Shown here one piece after another: positions 1 through 64,000 of a stretch of DNA of 64,000 bases. Source of the stretch: Flavobacteriia bacterium (GTDB taxonomy: Bacteria; Bacteroidota; Bacteroidia; Flavobacteriales; Weeksellaceae); NCBI GenBank assembly GCA_015999765.1, contig JAECQR010000004.1, positions 1-64,000 on the forward strand, in the 5' to 3' direction. Made by a program: the position numbers and the translations under genes. The notes beneath the pieces were generated by a model that was not told the DNA's origin, searched no databases, and saw only the letters and a list, made by a program, of their open reading frames with translations. Positions within the stretch are counted from its first letter, which is position 1; each line of letters begins with the position of its first letter.

Positions 1-50
1 GCGCGCGAAACTTTTCACCTTTCATAATTTTTATTCCTTAGTCTTAAAAT

Positions 51-1697
51 CTATTCTCCCAAAACCTCAGTAATAGGATTACCGATGTTTCCGCTTGGGT
101 TTTCGATTTTTAAGATCTGAGCCAAGGTGGGTGCAATATCCGTCATGTGATAAGCTTTGGCGCTCGCTCCTTTTTTAATTCCTGTTCCCATGAAGACCAG
201 AGGAATATGGGCGTCGTAAGAATTCCATACACTGTGAGTGGTTCCTTTCTTGGCATAGTTCGGCAACATTCCGTCGTGCGAAATAATCTGGATGTCACCG
301 CTCCGCTGCCAGTTGTACCCATTGATGATTCTTGATTTAATGGGTTCGGGGATAGCTGAAGAGCCAACCTTAGCCAGATCCACAGCATACAGCACGCGGG
401 GATCTTTATTCAGATAAGACAGCAGCTGCTGTTTAACAGCTTCTACATCCACATTGTTTTCACGGATGAGTTTGTGATTCAGATAAATCTGGTAATTGTC
501 GATTCCCCAGATCAGCTTTTCCTGACTGAATTTTACTTTCAGTTCTTCTTCAAGATTTTTCTGAAGTCCCTCATCAAAAAGTCCGGTCAGCATTTTGTTC
601 GCCTGCATATATCCTAAAGCATTGGCCGCACCGTGATCTGCGGAGAGAAACACGAGGTAATTGTCTTTGCCCACTTTTTTATCGAGCATATTAAAAAACT
701 GTTCCAGGTCTTCATCAAGTTTTAAATAGGTATCCTGTACTTCAATAGAATTCGGGCCGAAAGAATGTCCGACATAATCGGTGGATGCAATATTAATAGC
801 AAGAAAATCTGTCTCTGCATTACGGCCCATCTGATAACCGTCAAGCGCGGCCTCAGCAACTTTTAGCGTTAATGAATTTCCGAACGGTGTAGTTCTGATG
901 ATTCCTTTTTTCGTGGCATAATCTGCCGCAAGATTATGATATGGAAAGGTGGGGGTTTTTGCACTTCCCAAAAGCTGTTCCCACGGAACGTCATCAGCTG
1001 TACTTTCGGTATATTGCGAGAGGGGAAGTGAAGTGGTCCAGCCGTTGGCTACCAGTTTTTCTCCCCAATTCTGCGCATTGAAGTTCTTCAGCCACTGCGG
1101 CAGTTCGTTCATATAATAGGAACTGGTTACAAAATTTCCTGTACCTTCATCAAACCAGAATGCTCCGGTAGGATTGTGCCCGGCTGGCAGAATGGAAGCC
1201 CTGTCTTTCAGTGATACTCCCACCACTTTCGAACGGAAATTGGTAGCCATCCCTAGTTGGTCGGTAATCGTCGTGCTCCAGAGATTGTGCGGCGAGTGCG
1301 CCCCGATTTTTTCTGAGCTGGCACTGATTCCTTTCACCGATGCATCGGTCGTACAGTATACGTTTTTGCCGGTTTCGCGGTCTGTCCAGTCGTTGCCGGC
1401 AATGCCGTGGATGGAAGGTACCGAGCCTGTGTAAATCGAAGTATGCCCCAATGCGGTTACCGTGGGAACATAATCGATCATAACGTTACTGAAGCTGTAT
1501 CCCTGGCTAAGAAGCCTCCTGAAACCACCATTGCCGTATTTGCTTTCGTAGCGGTAAAGGAAATCCCACCGCATCTGGTCTACCACTATTCCTACCACCA
1601 GTTTGGGTTTGGGTGTGGCGGATGATTGATTTCTCTGCGCCTTCATGCTGAAAACAGACAGGAACACCAAAAACAGAATTTTAATTTTTCCGGACAT
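51..1697 (-). CDS. Alkaline phosphatase family protein (PafA-like nucleotide pyrophosphatase/phosphodiesterase fold)
   Basis: 548 aa ORF with signal peptide; VVGIVVDQMRWDFLYRY, nucleophile region TVTALGHTSIYTGSVPSIHGI, and LSADHGAA / GTTHSVWNSYDAHIPLVFMG metal-binding motifs. Confidence 0.9.
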   Translation of the reverse strand: MSGKIKILFLVFLSVFSMKAQRNQSSATPKPKLVVGIVVDQMRWDFLYRYESKYGNGGFRRLLSQGYSFSNVMIDYVPTVTALGHTSIYTGSVPSIHGIAGNDWTDRETGKNVYCTTDASVKGISASSEKIGAHSPHNLWSTTITDQLGMATNFRSKVVGVSLKDRASILPAGHNPTGAFWFDEGTGNFVTSSYYMNELPQWLKNFNAQNWGEKLVANGWTTSLPLSQYTESTADDVPWEQLLGSAKTPTFPYHNLAADYATKKGIIRTTPFGNSLTLKVAEAALDGYQMGRNAETDFLAINIASTDYVGHSFGPNSIEVQDTYLKLDEDLEQFFNMLDKKVGKDNYLVFLSADHGAANALGYMQANKMLTGLFDEGLQKNLEEELKVKFSQEKLIWGIDNYQIYLNHKLIRENNVDVEAVKQQLLSYLNKDPRVLYAVDLAKVGSSAIPEPIKSRIINGYNWQRSGDIQIISHDGMLPNYAKKGTTHSVWNSYDAHIPLVFMGTGIKKGASAKAYHMTDIAPTLAQILKIENPSGNIGNPITEVLGE

Positions 1698-1813
1698 TTT
1701 ATCAAAGTTTTTATCACTGCAAATTTAAAAGAAATTATAAAGGGTAACCGAAGTTTTTAAAAATTCATGCTCTGTTAATACTTCTTTGTTTAAATTTGAA
1801 AAAAATAGGATTA

Positions 1814-3223
1814 ATGAAAAGACGGGAATTACTGAAAGGCGGCTCGCTGGCGTTAGGCGGACTGCTTTTGACACCTTTTTCAGCCAAAGCCAATATCTTC
1901 AAGGAAGAGTTTGGAGGCAAAAAGGCAAAGAATATTATCTTTATGGTGAGCGACGGGATGAGCTCGGGCACCCTGCATATGGCAGATTTATACAGCCGCC
2001 GTAAACTGGGAAGACCTTCGCACTGGATTTCTCTCTATGAAGAAAATCTTGTACAGAGAGGCGTGATGGATATGGCTTCCGCCAGTTCTATCGTTACCGA
2101 TTCGGCTGCAGCAAGTTCCTCATGGGGAGGCGGCCACCGGGTGAATAACGGCAGCCTGAATATCGGTGCGAACGGGGAAGAACATCTTCCCATCCTTCAG
2201 AAATTTAAAAAAGCAGGAAAGAAAGTGGGTTTTGTCACCACAGTTCCTGTTACGCATGCCACCCCTGCCGGATTTTCGGTATATACCAAAAGCCGTAATT
2301 CCCAGGAAGAAATTGCCTCAGTGTATTCAGAACTCGGTTTTGATGTGATGATGGGTGGCGGACATCAATATTTCGACGCAGCACAACGAAAAGACAAAAA
2401 GGACTTGTATTCTGTTTTCAGGAACAAAGGGTATTCGGTAGCACGGAATAAAGCTGAAATGAATGCCGCACCGCAAAACAAACCGCTGATCGCAACCTTT
2501 GATGAAGACGGCCTCCCCTATTCTACCGATCATCTAAGCAGCAGTTTCATGAAGAGCAATATTCCGACTTTAGCGGAAATGACATCAAAAGCCATCAGCC
2601 AGATGAAAGACCATAAAAACGGATTCGTCATGCAGGTAGAAGCCGGAAAAGTAGACTGGGCGGCGCACGGGAACGATATTTCGGGACTGCTGTATGACCA
2701 GCTGGCATTTGATGACGCCGTGAAAGCCGCGGTAGATTTTGCCAAAAAAGATGGCAACACTCTTGTGGTGATCACTACCGATCACGGCAACGCGAACCCG
2801 GGACTTATTTACGGTAAAAAGGTGAATGATAATTTCGACCGTGTTCAGCAGTTTTCACAAACCAATGAATGGATTCTTCAGGGAATTAATTCTACCGACA
2901 GCATCAGCACAATAAAAAACAGAATCGCGCAGGCGAATGCAGGAATTGCGGTTACGGAAGATCAGGCAAAGGAAATCCAGTCCTATTACGCGAAAGCGAA
3001 AATGGAGGACGGCGTTTATAACCCGCGACATCTACCTTTCAAACTGCTGTCGCAAATCCAGCAGGAGCATACTTCCGTGGGCTGGATCAGTATGGACCAT
3101 TCGGCCGATTACAGTGAATTGGCCATGTTTGGGACGGGAAGCGAACAGATGAAATCTTTTATGAAAAACACCGATATGCATACTTTTCTTCTTAAAGCAG
3201 CGGAGGTTGAGAATAAGTTTTAA
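1814..3223 (+). CDS. Alkaline phosphatase (PhoA family) with Tat-like signal
   Basis: MKRRELLKGGSLALGGLLL twin-arginine-like leader; MVSDGMSSGT, SIVTDSAAASSSWGGG and TTDHGNANPG motifs. The ORF-track start at 1796 is TTG inside a TAAATTTG -7-like box; ATG at 1814 is preferred. Confidence 0.88.
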   Translation: MKRRELLKGGSLALGGLLLTPFSAKANIFKEEFGGKKAKNIIFMVSDGMSSGTLHMADLYSRRKLGRPSHWISLYEENLVQRGVMDMASASSIVTDSAAASSSWGGGHRVNNGSLNIGANGEEHLPILQKFKKAGKKVGFVTTVPVTHATPAGFSVYTKSRNSQEEIASVYSELGFDVMMGGGHQYFDAAQRKDKKDLYSVFRNKGYSVARNKAEMNAAPQNKPLIATFDEDGLPYSTDHLSSSFMKSNIPTLAEMTSKAISQMKDHKNGFVMQVEAGKVDWAAHGNDISGLLYDQLAFDDAVKAAVDFAKKDGNTLVVITTDHGNANPGLIYGKKVNDNFDRVQQFSQTNEWILQGINSTDSISTIKNRIAQANAGIAVTEDQAKEIQSYYAKAKMEDGVYNPRHLPFKLLSQIQQEHTSVGWISMDHSADYSELAMFGTGSEQMKSFMKNTDMHTFLLKAAEVENKF

Positions 3224-3249
3224 ACGCTTTCAACAAATAGAAATAAAAA

Positions 3250-3278
3250 CGCCCCGGAATTTCGGGGCGCTTTTTATT
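3250..3278 (+). terminator. Rho-independent terminator downstream of alkaline phosphatase
   Basis: CGCCCCG-GAATTT-CGGGGCG hairpin followed by ctttttatttt. Confidence 0.8.
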
Positions 3279-3410
3279 TTGTGATTATTTAAATACGGTT
3301 GATTTTTTCAGTTCGGTTTAATCTTTCCTGAATTAAAAACATTATACTTATTTTCGTTCCCGTTTTTGGGGAAGATTACAAGTACGTTTTTTGTGGTTTA
3401 TGAGCACAAA

Positions 3411-3440
3411 AAAAACCTTCCGGAATACCGGAAGGTCTTA
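3411..3440 (-). terminator. Terminator downstream of mdh
   Basis: AAAAAACCTTCCGGAATACCGGAAGGT hairpin; T-run on the minus strand. Confidence 0.75.
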
Positions 3441-3459
3441 TGCAATTTTATTTGAGATC

Positions 3460-4386
3460 TTAGAACTTCAGATCACCGTTTACGTCTCTCACTGCGTTGG
3501 CAGCAGTTTCGAATTTCTCTTTTTCTGCATCTGTTAAGGAAATTTCCACGATCTTTTCAACACCATTGGAACCGATAATCGCTGGAACACCTAAACAGAT
3601 ATCGCTTTGGCCGTACTCTCCGTCAAGCATCAAAGAACATGGAATCATTCTCTTATGGTCACAAAGGATGGACTGTACCATTACGGAAACTGCAGCTCCC
3701 GGTGCATACCATGCAGAGGTTCCTAAAAGTTTGGTCAGTGTCGCGCCTCCTACTTTGGTCTCCTCTTCTACATAAGCCTGCTTTTCAGCATTCAGGAATT
3801 CAGTTACAGGAACGCCGTTTCTTGTCGCTTTGCTCATTAAAGGAAGCATTCCGGTGTCGCTGTGTGCTGCGATTACCATACCGTCAACATCTGAAATCGG
3901 GCATTCCAGCGCTTCTGCCAGTCTGTATTTGAAACGTGCAGAATCCAGGGCTCCACCCATACCGATGATCTTGTTTTTTGGAAGTCCGGAAGTTTTGTGA
4001 ACGAGGTAAGCCATGGTATCCATTGGATTGGAAACCACGATGATGATCACCTCCGGAGAATGTTTTACCAAATTCGCAGTAACCTCTTTTACGATTCCTG
4101 CGTTGATTCCGATGAGTTCTTCTCTGGTCATTCCCGGTTTTCTTGGGATTCCTGAAGTAATTACGGCTACTTTAGACCCGGCTGTTTTGCTGTAATCTCC
4201 CGTAGTTCCGGTAATTTTGGTATCAAAACCATTCAGTGAAGCGGTCTGCATCAGATCCATTGCTTTACCTTCGGCAAAACCTTCTTTAATATCCACCAAA
4301 ACTACTTCGGCTGCGAAATCTTTCATGGCAATGTACTCCGCGCAACTTGCGCCCACTGCTCCTGCACCTACAACGGTAACTTTCAT
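3460..4386 (-). CDS. mdh: Malate dehydrogenase
   Basis: 308 aa; MKVTVVGAGAVGASCAEYIA Rossmann motif, SGIPRKPGMTREELI, VVSNPMDTM. Confidence 0.95.
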   Translation of the reverse strand: MKVTVVGAGAVGASCAEYIAMKDFAAEVVLVDIKEGFAEGKAMDLMQTASLNGFDTKITGTTGDYSKTAGSKVAVITSGIPRKPGMTREELIGINAGIVKEVTANLVKHSPEVIIIVVSNPMDTMAYLVHKTSGLPKNKIIGMGGALDSARFKYRLAEALECPISDVDGMVIAAHSDTGMLPLMSKATRNGVPVTEFLNAEKQAYVEEETKVGGATLTKLLGTSAWYAPGAAVSVMVQSILCDHKRMIPCSLMLDGEYGQSDICLGVPAIIGSNGVEKIVEISLTDAEKEKFETAANAVRDVNGDLKF

Positions 4387-4589
4387 ATTTATTGATTTAT
4401 TTGTTTTTAATGGGAATATGGAACCTTACGGTGTCATATCTTTTTATTTATTGTTTTTTAATGGTGATAGGGAACCTTTCGAATTCATATCTGCTTATTA
4501 ATTTGTTATTAATGGTGATATGGAACCTCACAGTTTCATATTTATTGATTCATTTGTTTTTTTAATGGTAATATGAAACCTTACGGTTT
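4384..4589. repeat. Four contiguous ~51-53 bp tandem repeats in the mdh 5' leader
   Basis: Units 4384-4434, 4435-4485, 4486-4536, 4537-4589; each matches cataT..TT.ATTTGTTTTTAATGGtgATAtGGAACCttacggttt; first unit includes the mdh start codon. Confidence 0.9.
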
Positions 4590-4779
4590 CAGATGATTAA
4601 CCTTTTTTAAAGTTATTATTTCTGTTGTTCAAATTTAAGAAATATGACGATGGCAGCCAATTTACAAAGGCTCTTTTTCAATTTATTTTTTGAATTTCAA
4701 TTTTAAGTGATTCATTACCATAAATCAAGGTGTTTGGAGAAATTCTTGCATACATTTGTTTACTTTTTTATCTCCCGAA

Positions 4780-5595
4780 ATGAGTTTTACAGAACATCTC
4801 TACCAAGGTTACCGAAACCGGAAATTCGATATTGACAAAAGAAAAACCGAAGATTTTATCGACAGGTTTTTCCGCTTTATCTTTTTTCTGGAATACCAGC
4901 GCTGCTCGGAAATCGATTTAATCGAAGCACGGCTCAATGGTTTCAAAACCGAATTCCAGGAAATCCTCTCCAGTGTAATGAAAGGGCGGGAAACGGTAGA
5001 AAGCGACTATTTTTTTTCGAAATTCCCGAAAATTTATCACATGCTGGAAGAGGATGCGAAGTTTATTTTCGAGAACGATCCAGCCGCAAAAAATGTGGAA
5101 GAAGTGATGTTTTCGTATCCGGGTTTCTTCGCCATTGCCGTGTACCGTTTATCTCATGAACTTTTTAAAAATAATGTTCCGCTGATTCCCCGGATCTGGA
5201 CGGAATATGCACACAGCAAAACAGGAATCGATATTCACCCCGGAGCCGCGATCGGTAAAAATTTCTTCATCGACCACGGTACCGGAATCGTGATCGGGGA
5301 AACAACGGTGATTGGAAACAACGTAAAACTATATCAGGGAGTGACTTTAGGAGCACTTTCCGTCACGAAAGATTTAGCCAACGAAAAAAGACATCCCACG
5401 ATTGAAGACCATGTGGTGATTTATGCGAACGCGACGATTTTGGGTGGCGAAACCGTTATCGGAGCCCACACGCTTATCGGCGGAAATGTGTGGATTACTG
5501 AAAGTGTGACTCCAAATTCAGTGGTATTTCATAAAGGTTTAGTGACCGTAAAAAACAAACTGCCGGTGAATGAACCGATTAATTTTATTATTTAA
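4780..5595 (+). CDS. cysE: Serine O-acetyltransferase
   Basis: Left-handed beta-helix hexapeptides (TGIDIHPGAAIGKNFFIDHGTGIVIGETTVIG); ATG at 4780 preferred over the TTG at 4756, which lies inside a TACATTTG -7-like box. Confidence 0.9.
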   Translation: MSFTEHLYQGYRNRKFDIDKRKTEDFIDRFFRFIFFLEYQRCSEIDLIEARLNGFKTEFQEILSSVMKGRETVESDYFFSKFPKIYHMLEEDAKFIFENDPAAKNVEEVMFSYPGFFAIAVYRLSHELFKNNVPLIPRIWTEYAHSKTGIDIHPGAAIGKNFFIDHGTGIVIGETTVIGNNVKLYQGVTLGALSVTKDLANEKRHPTIEDHVVIYANATILGGETVIGAHTLIGGNVWITESVTPNSVVFHKGLVTVKNKLPVNEPINFII

Positions 5596-5600
5596 GATGC

Positions 5601-5660
5601 GGGGTGAGGGATGAGGGATGAGGGGTGTTGGATGAGGGGTGTTGGATGATGGGTGAAGGG
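5601..5660 (+). repeat. G-rich low-complexity repeat (GGGGTGA/GGGATGA) with G-quadruplex potential
   Basis: ggggtgagggatgagggatgaggggtgttggatgaggggtgttggatgatgggtgaaggg. Confidence 0.75.
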
Positions 5661-5942
5661 TGGGTTTCTGAAGAACTTAAGGGAGATGAAGCTGGGGTGA
5701 CTTGATGATTGGTAGCAAAATTTACCACAGACAGCACAGCGCTTTATTCAGAGGACACGGCGATGGTTTATGAAGAAAGACCACCTTTTTTGGTCTTTTG
5801 AATGAATAAGAGTAGAAAACTTTTGTGGCTTTGTGGTGTTTTACCACGAAGCACACAAAGATTTCACAAGGGTCACAAAGAAGTGCATTGGGATTTAGCG
5901 CTAAAGCTGCCCGGTAATTGACATAACTTAAAAACAGAATAT

Positions 5943-6875
5943 ATGAAACTGAACAGTGTTTTAGAAGCCATCGGAAATACGCCGACGGTAAAACTCCATA
6001 AGATATTTGATAAAATTGTAGAAGTATGGATGAAGCTTGAAAGACAGAATCCCGGCGGGAGCATCAAGGACAGGATTGCGCTGGCGATGATTGAAAAAGC
6101 CGAAAGAGAAGGCAAAATTACAAAAGACACCCTGATTGTAGAGCCCACTTCAGGAAATACGGGAGTAGGACTTGCAATGGTATGTGCAGTAAAGGGCTAT
6201 AAACTCGTGCTGGTAATGCCGGAAAGTATGAGTGTGGAACGCAGAAAACTGATGTCATCTTACGGCGCGCAGTTTGTGCTGACGAAAAGGGAACTCGGTA
6301 CCTCCGGCGCGGTTAAAAAAGCGCTGGAAATGGCAGAAGAACTGGACAATGTATGGATTCCGCAGCAGTTTGAAAACGAAGCAAACCCTGAAATTCATCA
6401 GAAAACAACCGCCCAGGAACTTATTACTGATTTTCCGGAAGGATTCGATTATCTCATTACCGGCGTAGGAACGGGCGGACATATCACGGGAGTGACAGAA
6501 GTTCTGAAACAGAAATTCCCAAACATGAAAAGTTTTGCCGTAGAACCGAAAGATTCACCGGTAATTTCAGGAGGAAATCCGGGACCGCACCCTCTGCAGG
6601 GCATCGGAGCAGGATTTATTCCGAAGGTACTGAAAACTGAGGTATTGGATGGTTCCATTCAGGTAGAAAAAGAAGAAGCCTATGAATTTACAAGAAGACT
6701 CGCGCGCGAAGAAGGAATCCTGGCCGGAATTTCTACCGGAGCATCTCTCGCCGCCATCAACAGAAAACTGGCCGAAATCCCGGAAGGGTCAAGAATTCTT
6801 ACCTTCAACTACGACACCGGAGAACGGTATTGGTCTGCAGAAGGGCTTTTCGAAGAAAGAACGTTTGAATATTAA
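5943..6875 (+). CDS. cysM: PLP-dependent cysteine synthase
   Basis: [12 protein letters not shown] lysine motif, [23 protein letters not shown]; downstream of cysE. Confidence 0.88.
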
Positions 6876-6937
6876 TACGTAAAAAATTCCCGCAGATTGT
6901 GCTGATAGCGCAGCTCACTTCTATGATGAATACAATT

Positions 6938-6967
6938 AAATAATCCTGCGATTCCGCAGGATTATTT
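6938..6967. terminator. Bidirectional terminator between cysteine synthase and the DNA glycosylase
   Basis: AAATAATCCTGCG-ATTC-CGCAGGATTATTT. Confidence 0.8.
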
Positions 6968-7700
6968 ATTTATAGCGTTTCTGGCACTTAGGACAAACGT
7001 AAGTTTTCCGTTTTACTTTGCCCATTTCTTCAATAATAAGTTCGGTTTTATCTTTGGGGCAGATTTTTTTGCCGTAAATCAACGCTTTTTCTTTTACCTC
7101 ATCATTTTTAAGGAAATCAAGAAATTCATACGCGTAATTCACCACGGTTTCAATCAGATAGACCAGCTTCTTTTCGGGAATATCTTTTACCAGACTTTCG
7201 GGATGGATTTTAGCGCGGTAAAGCGATTCAATACGGATGATATTTCCGACTCCGGTGAAGAGCTCCTGCTCTATCAGCACATCACCGATCATTTTTTCGG
7301 TGTACACTTCCTGAAGGGTTTTGAGAAGATACTCGCCGTCAAAATCCTTATTCAGAATATCGGTTTTAAAATTGAAATGATCTGCAGGTTTGCCCTGATA
7401 CATCTTTGTATCGGCCACATAAAAATTGATTTCTGAGTGTGGAAAATGCAGGGCAAAACTGGCATTCACCTTCTTTCGTTTATTCACCAGCATGCTCCCG
7501 AAAAGTCCAAGATGTACACCCACAAAAAAATCTTTAAAAACAAAGAACAGATTCTTGCCATACGTTTCAATATCCAGAATTTTAACGTGATCAATGGCGG
7601 ATTTATCCATTTCGCTGTACCCCGAAGCTTCAGAAACGGTTTTTCCTTTGAAGCGCTGCAGTTTGTTTTTTAAAAATAAAATGGAAGGACCTTCAGGCAT
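6966..7700 (-). CDS. Fpg/Nei family DNA glycosylase (endonuclease VIII-like)
   Basis: N-terminal MPEGP; C-terminal zinc finger CPKDKTEL...YVCPKCQKRY. Confidence 0.88.
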   Translation of the reverse strand: MPEGPSILFLKNKLQRFKGKTVSEASGYSEMDKSAIDHVKILDIETYGKNLFFVFKDFFVGVHLGLFGSMLVNKRKKVNASFALHFPHSEINFYVADTKMYQGKPADHFNFKTDILNKDFDGEYLLKTLQEVYTEKMIGDVLIEQELFTGVGNIIRIESLYRAKIHPESLVKDIPEKKLVYLIETVVNYAYEFLDFLKNDEVKEKALIYGKKICPKDKTELIIEEMGKVKRKTYVCPKCQKRYK

Positions 7701-7781
7701 AGCAGAATTATTTATCTTATGACCAGCAAAAGTAGGTCTTTTTTAACTTTATTACTGATGCTGAACGGAATCAAATACAGA

Positions 7782-8444
7782 TTATGCAAGCGGAAACCAA
7801 CTCCGGAAGGTATAAATCATCAGGAAAAGCCAAAAGTAACCCAGTGAAAAACCTCCCAGAACATCGCTGGGATAATGAACCCGCAGATAAATCCGGCTGA
7901 ATCCGATAGCCAGGGAAAGGATGATCAGAAAAGTCATAAAAACATATTTCCAGATTTTAGGCAAGTCTGTCAGCCAGATAAAGTAAGCCAGCATTCCGTA
8001 AAATATGAAACTGAAAGTAGCATGGCCACTGGGAAAACTAAAACTTTCTTCGCGGTACAGCAAGGGATACAAAGGTCGGGGTCTGGCGAAAAAAAGTTTC
8101 GTAACGCAGATCAGCATTAAACCTCCGCCGCCCGCTGCCACAGTGAATAAGGCCCGCCGGTAGTACCTGCCGGTAAGCAATACAAACATTAAAAACGGAT
8201 ATGCGATCTTCACAAAAGGGGCAGAAGAAAATTGGGTGATGGTGTACATAATACCCGTGAAGTTCGGCCTTATTATATGTGCTTTGAAAAACTCAAAAAT
8301 CATTAAATCAATCTGTTCTTCCTTTTCAAAAAGCACTTCGTTGGTAATCGCTGCAAAAGTGAATAATGCGAGAAGAAAAAAAAGCAGTGAAAGAAGCAGT
8401 TTTACCGAGTGGTTCCGGTAATAATTTTTTAAAAACTGTACCAT
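7782..8444 (-). CDS. PAP2-superfamily phosphatase
   Basis: KLFFARPRP...SFPSGHATFSF...SRIYLRVHYPSDVLGG. Confidence 0.9.
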   Translation of the reverse strand: MVQFLKNYYRNHSVKLLLSLLFFLLALFTFAAITNEVLFEKEEQIDLMIFEFFKAHIIRPNFTGIMYTITQFSSAPFVKIAYPFLMFVLLTGRYYRRALFTVAAGGGGLMLICVTKLFFARPRPLYPLLYREESFSFPSGHATFSFIFYGMLAYFIWLTDLPKIWKYVFMTFLIILSLAIGFSRIYLRVHYPSDVLGGFSLGYFWLFLMIYTFRSWFPLA

Positions 8445-8496
8445 AAAACGGTAATGAAAATATTAAATATTACAGTAAACGGAAAAGGGAACGCCG

Positions 8497-9519
8497 CTAT
8501 TGGATTCGGTTGAAGGATTGCCGCGTTGCTATAGACTTATTATAGATTTGCTGGCGGATTTTCTGCATCCGTCCTACCGGCTGCAGCGCTTCCGGGTTTT
8601 CGAAAGGATTGAAGGAAAGGTTCTCGTAATCTATACTTCCGTACCGGGAAATATCCTGTTTTGGAATTATAATCTGCCCCACGGTAATGAATTCCGAGTG
8701 TCTTTCTCTCCACTGTTTCAGCAGGTTATTCACTGGCGTTTTCTTTTCATCGGTGGCCAACTGAACCTGGAAGTCCAGCGTAAGATCATTCTTTAGAAAC
8801 CAGGCTCTTAATGCATCTGCCTGATTAATATCTGCATCAGGTTTAAATTTTTCATTATCCGAAGGCTTCAGGCGGATTTTTACAATGCGGTCCTCGAGCC
8901 GGAAACATCCGACAGAATGATAGGCATAGCCGCTGATCAGATGTTTCTCAATATCCAAAACTTTTAAAGTGTTGTTCAGGATGGGCAGAATTTCTCTGTC
9001 GAAGAAGAGACTCAGCGCGGATTTCAGCAATCCTGGAATCTTCAGTAATGAAAGGGAAAAAGGAGTTCCTCTTGATATGAAAAACCGATTGGCTTTAATA
9101 TGAAGTTTTAAAAATTTGGAAACCGAATTGGTGATAAATACGGGAAGATTCACCAAAGGAAACTTTGCACTTACCGGTATGTTCTTATTGTAAATTTTTA
9201 CTGCGCAGCCGTAGAGCGGATATTCGCCGCCGCCTTTTGTAACAAAGAAATTAGGATGCGAATACCGGATGATGACCCCCAAATTATCGCCCTTCAAAAT
9301 TTTTGAAAAATCTGCAGCCTTATTATTAACAGGAATGAAATTTCCGCGGACAAATCCAAAAGCTTTGGCGTGGGCATTACGGGTTGAAATATGTTTTTTA
9401 TTGAGTTTATGGGAAACCGAGACGGCTTTTTCGATGAGCGCTACATCCTCATTCAGGAGCTCTTCTTCTTCGGCGGTGAGGTGATCATATTTGGGCGAAT
9501 AGGTAAGGAACTTCTTCAT
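8497..9519 (-). CDS. Catalase-like heme protein
   Basis: HISTRNAHAKAFGFVRGNF and YSHPNFFVTKGGGEYPLYGCAVKIYN resemble the small catalase-related family; adjacent to bphO. Confidence 0.6.
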   Translation of the reverse strand: MKKFLTYSPKYDHLTAEEEELLNEDVALIEKAVSVSHKLNKKHISTRNAHAKAFGFVRGNFIPVNNKAADFSKILKGDNLGVIIRYSHPNFFVTKGGGEYPLYGCAVKIYNKNIPVSAKFPLVNLPVFITNSVSKFLKLHIKANRFFISRGTPFSLSLLKIPGLLKSALSLFFDREILPILNNTLKVLDIEKHLISGYAYHSVGCFRLEDRIVKIRLKPSDNEKFKPDADINQADALRAWFLKNDLTLDFQVQLATDEKKTPVNNLLKQWRERHSEFITVGQIIIPKQDISRYGSIDYENLSFNPFENPEALQPVGRMQKIRQQIYNKSIATRQSFNRIQ

Positions 9520-9561
9520 AAAATTTCTTTATCAAGAGTCATCAAATATGAAACCAAGAAA

Positions 9562-10116
9562 TTAGAGCGAAAGATCCAAAAGAAAATGATACGCTTTTTG
9601 CGCGCCGGAAATACAGTCGTCCTCGAATTCCTGAGTAATCTGCCTGTCCATTACCTCTTTAAAGTTTTTCCAGTACGACCCTGTTTTATCACCATAACAC
9701 CTGAAGTAATTAAAAGGAACTTCATAAAAATCAGGATTCTTCGAAAGCTGTTTGGCAATCATATTTCCGCCTAAAGTAGAACCTTCCATTACATAAAGAA
9801 TACCGAACGCTTCGGCTTCATTTTTAACCTCCGGTAGAATTGGAACCGCAGATTTTTCGAGATTCAAAAATTCCAGATCCTTTTCGATTAAAGACAACTT
9901 TCGTCTGTTCTCCAGATTGAGTTCTTCTGCATTCGGCTTAGATATGGCGGAAAATATTGCATTTTCAAAATTCTTCAGAAAAAGATAATTGTAAAGAATA
10001 AGATTTCTGTAAGCATTCAGCGAAAAAGTGCCGTCGAAAATCCTTTTAGAGTTGAACTGGGCTTCGACACGGTCGTGCAGAATTTTGGTGTCTGCTTTTA
10101 AAATTTCAGAAATCAT
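9562..10116 (-). CDS. bphO: Biliverdin-producing heme oxygenase
   Basis: KILHDRVEAQF proximal-His region, LYVMEGSTLGGNMI; 8 bp from the phytochrome gene. Confidence 0.85.
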   Translation of the reverse strand: MISEILKADTKILHDRVEAQFNSKRIFDGTFSLNAYRNLILYNYLFLKNFENAIFSAISKPNAEELNLENRRKLSLIEKDLEFLNLEKSAVPILPEVKNEAEAFGILYVMEGSTLGGNMIAKQLSKNPDFYEVPFNYFRCYGDKTGSYWKNFKEVMDRQITQEFEDDCISGAQKAYHFLLDLSL

Positions 10117-10124
10117 TCCTGGTT

Positions 10125-12314
10125 TTATGGTCTTTTAAAGGTCAGAATAAAGGTCGTTCCTTCATTTTCTTTGCTTTCGTAAGTGATATTTCCTTCCAAA
10201 CGGTTCATGATGCGGTAGACGATGGAAAGACCTACCCCGTTTCCCTGGAACGATTTGGCATTCTCCATCCGGTTGAAGATCTTAAACATCTTTTCCTGTT
10301 CAGATTCGGGAATCCCGATGCCGTTATCTTTGACTTTATAAATCACATGGTTCCCGTTTACTTCCCCGCCGATTTCAATCTTTGGATTTTGATGTGTGGA
10401 GGAATATTTTACCGCGTTGCCAATAATGTTCAGGAATACCTGGGTAAGCATGGTTTCGTCCCCCATTACATTAGGCAGGTCGCCTACGATAATTTCGGCG
10501 TTTTCGTTAAGGGTGAGCTTCATATCGCACGAGACTTTATTGATAATAGCGGCGGTAGATAACTCCTGAACAGTGATGTCGGAAGACTTAGCACGGCTTA
10601 GGCTCAGTACGCCACGCATCATGTTTTCCATACCAAGGATTTCCTTTAAAATACTTGATACCCTTTTCCTCACGTCCGGATGATCGTGATGGGATTTTTC
10701 CAGAAGCTGGGCATTGAGTTTCATGACCGTCAAAGGAGTTCCCAGATCATGTGAAATGGAGTAGGAAAAGCTGTCGAGCTCTTCATTAAGATTTTTCAGT
10801 TCCTCGTTCAGTTCCTGCACTCTGCGGAATTGAGAGTATGTGGTTTCCAGAATGGTTGCTACCACTCTTTTCGCCGCAAAAATGTCTTTATTTTGCCAGG
10901 GTTGTGCTTTTCCTTTGATATCTTCTATATAAGTTTCAAAAGATTTTCTTGGCGAAATCATCATCTGTTCCTTTCCGTTAACAATCCGGGCTTCGGTTTT
11001 CTTAGAAGGATTTCCGGCCCACAGCACCTGCCCGTCGATTTCTTTGCGGAACCAGATCAGGAGTTCATTCCGTTTATCATCAGTAAATCCAAACATTACT
11101 CCTGCCGCATTTTCTATAATTCCTAAATTTCCCTGCAGCGAATGGCTGAAATCATTGGTTGCGTAAAAATTCTTCAATGGATTCTCCCTCGCATACTGCA
11201 CGATTTGAAGAATATTTTCGTCCGAAGGCACCTCGCCGGAAGTCGCAATATTACGGCCGACAATAATGGCCAAACCATCAGCAGCAGGATATTTCTGCAT
11301 TTCTGCCACATTGCTGAACAGAGAATCCTCCAGATTGTCATAAGCCATGAGTTTGGCCTTCAGCGCTATAATTTTCCGGTCGAGTTCGATACTGTCAGTA
11401 AGCGTTTGTCTTGATTTATAGGAGGTATAGGCGTTGGCTGCAATTACAGTAAAGACCTCTGCACGCATCCGGTTTACCAGATCGATGTGTTTCGCCTTAA
11501 TATTCTGGCAGGTTACCATTCCCCACAGTTTATTATCGATGACAATCGAAGTGCTGAAACTTGATGAAACTCCTGTGTTTTTTAAGTATTGCCCGTGTAT
11601 AGGCGACATTCCTCTTACGGAAGAATACGTTAAATCCACCGCCTCCTCTGTACTGCTGATGATGGGAATTGGTTCAGAATACACATCACTGAAAATCCGT
11701 TTACGTTTTTTGAGATAGAGCTCCCGGGCCTGCCTTGGGATATCACTTTCAGGATAATGGAGGTTCAGGAAACTCTCGACTTTGTTTTTCACCTGTTCGG
11801 CAATTACCTTTCCGCTCCCGTCTTCCAAAAAACGGTAGAGCATTACCCGGTCATAATCTACCGCGTCGGACACTGAGGAAAGCAGTTCGTTCCATATCTC
11901 TTCTGAATCGGTAGCGTTGTGGATGCTTTCGTATTTTTTGGAAACAAAACTTCTCTGGTGAAAATGTTCAATGACTTCCTCAAATTCAAGAAAAACGTCT
12001 GCACCATATTTGTAAATGGTAAAATGGTAAAACTTTCGCTTGATTTCGATCCTGTCCAGATAAACATCGGTATCTTTTAAAGTATTCAGATCAAGATTTG
12101 TGAGCACAACCGAAGCCAGCAAAGGCTTGAAAACCTCAGGCTCCTGGCCAAAGCTTTTACCAAAAAAGCTTTTATCCATAGGGAAAATCTCGAAAATATT
12201 CTGTGAGAAAAATTTAATCGTCTTCGATTCAGCATCCAACCCGATAAGGTATCCGAAATCCTGGATATGACCCGAAACATGTATCTTTTCCTCGTGGCAG
12301 TCCACAAAATTCAT
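10125..12314 (-). CDS. bphP: Bacteriophytochrome sensor histidine kinase (PAS-GAF-PHY-HisKA-HATPase)
   Basis: VDCHEEKIHVSGHIQDFGYL (chromophore Cys), DIPRQARELYLKKRKRIFSDV, SPIHGQYLKNTGV, PRKSFETYIE tongue motif, SYSISHDLGTPL H-box. Confidence 0.92.
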   Translation of the reverse strand: MNFVDCHEEKIHVSGHIQDFGYLIGLDAESKTIKFFSQNIFEIFPMDKSFFGKSFGQEPEVFKPLLASVVLTNLDLNTLKDTDVYLDRIEIKRKFYHFTIYKYGADVFLEFEEVIEHFHQRSFVSKKYESIHNATDSEEIWNELLSSVSDAVDYDRVMLYRFLEDGSGKVIAEQVKNKVESFLNLHYPESDIPRQARELYLKKRKRIFSDVYSEPIPIISSTEEAVDLTYSSVRGMSPIHGQYLKNTGVSSSFSTSIVIDNKLWGMVTCQNIKAKHIDLVNRMRAEVFTVIAANAYTSYKSRQTLTDSIELDRKIIALKAKLMAYDNLEDSLFSNVAEMQKYPAADGLAIIVGRNIATSGEVPSDENILQIVQYARENPLKNFYATNDFSHSLQGNLGIIENAAGVMFGFTDDKRNELLIWFRKEIDGQVLWAGNPSKKTEARIVNGKEQMMISPRKSFETYIEDIKGKAQPWQNKDIFAAKRVVATILETTYSQFRRVQELNEELKNLNEELDSFSYSISHDLGTPLTVMKLNAQLLEKSHHDHPDVRKRVSSILKEILGMENMMRGVLSLSRAKSSDITVQELSTAAIINKVSCDMKLTLNENAEIIVGDLPNVMGDETMLTQVFLNIIGNAVKYSSTHQNPKIEIGGEVNGNHVIYKVKDNGIGIPESEQEKMFKIFNRMENAKSFQGNGVGLSIVYRIMNRLEGNITYESKENEGTTFILTFKRP

Positions 12315-12369
12315 AGGCGAAAATAATAAAATGTAATCTATAAATATACTCTATTAACTTCACATAACT

Positions 12370-13386
12370 TTACTTCTCCTCTTCAAAATAGAGGCGGTAA
12401 TATTTACCTTTTTCATCCTGGCCGGTTTCGATCATCTTTCGGTCCCCATGCACATAGATGTGAAAATTCTTATCGAGCTTGATTACACTTTTGAAACCGC
12501 GGCTCTGTTTTTTCACCGCTGCTTCACTGATGGCGAAGTCTTCGGCGATTGACACCTGCATATCCTGCTCATAATCAGATTTAAAATTACTGAAACTTTC
12601 AATAACCTGTTCATCCTCAAGAACTTCTTTTGTGAATTCTTCGTAATCGAAGGTTTCTTTTTCCTTAAAAAAGTTGATCGATTTATTCAGAAAATCCGCC
12701 TGATCTGCTTTGCTGACCTCAAATTCCTGAGGAAGCTGTTTGGTAATAAATTCTTTATATACCGTAAGAGTTTCCTGAGTCTGGAAATACTCATCATCAC
12801 GCTGTTTCACCTTCAGAAAATCCTCGAACCAGTAATATAGGTCGCCGTTCTTATTGTTATCCACCACAGACACGGCATAACCGGTCTCCTTGCTGCTGTT
12901 ATAAATCAGCGCACCTTTGTCGAGTTTTGCAAGTCCTATGCCATAATCTTTTTCGATTTCAAACGCTTCATTCTGGGGGAAAATCTTAAGGAACGGATTT
13001 TTGCTTTCAGTTTTGAAAATGCCGATATAATCGATTTTATTTCCGTCCGTATTTTCTTCGCCTTCAAAGTAAACGAGAAAAAGTTCGCCGCTCTGTACAC
13101 GCGGATTTTCAGCGACATCATACAAGTGCTGCGCGATATTTTCCGCTTCGTAAACGAATTTTGCTTTGTCTTCAAAAATCTCCGATACCGAGCTGTACAC
13201 AGGATTATTAACCAAATACGTATCACTGTAAAAGCGGAACTGCTCTTCAGATTTAAAGGCTTTAAGGAAGAAATCCTCCAGCAGTTCCTTCATCTCCTCA
13301 TCGAGCTGGAGCTCTTCCTGAGAAAGGATTAGGGATTCCTGATTGATTCTGTTTCCTACTTTATGTACGATGATTTTTGAGAGCAT
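12370..13386 (-). CDS. Nucleoid-associated protein (NdpA/37-kDa family)
   Basis: MLSKIIVHKVGNRINQESLILSQ N-terminus, DKNFHIYVHGDRKMIETGQDEKGKYYRLYFEEEK C-terminus. Confidence 0.8.
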   Translation of the reverse strand: MLSKIIVHKVGNRINQESLILSQEELQLDEEMKELLEDFFLKAFKSEEQFRFYSDTYLVNNPVYSSVSEIFEDKAKFVYEAENIAQHLYDVAENPRVQSGELFLVYFEGEENTDGNKIDYIGIFKTESKNPFLKIFPQNEAFEIEKDYGIGLAKLDKGALIYNSSKETGYAVSVVDNNKNGDLYYWFEDFLKVKQRDDEYFQTQETLTVYKEFITKQLPQEFEVSKADQADFLNKSINFFKEKETFDYEEFTKEVLEDEQVIESFSNFKSDYEQDMQVSIAEDFAISEAAVKKQSRGFKSVIKLDKNFHIYVHGDRKMIETGQDEKGKYYRLYFEEEK

Positions 13387-13578
13387 TTTTAAGTTTTAAA
13401 TGAAGTTGCAAAGATATTTTAAAAGGTGGAGGGCAAAAACTTTTTACGCAAAAAATACCAGAACCTGCCAAAATGGACTGCCACCGTCATCCCGGTATTT
13501 CCAACGGGCTTTGCTGTAGATTTATTTTGGGATTTTCAATTGGATGCTCTTCCTGATCATAAAGACCGCGCCACTTTT

Positions 13579-13659
13579 ATTCCTGATTGATTGTGTCTCC
13601 TACTTTATGGACGACAATTTTGAGAGTATTTCTAAATTTTAAATGGATTGGCAAAAATA
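13579..13659 (-). pseudogene. Degenerate duplicate of the 5' end of the nucleoid-associated protein gene
   Basis: ~81 bp closely resembling 13335-13415; minus-strand reading xLSKIVVHKVGDTINQE with ATG changed to ATA. Confidence 0.8.
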
Positions 13660-13720
13660 ACCGTCAATGGTAGGGTTACAAATTAAGGGAAGTTCAACCG
13701 GTTATTTTTAAGTCAAAGCC

Positions 13721-13750
13721 AAAAAAAAACTGTCTATAAAGACAGTCTTT
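13721..13750. terminator. Hairpin terminator
   Basis: AAAAAAAAACTGTCTataaAGACAGTCTTT. Confidence 0.6.
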
Positions 13751-13965
13751 AATGGTATATAGATTTGTGTTTTTTATTTTTCAGCGCTTTCAATGTTTTA
13801 TGACATTAGAGATGGCTGCATAAATACAGACCGGCTTTCCTTGATTGGAGAAGTACTGATTTTAATTATCGGCAAAAGTAATCTGATTCCACGAACATCA
13901 ATAAAAAATGGGACGAAACGCGGAACTTTGTATACGAACCGTCTTTATATAAATTTTTTGGGTGA

Positions 13966-14637
13966 TTATTTTTTTGTGAGATTTTTTGTGAAGTTTCTGG
14001 AAACCGGCAGTCTGATGCTTTTTACAGTGATTTCATAAGAAGAGAGATGCTCTACCCATCTGGTATTGACAACGATGGAACGGTGAACCTGCACGAAGGT
14101 GGAAGGGAGTTCTTTACAAAACTCGAGAAGGGTATTTCGTACGGTTATTTTTCTGCTTTCGGTAAAAATATCCAGATAATTTTTATCCGATTTGATGTAA
14201 ATAATGTCGTTCAGCATCAGTTTCTCGTCACCGTAGCCGGCTTTCACAAAGATATATTTTTTCTGTTTTTTGCTTGCCGTAATTTTCACGGCGGTAAGGA
14301 GTTCCAGTTCCCGAATAGGTTTGGTAAGGTAAGACTCGGGGAAAACTTTCAGTGCCTCTTCTATGATCCTGGCATCGCCCTGCCCGGTGATGAAAATAAT
14401 AGAGGTTCCTACATTTTTGTCCCTGCTGAGTTCGATTCCTTCAAAATTTCCTTCGAGATTAATGTCCATGAGAATTATTTCAGGCGCTATATCCCGCATT
14501 TTCTCTTTCGCGTCTTTTACACGATGCGCAGTATAAACGTTTTTATAACCATGCTCTTCCAGGATTTCCCGGATATAATCTGCAATCAGAACTTCATCTT
14601 CTACAATTAATATTTTAACGGGATCATTCATTATCAC
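13966..14637 (-). CDS. LytTR-family response regulator
   Basis: PVKILIVEDEVLIADYI receiver, EIILMDINL; LytTR output (KNYLDIFTESRKITVRNTLLEF...FVQVHRSIVVN). Confidence 0.9.
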   Translation of the reverse strand: MIMNDPVKILIVEDEVLIADYIREILEEHGYKNVYTAHRVKDAKEKMRDIAPEIILMDINLEGNFEGIELSRDKNVGTSIIFITGQGDARIIEEALKVFPESYLTKPIRELELLTAVKITASKKQKKYIFVKAGYGDEKLMLNDIIYIKSDKNYLDIFTESRKITVRNTLLEFCKELPSTFVQVHRSIVVNTRWVEHLSSYEITVKSIRLPVSRNFTKNLTKK

Positions 14638-16349
14638 TGTTTTATTTTAAAGCTGAAATTAAACCCACTGCTCCCCTCTACTGCATAATCAACGCCTAGC
14701 TGGCGGCAGAGCTTTTCTATGAGCACCAATTTTGGAATTTCACCTGTATTACGGCCATTATCGGCATAGACAAACCGGAGATAATCTCCGTCTTTAAAAA
14801 AATTAAGCCTGATCGTTTTATCTTTCTGATCGGCGAAGGCATGCTTTATAGAATTGATGCAGAGCTCGGTAACAAGAAGACCAAAATACATTGCCTGGTT
14901 GACGGGTCTCCTCAGTTCTTCGACATCAAAATCAATATAGACGCCACTTTCCTGAAAAAGGTCTTCTACATTTTTTTTGATACCGGCCAGAAACTCTTTC
15001 ATATCCAGGCTTTTTTTATCCTGGTTTGTATAGAGCTGCCGGTGCAGCACTCCCATTGAATCTATCTTGGCCAAAATCTTCTTTCTGGCATCCGGATCTG
15101 CATCTGATATTTTTTTAAATTCATTTTCGATGAGAATCGTGATCAGCTGCAAATTGTTATTCACCCGATGGTGCGTTTCGGAGACTAAAAATTCGTTCTG
15201 GTCCGAAATGAACTGGAGTTCTCTGTTTTGCTTTTTGATAACTCTGATGTAGTACACCAAAACAGCAAGAAATACTAAAGTAAAAATCATCGCCAGAAGA
15301 ATAAAAGATCTTATCAGGTTTTGTCTTCGAATTTCTGCTTCTTTCAGCTTGAGAAGCTTTTCACCGTTGAAAATAATCTTCTCTTTTTCCGCTGCTTTGA
15401 ATTTTTCTTCATACTCCAAAACTTTATGATCATAAAGTCTGTTATAATACGCTTCCGTGAGCTTCATCCTTAGTAACAGATACTGGTAGGCATTTTTAAA
15501 ATCGCCTGTTTTGTTATAAACCTGCTGTAGGTTATCTGCAAACAGCAGCTGGTTATAGGAAATATTTTTCTGCTCCGCAAGAGCCAATCCTTCCAAAGAA
15601 GTCTCAAGAGATCCCGCATCGTTTCCAATACGGTTATAATTCCTGCAAAGATTGACCATCGCATCACACTGCAGCTGGACATTGCCGTTTTCTTTTGTAA
15701 TGCTGATGATCTCTTCCAGTTGTTTTATGGCTTCAGCATATTGCTTTTTATACTCTAAAACACCGGCAATTTCCATAAGAGATATCAATTTGGCCTCTAT
15801 ATTTCCTGTTTTTTCCGATAAAGAAAGGGCTCTTCGGGAATACACCAATGCACTGTCTCTGTTTTTAACATATTCTGAAAACAACGCTGCTTTCCTGCTG
15901 TAAAATTTCATCAGATAATCATCCTTGACGCGTGTTTTTTTAACGATATCCTCGCATCGGTCTAAGTAAGACTGAGCAGTTTTGTACTGTCTGCGGTACC
16001 GAAAAAACTCTGCAAGGTGTACGTAAGTGAAAAATGTTTCCTGAGGATGGTTTTGGTCTTTAAAGATGCGCAGCGCCTTCTGATAATTAGCGAATGACTT
16101 TTCGTAGTCCTGCTTCTGTTTGTAAGCATTTCCCAATTCTAGATAAACGAATGCTTTTTCTTTTTCCGTACCTGTTTTTGTTATGCTCTTATTTAGGATG
16201 ACAATGGCAGAATCCACCTGATTTCTCAGGATCAGCTGCTGGGAATATTCAAGATCTATAGTTTGGGATTTCAGAAAAGAAAAGCAGATGATAAAAAAAC
16301 AACCTACTCCCCGTTTGATATTTTTAAGAAAAAAGGAGTGTATTTTCAT
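14634..16349 (-). CDS. TPR-containing sensor histidine kinase (HisKA_2-like)
   Basis: Signal/TM, TPR array, SETHHRVNNNLQLI H-box, FGLLVTELCINSIKHAF N-box; 4-bp overlap with the regulator. Confidence 0.9.
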   Translation of the reverse strand: MKIHSFFLKNIKRGVGCFFIICFSFLKSQTIDLEYSQQLILRNQVDSAIVILNKSITKTGTEKEKAFVYLELGNAYKQKQDYEKSFANYQKALRIFKDQNHPQETFFTYVHLAEFFRYRRQYKTAQSYLDRCEDIVKKTRVKDDYLMKFYSRKAALFSEYVKNRDSALVYSRRALSLSEKTGNIEAKLISLMEIAGVLEYKKQYAEAIKQLEEIISITKENGNVQLQCDAMVNLCRNYNRIGNDAGSLETSLEGLALAEQKNISYNQLLFADNLQQVYNKTGDFKNAYQYLLLRMKLTEAYYNRLYDHKVLEYEEKFKAAEKEKIIFNGEKLLKLKEAEIRRQNLIRSFILLAMIFTLVFLAVLVYYIRVIKKQNRELQFISDQNEFLVSETHHRVNNNLQLITILIENEFKKISDADPDARKKILAKIDSMGVLHRQLYTNQDKKSLDMKEFLAGIKKNVEDLFQESGVYIDFDVEELRRPVNQAMYFGLLVTELCINSIKHAFADQKDKTIRLNFFKDGDYLRFVYADNGRNTGEIPKLVLIEKLCRQLGVDYAVEGSSGFNFSFKIKQ

Positions 16350-16493
16350 TTCATCAAAAAGTAAATAAAATCATCATACAAAATAAATTAAATGCCTTCA
16401 CAATTTACGGATATTACAGGACTTAAGACCAATAAGGCAGTAATTTAGCGTCATTAATACGCAGAACTGCGGAATTACGTATAAATATAAAAT

Positions 16494-16530
16494 AAAAACC
16501 GCTGTAAACATTACATTTACAGCGGTTTTT
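16494..16530. terminator. Perfect 15-bp stem hairpin carrying the left attachment core
   Basis: AAAAACCGCTGTAAA-CATTACA-TTTACAGCGGTTTTT. Confidence 0.85.
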
Positions 16531-16681
16531 TTAATATTACAACCTGAAGTTAATCCATATTATTTCACTTCTTCAAAAATAACTTATACTGAAAACCAAT
16601 TAATTATAATCTCAAGGTACAAGTAAGATACAGAATTTCCATAACATTTCAACACATAAGGAGCAAAAAGAATTGCAAAAA

Positions 16682-19600
16682 TTACCAATAAATGGGATTT
16701 ATAAACCTTCGAAGACGTTCATATTCAGCATATTCAAGTGAGTTATCAATTTTTTGTTTAACATAATTCTTAATTGGAATTAAGTGAAGTTGAGACTTAC
16801 CCTTATTTAAAATCTCAAATATACTACGCCACTCGTTTGCTCGAATATTTCCTACGATGATATTTCCAGAGTACGACCCTCCAATTCCATTCCATGATAT
16901 TGATGAAAAATCTTCAATGTCTATATTATTTTCAAGAAACAAAAACAAGAACGTTTCAAATTGATCTGAAAAGTATTTTCTAACCAGCCGTATAATACAA
17001 TTCACAGAACTGATATTTTTTGGCCATTTTACAATCATATTTTTTAAGAATTGTAAGGCTAATTCTTTTTTAGTTCCAGATAAGTCTTGGAAAAACATAT
17101 CAAACTCATCGTCACCAATTCCAATTTGTACTGAATTAGCAATAATATCAAAGAATAATTTTTCCATATCATTCTCGTCAAGGAAATTCCAGATAAAATT
17201 TAGATTCTCCATATTTACGTTCATCAGCCTCTCGTTAAAATAAAATAGAGTAACAAATTCAAAAATGAAATTTTTATTAAAACTTAAAATTAATTTCAAC
17301 CCTTTTCTTTCATAGTCAAAATCTGTCCGCTGTTTTGATGAACCTTCTTGCATATATAGTTTCTCCACCAAATCTCTATCTGTCTCTAGCTGAGTTATAC
17401 AATGTTCAAAAAAATCATCGTCTATATAAATATCAATACCCTGAAGTTTTTTATCGTAAATAATCTTAAGAAAATCCGAGAAAATGGTTTGTGAATATGG
17501 ACCGAACTTATGAAGCCAACTAAAATTAAAATATTCTGGAGAATCTAAATATTTGGTCGTATTGTAAAATTCTTTAGTATAATAATCATTAACAGATTCA
17601 TCATTCAATTGTTCAAAAAAAGACAACCTAAACCGATTTGAATTCTTATGCTGCAAACGTTTTAAAAATTTCCACAGAACCAAACCATAATCTGAATCAT
17701 TAGCAATTAGTGAAAATACATTGTAAGGCACTGATGTATTTGTGCAAGATTTATTACGGATAAAATACTTTAACATTTCAAATCCTAAAACCTTATTCCT
17801 TTTAAATGTGTTTTCTATTATAATACAAAGGGAGTTAAAATTACTATGATTATGAGGTGACACGAGTAAGGTATTTTTGATCAGTTTACCAAACCTTCCA
17901 AATTCAGACTTATCTTTGAAAACAAAATGCGTAGTAATTTCTTTTATTTTTAATTTTCTATATTCATTATGATCAATCTTTCGATTTTTAGTTCGAAATC
18001 TCCTTGTCCACTCTACTTTTGAATAATCAACAAACTCATCATTTATAAAACGATTATATAAATGTTGATACTTTATATTTCTTGGTTTAATAAATCTTAA
18101 TGAATCCAGAAATTGTTGCACGAAATATACATCTTCGAATTTCTTTGGTTTCAATTTTTCTTCTATAAATCCCAGAATTAAAGGAAGATCTAAAGCCAAC
18201 GTTTTTTTATTTACCTCAGTATAATGCGGTTTCCAATCATTAATAATTTTTAAGACTCTCTGTGGAAATTTTGCAAACAGTTCAAACAAATAATTCCATA
18301 CTTCTATCTTCATACATTTAACCTTTTCGTTTAACGGAACCATATAGTTGTAATGAATGAATGCATTATTTTTCCGTGAAGTTTTAAAAACTCTGTTCGT
18401 ATGCTTTAAAAAAAGTGTTGCTAATCCTAAAAACGCTTCCTGGTAATGTGGAAGTTCTTCTTTTGATTTAGCAATAAGTAATTTCGATAATTCCCTTTGT
18501 TTTTCAAAATTATTATTGAATTCATCGTCGTCCTCAAAACTTGTATTTTCTTTCAGTCTTCTTATCAGTTCAGGAAATACACTTGGGCTTTTTCTGGTAT
18601 ATTCAAAGGAAAGTTCAACTGCTGCATTAAAGCTATCTTCAGCGTAAGATCTGAAGAAAGGTGTAAGTAGCGCCAATAGTTTATCATCAGCAAACACAAA
18701 ATCATTTGTGTCATAGATAGCATTATATACCGGGTTCTCAGATTCTTCTATTTGACTTACTTTTTTATAAATGCATGCTAAAGTTTCTTCACGCTTATAA
18801 AACCAAAACAACTTAATAAATCTTACAATCCTCTCATTATCATTTTGAAAGGTAAAAAAATATTGGTTAAGGTCATCTTTAATACGATCAAATACTTCTG
18901 TATAACCGAAGGTATTGTTTGAAATTATAACAGTATCTGCAAATCGATGACTGAAATCATCAAGATATCCAAACAATAATTTGTTGAATGATAACTTCTT
19001 GTCTTTTATAAAAATCTTATAAAAGAAATAGGTTGACATAACCTGCTCTGAAATTCTCACATTGTCGCCACTAATCTCGATAAGCTCACGCTTTGAAAGC
19101 TCATCCAGAGATTCTTGAAACTCATAATAGTTTAAATCGAAATTTTTCAGAAGTTGTTCTAAGAACAATTTATCATCTCTTCTAAGTGTAAAGAAAAAAG
19201 AGACTATTCCTATCGTCTTTAGCATTGCAGTGTTATCAAACATGCTAAAATCTTTTAAAAATGTTCTGAAGTAAATATCATAAAGTTGATACACCCCTCC
19301 TTTTAAAAATTCATAATGTTTTTCCCTAGCCAATTTTGCTGCCATAACAGCTAAACGGCTATTGCCGTCTGCAAGAGCTATGATTTTATTTTGATATCTG
19401 GAATGCTTTACTTGAAAGTAATCATTACTGATGATACTTTTGATTTCATCGTCTGAGAACTTAGAAAGCTCTATTATCCTAGGCTCGAAATTATCATAAA
19501 TTGTGTAAATATCAGGGAGAGCATGGTTTCTGACGGTTATAACTAATTTAATATTACCTTTTCTCTTTTCTCTAAATACATTCATTATTTGCGAGAAATT

Positions 19601-20431
19601 GAGCAATTGTCTATTAGCATCATCAATTAAAAGGATGTAATTTTTTTTGGAATTTAAATGAATTATAAGGTCTTCCCAGATATCAATATCTTTTTTAACA
19701 ATAGCATATGATCTATAATCAGGATTTTCACTTAAAAACTGATTAATTACTTCGAGTCCAAATTTTGTTTTACCAACTCCCGCAGGCCCAGATAGCACCA
19801 CAAGATCTTTTGATTCAAGAGAAATTCTTACTTGCTCTAACTCTGTCACTCTTCCTAAAAATGGATTATCCAAAGGAGTGGAAAGATTACCTGCTTTATT
19901 ATTATATTCCTCTATAAAATTATTAATAGGTAAAATTTGGCCAGTCTCAAACGGGATACCTAAAATCTCTTTTGCTATAATATGATGTTCAGTAAAAATA
20001 TCTAAGGCAAGCTTATCAAGTCCAATAAGTTCGATATCAATATTGTGCGTTCTACTAAATTCAATAACGCTTTCTTCCTGATCCACCTTTAGTTTACAAT
20101 TAAAAAATAAAATAATTTTATTTATTTTTTCATTATTAATTTTTACCACCTTAGAATCCAGACAGACTAAAATATCATCTTTTAATTTCTTAACAATTCC
20201 CTTATTGGCAACAGTGGTAAATTCAACGAAATACAAATGCCCCGATTCACTTCTAAAAAAAGTATCCGGAGTTCCTTTCACCGTTTTCTTTTTACCAACT
20301 TGACTCCCTGTTCTATTAATGCTTTGAACTTGATTATCTCTTAAATTCAAATAAACATCACATAGGTTTTGAAATTCAGCATCATTGATACTTACCAATT
20401 TTTGTTCTATTATCTGTAATCTACCACTCAT
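16682..20431 (-). CDS. STAND-type P-loop NTPase with N-terminal PD-(D/E)XK-like domain and long C-terminal helical region; putative antiphage protein
   Basis: VKGTPDTFFRSESGHLYFVEFTT (REase-like), Walker A LSGPAGVGKTKFG, Walker B YILLIDDANR. Track start 20449 (GTG) lies in a TATATTTG -7 box; ATG 20431 preferred. Confidence 0.78.
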   Translation of the reverse strand: MSGRLQIIEQKLVSINDAEFQNLCDVYLNLRDNQVQSINRTGSQVGKKKTVKGTPDTFFRSESGHLYFVEFTTVANKGIVKKLKDDILVCLDSKVVKINNEKINKIILFFNCKLKVDQEESVIEFSRTHNIDIELIGLDKLALDIFTEHHIIAKEILGIPFETGQILPINNFIEEYNNKAGNLSTPLDNPFLGRVTELEQVRISLESKDLVVLSGPAGVGKTKFGLEVINQFLSENPDYRSYAIVKKDIDIWEDLIIHLNSKKNYILLIDDANRQLLNFSQIMNVFREKRKGNIKLVITVRNHALPDIYTIYDNFEPRIIELSKFSDDEIKSIISNDYFQVKHSRYQNKIIALADGNSRLAVMAAKLAREKHYEFLKGGVYQLYDIYFRTFLKDFSMFDNTAMLKTIGIVSFFFTLRRDDKLFLEQLLKNFDLNYYEFQESLDELSKRELIEISGDNVRISEQVMSTYFFYKIFIKDKKLSFNKLLFGYLDDFSHRFADTVIISNNTFGYTEVFDRIKDDLNQYFFTFQNDNERIVRFIKLFWFYKREETLACIYKKVSQIEESENPVYNAIYDTNDFVFADDKLLALLTPFFRSYAEDSFNAAVELSFEYTRKSPSVFPELIRRLKENTSFEDDDEFNNNFEKQRELSKLLIAKSKEELPHYQEAFLGLATLFLKHTNRVFKTSRKNNAFIHYNYMVPLNEKVKCMKIEVWNYLFELFAKFPQRVLKIINDWKPHYTEVNKKTLALDLPLILGFIEEKLKPKKFEDVYFVQQFLDSLRFIKPRNIKYQHLYNRFINDEFVDYSKVEWTRRFRTKNRKIDHNEYRKLKIKEITTHFVFKDKSEFGRFGKLIKNTLLVSPHNHSNFNSLCIIIENTFKRNKVLGFEMLKYFIRNKSCTNTSVPYNVFSLIANDSDYGLVLWKFLKRLQHKNSNRFRLSFFEQLNDESVNDYYTKEFYNTTKYLDSPEYFNFSWLHKFGPYSQTIFSDFLKIIYDKKLQGIDIYIDDDFFEHCITQLETDRDLVEKLYMQEGSSKQRTDFDYERKGLKLILSFNKNFIFEFVTLFYFNERLMNVNMENLNFIWNFLDENDMEKLFFDIIANSVQIGIGDDEFDMFFQDLSGTKKELALQFLKNMIVKWPKNISSVNCIIRLVRKYFSDQFETFLFLFLENNIDIEDFSSISWNGIGGSYSGNIIVGNIRANEWRSIFEILNKGKSQLHLIPIKNYVKQKIDNSLEYAEYERLRRFINPIYW

Positions 20432-20448
20432 TTGCACAATATTTACCA

Positions 20449-20541
20449 CAAATATAACGAATTAACGTTAAATAATAACACTAAATGTAAAATATTTTAC
20501 ATTTATAATATTTTATATTACAATAAACATTACATTTGTAA
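20449..20541. promoter_or_regulatory. Symmetric divergent promoter with a central 24-bp perfect palindrome
   Basis: Minus -7 box TATATTTG (20456-20449), plus -7 box TACATTTG (20531-20538), palindrome TAAATGTAAAATATTTTACATTTA (20482-20505), IR TTACAA-N12-TTGTAA (20518-20541). Confidence 0.8.
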
Positions 20542-20556
20542 CACTAAAACTAAAAA

Positions 20557-21645
20557 ATGTACACAGAGATTTTAAGAATAATAGAAGGAGGATTAAACAG
20601 GGATATTAAAAAAATAACAAATTATTCGAAGATTCTTGCTGAAAAATTAGAAAAAGATGGAGATGGAAAATTGGCAAAATTAATTATTAATACACTGGAT
20701 AATAAGCCTTCTTCAATGGTATCAATGGATTCTTTGCTTTCGAGTCCGGTCGATCAGGAAAGCCGTATGAGTATTGTTGATATTTCAATGCCAATTAAAA
20801 ACGATGGAGAGGTAATTCTTCCACCAGGCATCGCTAATAAAGTTGAAGATTATGTTAACTTATATCGTCATCAAAATGAGCTTATAAAGAATGGTCTTGA
20901 AATTTCGAATTCTCTATTACTATATGGAATTCCAGGAGGTGGAAAAACGACGATTGCTAAATATATTTCATATAAAACAGGACTTCCTTTAATCACGGCT
21001 CGTTTTGATGCTATTGTATCATCTCTTTTGGGTAATACCTCAAAAAATATCCGTAAAATTTTTGAATATGCGGATGAAAAACCATGTATCCTTTTCTTAG
21101 ATGAGTTTGATGCCATAGCTAAGGCGAGAGACGATCAATACGAATTAGGAGAACTTAAAAGGGTTATAAACAGCTTACTTCAGAACATTGATAATTTTTC
21201 AAAATCCAATCTACTTATTGCCGCTACAAATCATTCGGAACTTTTAGATAAAGCAATTTGGAGAAGATTTAATACAATCATTGAGGTTGGACTTCCGAAT
21301 CAAAATGAAATACAGGGGCTTATAGAAAAGTTCATTCAAGGATCGGCAAACGATTTTTTGAACGACGAAAAAAAACTGGGTAGGATTCTTCAAAACTTGG
21401 AAGGGAAGACACCGTCGTTTATCAAAACTTTATTCAATAATATTCTTGCTCAAAAAATCATTAGAAACAAAGAAATGCTTTCGTACGAAGATGTTCTTGT
21501 AGAAATTTTCGAAACTAATAACAAAGATTATAAGCCTGAAGACCTTATCATATTTTTAAATGAAAGTGGTATAACTCAGGAGCGCATAACACAAATAATG
21601 AACATATCGATCAGACAAGTCAGAAATAATTTAAAAACAAAATAG
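20557..21645 (+). CDS. ietA: AAA+ ATPase of an IetAS-type system
   Basis: LLLYGIPGGGKTTIAKYIS (Walker A), CILFLDEFDAIA (Walker B), IAATNHSELLDKAIWRRF (sensor/Arg finger); followed 9 bp later by a subtilisin gene. Confidence 0.8.
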   Translation: MYTEILRIIEGGLNRDIKKITNYSKILAEKLEKDGDGKLAKLIINTLDNKPSSMVSMDSLLSSPVDQESRMSIVDISMPIKNDGEVILPPGIANKVEDYVNLYRHQNELIKNGLEISNSLLLYGIPGGGKTTIAKYISYKTGLPLITARFDAIVSSLLGNTSKNIRKIFEYADEKPCILFLDEFDAIAKARDDQYELGELKRVINSLLQNIDNFSKSNLLIAATNHSELLDKAIWRRFNTIIEVGLPNQNEIQGLIEKFIQGSANDFLNDEKKLGRILQNLEGKTPSFIKTLFNNILAQKIIRNKEMLSYEDVLVEIFETNNKDYKPEDLIIFLNESGITQERITQIMNISIRQVRNNLKTK

Positions 21646-21654
21646 ACATAAATC

Positions 21655-24021
21655 ATGGAAAGGAATTTACCAATAAAATTTTTTCAAAAACGAATTAATG
21701 ACGAAAGAAACACTGAAGGCGGTGGAAACCAAGATCCACCAAAATGGTTTGATGAAACTGTCGTTCCCGGCAAGGCACAGCAATTTATTGATACGCTAAG
21801 TGATGTTTCTCAGAAAATATCAGCGAAACAACGCAATGACAATTACATTCCTAATGTTATCAAGTTAAAAGTTAATCAAGATGCATTAGCAAAAACTTAC
21901 CGTAAAGAAATTCGTCAGATTTTTAATACTCAAAAAATGAATGTGATTGGCTTGAGTCAAAATGACGAAGTTTTAGTAAAAATTGAGAGTGCAGAAGAAG
22001 TAAATAAAATCACAAAAAAACTAGCACAAGGTTTAAAACAATCAGCAAAGCAAGGAGTAAAATTAGGTATTGCTGCTATTGATGATGTTGAAGAGCATTA
22101 TCCAGAAATCAGTATTGATATTGAGACATTTGAAGAAGCTGAAGAGCTTAAAGTAAAATTATTCAACTATGGTGATCCGGAACTAAACACAATAGCCATA
22201 AGAGCTTTTGAAAAATTCTGTATAGATAGAGATATTGATTATAGCAGAACATTATATTCTGCAGATTTAAATATTTTCAAAATCAGCCACGCAACGCTTG
22301 ATACTGTTGAGGAGTTAAAAGATTTTGACGGTGTTCAACTTATTTCGGAAATGCCAAGATATTATGTTACTTTGGACGAGTTAGATGGCGACGGCCAGAT
22401 AAATATTAAAATGCCAGAAGCAGGAAAGGAATATCCTACTATAGGAATTCTTGATAGTGGTATTGCAAAAATACCCCATTTATCTCCGTGGCTACTGGAG
22501 GATAATTTCACAAAATATCATGAAGATGACGTTGATAAAGGTCACGGAACCGCTGTATCGGGAGTTCTGCTATATGGTGATGAGCTAGAGGAAGAAAATT
22601 ATACTGGTTTTCAAGGTGCAAAGCTTTTTGAAGCCATTGTATTTCCAAACAATACTACTCAAGGAGTTTCAGAAGAAGAATTGATAGAAAATATACGTGA
22701 AGCAATTAGCGAAAATGACCACATTAACATATGGAATTTATCATTAGGAACTAACAAAGAGGCCGACGAAATTGAATTTTCAGACTTTGGAAAAGCTTTG
22801 GATGAAATTCAGGAACAGCACAATGTTTTGATTTGCAAATCAGCTGGTAATTGCGGAAATTTTCAAAAAAATAGTCCAAGAAGCAGAATATCACAATCTG
22901 CAGATACAATCAGAGGTCTGGTTGTGGGATCTATTGCAAAAAGTAAAAACTCAACAGATTTATCAGAAAAAAATCATTCATCACCTTTTTCCAGAATTGG
23001 ACCTGGTCCATCTTTTTTAATAAAACCTGAAATTTCGCATTTCGGAGGCAACGTAGGACTAGATCAAAATAATAAATTAATACTGAATCCTGTTTACACT
23101 TTTTCAAAAACTGGTGACAGAAAAGGTGTTGTGGGAACAAGTTTTTCAACTCCAAGGATTTCTTCAATTGTCTCAGGTCTTGATCATTTGTTAAATGAAG
23201 GTTTTAACCCTCTTCTATTAAAAGCTTTAACAATTCACTCTGCCAAGTATCCTGTAGAATTAAAAATTGCTATTGATGAGAAGTTAAAACATGTTGGGTT
23301 TGGTGTACCCTCTAATATTCAGGATATACTTTTCAACCAGCCAAATGAAATTACTTTAATACTTCAGGATAATTTAGAAAAAGGTAATTTTATAGAAATT
23401 CTTGATTTCCCGTATCCTCAGTCGATGGTTGACGAAGATGGTTATTTTCACGGAGAAATTTGTGTAACCCTCGTAACCTCTCCAATTCTTGATTCGGCAA
23501 ATGGTGCAGAATATTGCCAGTCAAATATTGAAGTTTTGCTGGGAACATATGATGAAAAGACTGACAGAGACACATCAAAACGTGGAATTATAAATCCTAT
23601 AGGCAAAGATGGCGCAAAGAATCTTTTATCTCATAGCCTCTATAGTAAATCGGCAATCAAGAATACTGAAAGCCCGTACACCAAAGAACGAGTTTTGGTA
23701 GCTTATGGAGATAAATTCCAGCCTGTAAAAAAATGGTCGGTTAATTTGGACGAATTTACAGCATCAAATAAAGAAAAATTTCTGAAAAACCCTAAAAATT
23801 GGTATCTTAAAGTGGAAGGTCTTTTTAGAGATTTTATCGAAACAAAAGCCGATATGCAGAGAATAACTCCAAGCCAAGAATTCTGTCTTATTATCACAAT
23901 AAAAGATACAAGAAATGAAAGTCACATCTACAATGAAGTTACACAACTATTGGATAGCTACAACTTCGTTCATCAGAATGTTCGATTAAAAGAAAACGTA
24001 AGAGTTCAGCTTAGAAGTTAG
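21655..24021 (+). CDS. ietS: Subtilisin-like S8 serine protease of an IetAS-type system
   Basis: Catalytic Asp PTIGILDSGIA, His KGHGTAVSGVL, Ser GTSFSTPRISS; oxyanion region KSAGNCGNF. Confidence 0.83.
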   Translation: MERNLPIKFFQKRINDERNTEGGGNQDPPKWFDETVVPGKAQQFIDTLSDVSQKISAKQRNDNYIPNVIKLKVNQDALAKTYRKEIRQIFNTQKMNVIGLSQNDEVLVKIESAEEVNKITKKLAQGLKQSAKQGVKLGIAAIDDVEEHYPEISIDIETFEEAEELKVKLFNYGDPELNTIAIRAFEKFCIDRDIDYSRTLYSADLNIFKISHATLDTVEELKDFDGVQLISEMPRYYVTLDELDGDGQINIKMPEAGKEYPTIGILDSGIAKIPHLSPWLLEDNFTKYHEDDVDKGHGTAVSGVLLYGDELEEENYTGFQGAKLFEAIVFPNNTTQGVSEEELIENIREAISENDHINIWNLSLGTNKEADEIEFSDFGKALDEIQEQHNVLICKSAGNCGNFQKNSPRSRISQSADTIRGLVVGSIAKSKNSTDLSEKNHSSPFSRIGPGPSFLIKPEISHFGGNVGLDQNNKLILNPVYTFSKTGDRKGVVGTSFSTPRISSIVSGLDHLLNEGFNPLLLKALTIHSAKYPVELKIAIDEKLKHVGFGVPSNIQDILFNQPNEITLILQDNLEKGNFIEILDFPYPQSMVDEDGYFHGEICVTLVTSPILDSANGAEYCQSNIEVLLGTYDEKTDRDTSKRGIINPIGKDGAKNLLSHSLYSKSAIKNTESPYTKERVLVAYGDKFQPVKKWSVNLDEFTASNKEKFLKNPKNWYLKVEGLFRDFIETKADMQRITPSQEFCLIITIKDTRNESHIYNEVTQLLDSYNFVHQNVRLKENVRVQLRS

Positions 24022-24038
24022 AATGCAGCTTACACCTT

Positions 24039-24076
24039 GAAAAAGAGCTACTATTGCTAGATGGTAGCTCTTTTTT
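24039..24076 (+). terminator. Terminator after ietS
   Basis: AAAAAGAGCTACtattgctagatGGTAGCTCTTTTTT. Confidence 0.75.
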
Positions 24077-24199
24077 GATAAAGAAAAATTAAATTTTCAC
24101 TTTATACGGTAGAAGTTTGTTCTTGAGAAGGGAAATTGTTACTTTCTGTAATATAATATTTTATTTCTTTTTGTATTTTAGTTAAAACTAAGAAAACCC

Positions 24200-25210
24200 A
24201 TGAAAATAAATTTAGAAAAGATTTCAATTGAAGTTGAAGATAAAAAACTAGATATTAAAATCAATGATGGTATTGAATTACCCAAAAGTTTATATAAATA
24301 TTATTCATTATCCTACAGAGCTGTAGAGTCACTCGAAAACCATACTGTACACTTTGGTCATGCCTTTTCGATGAATGACTTAATGGATGGTAACTTTCTT
24401 TTGTGGGATTTTAATCGGTTTTTAGATACATTTATGTACGAAATGCAAATTCCTCAAATAGCAAGAGTTGATCTGCATGCTGACCTTATAAAAAAATTAT
24501 CGGATGAGTTTCTTAAATATCTTGGATATTTTTGTCTTTGCGAAAACTATATGAATGACTTATTGTGGTCACACTATACTGCTGAGCGGGGATACTGCCT
24601 GGAATTTGACAGAGAAAAACTACTTGACAATTTTAAAGAACATCAAAATTACTTCTTTCCTATAAATTACAGCGATCTTAAAAAAATCGACTTTCAAGAA
24701 TATAGTGATAGAATAGTTGTAGGAAATAAAGTTAGCGTTGGAGCCAACATACCGTTATTCTACAGTTTAGCTAATAAAGAGAAATTTTGGAGTTACGAAA
24801 GAGAATGGAGATTAGTTATTAGAGATGAAAGATTTTCAGCTATTGTAAATCCGCAGGTAATAATTTCAGATGAAGAAAAGAAAATTCAAAACCAAAACTT
24901 ACACTCAAGAAATCTTAAAATCGAACTAGATTCAATAAACAAAGTTATATTGGCTACGCTCTTTTTCAATAATGATAGATTCAATAATATTGAAAAAATT
25001 GACAATACTTCATTTCGATTACAGTTTACAGAGAATAAAGAAAAAATAGATCTACAAAAATTTTTAACCATTCTTAAGAATGAGTTTCCGGATAAAATAT
25101 TTCAGGTCGAAAAAGTTGTTGGCGATAAAATTTCTAGAGAAATTAAATATAAATTAGATATATTGGACGTTAGCAATGAATTCGTCGACATCAGGTATAA
25201 TAATTGTTAA
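24200..25210 (+). CDS. DUF2971-family protein
   Basis: LPKSLYKYYSLSYRAVESLENHTVHFGHAFSMNDLMDG, LLWSHYTAERGYCLEFDREKL, WSYEREWRLV. Confidence 0.72.
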   Translation: MKINLEKISIEVEDKKLDIKINDGIELPKSLYKYYSLSYRAVESLENHTVHFGHAFSMNDLMDGNFLLWDFNRFLDTFMYEMQIPQIARVDLHADLIKKLSDEFLKYLGYFCLCENYMNDLLWSHYTAERGYCLEFDREKLLDNFKEHQNYFFPINYSDLKKIDFQEYSDRIVVGNKVSVGANIPLFYSLANKEKFWSYEREWRLVIRDERFSAIVNPQVIISDEEKKIQNQNLHSRNLKIELDSINKVILATLFFNNDRFNNIEKIDNTSFRLQFTENKEKIDLQKFLTILKNEFPDKIFQVEKVVGDKISREIKYKLDILDVSNEFVDIRYNNC

Positions 25211-25214
25211 AAAT

Positions 25215-25249
25215 AAAGATTACCAATCCATAACAAATTGGTAATCTTT
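25215..25249. terminator. Bidirectional terminator between convergent genes
   Basis: AAAGATTACCAAT-ccataacaa-ATTGGTAATCTTT. Confidence 0.85.
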
Positions 25250-25276
25250 ATAATTCTAGAAGGTATAATTTTAAAT

Positions 25277-28200
25277 TTAATTTAAGAGCAGATCACAAAA
25301 ATCGTAGAATTTTATAAATAGCTTTTTCGCATTCTCCTTATCTCCCATTTCAATGTAAATTAGAATCATCTTGTAAAAACCTCCATACCCAGATTTTTGA
25401 ATAAGATATTGCAGCATTTGCTGGCTTGTTTCTCTCTTTAGCATACAGTATGCTGATCCCAGATGGAGATAGTCCGAATTGTATGAATATCCCATTCCGC
25501 TGAGCATTATTCCATACTTTTCAAGGGTTTCAATGAAAAGCTTAATTTCTCCAGTTATTGCAAATGTCTTATCAATTAACTTCTTCCAAATCTCTTTATC
25601 TTTAATTTCGATTTTATACTTAAGAGAATCATTAAACTTCTCATATACATCTTTAATATCTGCTAAAGATTCTGCCTGATCAATCAAAAGAGAAAATTGG
25701 TCTTCTGATATTACTATATAATTGCTACTCTGTTTAGGAATAATATTTTCTACTTCGTTAAGTTTACAGAATTCATTATAGTATGCGTAGTACTCTTCAT
25801 ATACCAATCTATCATAATCAAAATTTCCAGAAACCTTCTCCACCGCTTCAAAAGCATGCTTGAAAGCCAATTTCTTTATTTTGGAATCATAAAAATCACT
25901 TTTTAGAACTTCCATTTCTATACTGAAGAGAAGAAAATAGTGAGATCTGGGTAATTCACCTTTATAATCGAACATTAAGCTAAAGGAGTTAACTTTCTCC
26001 CGAACCAGATGGTAGGCAATTGAATTTTGACGAATATCATTAATTAAAATTTCAGTGGTTCCAATATTTTTCACACTCCAATCCAAATCTTTCTCTTTAA
26101 AGTCATTTAGATATTCGTAAGCCAACTCTGTATCGTAAAAAGATAATGACCTAAGAAAAGTTGATACCCCATAATTTGTATGATCCTTATCGGTAACACT
26201 ATACAGTTTAATGTTCATATTATATAACTTTTTTGAAAGGTTGATAACTTCCCTTTTGGAAAACCATCTCTTCTTTAAAATTTCCCCAAACGTATCGTTC
26301 AGAAATTCTGATACGACAATATCTTTTCTCCAACCATGTCTGACGACACTATTACTAAAACCTTCCTGTAGGTAATGAATTACCTTTTTAGAATCTATTC
26401 TTGAAAATATTCCGCTTAATAAGAAGCATCTGTCAACAAATTTCGAATAATCCTGTTTCCATTCTAGTAATTCAGCCTCATGCTTTTCAATATCCGATTC
26501 TGAAAAAACATTAGAGAGAAAATGGCTGTCAATTTGATTAATCTGATCAAAAAACAATATGGTATCAAGGTCGTATTTTAAAACTTTACTAAGATGAATA
26601 AAATCTGTATATAAGGTGTTGGCATAATAAAAGATAAAAGCCCATAGTTTAGAAATTACTACCGTACTACTCTCATAAGCTTCAATTGTATTAACGAATT
26701 TATTCCTGTATGCAACCAAATATCTTGAAAAACTGTGCTTTTCTCTTAGTAAGTTGATATACTGTAAGAATAATTCAGAACATTTAATGATATCTTTACA
26801 TACAATACTATCCAAATTTATACTTTGTAAAAAAATTTCTTCGCCGACTATTACATAACATAACTGGAAAGATTTAATAAATTTTGAGAAATAAAACCTA
26901 TTAACTCTTGTTTTAATAACTGCTAAGGCTGCAATACAACCTTTCGCTTGGTTTTCAGTTACATTTAAAGCTAATACTTTCTTAAAAAAATATACCGATA
27001 AGTTATTTATAACAGGTTTGATCTTATAATTCTTGACTCCGTTAATAATTTCATTTCTAAGTTCCATATTAGAAAATACAATTGGTAGAAACTCATTTTC
27101 TGAAAGCAAGTTTAATAGAGAGACAAATTCAGCTGTATTTAAGGTATTGATTAATCCAAGCAGATCATTAATTTTATGTTTCAATCCGACCTTGAAAAAT
27201 GCCCTCAAGAAATGTTCGTAAGGACTTATTTCCTGAAGCATTGTTGTTTCCTCTTTGCTTTGCTGGTCACAAAATTTTCTATATTTTTTGATAAAGAAAT
27301 CAGCATAATCTATTTCCTGCTCAATACAGATTTTGAAAAAAATGTTTCCTTCAGCCTCCTTGAAATTCCATTCCATCTTGGAATCATTTGCAATTTCTTT
27401 AGCAAATGGTATTTTACCATTTTCGTAGAACTTTAATGCATTAGAGTAATCACGAACAATATATGACCTCAAATTGAGAACATCATCGTTGATTAACATT
27501 TCAAAAACAGGCTGTGTCTGTATAACCAGATTATCAATAAAGGTTTCTGAATCAGAAACATACCATGTATCGCCATTAGATTGATAAAACTGAATACTCT
27601 TTACCAATATCAGCCCCGCAATATTATCTTTTTCCTTATACTTACTTTCCAGATATTTTAAGAAAACATCATCAAAAAAATCAGAATTTATAATAAATCT
27701 GTCCTTTCGCAATATTTTAATGTCTTTCTCAAATCTTTTTTTTAGACCTCTTGCAAAAAAATACTCCTGATATCGTCTATGATGGTAAATGTAACTAGGA
27801 GAAGTAGCATAGCTGTTAGCACCAACATCAAAGAAAGCATTAATATTAAAATTTAATATTTCGTTTAAACTCTTATAGCAACTTCTCTTAAATCTTTTCT
27901 TTACAACTTTTGTTAGTTCGGTGTGTTTAAATCTATATTGGTATTTTCTTGAAAATTTGTACGACAGATCTTCGTTTAACCTCATGATTTGTTTGTCTTT
28001 GGGATTTAGGAGATCAAGTTGCTCGATATTACTTTTGTGATTGACGTCTTTGAGCTGCGACATCACTTTAAGTTGTAAAAGATCTATAACACTCGATGAT
28101 TTGTCTAAACTTTCAATGGTTTCCCATAATAATCTAATCATAAAGATGTCGTTGATTTCTTCTAATAATTTCAGGTTGGATTTCTTTAATGACTGCAATT

Positions 28201-29248
28201 TTTTTTCCTTATCCTTATTACGCTTTATAATGAAGTACTTTTCTATATGTTCTAAGGTTAGATTATCAATTTCGTAATGTTTCAACTGAGAAATAAACTC
28301 CGAAACCTTTATTTTGTTCAAGCTACCCTTTCTGCAGGATATTAAAATATTTTTTGTGTTGCTCTGCCCCGCCAATATCTTTATGTACTGAAGGACATTT
28401 TCAGCTTTTGACTCATTTAATTCATCCAGTCCATCAAAAATATAAATAAAACTTAGGGCTTTTCTGTGCACTTTATAATCATTTTGACGGTGACGGATAA
28501 TATTTTCTAGAGAATCATCATAACAATCTTTTAAATTAATAAGCATAGGAAGATTTTTATTCTTCCTAAATCGAGATAATGATCCTCCAAGTTCAGCCTG
28601 ATCGTAAAATATTTTTTTTACAAGAAGACTTTTTCCTCCTCCAGGACTACCGGTTAACAATGAAACTTTTTCAGTAATAGTTAAGGTGCCAATAACATTA
28701 TCTGACTTTATTGGTAAATCAAGTAATTCCGAGGACTGTATAAGACTAGAGGCTTCGATGTCCATATTATCTTTTATAAAACCATATTCGTCTCCTAAAC
28801 CAAAAAACCGTTGTGCCAGATCAAGATTGGAAGGCTTACTTAGAGCTATTTCAAACTGACTAATAGTAAACCAATCAATTTCAATATTATTTTTAGCTGC
28901 TAGATTCTCTATATCTTTTGCTTTTTTCGAAGAAATTTTAATATCAATATTCAGATAAATTGTGATTCTATCTAGTTCATTTGGATATGTTTCTATAGCT
29001 TTAACTATAGATTTTTCTATCTGTTTGTAATTGTTATCATTTTCCAAAAATTTAGACTGAAATCCCACGTTAATATTCTCAATACGACTTAGTTTTGGAT
29101 ACGTCTCTAAGCCAACTTGGTTAAAATCCGCACGTACACCATCCAAAAATTCGTGACTTCTGCAGAACAAATGATAACATAATTCTTCGAATGACTTTGT
29201 TGTATTCTCATTTTTTACTTTAAATGCATTCCAGTTAATTTTAAACAT
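25277..29248 (-). CDS. NACHT-domain NTPase with N-terminal restriction-endonuclease-like domain; putative antiphage STAND
   Basis: N-term SFEELCYHLFCR...INVGFQSKFLENDNNYKQIEKSIVKAIE; NACHT LLTGSPGGGKSLLVKK and FIYIFDGLDELNESKAE. Confidence 0.82.
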   Translation of the reverse strand: MFKINWNAFKVKNENTTKSFEELCYHLFCRSHEFLDGVRADFNQVGLETYPKLSRIENINVGFQSKFLENDNNYKQIEKSIVKAIETYPNELDRITIYLNIDIKISSKKAKDIENLAAKNNIEIDWFTISQFEIALSKPSNLDLAQRFFGLGDEYGFIKDNMDIEASSLIQSSELLDLPIKSDNVIGTLTITEKVSLLTGSPGGGKSLLVKKIFYDQAELGGSLSRFRKNKNLPMLINLKDCYDDSLENIIRHRQNDYKVHRKALSFIYIFDGLDELNESKAENVLQYIKILAGQSNTKNILISCRKGSLNKIKVSEFISQLKHYEIDNLTLEHIEKYFIIKRNKDKEKKLQSLKKSNLKLLEEINDIFMIRLLWETIESLDKSSSVIDLLQLKVMSQLKDVNHKSNIEQLDLLNPKDKQIMRLNEDLSYKFSRKYQYRFKHTELTKVVKKRFKRSCYKSLNEILNFNINAFFDVGANSYATSPSYIYHHRRYQEYFFARGLKKRFEKDIKILRKDRFIINSDFFDDVFLKYLESKYKEKDNIAGLILVKSIQFYQSNGDTWYVSDSETFIDNLVIQTQPVFEMLINDDVLNLRSYIVRDYSNALKFYENGKIPFAKEIANDSKMEWNFKEAEGNIFFKICIEQEIDYADFFIKKYRKFCDQQSKEETTMLQEISPYEHFLRAFFKVGLKHKINDLLGLINTLNTAEFVSLLNLLSENEFLPIVFSNMELRNEIINGVKNYKIKPVINNLSVYFFKKVLALNVTENQAKGCIAALAVIKTRVNRFYFSKFIKSFQLCYVIVGEEIFLQSINLDSIVCKDIIKCSELFLQYINLLREKHSFSRYLVAYRNKFVNTIEAYESSTVVISKLWAFIFYYANTLYTDFIHLSKVLKYDLDTILFFDQINQIDSHFLSNVFSESDIEKHEAELLEWKQDYSKFVDRCFLLSGIFSRIDSKKVIHYLQEGFSNSVVRHGWRKDIVVSEFLNDTFGEILKKRWFSKREVINLSKKLYNMNIKLYSVTDKDHTNYGVSTFLRSLSFYDTELAYEYLNDFKEKDLDWSVKNIGTTEILINDIRQNSIAYHLVREKVNSFSLMFDYKGELPRSHYFLLFSIEMEVLKSDFYDSKIKKLAFKHAFEAVEKVSGNFDYDRLVYEEYYAYYNEFCKLNEVENIIPKQSSNYIVISEDQFSLLIDQAESLADIKDVYEKFNDSLKYKIEIKDKEIWKKLIDKTFAITGEIKLFIETLEKYGIMLSGMGYSYNSDYLHLGSAYCMLKRETSQQMLQYLIQKSGYGGFYKMILIYIEMGDKENAKKLFIKFYDFCDLLLN

Positions 29249-29444
29249 CTTAATTTATTCGGTAATTTGAAGTTATAAAAATTAATATTAAATCAACAGT
29301 GTCTCTAATTTTGTAATTTGAAAACGGGAATCGATACCGTCAAAACCATAAGAGGTACAACTAAAACAATTGTTAAGTCGGAATTTTTCAAGACCAATCT
29401 AGTGAAGATAAAACATGTTGTCAACACTGCTTTGTCATAATTTT

Positions 29445-30368
29445 CTATTCTGTAATTTTCTTGAAAAGATCTTCAAATGTTGAACTATCTAAAACATAAG
29501 AGGAAATCATAGTTAATACGAATAGAAATAATTCCTCTACTATCTTTTGGTCAACATCAATACTGTTTCGACCATGAGCTATTGTATTTCTATCGCGAGT
29601 ATAGTCATCAAACAAATGAATTATACAGCTATAAATTTGATGTTTAGCTAAATTCTGAAATTTTGAAGTTAACAATTCATTCAGTTTATCTTTCAACCTA
29701 CCTTCTACATCCCCTTTACCAAGCTCATAGTTAATAAAACTCTCTAATGCAGAAAATAGAAGAAAATATGAAAGTTTGTAACTCTTTTCTTTTAACAAAA
29801 GATAGCTTTCCGCCAACAATGAATTGTAAAAAGGCTTTTCATCAATATATAATGGAACTGCATTTACATCTATCATTGAGTAAACAGCAAAATCATTTTG
29901 ATTTATTTCATAGCCACTACCATAAAAACTTCCGTCATAGTATACATTACCTTCTAAGTTATCAACTGCCCTAATCCGAAAATTATTTATTCGGAAATTG
30001 TCGGTATCGGTTCCAAAACCAAAAACTTGAAATGCATCACTATCTTCTTCCCAAATATTTAATAAAAACTCACATTCGTTCCCTAAATAAAAAGGAATAT
30101 TGTACTCATCACTTAACTGCTCAAAATTATCATAATGAAAAATATGATTTTCATTTACATTAACATTAACGACAAAACTAAATTTATTTTTAAAACTCCA
30201 TGCATTGTAAAAATAATAATTTGTCTCTCGTTCTTTCATATACTCGGATATTTCGTAATCCGGCTCATGATCGATTTTAATTATAATTTTCTTTGTAGTT
30301 AAAATTCCAAACTGAGTCAGAATGGTATCAATTACATTCTCTTTTTTTGAAAACTGGTTATAGTTCAT
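29445..30368 (-). CDS. HEPN-domain protein (putative RNase) with novel N-terminal domain
   Basis: C-terminal helical domain LSYFLLFSALESFINYELG...DYTRDRNTIAHGRN with Rx4H motif (RNTIAH). Confidence 0.65.
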   Translation of the reverse strand: MNYNQFSKKENVIDTILTQFGILTTKKIIIKIDHEPDYEISEYMKERETNYYFYNAWSFKNKFSFVVNVNVNENHIFHYDNFEQLSDEYNIPFYLGNECEFLLNIWEEDSDAFQVFGFGTDTDNFRINNFRIRAVDNLEGNVYYDGSFYGSGYEINQNDFAVYSMIDVNAVPLYIDEKPFYNSLLAESYLLLKEKSYKLSYFLLFSALESFINYELGKGDVEGRLKDKLNELLTSKFQNLAKHQIYSCIIHLFDDYTRDRNTIAHGRNSIDVDQKIVEELFLFVLTMISSYVLDSSTFEDLFKKITE

Positions 30369-30745
30369 TTTGTAAATAATAATTCTCTAAAATAGAACTT
30401 TTACTTCATTTTCTTTATATATATACATTTTTATGTACTTAGTTTCCAAAAGAATTTAGCGAAAGATAATTATTGATTCGGCGGTAAATATGATGTAAAA
30501 TTTGTACTACATGTATGCCTTTGAAAAAAATGGACTTTCACTTACTAAACACTTCTTAAGTTAGAGTCTAAATCAGTACACTTTTTGCTAACGATGTACA
30601 CTATAAAATTACATTTCACATTCTCAATTAATTAATTGATTTCAAGAAAGCTTGTATAAGATTTCACTTATTAGATAAATTGAGTAATAAACATTTTAAA
30701 TACACCGTTTTTTTTTACATTACGACTTTTGAGTAATTTAAATAT

Positions 30746-30907
30746 TTAATCAGCAACAAAATATTTTAGAATAACACTCTCTGTAAGAAAATAGAGAAAT
30801 TCCATAATCAATTCTGCTTCCTCCTTGGTGACAATCATACCTTCGCTTCTTAAATACTCGAGTACCTCCTCTATCGGTATTTTTTTTATTTCTTTTAATT
30901 GAGACAT
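30746..30907 (-). CDS. 53-aa small protein, absent from the ORF track
   Basis: ATG at 30907 to TAA at 30746: MSQLKEIKKIPIEEVLEYLRSEGMIVTKEEAELIMEFLYFLTESVILKYFVAD*. Confidence 0.65.
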   Translation of the reverse strand: MSQLKEIKKIPIEEVLEYLRSEGMIVTKEEAELIMEFLYFLTESVILKYFVAD

Positions 30908-31071
30908 ATAATTAGATATTTAAGTTTGAATTAAAAAATGCTATGATTATCAGTATGCATTATATTTTGAATTTTTTGTTGATGATAGACCGAGAAGTGA
31001 CTTTCAATGAATTTTTGATGATTTAAAATTTCTTATTGATGATTTCATTTTGAATAGTTTTGTTTTTTCAG

Positions 31072-32649
31072 TCAATTTTCTTGTAAATTTTGCAATAGTT
31101 TTTCGACAATCACTTTCATTTGAGCCAGCTCTTCTTTTTTCAAATGTGTGATATGATGATGAAGAACCATATGGTAATCTAAATACGGAAAAAACTTAGT
31201 CCAGAATTCTTCAAACAGGTAATTGTATTTTCGCAATTCAGGATTTGCAAACTCACATAGTCGCCACAAAGCATAATTAGATAGATAGTTCGGCATATAG
31301 TAAAGCTTTGCATAAATATATGTTCTACAAAATGATAGAAAAAACAGTGTAAAAAAGTATGGCAGACCCTGATAATTTTCTTTCTCATCTTCAGCTAGTG
31401 CAAGGAATTGTTCAGAAAATTTCGTGGTCGCTTCAAAGTAATAGTCAAGATCAGCATAGATCGGAGTATGGGGATATTCCCAGTGAGGCTCCGGATGAAA
31501 CGGATGAGATTGGTAAATTTTATTTTTGCTTTGAATAGCTTCTACAAAGAAGCTTTGATAAAAGTACAGATTCTTCTGAATCCAATATCGGTCGTGACTG
31601 ATTAAAACAAAATCAGACTGGTCACCAGTGTGACTTTTAAGTGACTGTGTTATGGATTTCAATTTATCATTACCAATATTAAGACCAAGCAACAGTAAAT
31701 AATAGGTTGTATTACTACCGTAGACAGCTTTGTGGAAGATATAGATTTCTTCGACCTCGATAGACTTTACAATTACTTCCACAGCCATATTTAGAACCTC
31801 ATCTTTATCGTTTGCCTCTACGGCTTCATGAATGTGTTCATTTTCAGAATAACCTATTTTTATCATTTGCTTTAGCTGATACAATCGTTTTTCAACCATT
31901 CTGGAAAGACTATCCTCAGCGATACGGAACGCTTCGAACATTTCACTTTTAATAAAAAGATCATCTTTCGACGTTTCTCTCGCTTTTCCAATTAAATGAA
32001 TAAGGTAATATTCGCTTCGGCTTTGAGAAACGAAATGGCTTTGTATTTCGGGAATATATTTTGAAAGGCTTCTTATTCTTTCGTTCAGATTTTCCGAATT
32101 GGAATTATTTCCAGTATATAATTCTTCCAAGTATCCCAGATCATACTTAAAAACATTTTCATAAGCTAACAAGGCACTTACTGATAATTCGTCCGTGACA
32201 AATCCTCTAACCTGTGTTAATAATAGATCTTGATCGTGAAACAGAGAATCTTTATAGTCCTCAAACTTATTACTAAATTTTTTCCAATTCCTTTTGATAA
32301 TCAACGGCTTTCCATAATCAGCATTTTGATAAATAATTGCTGATGGTCTACAATACAGCTCAATGAGAGGATCTCCAAGAGAAAATCTATGGTGGATTTG
32401 TGAAGAATAAAACACACAGACTTTAACTTTGTACTCTTTGAAAGCTTTATCTACCCACTTTTTTCGCATTAACTCATCAACATCCTTTTTGTGTTCCACA
32501 ACAATTACGAGATGAGCATACCCTGAACCATCAGTCTGATTGAAGAATATCTGAATGATCAGATAATGTTGTCTGAAAAGTTGATTGATTGAACTATCTA
32601 AAAATTCGTTACCAATCTTTTTAAATTGAAATTGATTTGAAGTTTTCAT
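31072..32649 (-). CDS. Uncharacterised protein, possibly HEPN-like with NTase-like N-terminus
   Basis: 525 aa; DFVLISHDRYWIQKNLYFYQSFFVEAIQSKNKIYQSHPFHPEPHWEYP and helical C-terminus; family call by recall only. Confidence 0.45.
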   Translation of the reverse strand: MKTSNQFQFKKIGNEFLDSSINQLFRQHYLIIQIFFNQTDGSGYAHLVIVVEHKKDVDELMRKKWVDKAFKEYKVKVCVFYSSQIHHRFSLGDPLIELYCRPSAIIYQNADYGKPLIIKRNWKKFSNKFEDYKDSLFHDQDLLLTQVRGFVTDELSVSALLAYENVFKYDLGYLEELYTGNNSNSENLNERIRSLSKYIPEIQSHFVSQSRSEYYLIHLIGKARETSKDDLFIKSEMFEAFRIAEDSLSRMVEKRLYQLKQMIKIGYSENEHIHEAVEANDKDEVLNMAVEVIVKSIEVEEIYIFHKAVYGSNTTYYLLLLGLNIGNDKLKSITQSLKSHTGDQSDFVLISHDRYWIQKNLYFYQSFFVEAIQSKNKIYQSHPFHPEPHWEYPHTPIYADLDYYFEATTKFSEQFLALAEDEKENYQGLPYFFTLFFLSFCRTYIYAKLYYMPNYLSNYALWRLCEFANPELRKYNYLFEEFWTKFFPYLDYHMVLHHHITHLKKEELAQMKVIVEKLLQNLQEN

Positions 32650-33329
32650 TGTAATGGCTTTTTGATCTTGTGGTTTTCATCATTAAAATAAAAGTAAACA
32701 GATTCTAAGAATAATCGAATCACCGCAAACCAAGCCATCATATCGATGTGTTCTTTCAAATCTCCATCATTTTCAAGATAAAGGATATCTTCGTTTGCGA
32801 AATCCGTGCTTCCTATCTTCTGCTGAAATGCCGTATAGTATTTAACACCTACTATAGAAATTATGCTATACAGCAAATATTCTAAAAGATCATCTAACGC
32901 GATAGAACTTATGATATATTCAATTGCTGATACAGCAATATTGTCTTTTGGGATATCGTTTAGTGGAATCATTTTTCCTTCATTATCTAAAAGTTCTGAG
33001 ATGAAGGCGATCAATGCTAGCAGGCAGGATGTTATTGCTGCTGTCTTGGTGTCAAGCCTGCTTGCATTCAGGACTTCAATATTTCCATAGAGCAGATCTT
33101 TGAGATCATAATTCTGTATGAAATCTTCATAATGGTCTAAAAGTCTGTCAATCTCAGGATTTTCTAATTTTTGAATTAGTTTGAATATCCCGTCTATCAA
33201 TTCTTCTCTCTGCCGTTTCTCCAAAAGTATTGGAAAAGTAATTTGCGTTTGATCAATATTTTTGATCAAACGGCTTTCTTTTTTCTTTTTCATATCATTT
33301 TTTTTATTTAGATAAAGTTGGGAAAGCAC
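32646..33329 (-). CDS. Hypothetical protein, 4-bp overlap with the 525-aa gene
   Basis: 227 aa intact ORF. Confidence 0.65.
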   Translation of the reverse strand: MLSQLYLNKKNDMKKKKESRLIKNIDQTQITFPILLEKRQREELIDGIFKLIQKLENPEIDRLLDHYEDFIQNYDLKDLLYGNIEVLNASRLDTKTAAITSCLLALIAFISELLDNEGKMIPLNDIPKDNIAVSAIEYIISSIALDDLLEYLLYSIISIVGVKYYTAFQQKIGSTDFANEDILYLENDGDLKEHIDMMAWFAVIRLFLESVYFYFNDENHKIKKPLQ

Positions 33330-33381
33330 GAAAGCCTATTCAAGTTTGAAAGTGTATAAACTATTCTAAAGAGATCATATT

Positions 33382-33915
33382 TTACTTTTTGATCTTTTCA
33401 ATCCCACGTTCACGAATGATTTGTGCGGCATCCAGCATTTTGTTTAGGTGGATAAAAAGAGTGATGATATTAGCTTCCGGTTCATCTGAATATGCTCCTA
33501 AAGAAAAATAAACAATTTGTGTGTTGAAATACTCAAACTCTTTTATGGTAAATTCTTTAAAAGCGTTCTGGAAAACAAGAAATGGATTGTCATACTCTTC
33601 ATTGGAAAGTGAGCCCTGTAATAATCTTGATGTATATTCCGGAGGATCATTCAATTTCCATTTTTTTGCTTTGAATTGTAATAGATAACTTGCTCTAATA
33701 AATGAGCGCATACATAGGTAAAAGTGAAATACGAGCGAAGGATCATCCTTCATTAGAACTTCACATTTCGTAGAATAATTTATGATGTCAAACAATCTAT
33801 CTTTTACGGCAGATAGGTAATCCATTTCAAAGAATGCATCAATCAATGACAGACAAGTATGTTTTCTGTAGCTATCCCAAAACTCAGCTTCAAAATCTAT
33901 TTTCTTCTTTTTCAT
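33382..33915 (-). CDS. Hypothetical all-helical protein
   Basis: 177 aa ORF in the same array. Confidence 0.65.
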   Translation of the reverse strand: MKKKKIDFEAEFWDSYRKHTCLSLIDAFFEMDYLSAVKDRLFDIINYSTKCEVLMKDDPSLVFHFYLCMRSFIRASYLLQFKAKKWKLNDPPEYTSRLLQGSLSNEEYDNPFLVFQNAFKEFTIKEFEYFNTQIVYFSLGAYSDEPEANIITLFIHLNKMLDAAQIIRERGIEKIKK

Positions 33916-34092
33916 AATAATTAAGTTTTATCTTGATACGAATTACCATTATCAAAAGCTCATAATCAATACAAAAACTGGATATTATATCTAAAGAAAC
34001 GGATATTTTACAGGATAATTTTTTAACTTTACAATTCAGATGATTTAACAGAAATGGCTTTATCTTTGAGCCTTTAAAATTTGATAACCGCT

Positions 34093-34491
34093 ATGGAACA
34101 GAAAGTACATCAGGGAAGAAATGTAAAACGCTTTAGAGAGATGCTAGGGATAAAGCAGGAAGCTTTAGCTTTTGACTTGGGTGATGATTGGAATCAAAAG
34201 AAAATTTCTTTGCTTGAACAAAAGGAAATAATTGAAGATCCCTTACTAAAAAAAATCTCTGAACTATTAAAAATTCCGGTAGAGGCTTTCCAGAACTTTG
34301 ATGAGGAGCAGGCAGTGAATGTTATCGCTAACACATATTCTTTCCAAGATTTTAAGGATAATGCTGTAGCGTCAGGTTTTAGTTACCAACCTTCTTTCAA
34401 TCCTGTTGATAAAATGGTTGAGCTTTATGAGCGAATGTTACAACAGCAAAAGGAGATGATTGAGAAACTAGAAAAGCTCATCAACAAATAA
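34093..34491 (+). CDS. XRE-like helix-turn-helix regulator
   Basis: HQGRNVKRFREMLGIKQEALAFDLGDDWNQKKISLLEQKE; ATG at 34093 preferred over upstream 34081. Confidence 0.78.
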   Translation: MEQKVHQGRNVKRFREMLGIKQEALAFDLGDDWNQKKISLLEQKEIIEDPLLKKISELLKIPVEAFQNFDEEQAVNVIANTYSFQDFKDNAVASGFSYQPSFNPVDKMVELYERMLQQQKEMIEKLEKLINK

Positions 34492-34524
34492 AATATAAAT
34501 AATTCGGGATAATTTTTTCATAGG

Positions 34525-34555
34525 AAAGGCTCAACTATTTTGTTGAGCCTTTTTT
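34525..34555 (+). terminator. Terminator after the XRE regulator
   Basis: AAAGGCTCAAC-tatttt-GTTGAGCCTTTTTT. Confidence 0.8.
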
Positions 34556-34698
34556 GTTAATTAAAATTACTTTAAATGTGGGTTTTTAAAGCTTTATTAA
34601 TGTGCTAAGATAAATTAAACATTATATATTAATGCAAATCAGTTCGAAATGCACCTCAAATCACTTTTAGCAAACTCATAATTATGTATAGTCATACT

Positions 34699-35727
34699 TT
34701 ATTGATAAAAATTGAACGATTTATATTCCTTTAAAAAATTTATAATTTCTTCTACTATTACGGATTCAGAAGTTAGTTTTTCAATTACTTCAATACTATT
34801 TTCTCCTTGATAATATGCTAAAATGGCACACGAAACCTCTCTTGTTTCCAACTGTAAACTTTGGTCTTTGACAAAGTCTATCAGATAATTTTCTATTTCA
34901 TTTACTGCAGACAAAATCGCTTCGACTGATTGTCCAATACTTCCTCTTACTATTCCTTCATCAAGGTCAATTAAATTTATAAGTTTTAGAACTGTAACTT
35001 TATTTAATTTTTGAATTTTTTCCCTAGCATAATTTCTAATATCTTGGTTCTGTTCTTCTCCATAATGGTAAAGGTCAGCATGCCAAGGAATGTGTGCAAG
35101 AAAATAAATAATATTTAGGTTAAAATCAGGTATTGAATTATTTTCCAAGTAATCTAAAAATTTGTCCCAAGTTATTTTTTGGTTTTTATACTTTCTGAAT
35201 AAAACTTTTGCACCTAAATAAGATTCTTGAGGTTTTGAAGATTCAAAAAAAGAAATGGCTAGTGTCAAATCTATTAATGGAATATCTCCTAGAATACCGG
35301 GAATGAAGATGTCTCTAAAAGATTTTAAATCAATTGTATTTGCTCTCGTGCATTCATATTTTATTGTTTTTACCTCTTTATTATTTTCGAGATAGTTTTT
35401 AATATTTACATAATATGCTTTTTCTAATTGGGGAACAACTACAAATCCATAAACTGGCAAAGGATAGTTCTTCCAATATTCATAATGAGAATTTACAGGG
35501 ATTTTACATTGATTACTGTTTACGTCATAATATGACTCACCCGATTTTATTTGTCCTGCAATGCTTTTGTGCATTGGTTTTTCGTCTTTAGTAAATTCAA
35601 TAATACAGTCTATTCCTAAATCATTTTCTTGCTCAATTTTATGAAATAAGCAAGAAGTAGCTTCAACTATACTTCTTATATAATTTATTCCATTTTTAGA
35701 TGTTACATTGGTCTGTTTATATTGCAT
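34699..35727 (-). CDS. DUF4365-type (PD-(D/E)XK-like) protein with helical-repeat-like C-terminus
   Basis: EQENDLGIDCIIEFTKDEKPMHKSIAGQIKSGESYY; C-terminal repeat-like helices. Confidence 0.68.
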   Translation of the reverse strand: MQYKQTNVTSKNGINYIRSIVEATSCLFHKIEQENDLGIDCIIEFTKDEKPMHKSIAGQIKSGESYYDVNSNQCKIPVNSHYEYWKNYPLPVYGFVVVPQLEKAYYVNIKNYLENNKEVKTIKYECTRANTIDLKSFRDIFIPGILGDIPLIDLTLAISFFESSKPQESYLGAKVLFRKYKNQKITWDKFLDYLENNSIPDFNLNIIYFLAHIPWHADLYHYGEEQNQDIRNYAREKIQKLNKVTVLKLINLIDLDEGIVRGSIGQSVEAILSAVNEIENYLIDFVKDQSLQLETREVSCAILAYYQGENSIEVIEKLTSESVIVEEIINFLKEYKSFNFYQ

Positions 35728-35844
35728 TTATTTGAAATGATTTCACACAATCTAAAATGAAGCATATAAGTCAAATTTATCAGTAAAAAACTACTGTTGA
35801 ATTTTACACTTTAGCCTGACTCGCTCAAGATTTTATTATTGTAG

Positions 35845-37032
35845 TTATAATTTAATTTTTGGTTTTAAGGTTTTATCAATAAATTGGTTTGGTTTCCATT
35901 TTCTGTTAATAAGTTTATCTAATACAAAATTATCAAAAGCTGATAAACCTGTCGCAATTGTTGTTCCGACTCCACCTGCTCCTAAAACATCTAAAGTAAT
36001 CCCGATGCCTTCAAAAATAACAAATCTTGCAGTCTTAGTTGGCAACTTATCACCTAAATCCTTTTCCAAAATAGCTTTATTATATTCACCCAGTAGATTC
36101 TTTTCTTCGGGAATTTTGTCTAACCATTCTCTAAACTGGTCAGATTTTTCAAGAATTTTTAGTAAATCTTTCCGCGAAATAATCCCCTCATTAAATGCAG
36201 TACCTAAAGAGTAGCAATTTGCTAAGACGTAATCTTCAAATAAATTAATTTCCTGTACAGACTTACCTCTCTTTTTTATTATTTCAGAAATTTCAATCTC
36301 AATAAATTTTGAATATAAATCAGAAGTTACAATTTCACTTTCTAAATCTGAAGCGATATAGATATCGCCTTTTGATTCGGCAATAGCTAACAGAAATCCA
36401 CTAAAATCTACCGCGGAAGTACTTTTCGGATTCTGTCTCCTAAATTCATTTGTTAGATATTCTAAATCAATGTTAGAATTAACTTTATACGTATCAAAAC
36501 CCACGAAATTACCCTCTTGAATTATCTCAATCTCAATTGATTCAGGTAGTTTATAAAAAGGTGCAACTTCATTAAAATATGTAGGGATTTGCCTTTTCAA
36601 CATATCTACATTTTGAAAATCTTTGACGATAGTTTTATCAAAATCTTGAGGATATTCATAGAGCGGAATTAAGGAAGAGAATTCATCAGCAAATGCCAAA
36701 TTTTTCACACTATTTCTTCTTTGCTTCCTATCAATTTCATATAAAGTAGAATGCGCATTTATATTCTCTCCCTTAAAAGTGCTGATTCCATATTTTCCAT
36801 CAGGGGCAATTATTGAACCAAGCATATTATTCCTAAACCTAAGTTCAAGTCTACCACTTATTATTAATTCTTTTAATGTGTCAACTCCAAATTCTTTAAA
36901 TAAAATTTCTAATTCGTTTCTATGAACTAACAAAACGACTTTGCCATAATACAACATTGAATCAATTAAAAAAGCAATGTCGAGATTTGAACTATGAGAT
37001 TCCTTACTTTTTATACATATCTTTTTAAACAT
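35845..37032 (-). CDS. Hypothetical protein with C-terminal Gly-rich hydrophobic segment
   Basis: 395 aa; TARFVIFEGIGITLDVLGAGGVGTTIATGLSAFDNFVLDKLI. Confidence 0.6.
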   Translation of the reverse strand: MFKKICIKSKESHSSNLDIAFLIDSMLYYGKVVLLVHRNELEILFKEFGVDTLKELIISGRLELRFRNNMLGSIIAPDGKYGISTFKGENINAHSTLYEIDRKQRRNSVKNLAFADEFSSLIPLYEYPQDFDKTIVKDFQNVDMLKRQIPTYFNEVAPFYKLPESIEIEIIQEGNFVGFDTYKVNSNIDLEYLTNEFRRQNPKSTSAVDFSGFLLAIAESKGDIYIASDLESEIVTSDLYSKFIEIEISEIIKKRGKSVQEINLFEDYVLANCYSLGTAFNEGIISRKDLLKILEKSDQFREWLDKIPEEKNLLGEYNKAILEKDLGDKLPTKTARFVIFEGIGITLDVLGAGGVGTTIATGLSAFDNFVLDKLINRKWKPNQFIDKTLKPKIKL

Positions 37033-37177
37033 AAGGTTGAATTTAATTACATATAAGGTCTTTAAAATTATGATGCTGTGAATTTAGTAAACTTTTTCTT
37101 CCAGCTATGATTTAATTATCTCGGAAAGCATAAATTTGAATCTATTGCAATTTGCGGATCTTGCCAAATGCCTTCTA

Positions 37178-38053
37178 TTATCCGTTTTTATTGCCGAGTA
37201 ACTCATCAATTATATCAAATGGAATATTATTTACAGTGAAGTATTTCATATTTCCATAATCATCTCTTTTAATATCTGAAAAGATACATACTGTAGATTG
37301 TGGACTTCTTAAATGAAATGCATTTGTATTAATATATTCTATGGCTTCAACAATTTCATTTTCAAAAATTGAAATTAGGGATATCCAAAATTCATTCAAG
37401 GCTAATTTCATTTCTTCTAGCAAAGGAAAAAGTGAAAAATCACCTTTTGTTTGTAAATCTTTAGAAACTATTGCTCCCCAATCTTTGTATTTTGTTAGAA
37501 GGCTGCTTGATGAGAATTCGATCTTATATTCTGGCTTTATTCTATTTTCGTCAATCATAGTCCCTGAAACTTCAAATTCATCAATAGGAATTCCACAATG
37601 TTGAGAATAGTTTCTTAATTTAGTGAAAAACCTATACGCAAAATAGTTGTCGAAAATCTTGTTTGTCAGAAGTTTAAATTTTGTGCTTTCAACTGACTCT
37701 TTCTCATATTTTCTTTTAATAATTGTTTCCGTATGATCTAATAAGGTTCTAAATGAACTTAGATAGTTTAAGAACATTCTATTTAAATTCAAATGATGTT
37801 TGTAATAATTTTCTTTGTCACCAATTATTGAAAGTGAATTTTCGAATAACATTTTTTTTTCATCGTCAACAAATTTTATAAATTCGTTATGGTTTAAAAT
37901 TAAAATGTCATAAAGCCTTTTTAAGTTTTCATAATTATATAACTCATCAGTTGATTTTATAAATAAATTATATTCTTCAGTACTAAGTTGTTTATCCAAT
38001 TGAGTAGAGTAACCGTTACTATATTGGTCAATAAATCCTAATTGTATTTCCAT
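37178..38053 (-). CDS. HEPN-like protein with Rx4H motif
   Basis: LNYLSSFRTLLDHTETIIKRKY...FAYRFFTKLRNYSQHCGIPI. Confidence 0.55.
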   Translation of the reverse strand: MEIQLGFIDQYSNGYSTQLDKQLSTEEYNLFIKSTDELYNYENLKRLYDILILNHNEFIKFVDDEKKMLFENSLSIIGDKENYYKHHLNLNRMFLNYLSSFRTLLDHTETIIKRKYEKESVESTKFKLLTNKIFDNYFAYRFFTKLRNYSQHCGIPIDEFEVSGTMIDENRIKPEYKIEFSSSSLLTKYKDWGAIVSKDLQTKGDFSLFPLLEEMKLALNEFWISLISIFENEIVEAIEYINTNAFHLRSPQSTVCIFSDIKRDDYGNMKYFTVNNIPFDIIDELLGNKNG

Positions 38054-38211
38054 TGATATTTTTTTTAGAATTGAACTGACGAATTATGGCTTTGCAATGC
38101 GGGGTAATTTTCACACTTACCGTCAGCCATTAAACGCAGCTAAATTTATAATATAAAGCTCAGTTTACAATTTCTCCCGACTTGCACCAAGCTCTTACTT
38201 TATACAGTTTT

Positions 38212-39510
38212 TTACCTGTCTCTAAATATATCCTCATCAGGTTCATCATAATAATTATCCCAAAAAAATTCAACAAAATCAGGAGATTGAATTGTTTTTC
38301 CATTATCAATTTCAATTTCGTCAGTATTGTGAACTCCAATTGGATATTCCCAAATATCAAGAGTTAACAAAGCATCCTCAATGCAATTAGGACATTGCAC
38401 ATAATTCTGAAACTGATAATGATTTTCAGGGCCCATTCCTCTATCAGAAGTCTCAATACAGTCAAAGTACAACTCTAATTCCTCAAATGGGATTTCAACT
38501 TCGCTTCCACAATTTCCACATTCGTAAATTAGATTTTCATAGTTTCTATTATTGATGATTTTTGATATTTCCTTAATTTTAGCATCCGCAAAATCAATTT
38601 CTAATATTTCCTTTGATTTATATATAAATTGAGATTGATCATACATCCAAAACTTTTGATTACTATTATCAATAAATTCTTTGATCAATTCGAATCTTGG
38701 ACTCTCAATTCTGTTTCTAGAATTTTTATAGCACCAATCGATTTTTAGGTCATTACAAATAAAAATAACGCTTTTATTTTGTTCTTTCGAATAAGCTAAA
38801 ATTTGCTTCCAAACTATTAAATCTCCAAATATTTGAGTTCCTTCCTTTTCTTTTAAATCTTTATATCCTGGTGGTATTTCAAATTCGTATCTTAGTTTCC
38901 CTTCAGAAACTATTTCCATTATTTGAGAAAATGAAAATTCATCACCAACTTTAAAATTATTTTCAAATGCTTCTAAAATTATATCATTTTCATTTAAAGA
39001 TTTTATTTCATTTTCTTGTTTTTCAATCTCTTCTTTTAAATCCTTTTCGAATTGTTTAACTCTTTCATCTATTTCTTTTGTAAAATCAATGAATTTATCT
39101 ATTTTTTCTTGTGGTAAAAATGGATGTTTCTCAGGCTTTAGAGTTTCTTTCTTAATCTGTTCAGTGATTCTTAAGATCAGTGATTTTGCAGAAATTAATT
39201 CTTTAAGTTTTTCATCCTTGATAGGCTGATAGCTCTCCTTTATCGGTTTTTCAATTATTCCTTTTCTATTTTTTAGATATTCAAATTGAACGTGATTTGG
39301 AATCCACAATCTTCCGGCTAATTTTGGAAATATTTTACTGAAAATATCTTCTCTAGTTTCTTTAGGATAATAATAAAAATCGATTAAAGCTGAAGTATCG
39401 AAAATTATTAAAGAATTCTCCCATAATTCTTTTTCTCTAACTTCACTTAATTCATATTTTTCGAAACTTTGTCTATTCATAGTGTTTTTTTTTAAGATTA
39501 TGCATAACAT
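38212..39510 (-). CDS. PIN-like nuclease domain protein with C-terminal zinc-ribbon-like segment
   Basis: SLIIFDTSALIDFYYYPKETREDIF N-term; SVIFICNDLKIDWC; C-term YECGNCG...VQCPNC. Confidence 0.68.
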   Translation of the reverse strand: MLCIILKKNTMNRQSFEKYELSEVREKELWENSLIIFDTSALIDFYYYPKETREDIFSKIFPKLAGRLWIPNHVQFEYLKNRKGIIEKPIKESYQPIKDEKLKELISAKSLILRITEQIKKETLKPEKHPFLPQEKIDKFIDFTKEIDERVKQFEKDLKEEIEKQENEIKSLNENDIILEAFENNFKVGDEFSFSQIMEIVSEGKLRYEFEIPPGYKDLKEKEGTQIFGDLIVWKQILAYSKEQNKSVIFICNDLKIDWCYKNSRNRIESPRFELIKEFIDNSNQKFWMYDQSQFIYKSKEILEIDFADAKIKEISKIINNRNYENLIYECGNCGSEVEIPFEELELYFDCIETSDRGMGPENHYQFQNYVQCPNCIEDALLTLDIWEYPIGVHNTDEIEIDNGKTIQSPDFVEFFWDNYYDEPDEDIFRDR

Positions 39511-39725
39511 CCAAATATACGTATTGAACTAATATAGTATATAAGTAATGGTGATATTGTTTTTACTTTTATAATTCCTTGACTAAATTTACTTGTTACC
39601 TTCACTATATTATTTTGGTTACGCTACTGTTTATATTTTATAGTTATGGTTTGTTGACTCACTAAAAGTCTTCTAGATTTTGTGCCCTCATTCCATAATA
39701 TCCTTCAAATTCAGAAATACTTGTA

Positions 39726-40337
39726 TTATTTATTTTCCTTACTTGCCACAAATCCATCTTTAAACCTTAAAAAATCTTCTGCTTTTTTAGGGTTATTTTT
39801 AATCCACAATTGCATTACTTGAGTATTATCACTCAATATTTTAATCTCATTTTCATCGTAGATTTTTCTCCCTTCATCAGCAATTTCATTTAAAATATCT
39901 TGGCGTAGTTCACTTTTTGCCTTGATGCTTTCTTTGTACCAATTGGTTGCGAAATTGATGGAGGTAATAAATACTAAAACTGTAAAGACAAAAACTCCAA
40001 TTCCGATCCAAATAAATTGCTTCTTCCATTTTATATTCTTTCCAAAATCTTCTAAATAATCTTTAGCTTCTCTTGAAAGAACTGTCTCTATATGAGAAGG
40101 AATGTTGGCAATGAATTCGTCTCTTTTGTTTTGCTCTAATTTAAAAAAGACTACAGTCTCATTGTTGATTGAATGTCCTTCTTGCAAACTCATTTGTACA
40201 TCGTTCAACAGCGTCGTAAGGTCTTGGATGGCAAACTGAAGTTTGATATTTTGTTCACTATTTTCCATATTTGATTTGATCACATTTTCTAAAAGTTCCA
40301 TTCCGTTACTTTTAGATTCTTTATTTTCATTTTCCAT
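39726..40337 (-). CDS. Mobilization-associated membrane protein (hypothetical)
   Basis: 203 aa with one TM segment (FIWIGIGVFVFTVLVFITSINFA), directly downstream of the relaxase. Confidence 0.6.
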   Translation of the reverse strand: MENENKESKSNGMELLENVIKSNMENSEQNIKLQFAIQDLTTLLNDVQMSLQEGHSINNETVVFFKLEQNKRDEFIANIPSHIETVLSREAKDYLEDFGKNIKWKKQFIWIGIGVFVFTVLVFITSINFATNWYKESIKAKSELRQDILNEIADEGRKIYDENEIKILSDNTQVMQLWIKNNPKKAEDFLRFKDGFVASKENK

Positions 40338-40358
40338 ATTTAATTTTTAAATTTTTGG

Positions 40359-41510
40359 TCATCTTCTTAATTTTCGCTTCTTTTTCCAGAGTTCATCTTC
40401 GTCCTCAGAAACATAGGTTGGTTGAAGAAAGTCCCCTAATAATCCGCCTGCTATCTCTATTAAGCTTTCATTTGTTTCTGATTTCAGAAGATTACTAGCT
40501 TCATTATTAATATTATTTTGATTCAATGATTTTACCGCATCACCAAGATCAGAATCTATTGCCGACAGAGAGAATCCGACATTTTTCCGAAAAAAGAATC
40601 CGTTTTTCTCTTGACCAATACTATCAACTCTATTTATCCACATATTTTGAATTTTATTTTTTTTTTTGACTTTAAATTCTCCGTCATATTGAATCTTTAC
40701 AGAAAATCCTTTTTGTTGTAGATTTTCCCGAAATTCCTTTAAATTGTCAGCGTGTTTTTGTGCTTCCCTGACCGCTTTTTTCACTTCAAATACAGATTTT
40801 ATTTCAGAAATTTTTAGCTGATTTGAGATTTCAGATAATTTATAACCAGCTTTATAAATTCTTTCTGTCTGAAAATTTTTGTCTTTTTCCATCACAATTC
40901 GCATTCCCGAAATTCCATCTTTGATATTTGAAGACAATTGAACTTCAAAACCTTTTTTCTTCATTTCTGAGATGAGATTATCAAAATTATCTTCTGACCT
41001 AATGGCTTCGGTCAAGCTTTTCAGCATCTCCGCTTTTTTCTGAATTCCAATTTCAACATCGGTTAACAATCCTTTCTCTTTGCAAACTTCTCTGACAGCT
41101 TCACCAAATCTCTTTCCAATATCGTGTGCTTTCACAGTGCACTTCCCCGAAATATCAATTCTGTTGACGACAAAATGAATATGCTTATGTTTCGTACTGT
41201 TGTGAATATCCAATCGGTATTGATTTTTGTTTGTCACTCCAATTTTATCTAAAGCTTTGGTGGCGATTTCTGCGAATTCTTCATCCTTCAATTTTCTACC
41301 AATTTCGTCCGGTTGAGAAATATAACCCGTCAATGCCCATTTCTTCAGTTTAGCATTTCTTTCAGCTACAGTTTTCATTTCGTGAAATTGACCTTCAGCA
41401 GTATCACTTAAAAGATAATTCGAAGCAACCATTTCTGCTGTTCCTTTATCGTTTGCATTGTATTCCAAAGCGATTTTTGTAATGGCTCTTGTGGTTGCAG
41501 AATTATTCAT
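40359..41510 (-). CDS. Relaxase/mobilization nuclease
   Basis: HNSTKHKHIHFVVNRIDISGK HUH-type motif; N-terminal Tyr; preceded by a MobC-like gene. Confidence 0.83.
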   Translation of the reverse strand: MNNSATTRAITKIALEYNANDKGTAEMVASNYLLSDTAEGQFHEMKTVAERNAKLKKWALTGYISQPDEIGRKLKDEEFAEIATKALDKIGVTNKNQYRLDIHNSTKHKHIHFVVNRIDISGKCTVKAHDIGKRFGEAVREVCKEKGLLTDVEIGIQKKAEMLKSLTEAIRSEDNFDNLISEMKKKGFEVQLSSNIKDGISGMRIVMEKDKNFQTERIYKAGYKLSEISNQLKISEIKSVFEVKKAVREAQKHADNLKEFRENLQQKGFSVKIQYDGEFKVKKKNKIQNMWINRVDSIGQEKNGFFFRKNVGFSLSAIDSDLGDAVKSLNQNNINNEASNLLKSETNESLIEIAGGLLGDFLQPTYVSEDEDELWKKKRKLRR

Positions 41511-41952
41511 CTTTCTGCATTTTTGAATATAAATATTGATGAATTAATTCGATCAGATTTTCAATTCTTACTAAAATTTCTTTCTTATTTTCGAAAACAT
41601 TCCATTCCCGATTTCGTAAAAGATTGCTTATTTTTTTGAAATGATTTCCAAATTGTAATAAGATTTCATCAGTTTTAAATTCATTGATTTTTAATTCTTT
41701 TTCCAATAAAACATTTCGGATATAAGTGGATAATTTGATTGGATATTTTTTCTGTTTTTGAATGAGAATTTCATATTCTGAATTGGTCATTCTGATTGAA
41801 ATAACTTTGTCCAATTTTTTATTTTCTTTGGTTTTCAAACCACCTTTTCTGCCTAATTCCTGAAAATATTTTTTTCTCTTTTCCTGAGCAATATTTGCTT
41901 CATTTTCTTTGGCGACTTGATATATAAATTCTTGTAAGAAGTCTTTTTCCAT
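41503..41952 (-). CDS. MobC-like relaxosome protein (RHH-type)
   Basis: KVISIRMTNSEYEILIQKQKKYPIKLSTYIRNVLLEKEL; 8-bp overlap with the relaxase. Confidence 0.72.
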   Translation of the reverse strand: MEKDFLQEFIYQVAKENEANIAQEKRKKYFQELGRKGGLKTKENKKLDKVISIRMTNSEYEILIQKQKKYPIKLSTYIRNVLLEKELKINEFKTDEILLQFGNHFKKISNLLRNREWNVFENKKEILVRIENLIELIHQYLYSKMQKDE

Positions 41953-42014
41953 TGTGTATATTTTAGTGTGTTTTAAAACATTTCTGACGATAGGAAGAAA
42001 TCAAAAATCCCAAT

Positions 42015-42044
42015 TTTACAATCAGCGGGTACGCTTATTGTAAA
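42015..42044. promoter_or_regulatory. Candidate oriT inverted repeat
   Basis: TTTACAAT-c-AGCG-GGTA-CGCT-t-ATTGTAAA, in the intergenic region immediately upstream of mobC/relaxase. Confidence 0.5.
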
Positions 42045-42099
42045 CTTTGGGTACTTTTTGCACTAACATACCACCATAATTTACCTGTGTTTATTTTAC

Positions 42100-42978
42100 T
42101 CACCTTCTCCTTTGTTTCACTTGTCTTTCAAGTGATTTATTTTTGTGAATCATCCAATCATTTAAGTCTTTAAAATCTGAATATAAAATCCGACAATCTT
42201 CTGCGTTTTCATTTTCATTTCTAATAATTTCAACCGCACGATTTCCGGCTTCGTCATTGTCAAAATAAAGCTCAATATTTTCATAACAATCAAGTGATTT
42301 TTTAATGTTTGAAATCATCGAAACGGAATTCAAAATGAGGTAATCGGCAGGCTCTTTTTCTAAAAAATCATCTAAACTTTTAAAAGAAAGAAAATCGAAA
42401 AACCCTTCGAACACCCGGAGCGATTCTGATCCATTTTTTATGGTAGAAACATCTTTTTTGCCCAAACAAATTTTTGAATATTTATTGCGGATTTCATAAC
42501 CATTAGAATCGTTCTTAAAACCAATTCCGAAATACTTTTTATCTTTCATCCGATAATGAATTTCGTTTAAGAACTGAGTTTGGTTTCCAACTTTTCTTTC
42601 TCTTAAATATTCCAAAAGTGCAGGATGCTGGATTTCATTAACGTCAAGTATATCATAATTTTTACTCGGGTATTCGACCTTCTGATTAGGAATATTTTGA
42701 TTTTGAAAAGAAGAAAAGTTCTGGTTTTCTGCCCAAATTAAAACTCCATTTACCGAAGTATTCAGATACTTCTTCATAAAGTCAGTATTGTTTCCACCGA
42801 TTCCTTCTGAAAATAAGTACCACTTGTTTAGACTTTTATTGATTTTAAAAGAGGCTTGGGATTCGCTGGCAAATGGGTTGAGATACCAAGCTTCTTTTTC
42901 ATTTTGTTTCGTTGGAAGGTGTCCGAGAGAAAGGAGGACTTCTTCCAACGGGATTGTATTAAATTGTTTGCAATTCAT
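42100..42978 (-). CDS. DNA primase-like protein (CHC2-like/TOPRIM)
   Basis: WYLFSEGIGGNNTDF; TOPRIM FEGFFDFLSF and ELYFDNDEAGNRAVEII. Confidence 0.78.
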   Translation of the reverse strand: MNCKQFNTIPLEEVLLSLGHLPTKQNEKEAWYLNPFASESQASFKINKSLNKWYLFSEGIGGNNTDFMKKYLNTSVNGVLIWAENQNFSSFQNQNIPNQKVEYPSKNYDILDVNEIQHPALLEYLRERKVGNQTQFLNEIHYRMKDKKYFGIGFKNDSNGYEIRNKYSKICLGKKDVSTIKNGSESLRVFEGFFDFLSFKSLDDFLEKEPADYLILNSVSMISNIKKSLDCYENIELYFDNDEAGNRAVEIIRNENENAEDCRILYSDFKDLNDWMIHKNKSLERQVKQRRR

Positions 42979-43013
42979 AGCTGTAAATTTTCCGTGTTTT
43001 AAGTGAGAAATTT

Positions 43014-43167
43014 TTTGTTGAATTGTTGAGAAAACCTTGTAACTTATTGATTTAATAATATTTAATTACTCAACAAATGCTCAACAATTCAACAAACTAG
43101 ATTTTTTCCGCTCAACAAACATTCAACAAAAAGTTGGGTTTAAAAGTTTGTTGAGTATTTTGTTGAG
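43014..43167. repeat. Cluster of CTCAACAAA-type iteron-like repeats, including a 17-bp perfect inverted repeat
   Basis: TTTGTTGAATTGTTGAG (43014-43030) / CTCAACAATTCAACAAA (43080-43096), plus copies at 43069, 43111, 43122, 43147, 43158. Confidence 0.8.
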
Positions 43168-43199
43168 TTTGAAGTGTTTGATTTTCTATTCATTATCAA

Positions 43200-44429
43200 T
43201 CAATTCAACATTTCAACACGTTTATTAAGAATAAAAATTTTTTTTATGGTGAAATAGCGACCAACTGAATTGTTTTGGTAAAATATTCCTGCAAAATCAA
43301 GGTCGTATCTGATGTAAGTCAAACCATTATTTTGTGGATTCAATTTCCAAGTTTCCTTTAAAAGATTTCGGATATCATTTCTTGTCCAGTAAGTTGGGCG
43401 AAACATTCTATTCATCATATTCAGCAAGTCTTGCGGAACAACATTGATTTCTTCATCATTGTTGCTTTCAAAAAACTCGTACAATAATTCGATGATTTTC
43501 GATTCTAACTTATTATTATTTTTGAAAACCAATTTTTGAAGTGCTTTCGTTTTGATTTCATCTGCTGAAAACCACATTCTTGTTTTCTTCTCCGTCGAAA
43601 ATGGTCTTTCAATTAAAAACCGAAGAAAATAAGGGATTTCGGAAATGAGGTTATTCAAAAACTCAGTATTTTCCGTTTTGATCGGATTGATTTTCAGAAT
43701 CCAAAATCGGATTTCGTTTTCATCGATTTGAATAAAATTCTCTTCGTTATTGGAACACAAAATAAACTTGGCAAAAAAATCGATTTCTTCTCTGTCTTTA
43801 CCTTTGGCTTCAAGTTTATCTTTATTAGTTGTCGATAGATATTTCAATCTTTCTGTAATTTCTTTTTTGTCGAAAAAAACTTCATCGATTGCTACCAACA
43901 ACATTGCTGCCCAATCGGAATTGAATTGACTTCCAAATGAATCTCCTTTGATGTAAGTCATATTCAATCCGAAAATCTCCCTCAACCATTTGATAAATGT
44001 TGATTTTCCGGTAGCTCGTTCTTTGGACACCAAACATAAAATCGGTAGAATTTGCGTTGGAAATTGTAAGAGAATTTTTAAATAATCCAGACCCATTTCC
44101 AGTTGTTCACCGAAAATGTGCGCTACAAAATTCAAAGAAACTGGAATATTATATTTTAAATTTTCATTTTCGGATGAAGGAGCAAATGGAATTTCATTGT
44201 AAATATTATAGAAACCTTGAACGATTTGTTGATAATTTAGATGTTCCGGAATACAACAGAAACCGTCAAATTTTGGCACAGTTGAAACATACGTTTTTCC
44301 GTGATCGCTAACGATTGTTTCTCGATTCCATCGAACCAAAACAGAAGTTTTATCTCCCGAAATTAGTGGCTTTTCTATTACTTTATAATAGGTTGTTCCA
44401 ACTCGGATGTAGGGGATTTTTTGGCTCAT
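43200..44429 (-). CDS. SF3-like primase-helicase
   Basis: LVSKERATGKSTFIKWL Walker A, MLLVAIDEVFF Walker B, FILCSNNEENFIQIDENEIRFW. Confidence 0.78.
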   Translation of the reverse strand: MSQKIPYIRVGTTYYKVIEKPLISGDKTSVLVRWNRETIVSDHGKTYVSTVPKFDGFCCIPEHLNYQQIVQGFYNIYNEIPFAPSSENENLKYNIPVSLNFVAHIFGEQLEMGLDYLKILLQFPTQILPILCLVSKERATGKSTFIKWLREIFGLNMTYIKGDSFGSQFNSDWAAMLLVAIDEVFFDKKEITERLKYLSTTNKDKLEAKGKDREEIDFFAKFILCSNNEENFIQIDENEIRFWILKINPIKTENTEFLNNLISEIPYFLRFLIERPFSTEKKTRMWFSADEIKTKALQKLVFKNNNKLESKIIELLYEFFESNNDEEINVVPQDLLNMMNRMFRPTYWTRNDIRNLLKETWKLNPQNNGLTYIRYDLDFAGIFYQNNSVGRYFTIKKIFILNKRVEMLN

Positions 44430-44803
44430 CTTTGTAGATTTTGGTTAGAATCTACATTTGCCTTTCTTGAATTTTTTCTAAAATTGGCTTCCGCTTCAGA
44501 TTGGATTTCTTGTAGGGTTTTCTTCTTTCCTTTAGAAATCCAATCCAATAATTCGTCTTCAAAGAAGTAAAGTTTTTTGCCATTTTTATAACAAGGAATC
44601 AATCTTTTCCGCACTAGAGTATAAACAGTAGGTTTTGCCTTACCTATAATTTGGCAAGCCTCTGCAATATCAATCGGAATTCTTTTTACGGGAATTATCG
44701 GAGCTTCTTTCCTTTCTACCAGAAATTTAATTTCGGCTATTTCGCTAACCAGATGCGCAACTGCTCTTGGCAGATTTTCAAATGAAATGTCATTGCTATC
44801 CAT
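44426..44803 (-). CDS. Helix-turn-helix (excisionase-like) protein
   Basis: IDIAEACQIIGKAKPTVYTLVRKRLIPCYKNGKKLYFFEDELLDWI. Confidence 0.75.
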   Translation of the reverse strand: MDSNDISFENLPRAVAHLVSEIAEIKFLVERKEAPIIPVKRIPIDIAEACQIIGKAKPTVYTLVRKRLIPCYKNGKKLYFFEDELLDWISKGKKKTLQEIQSEAEANFRKNSRKANVDSNQNLQR

Positions 44804-44915
44804 AACTATTGTTTTTGATTGTTATGGTGCAAAGAAAAAAAGTGATTCCTCTGTGATCGCTATAAACACGCAATCACAGAGGAATCACTAAACATACACT
44901 TCATTTTGTGATTTT

Positions 44916-45707
44916 TTATGTTTTTTGGTAGCCGGTCAAGTCTTCCTGAATTTTGATATTACCTTTTTGAGGCTCATCTTTCAAATGTGACTTGATACTA
45001 TCTAAATCAATATCATCAAGCGAAACAAATACACTTTTTAATAATTTTGAAATTTCTTCCTGTTTTATTGGTCTAAAATAATTCCAAATATTCCAACCGA
45101 AATGATAAAGATCTAGATTAGATAATTCTTTGGTATGGACAGAAATACCGTTAGGAATCTCTTCTTTTTTTGAGTAAAAACTTACGGCATTACAGAGTGC
45201 ATCAAGATCTTCATCTGTTACATATAATGCAAATTGATTCCTGGTGTAATCAAGAGCGATTTGTAGTTTTACACTTTCATTCTGTTGCTTTTGCTGGAGT
45301 TGAGTTTTTCTTATAGATTCTAGATTTACGGATTCAGTAGTTTGATTCACAATATTTTCCTCTGAATTTTCGACTAAATAGAGTGGTGTATTTTCATCAA
45401 TTATTTGCTTTTGCTTCTCCCCTACATTCTCAGGATTTTCAGATGGAATAAAATCTTCAATAGAATTTTCGGAACTGCCTTTTTTAGGAAAAATCTTTCT
45501 GAATAAGACAATTATACCATCTAGAAATAAAATAATAAGTGCATAAAATAATATACTTAATGCCGTGATTGACCAAAATACAATATTTGCGGTATATTCG
45601 TCACCACCTTTTCCAAGAAAAGAAATTCTTGCTAATGTTCCCCCTACTACACATACTAGTAGAACGGAAAGGTAGATGACAATATATTCGAAATATTTCA
45701 AGTGCAT
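44916..45707 (-). CDS. Hypothetical membrane protein of the mobile element
   Basis: Two N-terminal TM segments, soluble C-terminus. Confidence 0.6.
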   Translation of the reverse strand: MHLKYFEYIVIYLSVLLVCVVGGTLARISFLGKGGDEYTANIVFWSITALSILFYALIILFLDGIIVLFRKIFPKKGSSENSIEDFIPSENPENVGEKQKQIIDENTPLYLVENSEENIVNQTTESVNLESIRKTQLQQKQQNESVKLQIALDYTRNQFALYVTDEDLDALCNAVSFYSKKEEIPNGISVHTKELSNLDLYHFGWNIWNYFRPIKQEEISKLLKSVFVSLDDIDLDSIKSHLKDEPQKGNIKIQEDLTGYQKT

Positions 45708-45709
45708 TT

Positions 45710-46951
45710 TTATAAGTTTTTTAATTGAATAGCTGTAGAAGCTTTATTTTTCTTTTCATCCACAACCTTTGCATAAACCTGCGTAGTTTTTACATTCGTA
45801 TGACCTAGCATTTTACTCACTGTGTAAATATCAGTCCCGCTCGAAAGTTGCAGCGTTGCAAAAGTATGTCTGAAATTGTGAAAAGTTATTTTTTTGCTAA
45901 TTCCTGCACTTTCAATCCATTTTTTAAGTGGTCGAGAAATCCAAGCTGGATTCGTCAAATCTTTAAAAATCAAATCAGTTGGAAGACCTGCTTCACCACA
46001 AAGTTGTAATGCTTGTTTAGACATCGGCATATATTCCACACCTTTTGTCTTTTTTTGAGTGAAGTTTATTCTGGCTTGATCGTTTTCAATATTGATTTCA
46101 TTCCACGTCAATTTTTGAATATCGGAATGTCGTAAACCTGTCAATGCCGAAAATAGCGCTGCACGTTTTAGAACATCAAGATCGCAAGGCGTTTCAACTA
46201 AAGTATTAAGTTCATCAAGTGTTAAATATTCTCGTCTTGATTCTGCGTGCGGAATCGCTTTAATTTTAGCAGAAATATCAGTCGTAAAATATCCATCAAT
46301 AAAAGCTTGTTTTAATGCAGCTTTGAATACAGAAAAATAAGTTGAAGCCGTATTTTGAGAAATAATCTCTTCCTTGTTACTACCACTTTTCGCAGTCAAC
46401 AAATATGATTTAAAGTGTTCACAGAATTTTGTGTTGATCTGCGAAAACATAATTTTTTCGCCTCCAAAATCTTTTAGAAATTCTATCGAGCGATACCAAT
46501 TTATTTGAATAGATTCGGAATTGTTTTTATGTCTTTTATTAACCAGCAAATCAAAATATCGCACAAAATTCTCCTGCGATTTTTCTTTTTGTTCTACTTG
46601 AATTTTGTCGAGTTCGCTGTAAAGTTCAATATTGTCATATTCTCTCTGACGTAATTTACGCATGGAATCTGCATAGAACATTGTCTCGCGGTCGTTTTCG
46701 CTTTTGCAAACGATTATACCATTGTCATCTCTTTTAGGTTTATATGAAACGGATTCTTGGGTTGTTCTTGCAGGTCTTTTCTTATCAAAATCTACGGTTG
46801 TGACGCTTCTGTTCAAATATTCCCGGATTCTTTGAACTTTATCTTTACCAGGAATCATCACAGGATAACTTTCCAAATAAATAAACCATTCTTTTCGGAA
46901 TTCGGATTTTCGCAATCGTACGGTAACTTTGGTTTTTAATAACTCTTTCAT
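45710..46951 (-). CDS. Tyrosine recombinase/integrase
   Basis: ALTGLRHSDIQKLTW (R), HNFRHTFATLQLSSG (HxxR), LGHTNVKTTQVYAKV (Y). Confidence 0.93.
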   Translation of the reverse strand: MKELLKTKVTVRLRKSEFRKEWFIYLESYPVMIPGKDKVQRIREYLNRSVTTVDFDKKRPARTTQESVSYKPKRDDNGIIVCKSENDRETMFYADSMRKLRQREYDNIELYSELDKIQVEQKEKSQENFVRYFDLLVNKRHKNNSESIQINWYRSIEFLKDFGGEKIMFSQINTKFCEHFKSYLLTAKSGSNKEEIISQNTASTYFSVFKAALKQAFIDGYFTTDISAKIKAIPHAESRREYLTLDELNTLVETPCDLDVLKRAALFSALTGLRHSDIQKLTWNEINIENDQARINFTQKKTKGVEYMPMSKQALQLCGEAGLPTDLIFKDLTNPAWISRPLKKWIESAGISKKITFHNFRHTFATLQLSSGTDIYTVSKMLGHTNVKTTQVYAKVVDEKKNKASTAIQLKNL

Positions 46952-47517
46952 TTTCCGTCAAAAATTTTATCAATTAAATTTTTAGGAACATACACGAAAC
47001 TTCCAACTTTTTTTGTCGGAATTTTGTTTCTTTTAATTAGGTTTGTTACAGTTCCTGGATCAGCGTGGAATTTTGAACTAATTTCGGAAATTGTATAACA
47101 ATTACCAACTTCGAAATTGGGTTTCTCAGGTTTTTCTTTAGATTTATCTGGTATTTCAACTGTTGTAAACATTTTTTCTATATCTACTTTGCTTACACGA
47201 GTAAGTCGCTCTCCTAAATTGATTGAAGGTATTTTTTTATTTTTAATTAATCTATGAATCGTATTTTTTGAAATTCCAAAAAGCATTTCCGCTTCGCTCA
47301 CAGATATATAAGGTCGTGTTTGCAATTCAGCAATTTTAGAAACTGAGTTTTCTAACAGTGTTTTTTTCGCCTCGATTTCTTTTGCCAACTGTTTTTGCCG
47401 TTTTCCCAATTTTTCAGAGCAATACTTACTGCAAAATCTGGTGGCAACTGTTTTTGCTTCAAATGGCTTCTCACAAAATTCACAAAGTTTTGGTATTTTA
47501 AGATTACTGAAGCCCAT
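46948..47517 (-). CDS. Zinc-finger/tandem-HTH excisionase-like protein
   Basis: CEFCEKPFEAKTVATRFCSKYC then two HTH_17-like motifs; 4-bp overlap with integrase. Confidence 0.72.
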   Translation of the reverse strand: MGFSNLKIPKLCEFCEKPFEAKTVATRFCSKYCSEKLGKRQKQLAKEIEAKKTLLENSVSKIAELQTRPYISVSEAEMLFGISKNTIHRLIKNKKIPSINLGERLTRVSKVDIEKMFTTVEIPDKSKEKPEKPNFEVGNCYTISEISSKFHADPGTVTNLIKRNKIPTKKVGSFVYVPKNLIDKIFDGK

Positions 47518-47673
47518 AATTCATTTATTTTTAAAATTAAAAATACACATTAGTATATTTAAGACATAATAAGAACCACATTGTCCGTTATTAAGATGCG
47601 GTACAAATAAGATACAAAAATACAATAAAAATCGATTAAAATCAACTATTATTGAAAAATGTAAAAATAAAAA

Positions 47674-47706
47674 AAATCACCATAAACATTACGTTTACAG
47701 CGATTT
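47674..47706 (-). terminator. dnaK terminator rebuilt at the right element junction
   Basis: Minus-strand RNA AAATCGCTGTAAAC-GTAAT-GTTTATGGTGATTT pairs over 14 bp with 3 G:U wobbles, then a T-run. Confidence 0.72.
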
Positions 47707-47748
47707 ACTAATTAATTTCAATCGATATTAATCGATGATAATTGCTAC

Positions 47749-49647
47749 TTACTTGACTTCTTCGAAGTCTGCGTCCTGAACATCATCAGCTCCGGCATTA
47801 GCTCCGGCGTTACCCTGAGAAGGATCTGCACCCGGCTGACCCTGCTGGCCTGCTGCGTACATTTCTTCGGAAGCTGCCATCCATGCTGCATCTAAAGCTT
47901 CTGTTTTGGTTTTTACACTTTCGAAGTCTTTCGCTTCAAACGCAGTTTTCAGTTCTGCGTGTGCTGCTTCTACAGCTGCTTTTTTGTCAGCAGACAGTTT
48001 ATCACCGAATTCTTTCAGCTGTTTTTCAGTCTGGAAGATTAATCCGTCAGCTTTATTGAATACTTCAACTTCTTCTTTTTTCTTCGCATCGGCTGCAGAG
48101 TTTTCTTCAGCTTCACGTTTCATTCTTTGGATTTCGTCATCAGAAAGTCCTGAACTTGCCTGAATTTTAATCGACTGTTCTTTTCCTGTTCCTTTATCTT
48201 TAGCAGAAACATGAAGGATTCCGTTTGCGTCAATATCGAAAGTTACTTCAATCTGCGGAACTCCTCTTGGTGCAGGCGGAATGTCAGAAAGATCAAATCT
48301 TCCGATTTCTTTGTTGTCATTAAACATCGGTCTTTCTCCCTGTCCTACTCTGATGGAAACTGCAGGCTGATTATCGCTTGCGGTAGAGAACGTTTCAGAT
48401 TTTTTGGTTGGAATGGTGGTATTCGCATCAATTAATTTAGTGAAAACTGAACCCATTGTTTCGATTCCTAAAGAAAGCGGGGTAACGTCTAACAAAAGAA
48501 CGTCTTTCACATCTCCTGTTAAAACCCCTCCCTGGATTGCAGCTCCAATCGCTACTACCTCATCCGGATTTACTCCTTTTGAAGGTTTTTTACCGAAGAA
48601 TTTTTCTACTTCTTCCTGAATGATCGGGATTCTTGTAGAACCTCCTACCAAAATTACCTCATCGATATCTGAAATGGAAAGACCTGCATCAGAAAGCGCT
48701 TTTTTACAGGGCTCCATTGATCTTCTTACCAAATCAGCAGACAATTGCTCAAACTTCGCTTTTGTCAAAGTTTTTACCATGTGTTTTGGTCCTGTTGCAG
48801 TAGCGGTGATATAAGGAAGATTGATTTCTGTCTGAGAAGCAGAAGATAATTCAATTTTAGCTTTTTCAGCAGCTTCTTTCAAACGCTGAAGAGCGATTGC
48901 GTCAGATTTTAAATCAACACCTTCTTCCGCTTTGAACTCGTCTGCCATCCAGTTGATGATCACATCATCGAAATCGTCACCTCCCAAGTGCGTGTCACCG
49001 TTGGTAGAAAGTACTTCAAAAACACCGTCTCCTAAATCAAGGATAGAAACGTCAAAAGTTCCTCCACCTAAATCGTAAACTGCGATTTTCTGATCTTTGT
49101 GCGCTTTATCCATTCCGTATGCCAAAGCTGCTGCGGTAGGCTCATTGATGATTCTTTCTACAGTAAGTCCAGCGATTTCACCGGCTTCTTTTGTAGCCTG
49201 TCTTTGTGCATCGTTAAAGTAAGCTGGAACGGTAATTACCGCTCTTGTCACTTCCTGACCCAGGTAATCTTCAGCTGTTTTCTTCATTTTCTGAAGAATC
49301 ATAGCAGAAATTTCCTGTGGTGTATATTCTCTGTCATCAATTTTTACTTTCGCTGTATCGTTTGGTCCGCTTACCACTTTGTAAGGTACTCTTGATACTT
49401 CGTTGGCATCATCTTTAAAATGAGTTCCGATAAATCTCTTGATCGAGTATACTGTTTTTGTAGGATTGGTTACCGCCTGTCTTTTGGCAGGATCACCTAC
49501 TTTTCTCTCACCGTCTTCAGTGAAAGCAACGATGGAAGGGGTGGTTCTTTTACCTTCCGCGTTAGGAATTACCACTGCATCTTTACCCTCCATTACGGCA
49601 ACGCATGAGTTGGTTGTTCCTAAGTCAATTCCGATTATTTTACTCAT
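47749..49647 (-). CDS. dnaK: Molecular chaperone DnaK
   Basis: [21 protein letters not shown] start at 49647 (track start 49731 is an upstream extension); [23 protein letters not shown]. Confidence 0.98.
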
Positions 49648-49796
49648 AGTATGTATATTTTTGTTTTTTAATTGATTTGAAGTGGTCTTCTCCAATTTTA
49701 TACCAAGGAAAAAAGTGTGACAAATTGACATTTATTTGAATTTAATGTAAGCGCCCGGATATTGCATGTCAGTGACGATGCAAATTCAAACCAAAA

Positions 49797-49826
49797 AAAA
49801 ACACTTCATCGCTGAAGTGTTTTTTA
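49797..49826 (-). terminator. Terminator downstream of the TonB receptor
   Basis: AAAACACTTCA-TCGC-TGAAGTGTTTTTT. Confidence 0.75.
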
Positions 49827-49840
49827 CTGAAAGTTTTAAG

Positions 49841-51868
49841 TTAGAACGAATAGGTAAAGCCAATGTTCAGGCTTCTGCCGCGTTCCATGATCCGGCTGGT
49901 TTTATTGGTAGAAAGCGTTCTGTTGAGATGTTCGGCGTACGCACGGTCAAAAACATTGCTGAGTTCGACATCGATAAAGGCATTTTTATAGACTTCATAC
50001 TTTGCATTTAGATTCAGGACTGAAAAATCCGGAGTCTGTAATTCTCCGAAATCCGGATTCACGCGGTCCTGTTTCGCGGCAAAGCGGTAATTTGCTCCTA
50101 AAGTCAAGGCAGAAAAACTCGCTTCTAGCTTCCAGCGGAAATCCAGCGGGAATATTTCCGGAAGCGGTTTACCGGTATCCAGATCTTTAGCATAGGTGTA
50201 AGCTATTGCCAGTTCGGTTCTCAAAGCTGGTAAAAATTTCCAGTTGAAACGGGACTCGAAACCGGTTTTCATTGCACGGTCGATATTCTGCATCTGTCTG
50301 ACTCCGGGACTCATCATCGAATATGCTTTAATATCCGGACGGATCACGCCTGATATATAATCCTGCAGGTACGAGTAAAAAACATTAGCCTGAAAATAGA
50401 CCTTTTCATTACTGAAAGAATAAATAAGGTCAGCCTGATTATTGGTTTCGGGTTGGAGATCAGGATTTCCGAGAATTTCGTAATTGTCGTTTCCTACAGT
50501 AAAAAGGTTAATGTACCTTTCAGTTAAACTTCCGCTGCGCTGCGCTCTCCCTGCCCATAAAGCAAGCTGGGAATTCGTGCCCAGCATCTTACTGTAGCCT
50601 AGACTGAGATTATGGTTTAAATCTTCCGCCGATACATCACCGTATAAATTGGTGAATAATTTTGAAGGTTGCTTGGCATCCGCGAAATTATAGTCAAGCC
50701 TTGCAGAAGCCGTGAACTTGCCACCGGAAAACAAACGCTGATATTCGCCGAACCAACCGATCTGCGCAATTTCAGAGTCCTGCCATGAGGTTCCGTCGCG
50801 CGGCGTCATCATGGCCGGCATTACCATGCGCAAGTTCTCTGCGCTTTCATTTTTGTAATCCAGACCCGTGTATAAAACGTTACTGTTCCAAGATTTTTTC
50901 AGCTCGCCCTTGGCTCCGTAGGTAAAGGATTTCACATCAGAAACCATTTTCCTGTCGGGGCTACCCATGGAATGATCCACCACGGAATAGTAAGAATTAT
51001 AATCGAACTTATTAAAAAATGAGTGATGGAAATCAGCGGTATGTTTCAGCTGGAACATCCAGGTTTTATCATAAATTAAATCCATCTGAAGGGCAGCAAA
51101 CTCTACATCTCTCCCCTGATTGGTATTGATCTGGAGTGTAGTCAAATTATTTTCATTCCATTTAAAATTTCCTTTCGCACCTAGATTATAACGTAAAAAT
51201 GCGGAACGCACTTCGTTACCGTTACCGTCTTTGTACCGGTCACCTTTCTGGTAAGACCCGAAGAGATTCCAGACCAGATTTTTCGTTGACAGTTCTGTAA
51301 AGGCTTCATTGCGGAAAATGCTGCCATTACTTTCATATCCAGTGGAAATTCGGCCTCCGAATTTTGGCTGATCCGAAAATACAGGTTTCAAGGTAATGAA
51401 ATTGATGGTTCCTCCAAAGCTGTTGCCGTTGCGGAAGTGATACGGACCCTTGAAAATTTCAGCTTCCTGCACCATATTCATATTTACCTGGCTTACGGCA
51501 GGGTCCATACGGCTTGGGCATGCACTTACGGCATGCGCCGCACCATCGATCACGATATTGAGCTGTTCATATTTAAATCCTCTAAGCACTGGGTCTGTCG
51601 CATAATTTCCTGCTTTCTTAATCCCCGAAATCTCGGGAATGGAGTTTAGAAATTTACCCGCATCGTGGTTAAGCAAATCCGTGTTCGAGGTAGTGATTTT
51701 TGACTTGTTTTTATCGCCTGCAACCAGCTTTACGATTTTTACTACTTCAATGTTTTTGTATTGTAAGGTATCTGTGTTTTGAGCGAAAAATTTCGCGGAG
51801 GGCATCAGGAATAGTACAGCAGCCCCCATCTTCAGTCTTCTGGAGACTGAAATATTCTGGAATTTCAT
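49841..51868 (-). CDS. TonB-dependent receptor (possibly metal/copper)
   Basis: Plug domain (ISGIKKAGNYATDPVLRGFKYEQLNIVIDGA), beta-barrel, C-terminal aromatic RSLNIGFTYSF. Confidence 0.88.
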   Translation of the reverse strand: MKFQNISVSRRLKMGAAVLFLMPSAKFFAQNTDTLQYKNIEVVKIVKLVAGDKNKSKITTSNTDLLNHDAGKFLNSIPEISGIKKAGNYATDPVLRGFKYEQLNIVIDGAAHAVSACPSRMDPAVSQVNMNMVQEAEIFKGPYHFRNGNSFGGTINFITLKPVFSDQPKFGGRISTGYESNGSIFRNEAFTELSTKNLVWNLFGSYQKGDRYKDGNGNEVRSAFLRYNLGAKGNFKWNENNLTTLQINTNQGRDVEFAALQMDLIYDKTWMFQLKHTADFHHSFFNKFDYNSYYSVVDHSMGSPDRKMVSDVKSFTYGAKGELKKSWNSNVLYTGLDYKNESAENLRMVMPAMMTPRDGTSWQDSEIAQIGWFGEYQRLFSGGKFTASARLDYNFADAKQPSKLFTNLYGDVSAEDLNHNLSLGYSKMLGTNSQLALWAGRAQRSGSLTERYINLFTVGNDNYEILGNPDLQPETNNQADLIYSFSNEKVYFQANVFYSYLQDYISGVIRPDIKAYSMMSPGVRQMQNIDRAMKTGFESRFNWKFLPALRTELAIAYTYAKDLDTGKPLPEIFPLDFRWKLEASFSALTLGANYRFAAKQDRVNPDFGELQTPDFSVLNLNAKYEVYKNAFIDVELSNVFDRAYAEHLNRTLSTNKTSRIMERGRSLNIGFTYSF

Positions 51869-51918
51869 AAATTTTAAATTTTAATTAAAGAAGACCTGCC
51901 GTCCGCGGCAGAAATAGA

Positions 51919-52290
51919 TCAACTGAAATTAAAATTGGGAGGCGGATTGGGAACGCTGAGTAAAATCCTTTGCCAAAACGGCGCATCCGGTGTAGAAATC
52001 TTAGAATCCGGAGTATGAAGCATTATCTGTTTAGATAGCACAGGGACATCTTGTGCAAGGATGAACTGAAAATCAAAACCTAAATTGCTGAGGCTGAAAC
52101 TTGGCGAAATGTCCTGCAGTTCTTTAGACACCTGGCATTTGCCGTGACATTCCATTTCGGGTCTGTTTTTATTTTCACAAACCGATTCATAAAAATCGCG
52201 GTTCGCATGGTAATCGATAATGTAAAGCAGATTTTTTGATCCGGAAAGGAAAATCATCAGCGAAAACAATATGGAGCATGCCAGTTTCAT
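51919..52290 (-). CDS. Small exported protein with CHGKC motif
   Basis: Signal peptide; MECHGKCQVSKELQD; directly upstream of the TonB receptor. Confidence 0.6.
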   Translation of the reverse strand: MKLACSILFSLMIFLSGSKNLLYIIDYHANRDFYESVCENKNRPEMECHGKCQVSKELQDISPSFSLSNLGFDFQFILAQDVPVLSKQIMLHTPDSKISTPDAPFWQRILLSVPNPPPNFNFS

Positions 52291-52324
52291 GAGTACAAAA
52301 TTAGAGCATAGGCGTGCTAACCTA

Positions 52325-52340
52325 TATGATTACAGTCATA
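52325..52340. promoter_or_regulatory. Crp/Fnr-type box TATGATTACAGTCATA
   Basis: TATGA-N6-TCATA, 35 bp upstream of the 51919..52290 gene; exact reverse complement of the box at 52897. Confidence 0.65.
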
Positions 52341-52368
52341 AAGCCCAGGTGATTATAATCATAAAAAA

Positions 52369-52401
52369 ACTCCGTACAGCTATTGATATTCTGTACGGAG
52401 T
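52369..52401. terminator. Terminator downstream of cytochrome c
   Basis: ACTCCGTACAG-ctattgatatt-CTGTACGGAGT. Confidence 0.75.
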
Positions 52402-52430
52402 CCTTTATGAAAAGTGAGAACATTTAGGCT

Positions 52431-52817
52431 TTATTTTTTCAAAGTCATAATATATTCCACCATTTTCTTTGCATTTTCTTTGCTCATTCCGGCATGTGGT
52501 GTCATTGGGATTTCACCCCAGTTTCCTTTACCACCTTCGATAATTTTGGTGGCCAGCATCTCGATATCACCGTCAGTATATTTATCGGCCACTTCCTGAT
52601 AAGACGGACCTACCAGTCTGGCATCAACTTTATGACAGGTTAAACAATCGGTCCCTTCAATAAGTGCCAGTCCTTCATGTTTTCCGGCGGCTGCAGAATC
52701 AACCACCTTCAGTACAGGTTCTTCCAGCATTACATTGCTTTCTTTTGCGGTCTCTAAAGGTTTTTTACTGCATGATGCCGAAATTAATAACAAAGCTATA
52801 ATTACGTATTTATTCAT
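52431..52817 (-). CDS. c-type cytochrome lipoprotein
   Basis: Lipobox ISASC; CLTCHK heme motif; MTPHAGMS distal Met. Confidence 0.85.
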   Translation of the reverse strand: MNKYVIIALLLISASCSKKPLETAKESNVMLEEPVLKVVDSAAAGKHEGLALIEGTDCLTCHKVDARLVGPSYQEVADKYTDGDIEMLATKIIEGGKGNWGEIPMTPHAGMSKENAKKMVEYIMTLKK

Positions 52818-52896
52818 ATTGCTAAAATTTTAACAAAATTATTTTATATTCTCTAAACTAACTGTACAAATGTGCAGATAAATATCATATAAAGCT

Positions 52897-52912
52897 TATG
52901 ACTGTAATCATA
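52897..52912. promoter_or_regulatory. Crp/Fnr-type box TATGACTGTAATCATA
   Basis: TATGA-N6-TCATA between divergent cytochrome genes, 53 bp upstream of the nos-operon cytochrome. Confidence 0.65.
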
Positions 52913-52964
52913 TTTGCATGAAGCCAAATCTTTCTACTTTTGAGTAAATAAAAATACTTGAATT

Positions 52965-53462
52965 ATGAACACACTTAGAACTCTGGCATTTTCAATGCTC
53001 ACTTTGGCACTTTTCTCCTGCGGGGGAGATAAAAAGACGGATTCAATCCCTACGGCCTCAACCACGGAAACAACTACTACCGCAACAGAGGCTACGGCTG
53101 CATCTGGCACCAATGAGTACGACCCAAAAAGAGGATTAGGTCCGCACGAAAATGTGGATGTCAGCAAATTCGATCCTGCAATGGCGGCTGCCGGTAAAAA
53201 AATCGCCGAAGTAAAATGTACTTCCTGCCACAAACCCACAGAAGAAAAACTGGTAGGTCCAGGCTGGAAAGGCGTTACCCAAAGACAAACTCCTGAATGG
53301 ATCATGAACTTTATCAGCAACCCGGATCCAATGATCGATGTTGACCCGGAATTACAGAAACAACTTGAGCTTTGTTTGGTAAGAATGCCGAATCAGGGGT
53401 TAGCTGATAATGAAGCCAGAGAAGTTCTGGAATATATGCGCGAGATCGACGGCGCCAAATAA
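52965..53462 (+). CDS. c-type cytochrome lipoprotein of the nos cluster
   Basis: Lipobox LFSC; CTSCHK heme motif. Confidence 0.85.
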   Translation: MNTLRTLAFSMLTLALFSCGGDKKTDSIPTASTTETTTTATEATAASGTNEYDPKRGLGPHENVDVSKFDPAMAAAGKKIAEVKCTSCHKPTEEKLVGPGWKGVTQRQTPEWIMNFISNPDPMIDVDPELQKQLELCLVRMPNQGLADNEAREVLEYMREIDGAK

Positions 53463-53496
53463 TTCGCTGAGCAGAAAATTTTAATCAAATATATAT

Positions 53497-55497
53497 ATGA
53501 AAAGTCTTAAATTATTGGGGCTCTCTGCCGTTGTAGCCATAACAGCCCTTACAGGCTGCAAACCAAAAGGTACGGAAACCGCCGTGAGTGGCGATGCTGC
53601 ACAGAAGGTGTATGTTGCACCAGGAAAGTACGATGAGTTTTACAACTTTGTAAGTGGTGGGTTCAACGGACAGGTAAACGTATACGGTTTACCAAGTGGA
53701 AGACTGCTGAAAGTGCTTCCTGTTTTCTCCGTAAATCCTGAAAACGGTTACGGATACAGTGAAGAAACCAAACCAATGCTCGAAACTTCCCACGGATTTA
53801 TTCCTTGGGATGACCAGCACCACCTCTCTCTGTCGCAAACCAATGCAGAAGTGGACGGAAGATGGCTGTTTGCAAATGCCAATAACACCCCGCGTGTTGC
53901 AAGGATTGACCTGAAAACATTCAAAACAGTAGAGATATTGGAATTGCCGAACTCCGCAGGGAATCACTCCTCGCCTTTCCTTACAGAAAACACTGAATAT
54001 GTGGTAGCAGGAACCCGTTTTGCAGTTCCTATGGACGATGCTAACGGCGATGTTCCTATTGATTCATTCAAAGAAAACTTTAAAGGTGTACTTTCTTTCA
54101 TTGGAATCGATCAGCAAACAGGCGGTATGGATCTTTCTTTCCAGATTGAAGCTCCCGGTATTAATTTTGACCTTTCGCATGCCGGTAAGAAAAAATCAGG
54201 CGACTGGTTCTTCTTCTCCTGCTACAACTCTGAAAAAGCAAACACACTACTTGAGGTAAATGCTTCTCAGAATGATAAAGATTTCATCATGGCAGTGAAC
54301 TGGAAAAAAGCTGCTGAATTGGTAAAAGCCGGAAAAGGCAGAAAAGTAGTTACCGAATATGCACACAACACATGGGACGAAAGTACCCACAGTGCAACTT
54401 CAACAATGAAAAAAGAAGTGGTTGTACTTTCTGTAGAAGATATGAAGGAAGCTATGTTCATGATTCCTTGTCCTAAATCTCCACACGGATGCGACGTTGA
54501 CCCTACAGGTGAATACATCATCGGTTCCGGTAAATTGGCTGCACTTATTCCGGTATTCAGTTTCGACAAAATGATTAAAGCAATCGCTGACAAAAATTTT
54601 GCAGGAGAATACGATGGTGTACAGGTGATTAAATATGAAGCTGCTTTGCACGGTGAAGTTCAGAAACCAGGTTTAGGCCCGCTCCACACAGAGTTTGATG
54701 GAAAAGGAAATGCCTATACCTCCATGTTCGTTTCTTCTGAAGTTGTAAAATGGAATATCAAAGACCTGAAAGTTCTTGACAGACAGCCTACCTTCTATTC
54801 TGTAGGACACTTAATGATCCCAGGCGGTGACTCCGGTAAACCATTCGGAAAATATCTGGTAGCGTATAACAAAATTACCAAAGACCGATATTTACCTACT
54901 GGTCCCGAGTTGGCACAGTCTGCACAACTCTACGACATCAGCGGCGATAAAATGAAACTGTTGCTGGATTTCCCAACTTTTGGTGAACCGCATTATGCAC
55001 AGGCATTACCAGCAGATATGATTTCTAAAAACCAGGTGAAATTCTTTAAAATCGCCGAAAACAACCACCCTTATGCGACCAAAGGTGAAGCTGAAAGTAA
55101 AGTGGTGAGAGAAGGCAACAAAGTTCACGTTTACATGACGTCAATCCGTTCGCATTTTGCACCTGATAATATTGAAGGAATCAGAGTAGGTGACGAAGTT
55201 TACTTCCACGTGACCAATCTTGAACAGGACTGGGATGTCCCTCACGGTTTCGCCATCAAAGGCAACCAGAATGCAGAACTTCTGATTATGCCGGGAGAAA
55301 CCTGCACCCTGAAATGGGTTCCGAAAAAACCGGGAATGTACCCAATGTACTGTACCGATTTCTGTAGTGCACTGCACCAGGAAATGCAGGGATATGTAAG
55401 AGTATCACCCGCGGGAAGCAACACCCCGCTTATCTATTCACTGAATAATAAGAAGGACAATGCACAGAGCCCCGTTAAAGAAGGGGAAACAAAATAA
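53497..55497 (+). CDS. nosZ: Nitrous-oxide reductase (Sec-type, clade II-like)
   Basis: Lipoprotein-like signal ALTGC; CuA motif YCTDFCSALHQEMQGY; DLSHAGKK; followed by nosL/D/F/Y. Confidence 0.95.
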   Translation: MKSLKLLGLSAVVAITALTGCKPKGTETAVSGDAAQKVYVAPGKYDEFYNFVSGGFNGQVNVYGLPSGRLLKVLPVFSVNPENGYGYSEETKPMLETSHGFIPWDDQHHLSLSQTNAEVDGRWLFANANNTPRVARIDLKTFKTVEILELPNSAGNHSSPFLTENTEYVVAGTRFAVPMDDANGDVPIDSFKENFKGVLSFIGIDQQTGGMDLSFQIEAPGINFDLSHAGKKKSGDWFFFSCYNSEKANTLLEVNASQNDKDFIMAVNWKKAAELVKAGKGRKVVTEYAHNTWDESTHSATSTMKKEVVVLSVEDMKEAMFMIPCPKSPHGCDVDPTGEYIIGSGKLAALIPVFSFDKMIKAIADKNFAGEYDGVQVIKYEAALHGEVQKPGLGPLHTEFDGKGNAYTSMFVSSEVVKWNIKDLKVLDRQPTFYSVGHLMIPGGDSGKPFGKYLVAYNKITKDRYLPTGPELAQSAQLYDISGDKMKLLLDFPTFGEPHYAQALPADMISKNQVKFFKIAENNHPYATKGEAESKVVREGNKVHVYMTSIRSHFAPDNIEGIRVGDEVYFHVTNLEQDWDVPHGFAIKGNQNAELLIMPGETCTLKWVPKKPGMYPMYCTDFCSALHQEMQGYVRVSPAGSNTPLIYSLNNKKDNAQSPVKEGETK

Positions 55498-55510
55498 ATT
55501 CAGAAATAAA

Positions 55511-55535
55511 GGGCAGATATTTCTGCCCTTTTTTA
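55511..55535 (+). terminator. Intra-cluster terminator downstream of nosZ
   Basis: GGGCAGA-tatt-TCTGCCC then TTTTTT. Confidence 0.75.
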
Positions 55536-55548
55536 ATTCAAAAAAAAA

Positions 55549-56133
55549 ATGAAAACTCATACCTTAAATAATTTAACAAGAGTTTTACTTATTGTGTGCG
55601 GAATCGCACTCATTGTCTCCATCTTTGTTCCACTATGGTCTATTTATCTGGAAGCTCCGCAATATCCGGAGGGCCTGGCCATGTATCTCTGGGCCAGTAA
55701 AATTACCGGAGAATACGAAATCATCAACGGACTTAACCACTATATCGGTATGAAGACCATTCACCCGGAAGATTTCTGGGAGTTTAAAGTGCTGCCCTAT
55801 GCTTTAGGATTTTTCGCAGCACTCTGTTTACTTGCAGCTTTACTGAACAAGAAAATGTGGCTTTATATCACTGCCGTATTATTCATGATCTTCGGTGTAG
55901 CATTTATGGTAGACTTCTGGCTTTGGGAATATGATTACGGTCATAACCTGGACCCTAACGCTGCCATTGTAGTTCCGGGAATGTCTTATCAACCCCCTTT
56001 GATCGGATTTAAGCAGTTGCTGAACTTCGGCGCCTATTCTTACCCGAACATCGGCGGTGGAATTATGTTTGGCGTTGCATTAATTTTGGCTATATTAGCA
56101 TTTATAGAGTTCAGAAAACCAAAATCTGCCTGA
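55549..56133 (+). CDS. Membrane protein of the nos cluster
   Basis: 194 aa with several TM segments, between nosZ and nosL. Confidence 0.75.
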   Translation: MKTHTLNNLTRVLLIVCGIALIVSIFVPLWSIYLEAPQYPEGLAMYLWASKITGEYEIINGLNHYIGMKTIHPEDFWEFKVLPYALGFFAALCLLAALLNKKMWLYITAVLFMIFGVAFMVDFWLWEYDYGHNLDPNAAIVVPGMSYQPPLIGFKQLLNFGAYSYPNIGGGIMFGVALILAILAFIEFRKPKSA

Positions 56134-56163
56134 GATTTACATTAAAATACGATCAACTTAATT

Positions 56164-56583
56164 TTGAATCCAATGAATTTTACAAAACCACTTATTCTAG
56201 CAGTTTCAGTTTTAGCAATTATGTCTTGCCAGAAGAGCGGCCCCCAAGATTTCGCTCTCGGTAAAGACCAGTGCGATAACTGCCGGATGACCATCACTGA
56301 ACAGAAATACGCTACCCAATTGATTACCCAGAAAGGCCGGGCTTATAAATTCGATGACATTATGTGTATGAACATGTATGAAAGTTCGAATCCCGACAAA
56401 GCCACCAATGCAAAAACCTATGTGATCGATTTTCCTTCCGGTAAATTTCTGGAAAAAGAGAAGGCTACCTTCATCAAAGGCGGCAGCATAAAATCCCCAA
56501 TGGGCGGAAACACACAGGCTTATCAGGACAAAGCAGCCGCACAGAAAGCCGCTGCCACGCTTGGAGCCAGTTTAACCAAATAA
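56164..56583 (+). CDS. nosL: NosL copper chaperone lipoprotein
   Basis: LAIMSCQKS lipobox; GKDQCDNCRMTITEQKYATQLI...KFDDIMCM. Confidence 0.88.
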   Translation: MNPMNFTKPLILAVSVLAIMSCQKSGPQDFALGKDQCDNCRMTITEQKYATQLITQKGRAYKFDDIMCMNMYESSNPDKATNAKTYVIDFPSGKFLEKEKATFIKGGSIKSPMGGNTQAYQDKAAAQKAAATLGASLTK

Positions 56584-56590
56584 AGAATTT

Positions 56591-57817
56591 ATGTTCAGAT
56601 TAATGTTTCTGTTTTTTCCTGTGCTCATATTTTCGAATATTCTGAAAGTGGGAAAAAACGAACAGTTTAAAACTATAAAAGAAGCTGTCGCCGCATCAAA
56701 AAGTGGCGACAGTATTTTAGTGGAAAGCGGGGTTTACAAAGAAGGCAACATCAGCATTACGCATCCTTTATCACTTATCGGTATCGGCAGGCCGGTTCTG
56801 GATGGTGAGATGAAGTATGAAATCCTCTCCTTCCGCGCGAACAATATCCTGCTGAAAGGATTCCGAATCATCAATTCCGGTGAAGACGAAATTAAAAACA
56901 TCGGTGCGGTGAGACTTTACGACAGCCATTATTCCACCATCGAAAACAATATCTTCGAAAACAACTATTTCGGCATCTACGTACAACGCGGTTACCGCTG
57001 CATGATCCGCAATAATAAAATCACATCTACGCGGGCAACTTCACAGGAAGGTATTGGTGACGGAATCCACGCCTGGGTAAGCGAGGAAATCTGGATCAAG
57101 AACAATTATATAGAAGGTCATAAAGACGGCATTTACCTCGAAAAAGTCATTAAATCATACATTTACCGCAATTACTCTAAAAAAAATCTAAGATATGGCC
57201 TGCACTTCATGTCCTCTAATGATGATGTATATGTAGGCAATACCTTCGATAACAATAATGCGGGTGTAGCGGTAATGTACAGCAATAACGTGGGAATGGT
57301 CGCCAACAATTTCATCAACAACTGGGGCGACGCGAATTACGGTTTGCTTTTGAAAGACATCAGTTTCAGTAAAATCAAACACAACAGATTCCAAAGTAAC
57401 ACCACAGCAATTTTTCTGGATGGCGCTACGAAAATCGACCTCTTCAAAAATGACTTCGAAGATAATGGCTGGGGCATGAAAATTAACTCCAACTGTATGG
57501 AAAACCGCGTGATAAATAATAATTTCATCAATAATACTTTTGATGTAAGCACGAGCGGATCGATGACGATGAACGATTTTAAAAAGAATTTCTGGGATAA
57601 ATACGAAGGCTACGATATGGATAAAGACAAAATCGGCGATGTACCTTTTCACCCTTTGAGTTTATATTCTGTACTGGTCGAGAATAATCCTTCGATCATG
57701 CTGCTTTTTAAAACATTTTTTGTAGATCTACTCGATAAAACCGAAAAAATAATTCCCAGTCTCACTCCGGTGAACTTTGTGGATGAACAACCGTTAATGA
57801 AAAGAGTCAGCATTTAA
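56591..57817 (+). CDS. nosD: NosD periplasmic copper-binding/beta-helix protein
   Basis: Parallel beta-helix repeats (NNIFENNYFGIYVQRG...). Confidence 0.9.
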   Translation: MFRLMFLFFPVLIFSNILKVGKNEQFKTIKEAVAASKSGDSILVESGVYKEGNISITHPLSLIGIGRPVLDGEMKYEILSFRANNILLKGFRIINSGEDEIKNIGAVRLYDSHYSTIENNIFENNYFGIYVQRGYRCMIRNNKITSTRATSQEGIGDGIHAWVSEEIWIKNNYIEGHKDGIYLEKVIKSYIYRNYSKKNLRYGLHFMSSNDDVYVGNTFDNNNAGVAVMYSNNVGMVANNFINNWGDANYGLLLKDISFSKIKHNRFQSNTTAIFLDGATKIDLFKNDFEDNGWGMKINSNCMENRVINNNFINNTFDVSTSGSMTMNDFKKNFWDKYEGYDMDKDKIGDVPFHPLSLYSVLVENNPSIMLLFKTFFVDLLDKTEKIIPSLTPVNFVDEQPLMKRVSI

Positions 57818-57823
57818 AAAGCA

Positions 57824-58576
57824 TTGTGTGTTTATTTTACTACAATCCTCCTCCCTCTTACTATGATAGAAGTAAAAAATTTAACTAAAAAATTCGGCAA
57901 ATTCACTGCTCTGGATGATTTGAATTTGTCCTTTACCAACAGTAAATCCATTGCCCTCATCGGCCCGAACGGCTGCGGGAAAACTACATTGATTAAATCG
58001 ATTTTAGGACTCAACGTCATCGAGACCGGTGATATTCTGGTGGACGGGAAAAGTGTGAAAGACGATTACCTTTACCGCAAAGACATCGGCTATATGCCAC
58101 AGATCGGCCGCTATCCGGAAAACATGAGCATCGGGCAAACCATTAAAATGATTAAGGATACGCGGAAAATATCCGAAACCCATCTCGATACCGAACTCCT
58201 GGAAAACTTCGAACTGGAAAAAATGTATGATAAAAAAATGGGCACGCTATCCGGGGGTACGACTCAGAAGGTGAGCGCTGTACTGGCTTTTATGTTCGAT
58301 CCCAAAGTCATTATTCTTGATGAACCCACTGCAGGACTTGATCCCTTGGCTTCCGAAATCCTTAAAAATAAAATCATCAAGGAAAAAAACAAAGGCAAAC
58401 TTATCATCATTACCTCGCACCTTCTGAGCGAACTGGATGATATTGTGAGCGAAATTGTTTTTATGAACGAAGGCAAAATCATTGTACAGCAGTCCGTAGA
58501 AGATCTGATGACCGAAAGAAAATCAGAGAAAATATCAGAATCCATCATCAGCATCCTAAAAGAAATGAAAAAATGA
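57824..58576 (+). CDS. nosF: ABC transporter ATPase NosF (ATG at 57863 likely start)
   Basis: ALIGPNGCGKTTLIKSI, LSGGTTQKVSAVLA, VIILDEPTAGLDP. Confidence 0.9.
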   Translation: MCVYFTTILLPLTMIEVKNLTKKFGKFTALDDLNLSFTNSKSIALIGPNGCGKTTLIKSILGLNVIETGDILVDGKSVKDDYLYRKDIGYMPQIGRYPENMSIGQTIKMIKDTRKISETHLDTELLENFELEKMYDKKMGTLSGGTTQKVSAVLAFMFDPKVIILDEPTAGLDPLASEILKNKIIKEKNKGKLIIITSHLLSELDDIVSEIVFMNEGKIIVQQSVEDLMTERKSEKISESIISILKEMKK

Positions 58577-59340
58577 ACAAGATCGCACGCTTTATCCTTT
58601 TTGATATTTTAAAAAATAAGATTGTCATTTTCTACACGATTCTGCTTTTCATCATTTCCTGGTCCGTTCTGGGCCTGGAGAGTAATTATACAAAAGCTAC
58701 ACTTAGTCTTCTAAATGTTGTGCTGCTCGTGGTTCCGTTGGTAAGCATTATTTTTTCCACAATATATGTTTACAACAGCAGCCAGTTTATCGAACTCCTG
58801 CTGAGTCAGCCTGTTCCGCGGGTGAAGGTTTGGTTTAACATTTTCGTTGGACTTTCCACGGCTTTAGTTCTGGCGTTTCTCCTGGGCTGCGGGATTCCGA
58901 TTCTGCTTTACTCTTCCATCGAAACCGGTTTTTCACTGATTATTATCGGTGTACTGCTGTCAGTCATTTTCACTTCTTTTGCGATGCTTTCGGCCATTAT
59001 CAGCCGCGACCGGGCAAAGGGAATTGGGATTTCTATTTTCATCTGGATGTTTTTCAGTATTATTTACGACGGAATTCTTCTTGTCCTTATGTTCCAGTTT
59101 GCAGATTATCCGATCGAAGGAATTATGGCAACACTTGCAGGTCTCAATCCGGTTGGATTATCACGTATTTTCGTACTTCTTCAGCTTGATATCTCAGCAA
59201 TGCTGGGTTACTCGGGCGCTGTGTTTCAAAAAGTATTCGGATCGGGCGGCGGAATGGGAATCTCAATGCTGATCCTTTGGATCTGGGCAACAGTTCCTTT
59301 TGTACTCTCCTTGATCAAGTTCAATAAAAAAGACTTGTAG
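58573..59340 (+). CDS. nosY: ABC transporter permease NosY
   Basis: Multi-TM; 4-bp overlap with nosF. Confidence 0.88.
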   Translation: MNKIARFILFDILKNKIVIFYTILLFIISWSVLGLESNYTKATLSLLNVVLLVVPLVSIIFSTIYVYNSSQFIELLLSQPVPRVKVWFNIFVGLSTALVLAFLLGCGIPILLYSSIETGFSLIIIGVLLSVIFTSFAMLSAIISRDRAKGIGISIFIWMFFSIIYDGILLVLMFQFADYPIEGIMATLAGLNPVGLSRIFVLLQLDISAMLGYSGAVFQKVFGSGGGMGISMLILWIWATVPFVLSLIKFNKKDL

Positions 59341-59398
59341 AAGTCCTTTAACCAAATCAAAAAATCAGTGATAAATATCACGCATTCAGATCATTGTA

Positions 59399-59414
59399 TA
59401 TGACTGCAGTCATA
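59399..59414. promoter_or_regulatory. Perfect 16-bp Crp/Fnr-type palindrome TATGACTGCAGTCATA
   Basis: TATGA-N6-TCATA, 45 bp upstream of the fasciclin gene start. Confidence 0.75.
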
Positions 59415-59458
59415 CGATAATTCATTGGGTTGTGAGTACTTTTAATAAAAATTAAGCA

Positions 59459-60010
59459 ATGAAAAAATCGATTATCATTCTGGCTATGGTTGGTTTTGCA
59501 CTTGTTTCGTGCAAGAAAAATGAAACCATCGCGACAGATTCTGCTACAACCACGGAAGCTGTAGGTCAGGGACAGGAGGCTGTTCTGGACGATGACTCCA
59601 ACCCCACTGTAGTTCAGCTTGCAGCAAAAAATCCGGATTTGAGCACTTTAGTGACCGCCGTGAAAGCCGCCAACCTCACAACCTCTCTCAGCAATGCTGG
59701 CCCATTCACTGTCTTTGCGCCATTGAATTCAGCCTTTGACAAACTTCCTGCAGGAACTGTAGACGGGCTCCTGAAACCTGATCAGGCGGATGCTTTATCA
59801 GATATTTTGGGATATCACACGTATGTTGGCGTTATTAAAGAAGAAAACATGACGGACGGGCAAAGCCTGGGAATGGTTAACGGTAAAAATATAAAAATTA
59901 CAATGGTAGACGGTAAGCCTGTCATTAACGGAAAAGCAAAAATCGTAGCTACTGTACCCGCTTCCAACGGAATTGTGTACGCGATCGATGAAGTTCTGCT
60001 TCCGGAATAA
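59459..60010 (+). CDS. Fasciclin-domain lipoprotein
   Basis: LVSCKKN lipobox; NAGPFTVFAPLNSAFDKLPAGTVDGLL, NGIVYAIDEVLLP. Confidence 0.9.
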   Translation: MKKSIIILAMVGFALVSCKKNETIATDSATTTEAVGQGQEAVLDDDSNPTVVQLAAKNPDLSTLVTAVKAANLTTSLSNAGPFTVFAPLNSAFDKLPAGTVDGLLKPDQADALSDILGYHTYVGVIKEENMTDGQSLGMVNGKNIKITMVDGKPVINGKAKIVATVPASNGIVYAIDEVLLPE

Positions 60011-60042
60011 TAAATCTAAGTTTGTTAAATTTAATTGTAGGA

Positions 60043-60076
60043 ATGGCTGCCAAATTATTTTGACAGCCATTTTTTT
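60043..60076. terminator. Bidirectional terminator between convergent genes
   Basis: AATGGCTG...CAGCCATTTTTTT. Confidence 0.7.
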
Positions 60077-60095
60077 ATTGGCAAAATCTAAGCTG

Positions 60096-61313
60096 TTAGG
60101 TAAGCTTCCTGGTTTTCATATTCAAAAAGATGATTCCCAGTGCAACAAATATCAGAAGCGAAAAATAGAGCAGAAAATGGTTCGCATAGGGAATGGAAAT
60201 ATACTTTATGGAGAAAATGCCCATAAGCCCAAGCATCATTTCATTCAGGAAAATCCCGAGCAGGAACATCTTAAGACCTAATAAAAGTGTTTTCGTCACC
60301 GTAAAATAATTGGTAGTCAAGATCTGATTCAACAGAAATGTCGCAATACACATCAGCAGAACCAAATGAAGGTAAGCAATGACCACATTTCTGAACCCGA
60401 AGGCAAACTGGTTGAGTGCCGGGATATTTGAGCCCAACTGCAGGGCAATTTTCACGGCGAAGGCAAATCCAACGTAAATCAAAACAAATCTCTGCATGGG
60501 CGACCACTTAAGAACCAGGTTGGTCCAGCTTTTCCTCACAAACCCGAAAAGCATCACCGCACTGGCAGTTTGCCCTATTGTTGTCAAAACGATCAGTGCA
60601 AAAATAAATGCAGGCAGTTTCATCCAGAGAACAGATAATCCAACTCCAACCAGACAGCCGAAAAACATCAGCCAGAACATCAGTCTGTTATTTCTGTCAG
60701 AAATGGGCGAGCCAGCTTCCTTCAGAGAATACAGCAAGAGTCCGATGCAGGAGAATATAAAGAAACCGTTATACTGAAAATGCAGGTAATAATATTCTGA
60801 GGCCAGATAAATATCCTGACTGATGTTTTTGGAACTCATCATATACGCCAGGTTGAAAACACCAACGGAAGAGATTACAGCAAAAAATAATCCTCCCAGA
60901 AACCAGATTTTAGCGGAATCCTGAATTTTTCTTGCATCCATCACAAAAAAATAACAGAATACAAAACTGGTTAGCAGTGCCGCGGTAGAAGCCGCAATCG
61001 AAGCCCAGAAGTAACCGCCGTACATAAATGCACCCAGCATCGCAAAAGATGCGGCAAGGTTAATCATGATTAAATATTCATACTTTTTTAGCTGAACCAA
61101 GGAATTCACTTTGCTTATATAATGAACGATCAGTACATAAAGTACATTGGTGATCCAGCCATAAAAAGCGAAGTGGGAATGCGCTTCCTGCAAATGTTTC
61201 TGGTCCAGAAAGGGAAATGAATACAGGATTTTATAACGCATGATGACACCCAAAAGCGCCACCAGAAAAAAATTGAAGACGGAAAATTTAAGCCAGAACG
61301 TGCGCTGCATCAA
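60096..61313 (-). CDS. NnrS-like/heme-copper oxidase subunit I-like membrane protein
   Basis: ~12 TM; HSHFAFYGWITNVLYVLIVHYI; 4-bp overlap with the Crp/Fnr gene. Confidence 0.65.
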   Translation of the reverse strand: MMQRTFWLKFSVFNFFLVALLGVIMRYKILYSFPFLDQKHLQEAHSHFAFYGWITNVLYVLIVHYISKVNSLVQLKKYEYLIMINLAASFAMLGAFMYGGYFWASIAASTAALLTSFVFCYFFVMDARKIQDSAKIWFLGGLFFAVISSVGVFNLAYMMSSKNISQDIYLASEYYYLHFQYNGFFIFSCIGLLLYSLKEAGSPISDRNNRLMFWLMFFGCLVGVGLSVLWMKLPAFIFALIVLTTIGQTASAVMLFGFVRKSWTNLVLKWSPMQRFVLIYVGFAFAVKIALQLGSNIPALNQFAFGFRNVVIAYLHLVLLMCIATFLLNQILTTNYFTVTKTLLLGLKMFLLGIFLNEMMLGLMGIFSIKYISIPYANHFLLYFSLLIFVALGIIFLNMKTRKLT

Positions 61314-61924
61314 TAATAAATTTTATGGTTAATGAGTTGTATTTTATCTTCTCTTTCCATTTTTTTAACCGTTCGGATTACCGTTTCAATCGCCAGTCCT
61401 GTAGAGTTGGCCATTTCTTTTCGGGTCACATCTATAATGGTCTTTTCGCCCGGTTCGATACCCATGGTTCTTTTGTGGATTTTAAGAAAATTGATGATTC
61501 TTTCGTGAGGGCACTGGTGTACGATGGATTTTAATCTTAAGGTTTTTTCATATGCTTTTTTGGCAATTTCTTTAGTAAACTCATAGTGAACCTCCGGATT
61601 ATCTAGCATGAATTTTTTAAAAAGACTCTGATTAAAACTAAAAACCTCAGCATTTTCGCTTGCAATTACTGCATTGGCAGGATAACGTTCTGCAAGCAGA
61701 AACGGCGGTTCACCGAGAAACTGGTGGTCATTTACTTTATTGATCAGGAACTCTTTCCCGTCAGAATCGGTATTGTAAATCTTTACTTCTCCTTCAGTCA
61801 GATAATAAAGATTGATTGCGATTTGATCCTCCCGGAAAAGGGTGTCCTTTTTTTTAAGATAAATGACAGGAACCTTGTTTTTTAACAAAATTTCTCGTGT
61901 AAACATAGGCAAAGTTTGTCTCAA
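61310..61924 (-). CDS. Crp/Fnr-family regulator
   Basis: cNMP-binding-like domain and HTH VTRKEMANSTGLAIETVIRTVKKME; no N-terminal Cys cluster. Confidence 0.88.
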   Translation of the reverse strand: MRQTLPMFTREILLKNKVPVIYLKKKDTLFREDQIAINLYYLTEGEVKIYNTDSDGKEFLINKVNDHQFLGEPPFLLAERYPANAVIASENAEVFSFNQSLFKKFMLDNPEVHYEFTKEIAKKAYEKTLRLKSIVHQCPHERIINFLKIHKRTMGIEPGEKTIIDVTRKEMANSTGLAIETVIRTVKKMEREDKIQLINHKIYY

Positions 61925-62013
61925 ATTTAACGAAAATTTATCATTCTGCCTACGGTAAGACCGGTAAAAGTGAGCGAAAATTACCTATTTTTGAGGAAAA
62001 TACAGTAAGTTTT

Positions 62014-64000
62014 ATGGCGAATCAGTTTAATCCGAGAGATGTTACCTGGCTTTCATTCAATGAGCGCGTTTTGCAGGAAGCGATGGACGAAAAAGTTCCG
62101 CTTCACCTGCGCATCCGGTTCATGGGCATCTTTTCAAACAATCTTGATGAGTTTTTCCGCGTTCGTGTTGCTGGTTTAAAGCGCGCTATGGATTTCAAAG
62201 ATAAATTCATTACAGAATCTTTTTATCAGCCGCCCACCAAAATCCTGCAGCAGATCAACGAAATCGCCATTAAACAGCAACAGAATTTCGACAAAACCTG
62301 GAAGAAAATTCAGGTCGAAATGGCGGAGCAGAAGATTTTCATAAAGACCGCCAGGAATCTTTCGCCCGCACAGGAAAAATTCGTTAACGAATATTTCGAT
62401 GAAGTGGTTGAAAGCAATGTAATACCGATTTTGCTGAATGAGAATTCACCTATGCCCTATCTGCGGGACAAATCGCTCTATCTTGGGGTTGCCATGAGAA
62501 AAAAAACCTGGCAGTACGAAAGCAAATTCGCAATTATTGAGATTCCTTCGCGAGCTGTGGGCCGTTTTGTACTTTTGCCTTCCGAGGATAAATCTGAAAA
62601 AAATGTGATGCTTCTGGAAGATGTCATCATCTTTAATCTTCCTCACATTTTTTCTTATTTCGGGTATGATGATTTTGTGGCGCACTGTTTCAAAGTGACG
62701 AAAGATGCAGAATTTGATCTTGATAACGACATCAAAACTACGCTCGCCGAAAAAATTGAAAAAGGCATTAAATCTAGACGTAAAGGAAAGCCAACGCGTT
62801 TTGTATTTGACAAAGAAATCGATAAGGCACTGCTGGAATTCCTGATCAGAAAACTGAATTTAAGCAAGAAAGACAGCATCATTCCGGGGGGCAAAATTCA
62901 TAATTTCCGCCATTTTATGGATTTTCCGGATGTTTTCAAAATGTATCAGAAACCCGAAGAACGGAATTCATTCGACCACGCAGAATTTGTAGGAAAACGG
63001 GTCACCGATGTGATACAGAAAACTGATGTTCTGCTTACTTTTCCTTATCACCGTTACACTCCTGTTATCGATTTACTGCGGGAATCCGCTATGGATCCGG
63101 AGGTAAAATCCATACAGATTACCGCGTACCGCCTCGCAAGCCAATCCAAGATTGTGAATGCACTCATCAACGCGGTGAGAAACGGAAAAGAAGTAACAGT
63201 AATGCTGGAGCTGCGCGCAAGATTTGATGAGGAAAGCAACCTGGAATGGAAAGAGATTTTAGAACAGGAAGGGGTGAAAGTACTTTTCGGAATTCCGAAT
63301 AAAAAAGTACACGCAAAGCTGTGTATCATCAAGAAAAGAACCCAAAACAAAACCGTGCAGTATGGTTTTGTGAGTACAGGAAATTTCAACGAGAAGACCG
63401 CAAAGATTTACGGCGATCATTTGCTGATGACCTCCGACCGTGGAATTATGGCCGACATTAATAAGGTCTTCAATGTTTTGAGAAAACCGAAAGAGGAAAT
63501 TCTTCCCGCTCTGAAATCGTGCAAAAAACTCATTCTCTGTCCGCAGTTTATGCGCGAAAAAATTGTGCATCATATCGATAAGGAAATTGAGGAAGCCAAG
63601 GCCGGCCGGAAAGCAGAAATGATCATCAAGGCAAATTCTTTCAGCGACCGCGCCTTAATTCTGAAAATTTATGAAGCTGCGCATGCCGGAGTGACCTGCA
63701 AACTCATTATCCGCGGAATTTATTGTGCCGTGAATCAAAAAGAATTCAGGAAAAAAATTCAGGCCATCAGCATTGTTGATGAATATCTGGAACATGCGCG
63801 GGTCATGTATTTTTACAATAAGGGAAACGAAGACACCTATATTTCCTCTGCCGACTGGATGACGCGAAACCTGGATTACCGCATTGAAGCCGCCGCAAAA
63901 ATCACCCAGAAAAACCTGAAAAAAGAGATTAAAGATATGCTGGAGATTCAACTTAGCGATAATGTAAAAGCACGCATTCTCGATAAGAAACTGAGAAACG
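62014..64000 (+). CDS. ppk1: Polyphosphate kinase 1 (truncated by window end; absent from ORF track)
   Basis: MANQFNPRDVTWLSFNERVLQEAMDEKVPLHLRIRFMGIFSNNLDEFFRVRV; KVHAKLCIIKK; open to 64000. Confidence 0.95.
   Translation, partial: MANQFNPRDVTWLSFNERVLQEAMDEKVPLHLRIRFMGIFSNNLDEFFRVRVAGLKRAMDFKDKFITESFYQPPTKILQQINEIAIKQQQNFDKTWKKIQVEMAEQKIFIKTARNLSPAQEKFVNEYFDEVVESNVIPILLNENSPMPYLRDKSLYLGVAMRKKTWQYESKFAIIEIPSRAVGRFVLLPSEDKSEKNVMLLEDVIIFNLPHIFSYFGYDDFVAHCFKVTKDAEFDLDNDIKTTLAEKIEKGIKSRRKGKPTRFVFDKEIDKALLEFLIRKLNLSKKDSIIPGGKIHNFRHFMDFPDVFKMYQKPEERNSFDHAEFVGKRVTDVIQKTDVLLTFPYHRYTPVIDLLRESAMDPEVKSIQITAYRLASQSKIVNALINAVRNGKEVTVMLELRARFDEESNLEWKEILEQEGVKVLFGIPNKKVHAKLCIIKKRTQNKTVQYGFVSTGNFNEKTAKIYGDHLLMTSDRGIMADINKVFNVLRKPKEEILPALKSCKKLILCPQFMREKIVHHIDKEIEEAKAGRKAEMIIKANSFSDRALILKIYEAAHAGVTCKLIIRGIYCAVNQKEFRKKIQAISIVDEYLEHARVMYFYNKGNEDTYISSADWMTRNLDYRIEAAAKITQKNLKKEIKDMLEIQLSDNVKARILDKKLRN

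Follow-up and report, generated by a model that had tools for sequence, protein, structure and literature searches.

The ietAS operon of a Flavobacteriia contig and a divergently transcribed Avs-like STAND gene form a moved cassette that may be coupled through a shared, 21-bp-phased promoter region

The ietAS pair reportedly first came to light through its role in the stability and incompatibility of pTiC58. In the homologues from pTiC58, SGI1 (sgiAT) and mycoplasma, the S8 protein acts as the toxin and the AAA-ATPase as the antitoxin (PMC5006074, PMC8562856). Under its own promoter, sgiAT of SGI1 gave no post-segregational killing, and the authors proposed that activation was needed (PMC5006074). 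No established account of how IetAS is controlled and triggered was found in the literature searched. A second group of described systems that bears on the present locus is AVAST, represented by Avs4 and Avs5, in which an N-terminal effector-like domain is followed by an nSTAND NTPase and a long C-terminal region; Avs5, in particular, carries nSTAND3 (PMC12931631). A third point of reference is the type II toxin–antitoxin operon, with the antitoxin gene first, an HTH in the antitoxin and operator-like repeats over the promoter.

The window analysed here, a stretch of 64,000 nucleotides, carries elements reminiscent of all three, with the following layout:

16494–16530, no strand assigned: bidirectional terminator-like hairpin, downstream of the STAND gene
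16559–24117, no strand assigned: transferred cassette; a block about 95.5% identical occurs in Chryseobacterium kimseyorum, amid unrelated DNA on either side
16682–20449, minus strand: STAND open reading frame as listed, with a GTG start at 20449
16682–20431, minus strand: STAND, Avs-like nSTAND3 NTPase of 1249 aa, start revised to the ATG at 20431
20449–20456, minus strand: putative −7 element of the STAND promoter, TATATTTG; in 4/4 STAND–IetAS loci it lies exactly at −108 relative to the ietA start codon
20455–20543, no strand assigned: array of five boxes, TWAC(A/G), phased in 21-bp steps; candidate IetA operator on the strength of family statistics
20531–20538, plus strand: putative −7 element of the ietA promoter, TACATTTG; 7/7 close relatives have TAnnTTTG here
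20557–21645, plus strand: IetA, AAA+ ATPase (FtsH/PAN/Vps4-like) with a C-terminal HTH at about residues 327–360
21655–24021, plus strand: IetS, S8 subtilisin-like protease with an intact triad
24200–25210: DUF2971 gene, PDC-S31 type, downstream of IetAS
25277–29248: second STAND with an Avs4-like N-terminus (Avs4 match over residues 1–218 only)

The STAND gene lies head-to-head with the ietA–ietS operon, in which the ATPase gene comes first and the protease gene second, adjacent and in the same order as in pTiC58 ietAS, SGI1 sgiAT and the IteA/IteS pair of NCBI. The preliminary description of this DNA had named the two genes an IetAS pair with an intact protease triad, and this identification was borne out by full-length matches of IetA to the PADLOC model PDLC02196 (E 1.9e-135) and of IetS to PDLC02201 (E=0, 1089 bits), as well as by the invariance of D267/H297/S496 of IetS among the aligned relatives. 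Walker A and B of IetA are intact too. Unlike IetAS as described, the pair falls below the NCBIfam equivalog cut-offs (NF042959 and NF042956; 360 of 510 bits for IteA and 391 of 900 for IteS), and it would count as a divergent member by that measure. The AAA part of IetA resembles PAN, FtsH and Vps4, and its C-terminal 35 residues were predicted to fold as a three-helix HTH (pLDDT ~92 in an AF2 model). By sequence the tail of the window IetA scores weakly as an HTH (HTH_23, E 0.025); Pfam HTH families match ten diverse IetA C-termini, some above the cut-off and several weakly. Because the DUF2971 gene and the second, Avs4-like STAND also lie downstream, the locus can be regarded as a defence island. 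DUF2971 was considered as a third IetAS component and discarded, as it is present at just 3/79 non-redundant IetA loci.

A STAND protein of some 1250 residues had likewise been described opposite the pair, and it was confirmed by a match to nSTAND3 (PF20720) of 36.3 bits, above the cut-off of 27.2. The ATG at 20431 is a likelier start than the GTG at 20449, because TATATTTG covers 20449–20456 and the homologues begin at the ATG. The protein comprises an N-terminal PD-(D/E)xT domain (residues 1–160), the STAND NTPase (about 190–480), whose Walker A (GPAGVGKT) and Walker B (DDAN) positions are conserved in the homologue alignment, and a long C-terminal region, presumably the sensor. The earlier assignment of the N-terminus as REase-like was correct as to the motif KGTPD...VEFTT and the type of fold: D56 (of KGxPD) and E70 are kept in all aligned homologues, and a model of residues 1–482 has the alpha-beta-beta-beta-alpha-beta arrangement of a PD-(D/E)xK core (pLDDT 76, with a low-confidence first strand). 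The catalytic Lys is replaced in every aligned homologue, E-x-[ST]-[TA] standing where ExK is expected; the invariant K82 in the next helix could stand in for it. The same D..ExT motif in place of ExK sets the protein apart from AVAST. The best solved-structure neighbours of the model found with Foldseek were Avs4 (8dgf) and the SIR2-STAND EfAvs5 (9jap), and a sequence search of solved structures gave no match. In the modelled part, the N-terminal domain and the NTPase, the architecture is Avs-like, yet the protein was not filed as an Avs because none of the Avs models in PADLOC and NCBIfam matched it; in PADLOC, 16682–20431 yielded a weak match to MkoA, in the Walker region, and a weak one to mad8.

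The closest STANDs found are those of the window, C. kimseyorum (G075, also L021), G160 and G194, at 100, 94, 55 and 50% identity. All four, that is, every STAND at least 50% identical, have IetAS head-to-head beside them, and together they make up a single clade (100/100 support) whose branching order is congruent with the IetAS tree. Below 50% identity no assessable relative adjoins IetAS in the family and phylum samples, genome contigs, plasmids or viral contigs, the STAND of G012 having been left out of this assessment because it lies on a 4-kb contig. The count of STAND–ietAS co-occurrence suggested in the preliminary description therefore gave a linkage that holds down to 50% identity and is missing beyond it. 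The distant STANDs without IetAS are solo, fused to a TIR-like domain or beside Gabija (G179, G038). Conversely, IetAS occurs without the STAND in G177, where IetA is 98% identical and the neighbour is PDC-M65, in G046, head-to-head with a Septu-like PDC-M62 pair, and in G262, head-to-head with CBASS (CD-NTase/HORMA/TRIP13/Sa_NUDIX). The IetAS tree requires at least three changes in STAND presence, and most loci carry either the STAND without IetAS or IetAS without the STAND, so the three genes do not co-occur obligately. Fixed co-occurrence as a rule was rejected, being true of one STAND clade only. The partnership of STAND and IetAS is old yet optional in both directions.

Comparison with C. 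kimseyorum revealed a common block of 7.6 kb (16559–24117) and no similarity outside it. Joint transfer was also sought in dS, and this approach was abandoned: the values form a mosaic (0.14 for the STAND, 0.32 for IetA and 0.08 for IetS) that provides no clean clock, and the block boundaries are for that reason the better evidence of transfer. A search for the empty site within the genus found the flanking kinase gene, at 50% identity, in just one other genome. Between the window and G160, dN amounts to 0.34 for the STAND and 0.07–0.13 for IetAS, the STAND thus evolving much faster.

The phased array occupies the space between the STAND and ietA promoters and overlaps both. Its boxes, at 20455, 20476, 20497, 20518 and 20539 (−102, −81, −60, −39 and −18 from ietA), read TAACG, TAACA, TTACA, TTACA and TAACA and are spaced by exactly 21 bp. 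Close relatives keep the same box phase upstream of ietA, with or without the STAND. The ietA −7 box lies at −26 to −27 from the ietA ATG in the four STAND loci, and the STAND −7 box holds its exact position there despite STAND divergence to 50%. A palindromic operator, TTACAA-N12-TTGTAA, was considered over the ietA −7 box; it is present in several close relatives and absent in G262 and beyond, which makes the direct-repeat array the better description. The candidate operator thereby differs from those of type II toxin–antitoxin operons, as does the antitoxin in being an AAA+ ATPase; multi-unit arrays phased at 21 bp are nearer to iterons and DnaA-box arrays than to the usual palindromes of such operons.

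Taken alone, the periodicity of the window array is marginally significant (p ~0.025–0.05), and the case rests on the family. For 79 IetA genes (<85% identity), 170 bp upstream of each were scored by direct-repeat autocorrelation against dinucleotide-preserving shuffles, HTH-bearing and HTH-less IetA being separated by reading the C-terminal alignment, with no formal score. Upstream of the 67 HTH-bearing ietA genes a repeat peak appeared at 20–21 bp with a harmonic at 41–42 bp (mean Z at lags 20, 21, 41 and 42 of 1.29, 1.64, 0.86 and 1.19, respectively), and the same four lags remained on top after clustering at 50% identity (n=31). Significance at lags 20–22 was reached by 33/67 of these genes, about half staying below it, as compared with 1/11 for HTH-less ietA and with 19/235 for DNA upstream of other genes in those loci (Fisher p 6e-13 for the latter against HTH-bearing ietA). 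Among solo STANDs, the signal was seen in only one of 21 upstream regions. The repeat core varies by IetA clade, TWACA in the W clade versus a ATTCGTTCT-like core in the L166/L169 clade, as would be expected if the core tracks the HTH. From these data we infer that IetA is probably a DNA-binding AAA+ autoregulator, and a neighbouring STAND may be co-regulated by it where the STAND promoter abuts the array. Neither the phased array nor a role for the C-terminal HTH of IetA is described in the literature searched, which did not cover the original pTiC58 paper, and the tie between the two looks like the novel element of the locus, IetAS and an Avs-like STAND being ordinary parts.

Another factor, such as a host regulator or a nucleoid protein, might bind the array, or the repeats might be a structural feature of the DNA, with the HTH of IetA reserved for protein contacts. 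In favour of this are the small size of the HTH and, in Bacteroidota, boxes that are AT-rich as well as short. However, nothing comparable to the main peaks was found at 10–11 or 31–32 bp upstream of the 67 HTH-bearing ietA genes, as A-tract phasing would require, and A-tract curvature was ruled out as the source of the periodicity. In addition, the core changes with the IetA clade, the array is absent, with the one exception given above, where IetA lacks the HTH, and its presence upstream of ietA in several bacterial phyla, as well as on phage contigs and plasmids, makes a common host factor unlikely. Binding by something other than IetA, or a purely structural role, is therefore improbable.

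The remaining alternatives concern the STAND. Plain stacking in a defence island would involve a single chance joining and selection for clusters, with no regulatory or physical interaction and an array that serves ietAS only. We hold this explanation to be a serious one, though on balance doubtful: partners swap freely, IetAS being found with CBASS, PDC-M62 or PDC-M65 and STAND relatives beside Gabija or alone, one joining event accounts for the linkage, and the box that overlaps the STAND −7 element may be there as a side effect of the array that belongs to ietA; but the linkage persists to 50% STAND identity even though the flanks have been wholly replaced, and the STAND −7 box stays at exactly the same distance from ietA. 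At the opposite extreme, the STAND would be a sensor, substrate or effector of IetAS in a true three-component system, activated for instance through cleavage by IetS. The composite system envisaged in the preliminary description survives to the extent that the four STANDs of at least 50% identity are all linked to IetAS in one clade, with head-to-head pairing congruent with the IetAS tree; moreover, next to the genome's other IetAS lies a large protein that has a Walker A-like motif, as is also the case in G169. It fails in that each part is dispensable to the other: close IetAS relatives exist without any STAND, and intact STAND relatives occur without IetAS, equipped with an N-terminal effector-like domain of their own, to which two of them add a TIR-like one. 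The much higher dN of the STAND is also unlike that of an obligate substrate. The case for a composite machine, including cleavage of the STAND by IetS, is thus weak, a three-component system seems to us very improbable, and, as judged from the sequences, a link through the common regulatory region has the better support.

We favour, at about an even chance of being right, a reading in which IetAS and the Avs-like STAND are autonomous modules of one moved cassette, coupled through the shared promoter and not as a three-protein machine; their autonomy is favoured because each also occurs alone. According to this proposal, the protease-toxin/ATPase-antitoxin pair and the STAND sensor-effector would constitute a divergently transcribed, horizontally moved cassette in which IetA, an AAA+ protein and presumably hexameric, restrains IetS. 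Its C-terminal HTH would bind the 21-bp array on one helix face, every two turns, and IetA so bound would repress ietAS and probably also modulate the STAND promoter, whose −7 box is at the far edge of the array. Upon infection, IetA would be lost or titrated away, which would release IetS and lift the repression of both genes, while the STAND would answer its own phage ligand. By analogy, the missing post-segregational killing of SGI1 sgiAT fits with tight repression.

A bolder and rather unlikely extension is that HTH-bearing IetA grips the array both as operator and as cis element of ietAS incompatibility, that divergent defence genes (the STAND, CBASS) plug into it, and that loss of IetA frees IetS and switches the neighbour on. 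A conserved phased operator together with an antitoxin HTH could explain why ietAS was discovered through its effects on pTiC58 stability and incompatibility, and the array suggests a route to co-regulation for unrelated defence systems stacked head-to-head.

The STAND family itself, Avs-like and capable of standing alone, extends over Bacteroidota, Bacillus and Leptospira and is missed by current defence models. Two of its members (L025, L026) bear about 140 additional N-terminal residues that are TIR-like by eye and have no match in Pfam. A Methanobrevibacter copy (L023) is apparently identical to one from Dysgonamonadaceae (L024), and it probably reflects a binning error.

Within the block common to the window and Chryseobacterium kimseyorum, identity falls from about 98% to about 92% over 18600-21300, and this fall suggests that the cassettes recombined with each other across the STAND N-terminus and ietA. 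The IetAS loci, STAND genes and neighbouring genes noted in the window and at other loci (L numbers) include the following:

window 24200-25210: DUF2971 (PDC-S31-like) gene adjoining IetAS
L137 11622-12563 and L139 1969-2754: the same arrangement, on viral contigs
L135 11971-12792: DUF2971-similar gene after a STAND relative
L093 7345-14161: IetAS and a CBASS operon
L107 657170-663851 (contig C7 of the window's own genome): second IetAS copy, lacking the IetA helix-turn-helix (HTH)
L110 3387-11295 and L111 7505-15472: STAND relative and Gabija
L025 162-4400 and L026 9530-13765: STAND relative with an additional N-terminal domain
window 25277-29248, minus strand: second large STAND (1323 aa)

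A DUF2971 neighbour was found at only 3 of the 79 IetA loci of the non-redundant set. At L093, the CBASS operon (CD-NTase, bacHORMA, TRIP13 and an Sa_NUDIX protein) lies head-to-head with IetAS, about 150 bp away. The HTH-less IetAS is preceded by a gene for a 1151-aa protein, which contains a Walker A-like motif and matched nothing in Pfam; the same pairing occurs in genome G169 (94%), and in G232 a gene related to the one for the 1151-aa protein is present in split form.

Regarding the STAND relatives, those of L110 and L111 (34%) lie head-to-head with a GajA/GajB operon. The extra domain in L025 and L026, of about 140 aa and containing FVSYS, looks TIR-like and was not recognized by Pfam. 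Apparently identical STAND genes occur on a "Methanobrevibacter" MAG contig (L023) and a Dysgonamonadaceae one (L024), one of which was probably mis-binned.

Avs4 similarity in the window's second STAND is confined to residues 1-218 (E about 1e-32); the protein is an Avs4-like N-terminus joined to a different remainder. Elsewhere in the window, a DUF4365 gene (34699-35727, minus strand) weakly resembles the PADLOC Aga_REase-PNTD1-PNTD2 model, and a bacteriophytochrome-like histidine kinase gene (9562-12314, minus strand) adjoins a heme oxygenase gene.

What the first reader, a model, noticed from the sequence alone, without database searches (positions are those of the whole stretch)
20431..20560. 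Symmetric divergon: 24-bp perfect palindrome exactly midway between two opposed defence-gene promoters
TAAATGTAAAATATTTTACATTTA (20482-20505) is a perfect 24-bp palindrome centred at 20493.5. The minus -7 box for the STAND gene (TATATTTG, 20456-20449) and the plus -7 box for ietA (TACATTTG, 20531-20538) are equidistant from that centre. Dyad symmetry partly extends to the -7 boxes: 10 of 12 positions match between 20448-20459 and 20528-20539. A second IR, TTACAA-N12-TTGTAA (20518-20541), covers the ietA -7 box. This suggests one dimeric regulator controls both arms, so the STAND NTPase and IetAS may form one co-regulated system. IetA ends in an HTH-like stretch (ESGITQERITQIMNISIRQVRNNLK) and could be that regulator.
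Basis: partly seen in the sequence, partly recalled or inferred. Interest (0 to 1): 0.85.

Follow-up and report, generated by a model that had tools for sequence, protein, structure and literature searches.

The report
Promoter-phased repeat array controlling IetAS defence genes
The striking 24-bp palindrome is mostly a by-product; the conserved feature is a row of short DNA sites spaced exactly two helical turns (21 bp) apart and locked to the ietA promoter, found at ietA genes in several bacterial phyla and most likely bound by the IetA protein, which gives a testable handle on how this phage-defence/toxin-antitoxin system is switched.

Summary
The palindrome, both -7 boxes, their symmetry and the second inverted repeat are all present as stated. 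The interpretation needs replacing. In the three other STAND::ietA head-to-head loci the layout is kept, with -7 boxes 75, 75 and 74 bp apart, but the 24-bp palindrome is not perfect in any of them.

What is kept is a tandem direct-repeat array. Five TWAC sites have their C at 20458, 20479, 20500, 20521 and 20542, exactly 21 bp apart (0 of 20,000 shuffles). All five C's are conserved in all four loci (one 20-bp step in one locus), and two ietAS loci without STAND carry four or five in the same positions. In 61 non-redundant Bacteroidota ietA promoters, NNAC(G/A) cores sit 10/31/52/73/94 bp upstream and 11 bp downstream of the -7 box start; 38/61 have at least 3 phased copies versus 0.4% with the lattice shifted. 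Firmicutes and some proteobacterial ietA genes have 21-bp arrays with other motifs.

Best explanation: IetA binds the array through its C-terminal helix-turn-helix and autoregulates ietAS. In this clade the STAND promoter sits on copy 1 and is probably under the same control. No binding or expression data exist.

The parts
16682..20431 (-). STAND NTPase gene (nSTAND3-type, 1249 aa)
   Evidence: Pfam nSTAND3 36.3 bits, cut-off 27.2; ATG at 20431
20449..20456 (-). STAND -7 box TATATTTG; overlaps array copy 1
   Evidence: Conserved in all four head-to-head loci at 75/75/75/74 bp from the ietA box
20455..20459 (+). Array copy 1 TAACG (C at 20458, 73 bp before the ietA -7 box)
   Evidence: C kept in 4/4 head-to-head loci and in solo G046
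20476..20480 (+). Array copy 2 TAACA (C at 20479, 52 bp before the box)
   Evidence: C kept in 4/4 head-to-head loci and solo G177, G046
20497..20501 (+). Array copy 3 TTACA (C at 20500, 31 bp before the box); right arm of the palindrome
   Evidence: C kept in 4/4 head-to-head loci and solo G177, G046
20518..20522 (+). Array copy 4 TTACA (C at 20521, 10 bp before the box)
   Evidence: C kept in 4/4 head-to-head loci and solo G177, G046
20539..20543 (+). Array copy 5 TAACA (C at 20542, 11 bp after the box start)
   Evidence: C kept in 4/4 head-to-head loci (20-bp step in G194) and solo G177, G046
20482..20505 (.). 24-bp palindrome: array copy 3 plus a reverse-oriented copy (G at 20487, 31 bp from the STAND -7 box)
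   Evidence: Perfect only in the window; 16-bp core TGTAA-N6-TTACA also in G160; broken in G075 and G194
20518..20541 (.). Inverted repeat TTACAA-N12-TTGTAA; explained by array copies 4 and 5 plus the TTTG of the -7 box
   Evidence: Sequence; lattice
20531..20538 (+). ietA -7 box TACATTTG, reference point of the array
   Evidence: Box found in 61 of 68 Bacteroidota ietA upstream regions; array phased to it
20557..21645 (+). ietA, AAA ATPase
   Evidence: PADLOC IetA 450 bits; Pfam AAA 108 bits
21535..21636 (+). Codons 327-360 of ietA: predicted C-terminal HTH, recognition helix 352-360
   Evidence: AlphaFold2 model, pLDDT about 90 in this region; relatives' C-termini pass Pfam HTH cut-offs, the window's own does not
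21655..24021 (+). ietS, subtilisin-like protease
   Evidence: PADLOC IetS 1089 bits; Pfam Peptidase_S8 115 bits

Best explanation
The intergenic region carries a tandem operator array: five direct repeats with a WWATTAC(G/A)-type core, spaced 21 bp (two helical turns) and held in fixed register with the ietA -7 box. It is a conserved cis-element of ietA, not of the STAND gene. The protein that most likely binds it is IetA, the AAA ATPase (the antitoxin in described IetAS-type modules), through its C-terminal HTH, with head-to-tail subunits on one face of the DNA, one per two turns. Because the copies 10 bp before and 11 bp after the box start, and here also copy 1 on the STAND -7 box, lie inside the core promoters, binding should repress ietAS and, in this clade, the divergent STAND gene; loss or engagement of IetA, for example during phage infection, would derepress both. 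Shown: the array, its phasing and conservation, and a predicted HTH fold. Inferred: IetA binding, repression, induction.
For: Five TWAC sites at exact 21-bp spacing; 0 of 20,000 dinucleotide shuffles reach five. All five C's kept in four head-to-head loci while the palindrome is not, and four or five kept in two solo ietAS loci. Autocorrelation peaks only at 21/42/63 bp in 76 non-redundant ietA upstream regions; 21 is the best lag in 47/76 versus 6/233 control upstream regions from the same loci. In 61 Bacteroidota promoters the cores fall in 2 of 21 phases relative to the -7 box (175 of about 265 counts), controls flat; at least 3 phased copies in 38/61 versus 0.4% with the lattice shifted. 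In the own genome no other five-site chain exists, and the phased pattern with a -7 box matches only here plus one site on another contig that was not examined. IetA has a predicted C-terminal HTH. Period 21 ranks first in 36/68 loci with HTH-bearing IetA versus 1/12 without (Mann-Whitney p = 0.0003). Other lineages keep the 21-bp period with other motifs. IetA-type proteins are antitoxins of IetS-type proteases in SGI1 and pTiC58 (PMC5006074).
Against: No binding or expression data. The HTH-array association is confounded with phylum and GC content; motif similarity tracks HTH similarity but not beyond general IetA relatedness (partial Mantel about 0). Several proteobacterial and phage IetA proteins have an HTH but no detectable 21-bp array (L118, L123, L124, L126), and one HTH-less locus (L115) scores for period 21. 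The window's own C-terminus is below Pfam HTH cut-offs. The SGI1 study suggests its sgiAT promoter needs positive activation, so activation rather than repression is possible. STAND control is inferred from geometry only.
Confidence: 0.62

Rival explanations
1. One reading: the 24-bp palindrome is the operator of one dimeric regulator placed midway between the two promoters and controlling both.
For: Palindrome is real, unique in the genome and symmetric about the two -7 boxes. Its 16-bp core TGTAA-N6-TTACA is kept in G160.
Against: Not perfect in any homologous locus; broken in G075 (94% STAND identity) and lost in G194 although layout and spacing are kept. Its right arm is a copy of an array that exists without STAND.
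Confidence: 0.07
2. The array is real but is bound by a separate, host- or island-encoded regulator rather than by IetA.
For: No direct evidence links IetA to the DNA; partial Mantel test is null; some HTH-bearing IetA genes lack the array.
Against: The array occurs once in the own genome and accompanies ietA across phyla and in solo ietAS loci with different neighbours, so a regulator outside ietAS would have to travel with it. Of the two ietAS proteins only IetA shows an HTH in these tests; IetS was not specifically examined for one.
Confidence: 0.2
3. The array is an activator site: IetA or another protein binds at 21-bp steps upstream of RNA polymerase and is needed for ietAS expression.
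For: Most copies lie upstream of the -7 box in helical register. The sgiAT study suggested its promoter requires positive activation.
Against: Copies inside the spacer and near the expected transcription start are more typical of repression (general knowledge).
Confidence: 0.15
4. The 21-bp periodicity is a by-product of AT-rich or intrinsically curved DNA with no specific binder.
For: The intergenic region is 83% AT.
Against: No peak at 10-11 bp, as curvature phasing would give; a specific AC(G/A) core carries the signal (the AC itself was required when units were collected, the G/A was not); control promoters are flat.
Confidence: 0.02

Closest known systems
IetAS / IteAS (AAA ATPase plus subtilisin-like protease: toxin-antitoxin pair of pTiC58, sgiAT of SGI1, anti-phage system)
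   Same: Same two genes in the same order; PADLOC IetA and IetS profiles match strongly.
   Different: No paper found here describes a promoter array for it; below NCBI's IteA/IteS equivalog cut-offs, which the E. coli prophage IteA passes. Here a STAND gene is added head-to-head.
Autoregulated type II toxin-antitoxin operons
   Same: Antitoxin gene first, toxin second; antitoxin carries a DNA-binding domain and a putative operator overlaps the promoter.
   Different: Operator is a tandem direct-repeat array at two helical turns, phased to the -7 box, and the candidate binder is a AAA ATPase rather than a small dimeric antitoxin.
Plasmid iterons (tandem direct repeats about two helical turns apart, bound by Rep proteins)
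   Same: Direct repeats with about 21-bp period.
   Different: Here the repeats are locked to a promoter box of a defence operon on a chromosome; no replication role is indicated. Origin or Rep genes were not searched for.
Divergent promoters sharing one operator region (divergon)
   Same: Two opposed promoters with a shared control region and conserved geometry.
   Different: The conserved sites are direct repeats oriented with ietA; the palindrome is not conserved.

Membership tests
IetAS / IteAS system | AAA ATPase gene matching IetA profiles | tested here: met
   PADLOC IetA 450 bits. NCBIfam IteA equivalog 360 bits against a cut-off of 510, so not an equivalog of the E. coli protein
IetAS / IteAS system | Adjacent S8 subtilisin-like protease gene | tested here: met
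   PADLOC IetS 1089 bits, 9-bp gap; NCBIfam IteS 391 bits against a cut-off of 900
IetAS / IteAS system | Toxicity of IetS neutralised by IetA, or phage protection | not testable with these tools
   Needs experiments; reported for SGI1 sgiAT in PMC5006074
Autoregulated toxin-antitoxin operon | Antitoxin has a DNA-binding domain | tested here: met
   Predicted C-terminal HTH in the AlphaFold2 model; relatives pass Pfam HTH cut-offs, the window's own C-terminus does not
Autoregulated toxin-antitoxin operon | Antitoxin binds and represses its own promoter | not testable with these tools
   Only the conserved, promoter-phased sites are shown
Divergon with a palindromic operator | Palindrome conserved between the two promoters in homologous loci | tested here: not met
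   Perfect only in the window
Divergon (any shared control region) | Conserved head-to-head layout and promoter spacing | tested here: met
   Four loci, box-to-box 75/75/75/74 bp
Avs/AVAST STAND defence genes (for the STAND gene) | Match to Avs profiles | tested here: not met
   PADLOC gives only a weak MkoA match; Pfam nSTAND3 is met. The separate gene at 25277-29248 matches Avs4 at its N-terminus only
Plasmid iterons | Replication initiator gene and origin linked to the repeats | not tested
   No search for rep genes or origins was made; genes annotated next to ietA gave no such hit

The most novel reading that the evidence does not exclude
IetA is a DNA-binding AAA ATPase that forms a polar, ATP-controlled assembly on promoter-phased direct repeats; the state of this assembly couples phage sensing to release of the IetS protease and to transcription of ietAS and, in Weeksellaceae, of a recruited STAND NTPase, making a three-gene, array-controlled defence unit.
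Probability: 0.25. Interest if true: 0.82.

Novelty: new variant of a known kind. Interest (0 to 1): 0.62.

Why it matters
In the open papers held here, IetAS-type modules are described as a toxin-antitoxin pair and a phage-defence system, with no account of this kind of control. A promoter-locked operator array, kept in Bacteroidota and with related 21-bp arrays in Firmicutes and an E. coli prophage copy, turns that into a direct experiment. It points to AAA ATPase antitoxins acting as array-binding regulators, shows how a second defence gene may be wired into an existing module by placing its promoter on the module's operator, and offers a sequence signature for finding ietA promoters.

Tried and rejected
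Palindrome as conserved operator: rejected by the homologous loci. Palindrome as a multi-copy regulon site: unique in the genome. STAND and IetAS as one obligatory system: rejected, because STAND relatives sit beside type III restriction-like plus PARIS-like, Shedu plus Gabija-like, or type I restriction genes (PARIS and Gabija named from domain content and memory, not tested with their models), and close ietAS relatives lack STAND. Curvature: rejected.

HTH-motif coevolution beyond phylogeny: not found (partial Mantel about 0). The first 21-bp diagonal score missed sparse arrays such as L202-L204, which I then noticed by eye; a second, window-based score was written afterwards, so the HTH-versus-array comparison is not fully independent of that look. 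The 'no HTH' class was assigned by reading C-termini, not by a model. Some HTH-bearing IetA genes have no 21-bp array; this is unexplained. Literature searches gave no paper on ietA regulation. The pTiC58 and Ri plasmid loci were not fetched because they are virulence plasmids; other rhizobial and Paraburkholderia loci were used.

Full report
WHAT WAS CLAIMED AND WHAT IS THERE. The 24-bp palindrome is the longest in the window, unique in the genome, and rare in shuffles of the local AT-rich DNA (1 in 3,000). The intergenic region lies between an nSTAND3-type NTPase gene (minus, ATG at 20431) and ietA-ietS (plus), assigned by Pfam and PADLOC.

HOMOLOGOUS LOCI. A search of 325 genomes of the same family found the STAND gene in 16 (E <= 1e-30) and ietA in 12 (E <= 1e-60). 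Four genomes have both, and in all four they are head-to-head (Fisher p = 0.0015; genomes of one family are not independent samples). The host is probably Kaistella, because a same-genus genome (G286) carries the ietA promoter sequence of Kaistella sp. SH40-3. In the three other head-to-head loci IetA is 99, 89 and 81% identical to the window and STAND 94, 55 and 50%. The layout is therefore old enough to be informative, and the STAND protein changes faster. The palindrome is perfect only in the window: one substitution in G075, a TGTAA-N6-TTACA core in G160, lost in G194. What stays constant is the spacing between the two -7 boxes (75, 75, 75, 74 bp) and five C residues.

THE ARRAY. Those C residues belong to TWAC sites at 20458, 20479, 20500, 20521 and 20542, exactly 21 bp apart. 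None of 20,000 dinucleotide shuffles gave a five-site chain at 21 bp, and none of 4,000 gave one at any period from 8 to 30. I noticed the TWAC core before testing it, so the motif in that shuffle test was chosen after seeing the sequence; the family-wide tests below do not depend on it. The genome has no other five-site chain; the other four-site matches lie on other contigs and some look like 21-nt repeats. All five C's are conserved in all four head-to-head loci (one copy reads TATC in G160 and one in G194; the last step in G194 is 20 bp). The same positions are occupied in ietAS loci with no STAND gene: five in G046 (Chryseobacterium edaphi) and four in G177 (C. taeanense). The array thus belongs to ietA. 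The left arm is a reverse-oriented copy that sits 31 bp from the STAND -7 box. It is intact only in the window and G160, so a small contribution cannot be excluded.

FAMILY-WIDE TEST. One scan of GTDB genomes with an IetA alignment gave 80 loci. In 76 non-redundant upstream regions a motif-free autocorrelation has its clear peaks at 21, 42 and 63 bp. 21 is the best lag in 47/76, against 6 of 233 upstream regions of other genes in the same loci. In 61 Bacteroidota promoters with a TAnnTTTG box the C of NNAC(G/A) falls at 10, 31, 52, 73 and 94 bp before the box, or one bp less, and at 11 bp after its start. Two of 21 phases hold 175 of about 265 counts; control promoters are flat. Of these promoters, 49/61 have at least two and 38/61 at least three phased copies; with the lattice shifted the figures are 3.9% and 0.4%. 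The unit is WWATTAC(G/A)nTTT with an otherwise AT-rich spacer (units were collected by requiring AC, so the AC columns are fixed by construction). The window fits this lattice exactly.

WHO BINDS IT. IetA ends in a predicted three-helix HTH (327-336, 341-348, 352-360) at high confidence in an AlphaFold2 model built from 46 sequences. The C-termini of relatives L139 and L067 pass Pfam HTH cut-offs; the window's own does not. The rest of IetA resembles FtsH and proteasome-activating ATPases. Sites with the same 21-bp period but other motifs occur upstream of ietA in Bacillus (CGTACA), Bradyrhizobium and Paraburkholderia plasmids (TT(T/G)ACAAT), viral contigs (ACGTTC) and an E. coli prophage IteA that passes the NCBI anti-phage equivalog cut-off. 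After dereplication, period 21 ranks first of 19 periods in 36/68 loci whose IetA has an HTH and in 1/12 whose IetA lacks it (Mann-Whitney p = 0.0003, Fisher p = 0.011 at z > 2.5). Phylum and GC content confound this. Motif similarity follows HTH similarity (Mantel p = 0.002) but not beyond general IetA relatedness. IetA is therefore the most likely binder, not a proven one.

MECHANISM. Copies 4 and 5 flank and overlap the ietA core promoter and copy 1 overlaps the STAND -7 box, so binding should repress both. The antitoxin as its own repressor is standard in type II toxin-antitoxin operons (general knowledge). IetA-type proteins act as antitoxins of IetS-type proteases in pTiC58 and SGI1 (PMC5006074). 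Activation remains possible, because the SGI1 study suggested that the sgiAT promoter needs positive activation. The link between STAND and ietAS is facultative. It is seen head-to-head in four genomes and, with a 30% identical relative, directly downstream of ietS in Flavobacterium salmonis, but close ietAS relatives lack STAND and STAND relatives lie beside unrelated defence genes.

NOVELTY. Papers held here describe IetAS/sgiAT-type modules as toxin-antitoxin or defence genes; none found discusses a promoter array. Subscription papers and preprints were not searchable. I file it as a new variant of a known kind: an autoregulatory operator, but built as promoter-phased direct repeats at two helical turns with a AAA ATPase as the candidate binder.

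Noticed in passing
L101 (Flavobacterium salmonis) 6001-12068: ietA, ietS and a STAND relative (30% identity, cut by the contig end) lie in a row on one strand; in L105, with a near-identical ietA, other genes take that place.
   Followed up: partly
window 16682-24021 versus L022, L023, L024: STAND diverges much faster than IetA and IetS between the same loci (94/55/50% against 99/89/81% for IetA).
   Followed up: no
window 24200-25210, 25277-29248, 29445-30368: A DUF2971 protein (PADLOC PDC-S31), a NACHT protein whose N-terminus alone matches Avs4, and a weak AbiV-like protein extend the defence island.
   Followed up: no
L025, L026/L027, L032: STAND relatives (31-34% identity) sit next to a type III restriction-like gene with AAA plus DUF4276 genes, to Shedu with OLD-like and UvrD-like genes, and to type I restriction genes.
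   Followed up: no
L117 (Bradyrhizobium quebecense plasmid) 1-2592: ietA is divergent from a multiubiquitin, E2 and ThiF-type gene cluster 112 bp away, a possible second case of a gene set sharing the ietA control region.
   Followed up: no
L118, L123, L124, L126: IetA proteins with a C-terminal HTH but no detectable 21-bp array; their operator, if any, is of another kind.
   Followed up: no
window 38212-39510 and 43200-44429: A PIN_8-domain protein and a DUF5906/VapE-like protein lie further along the window, suggesting mobile-element content.
   Followed up: no
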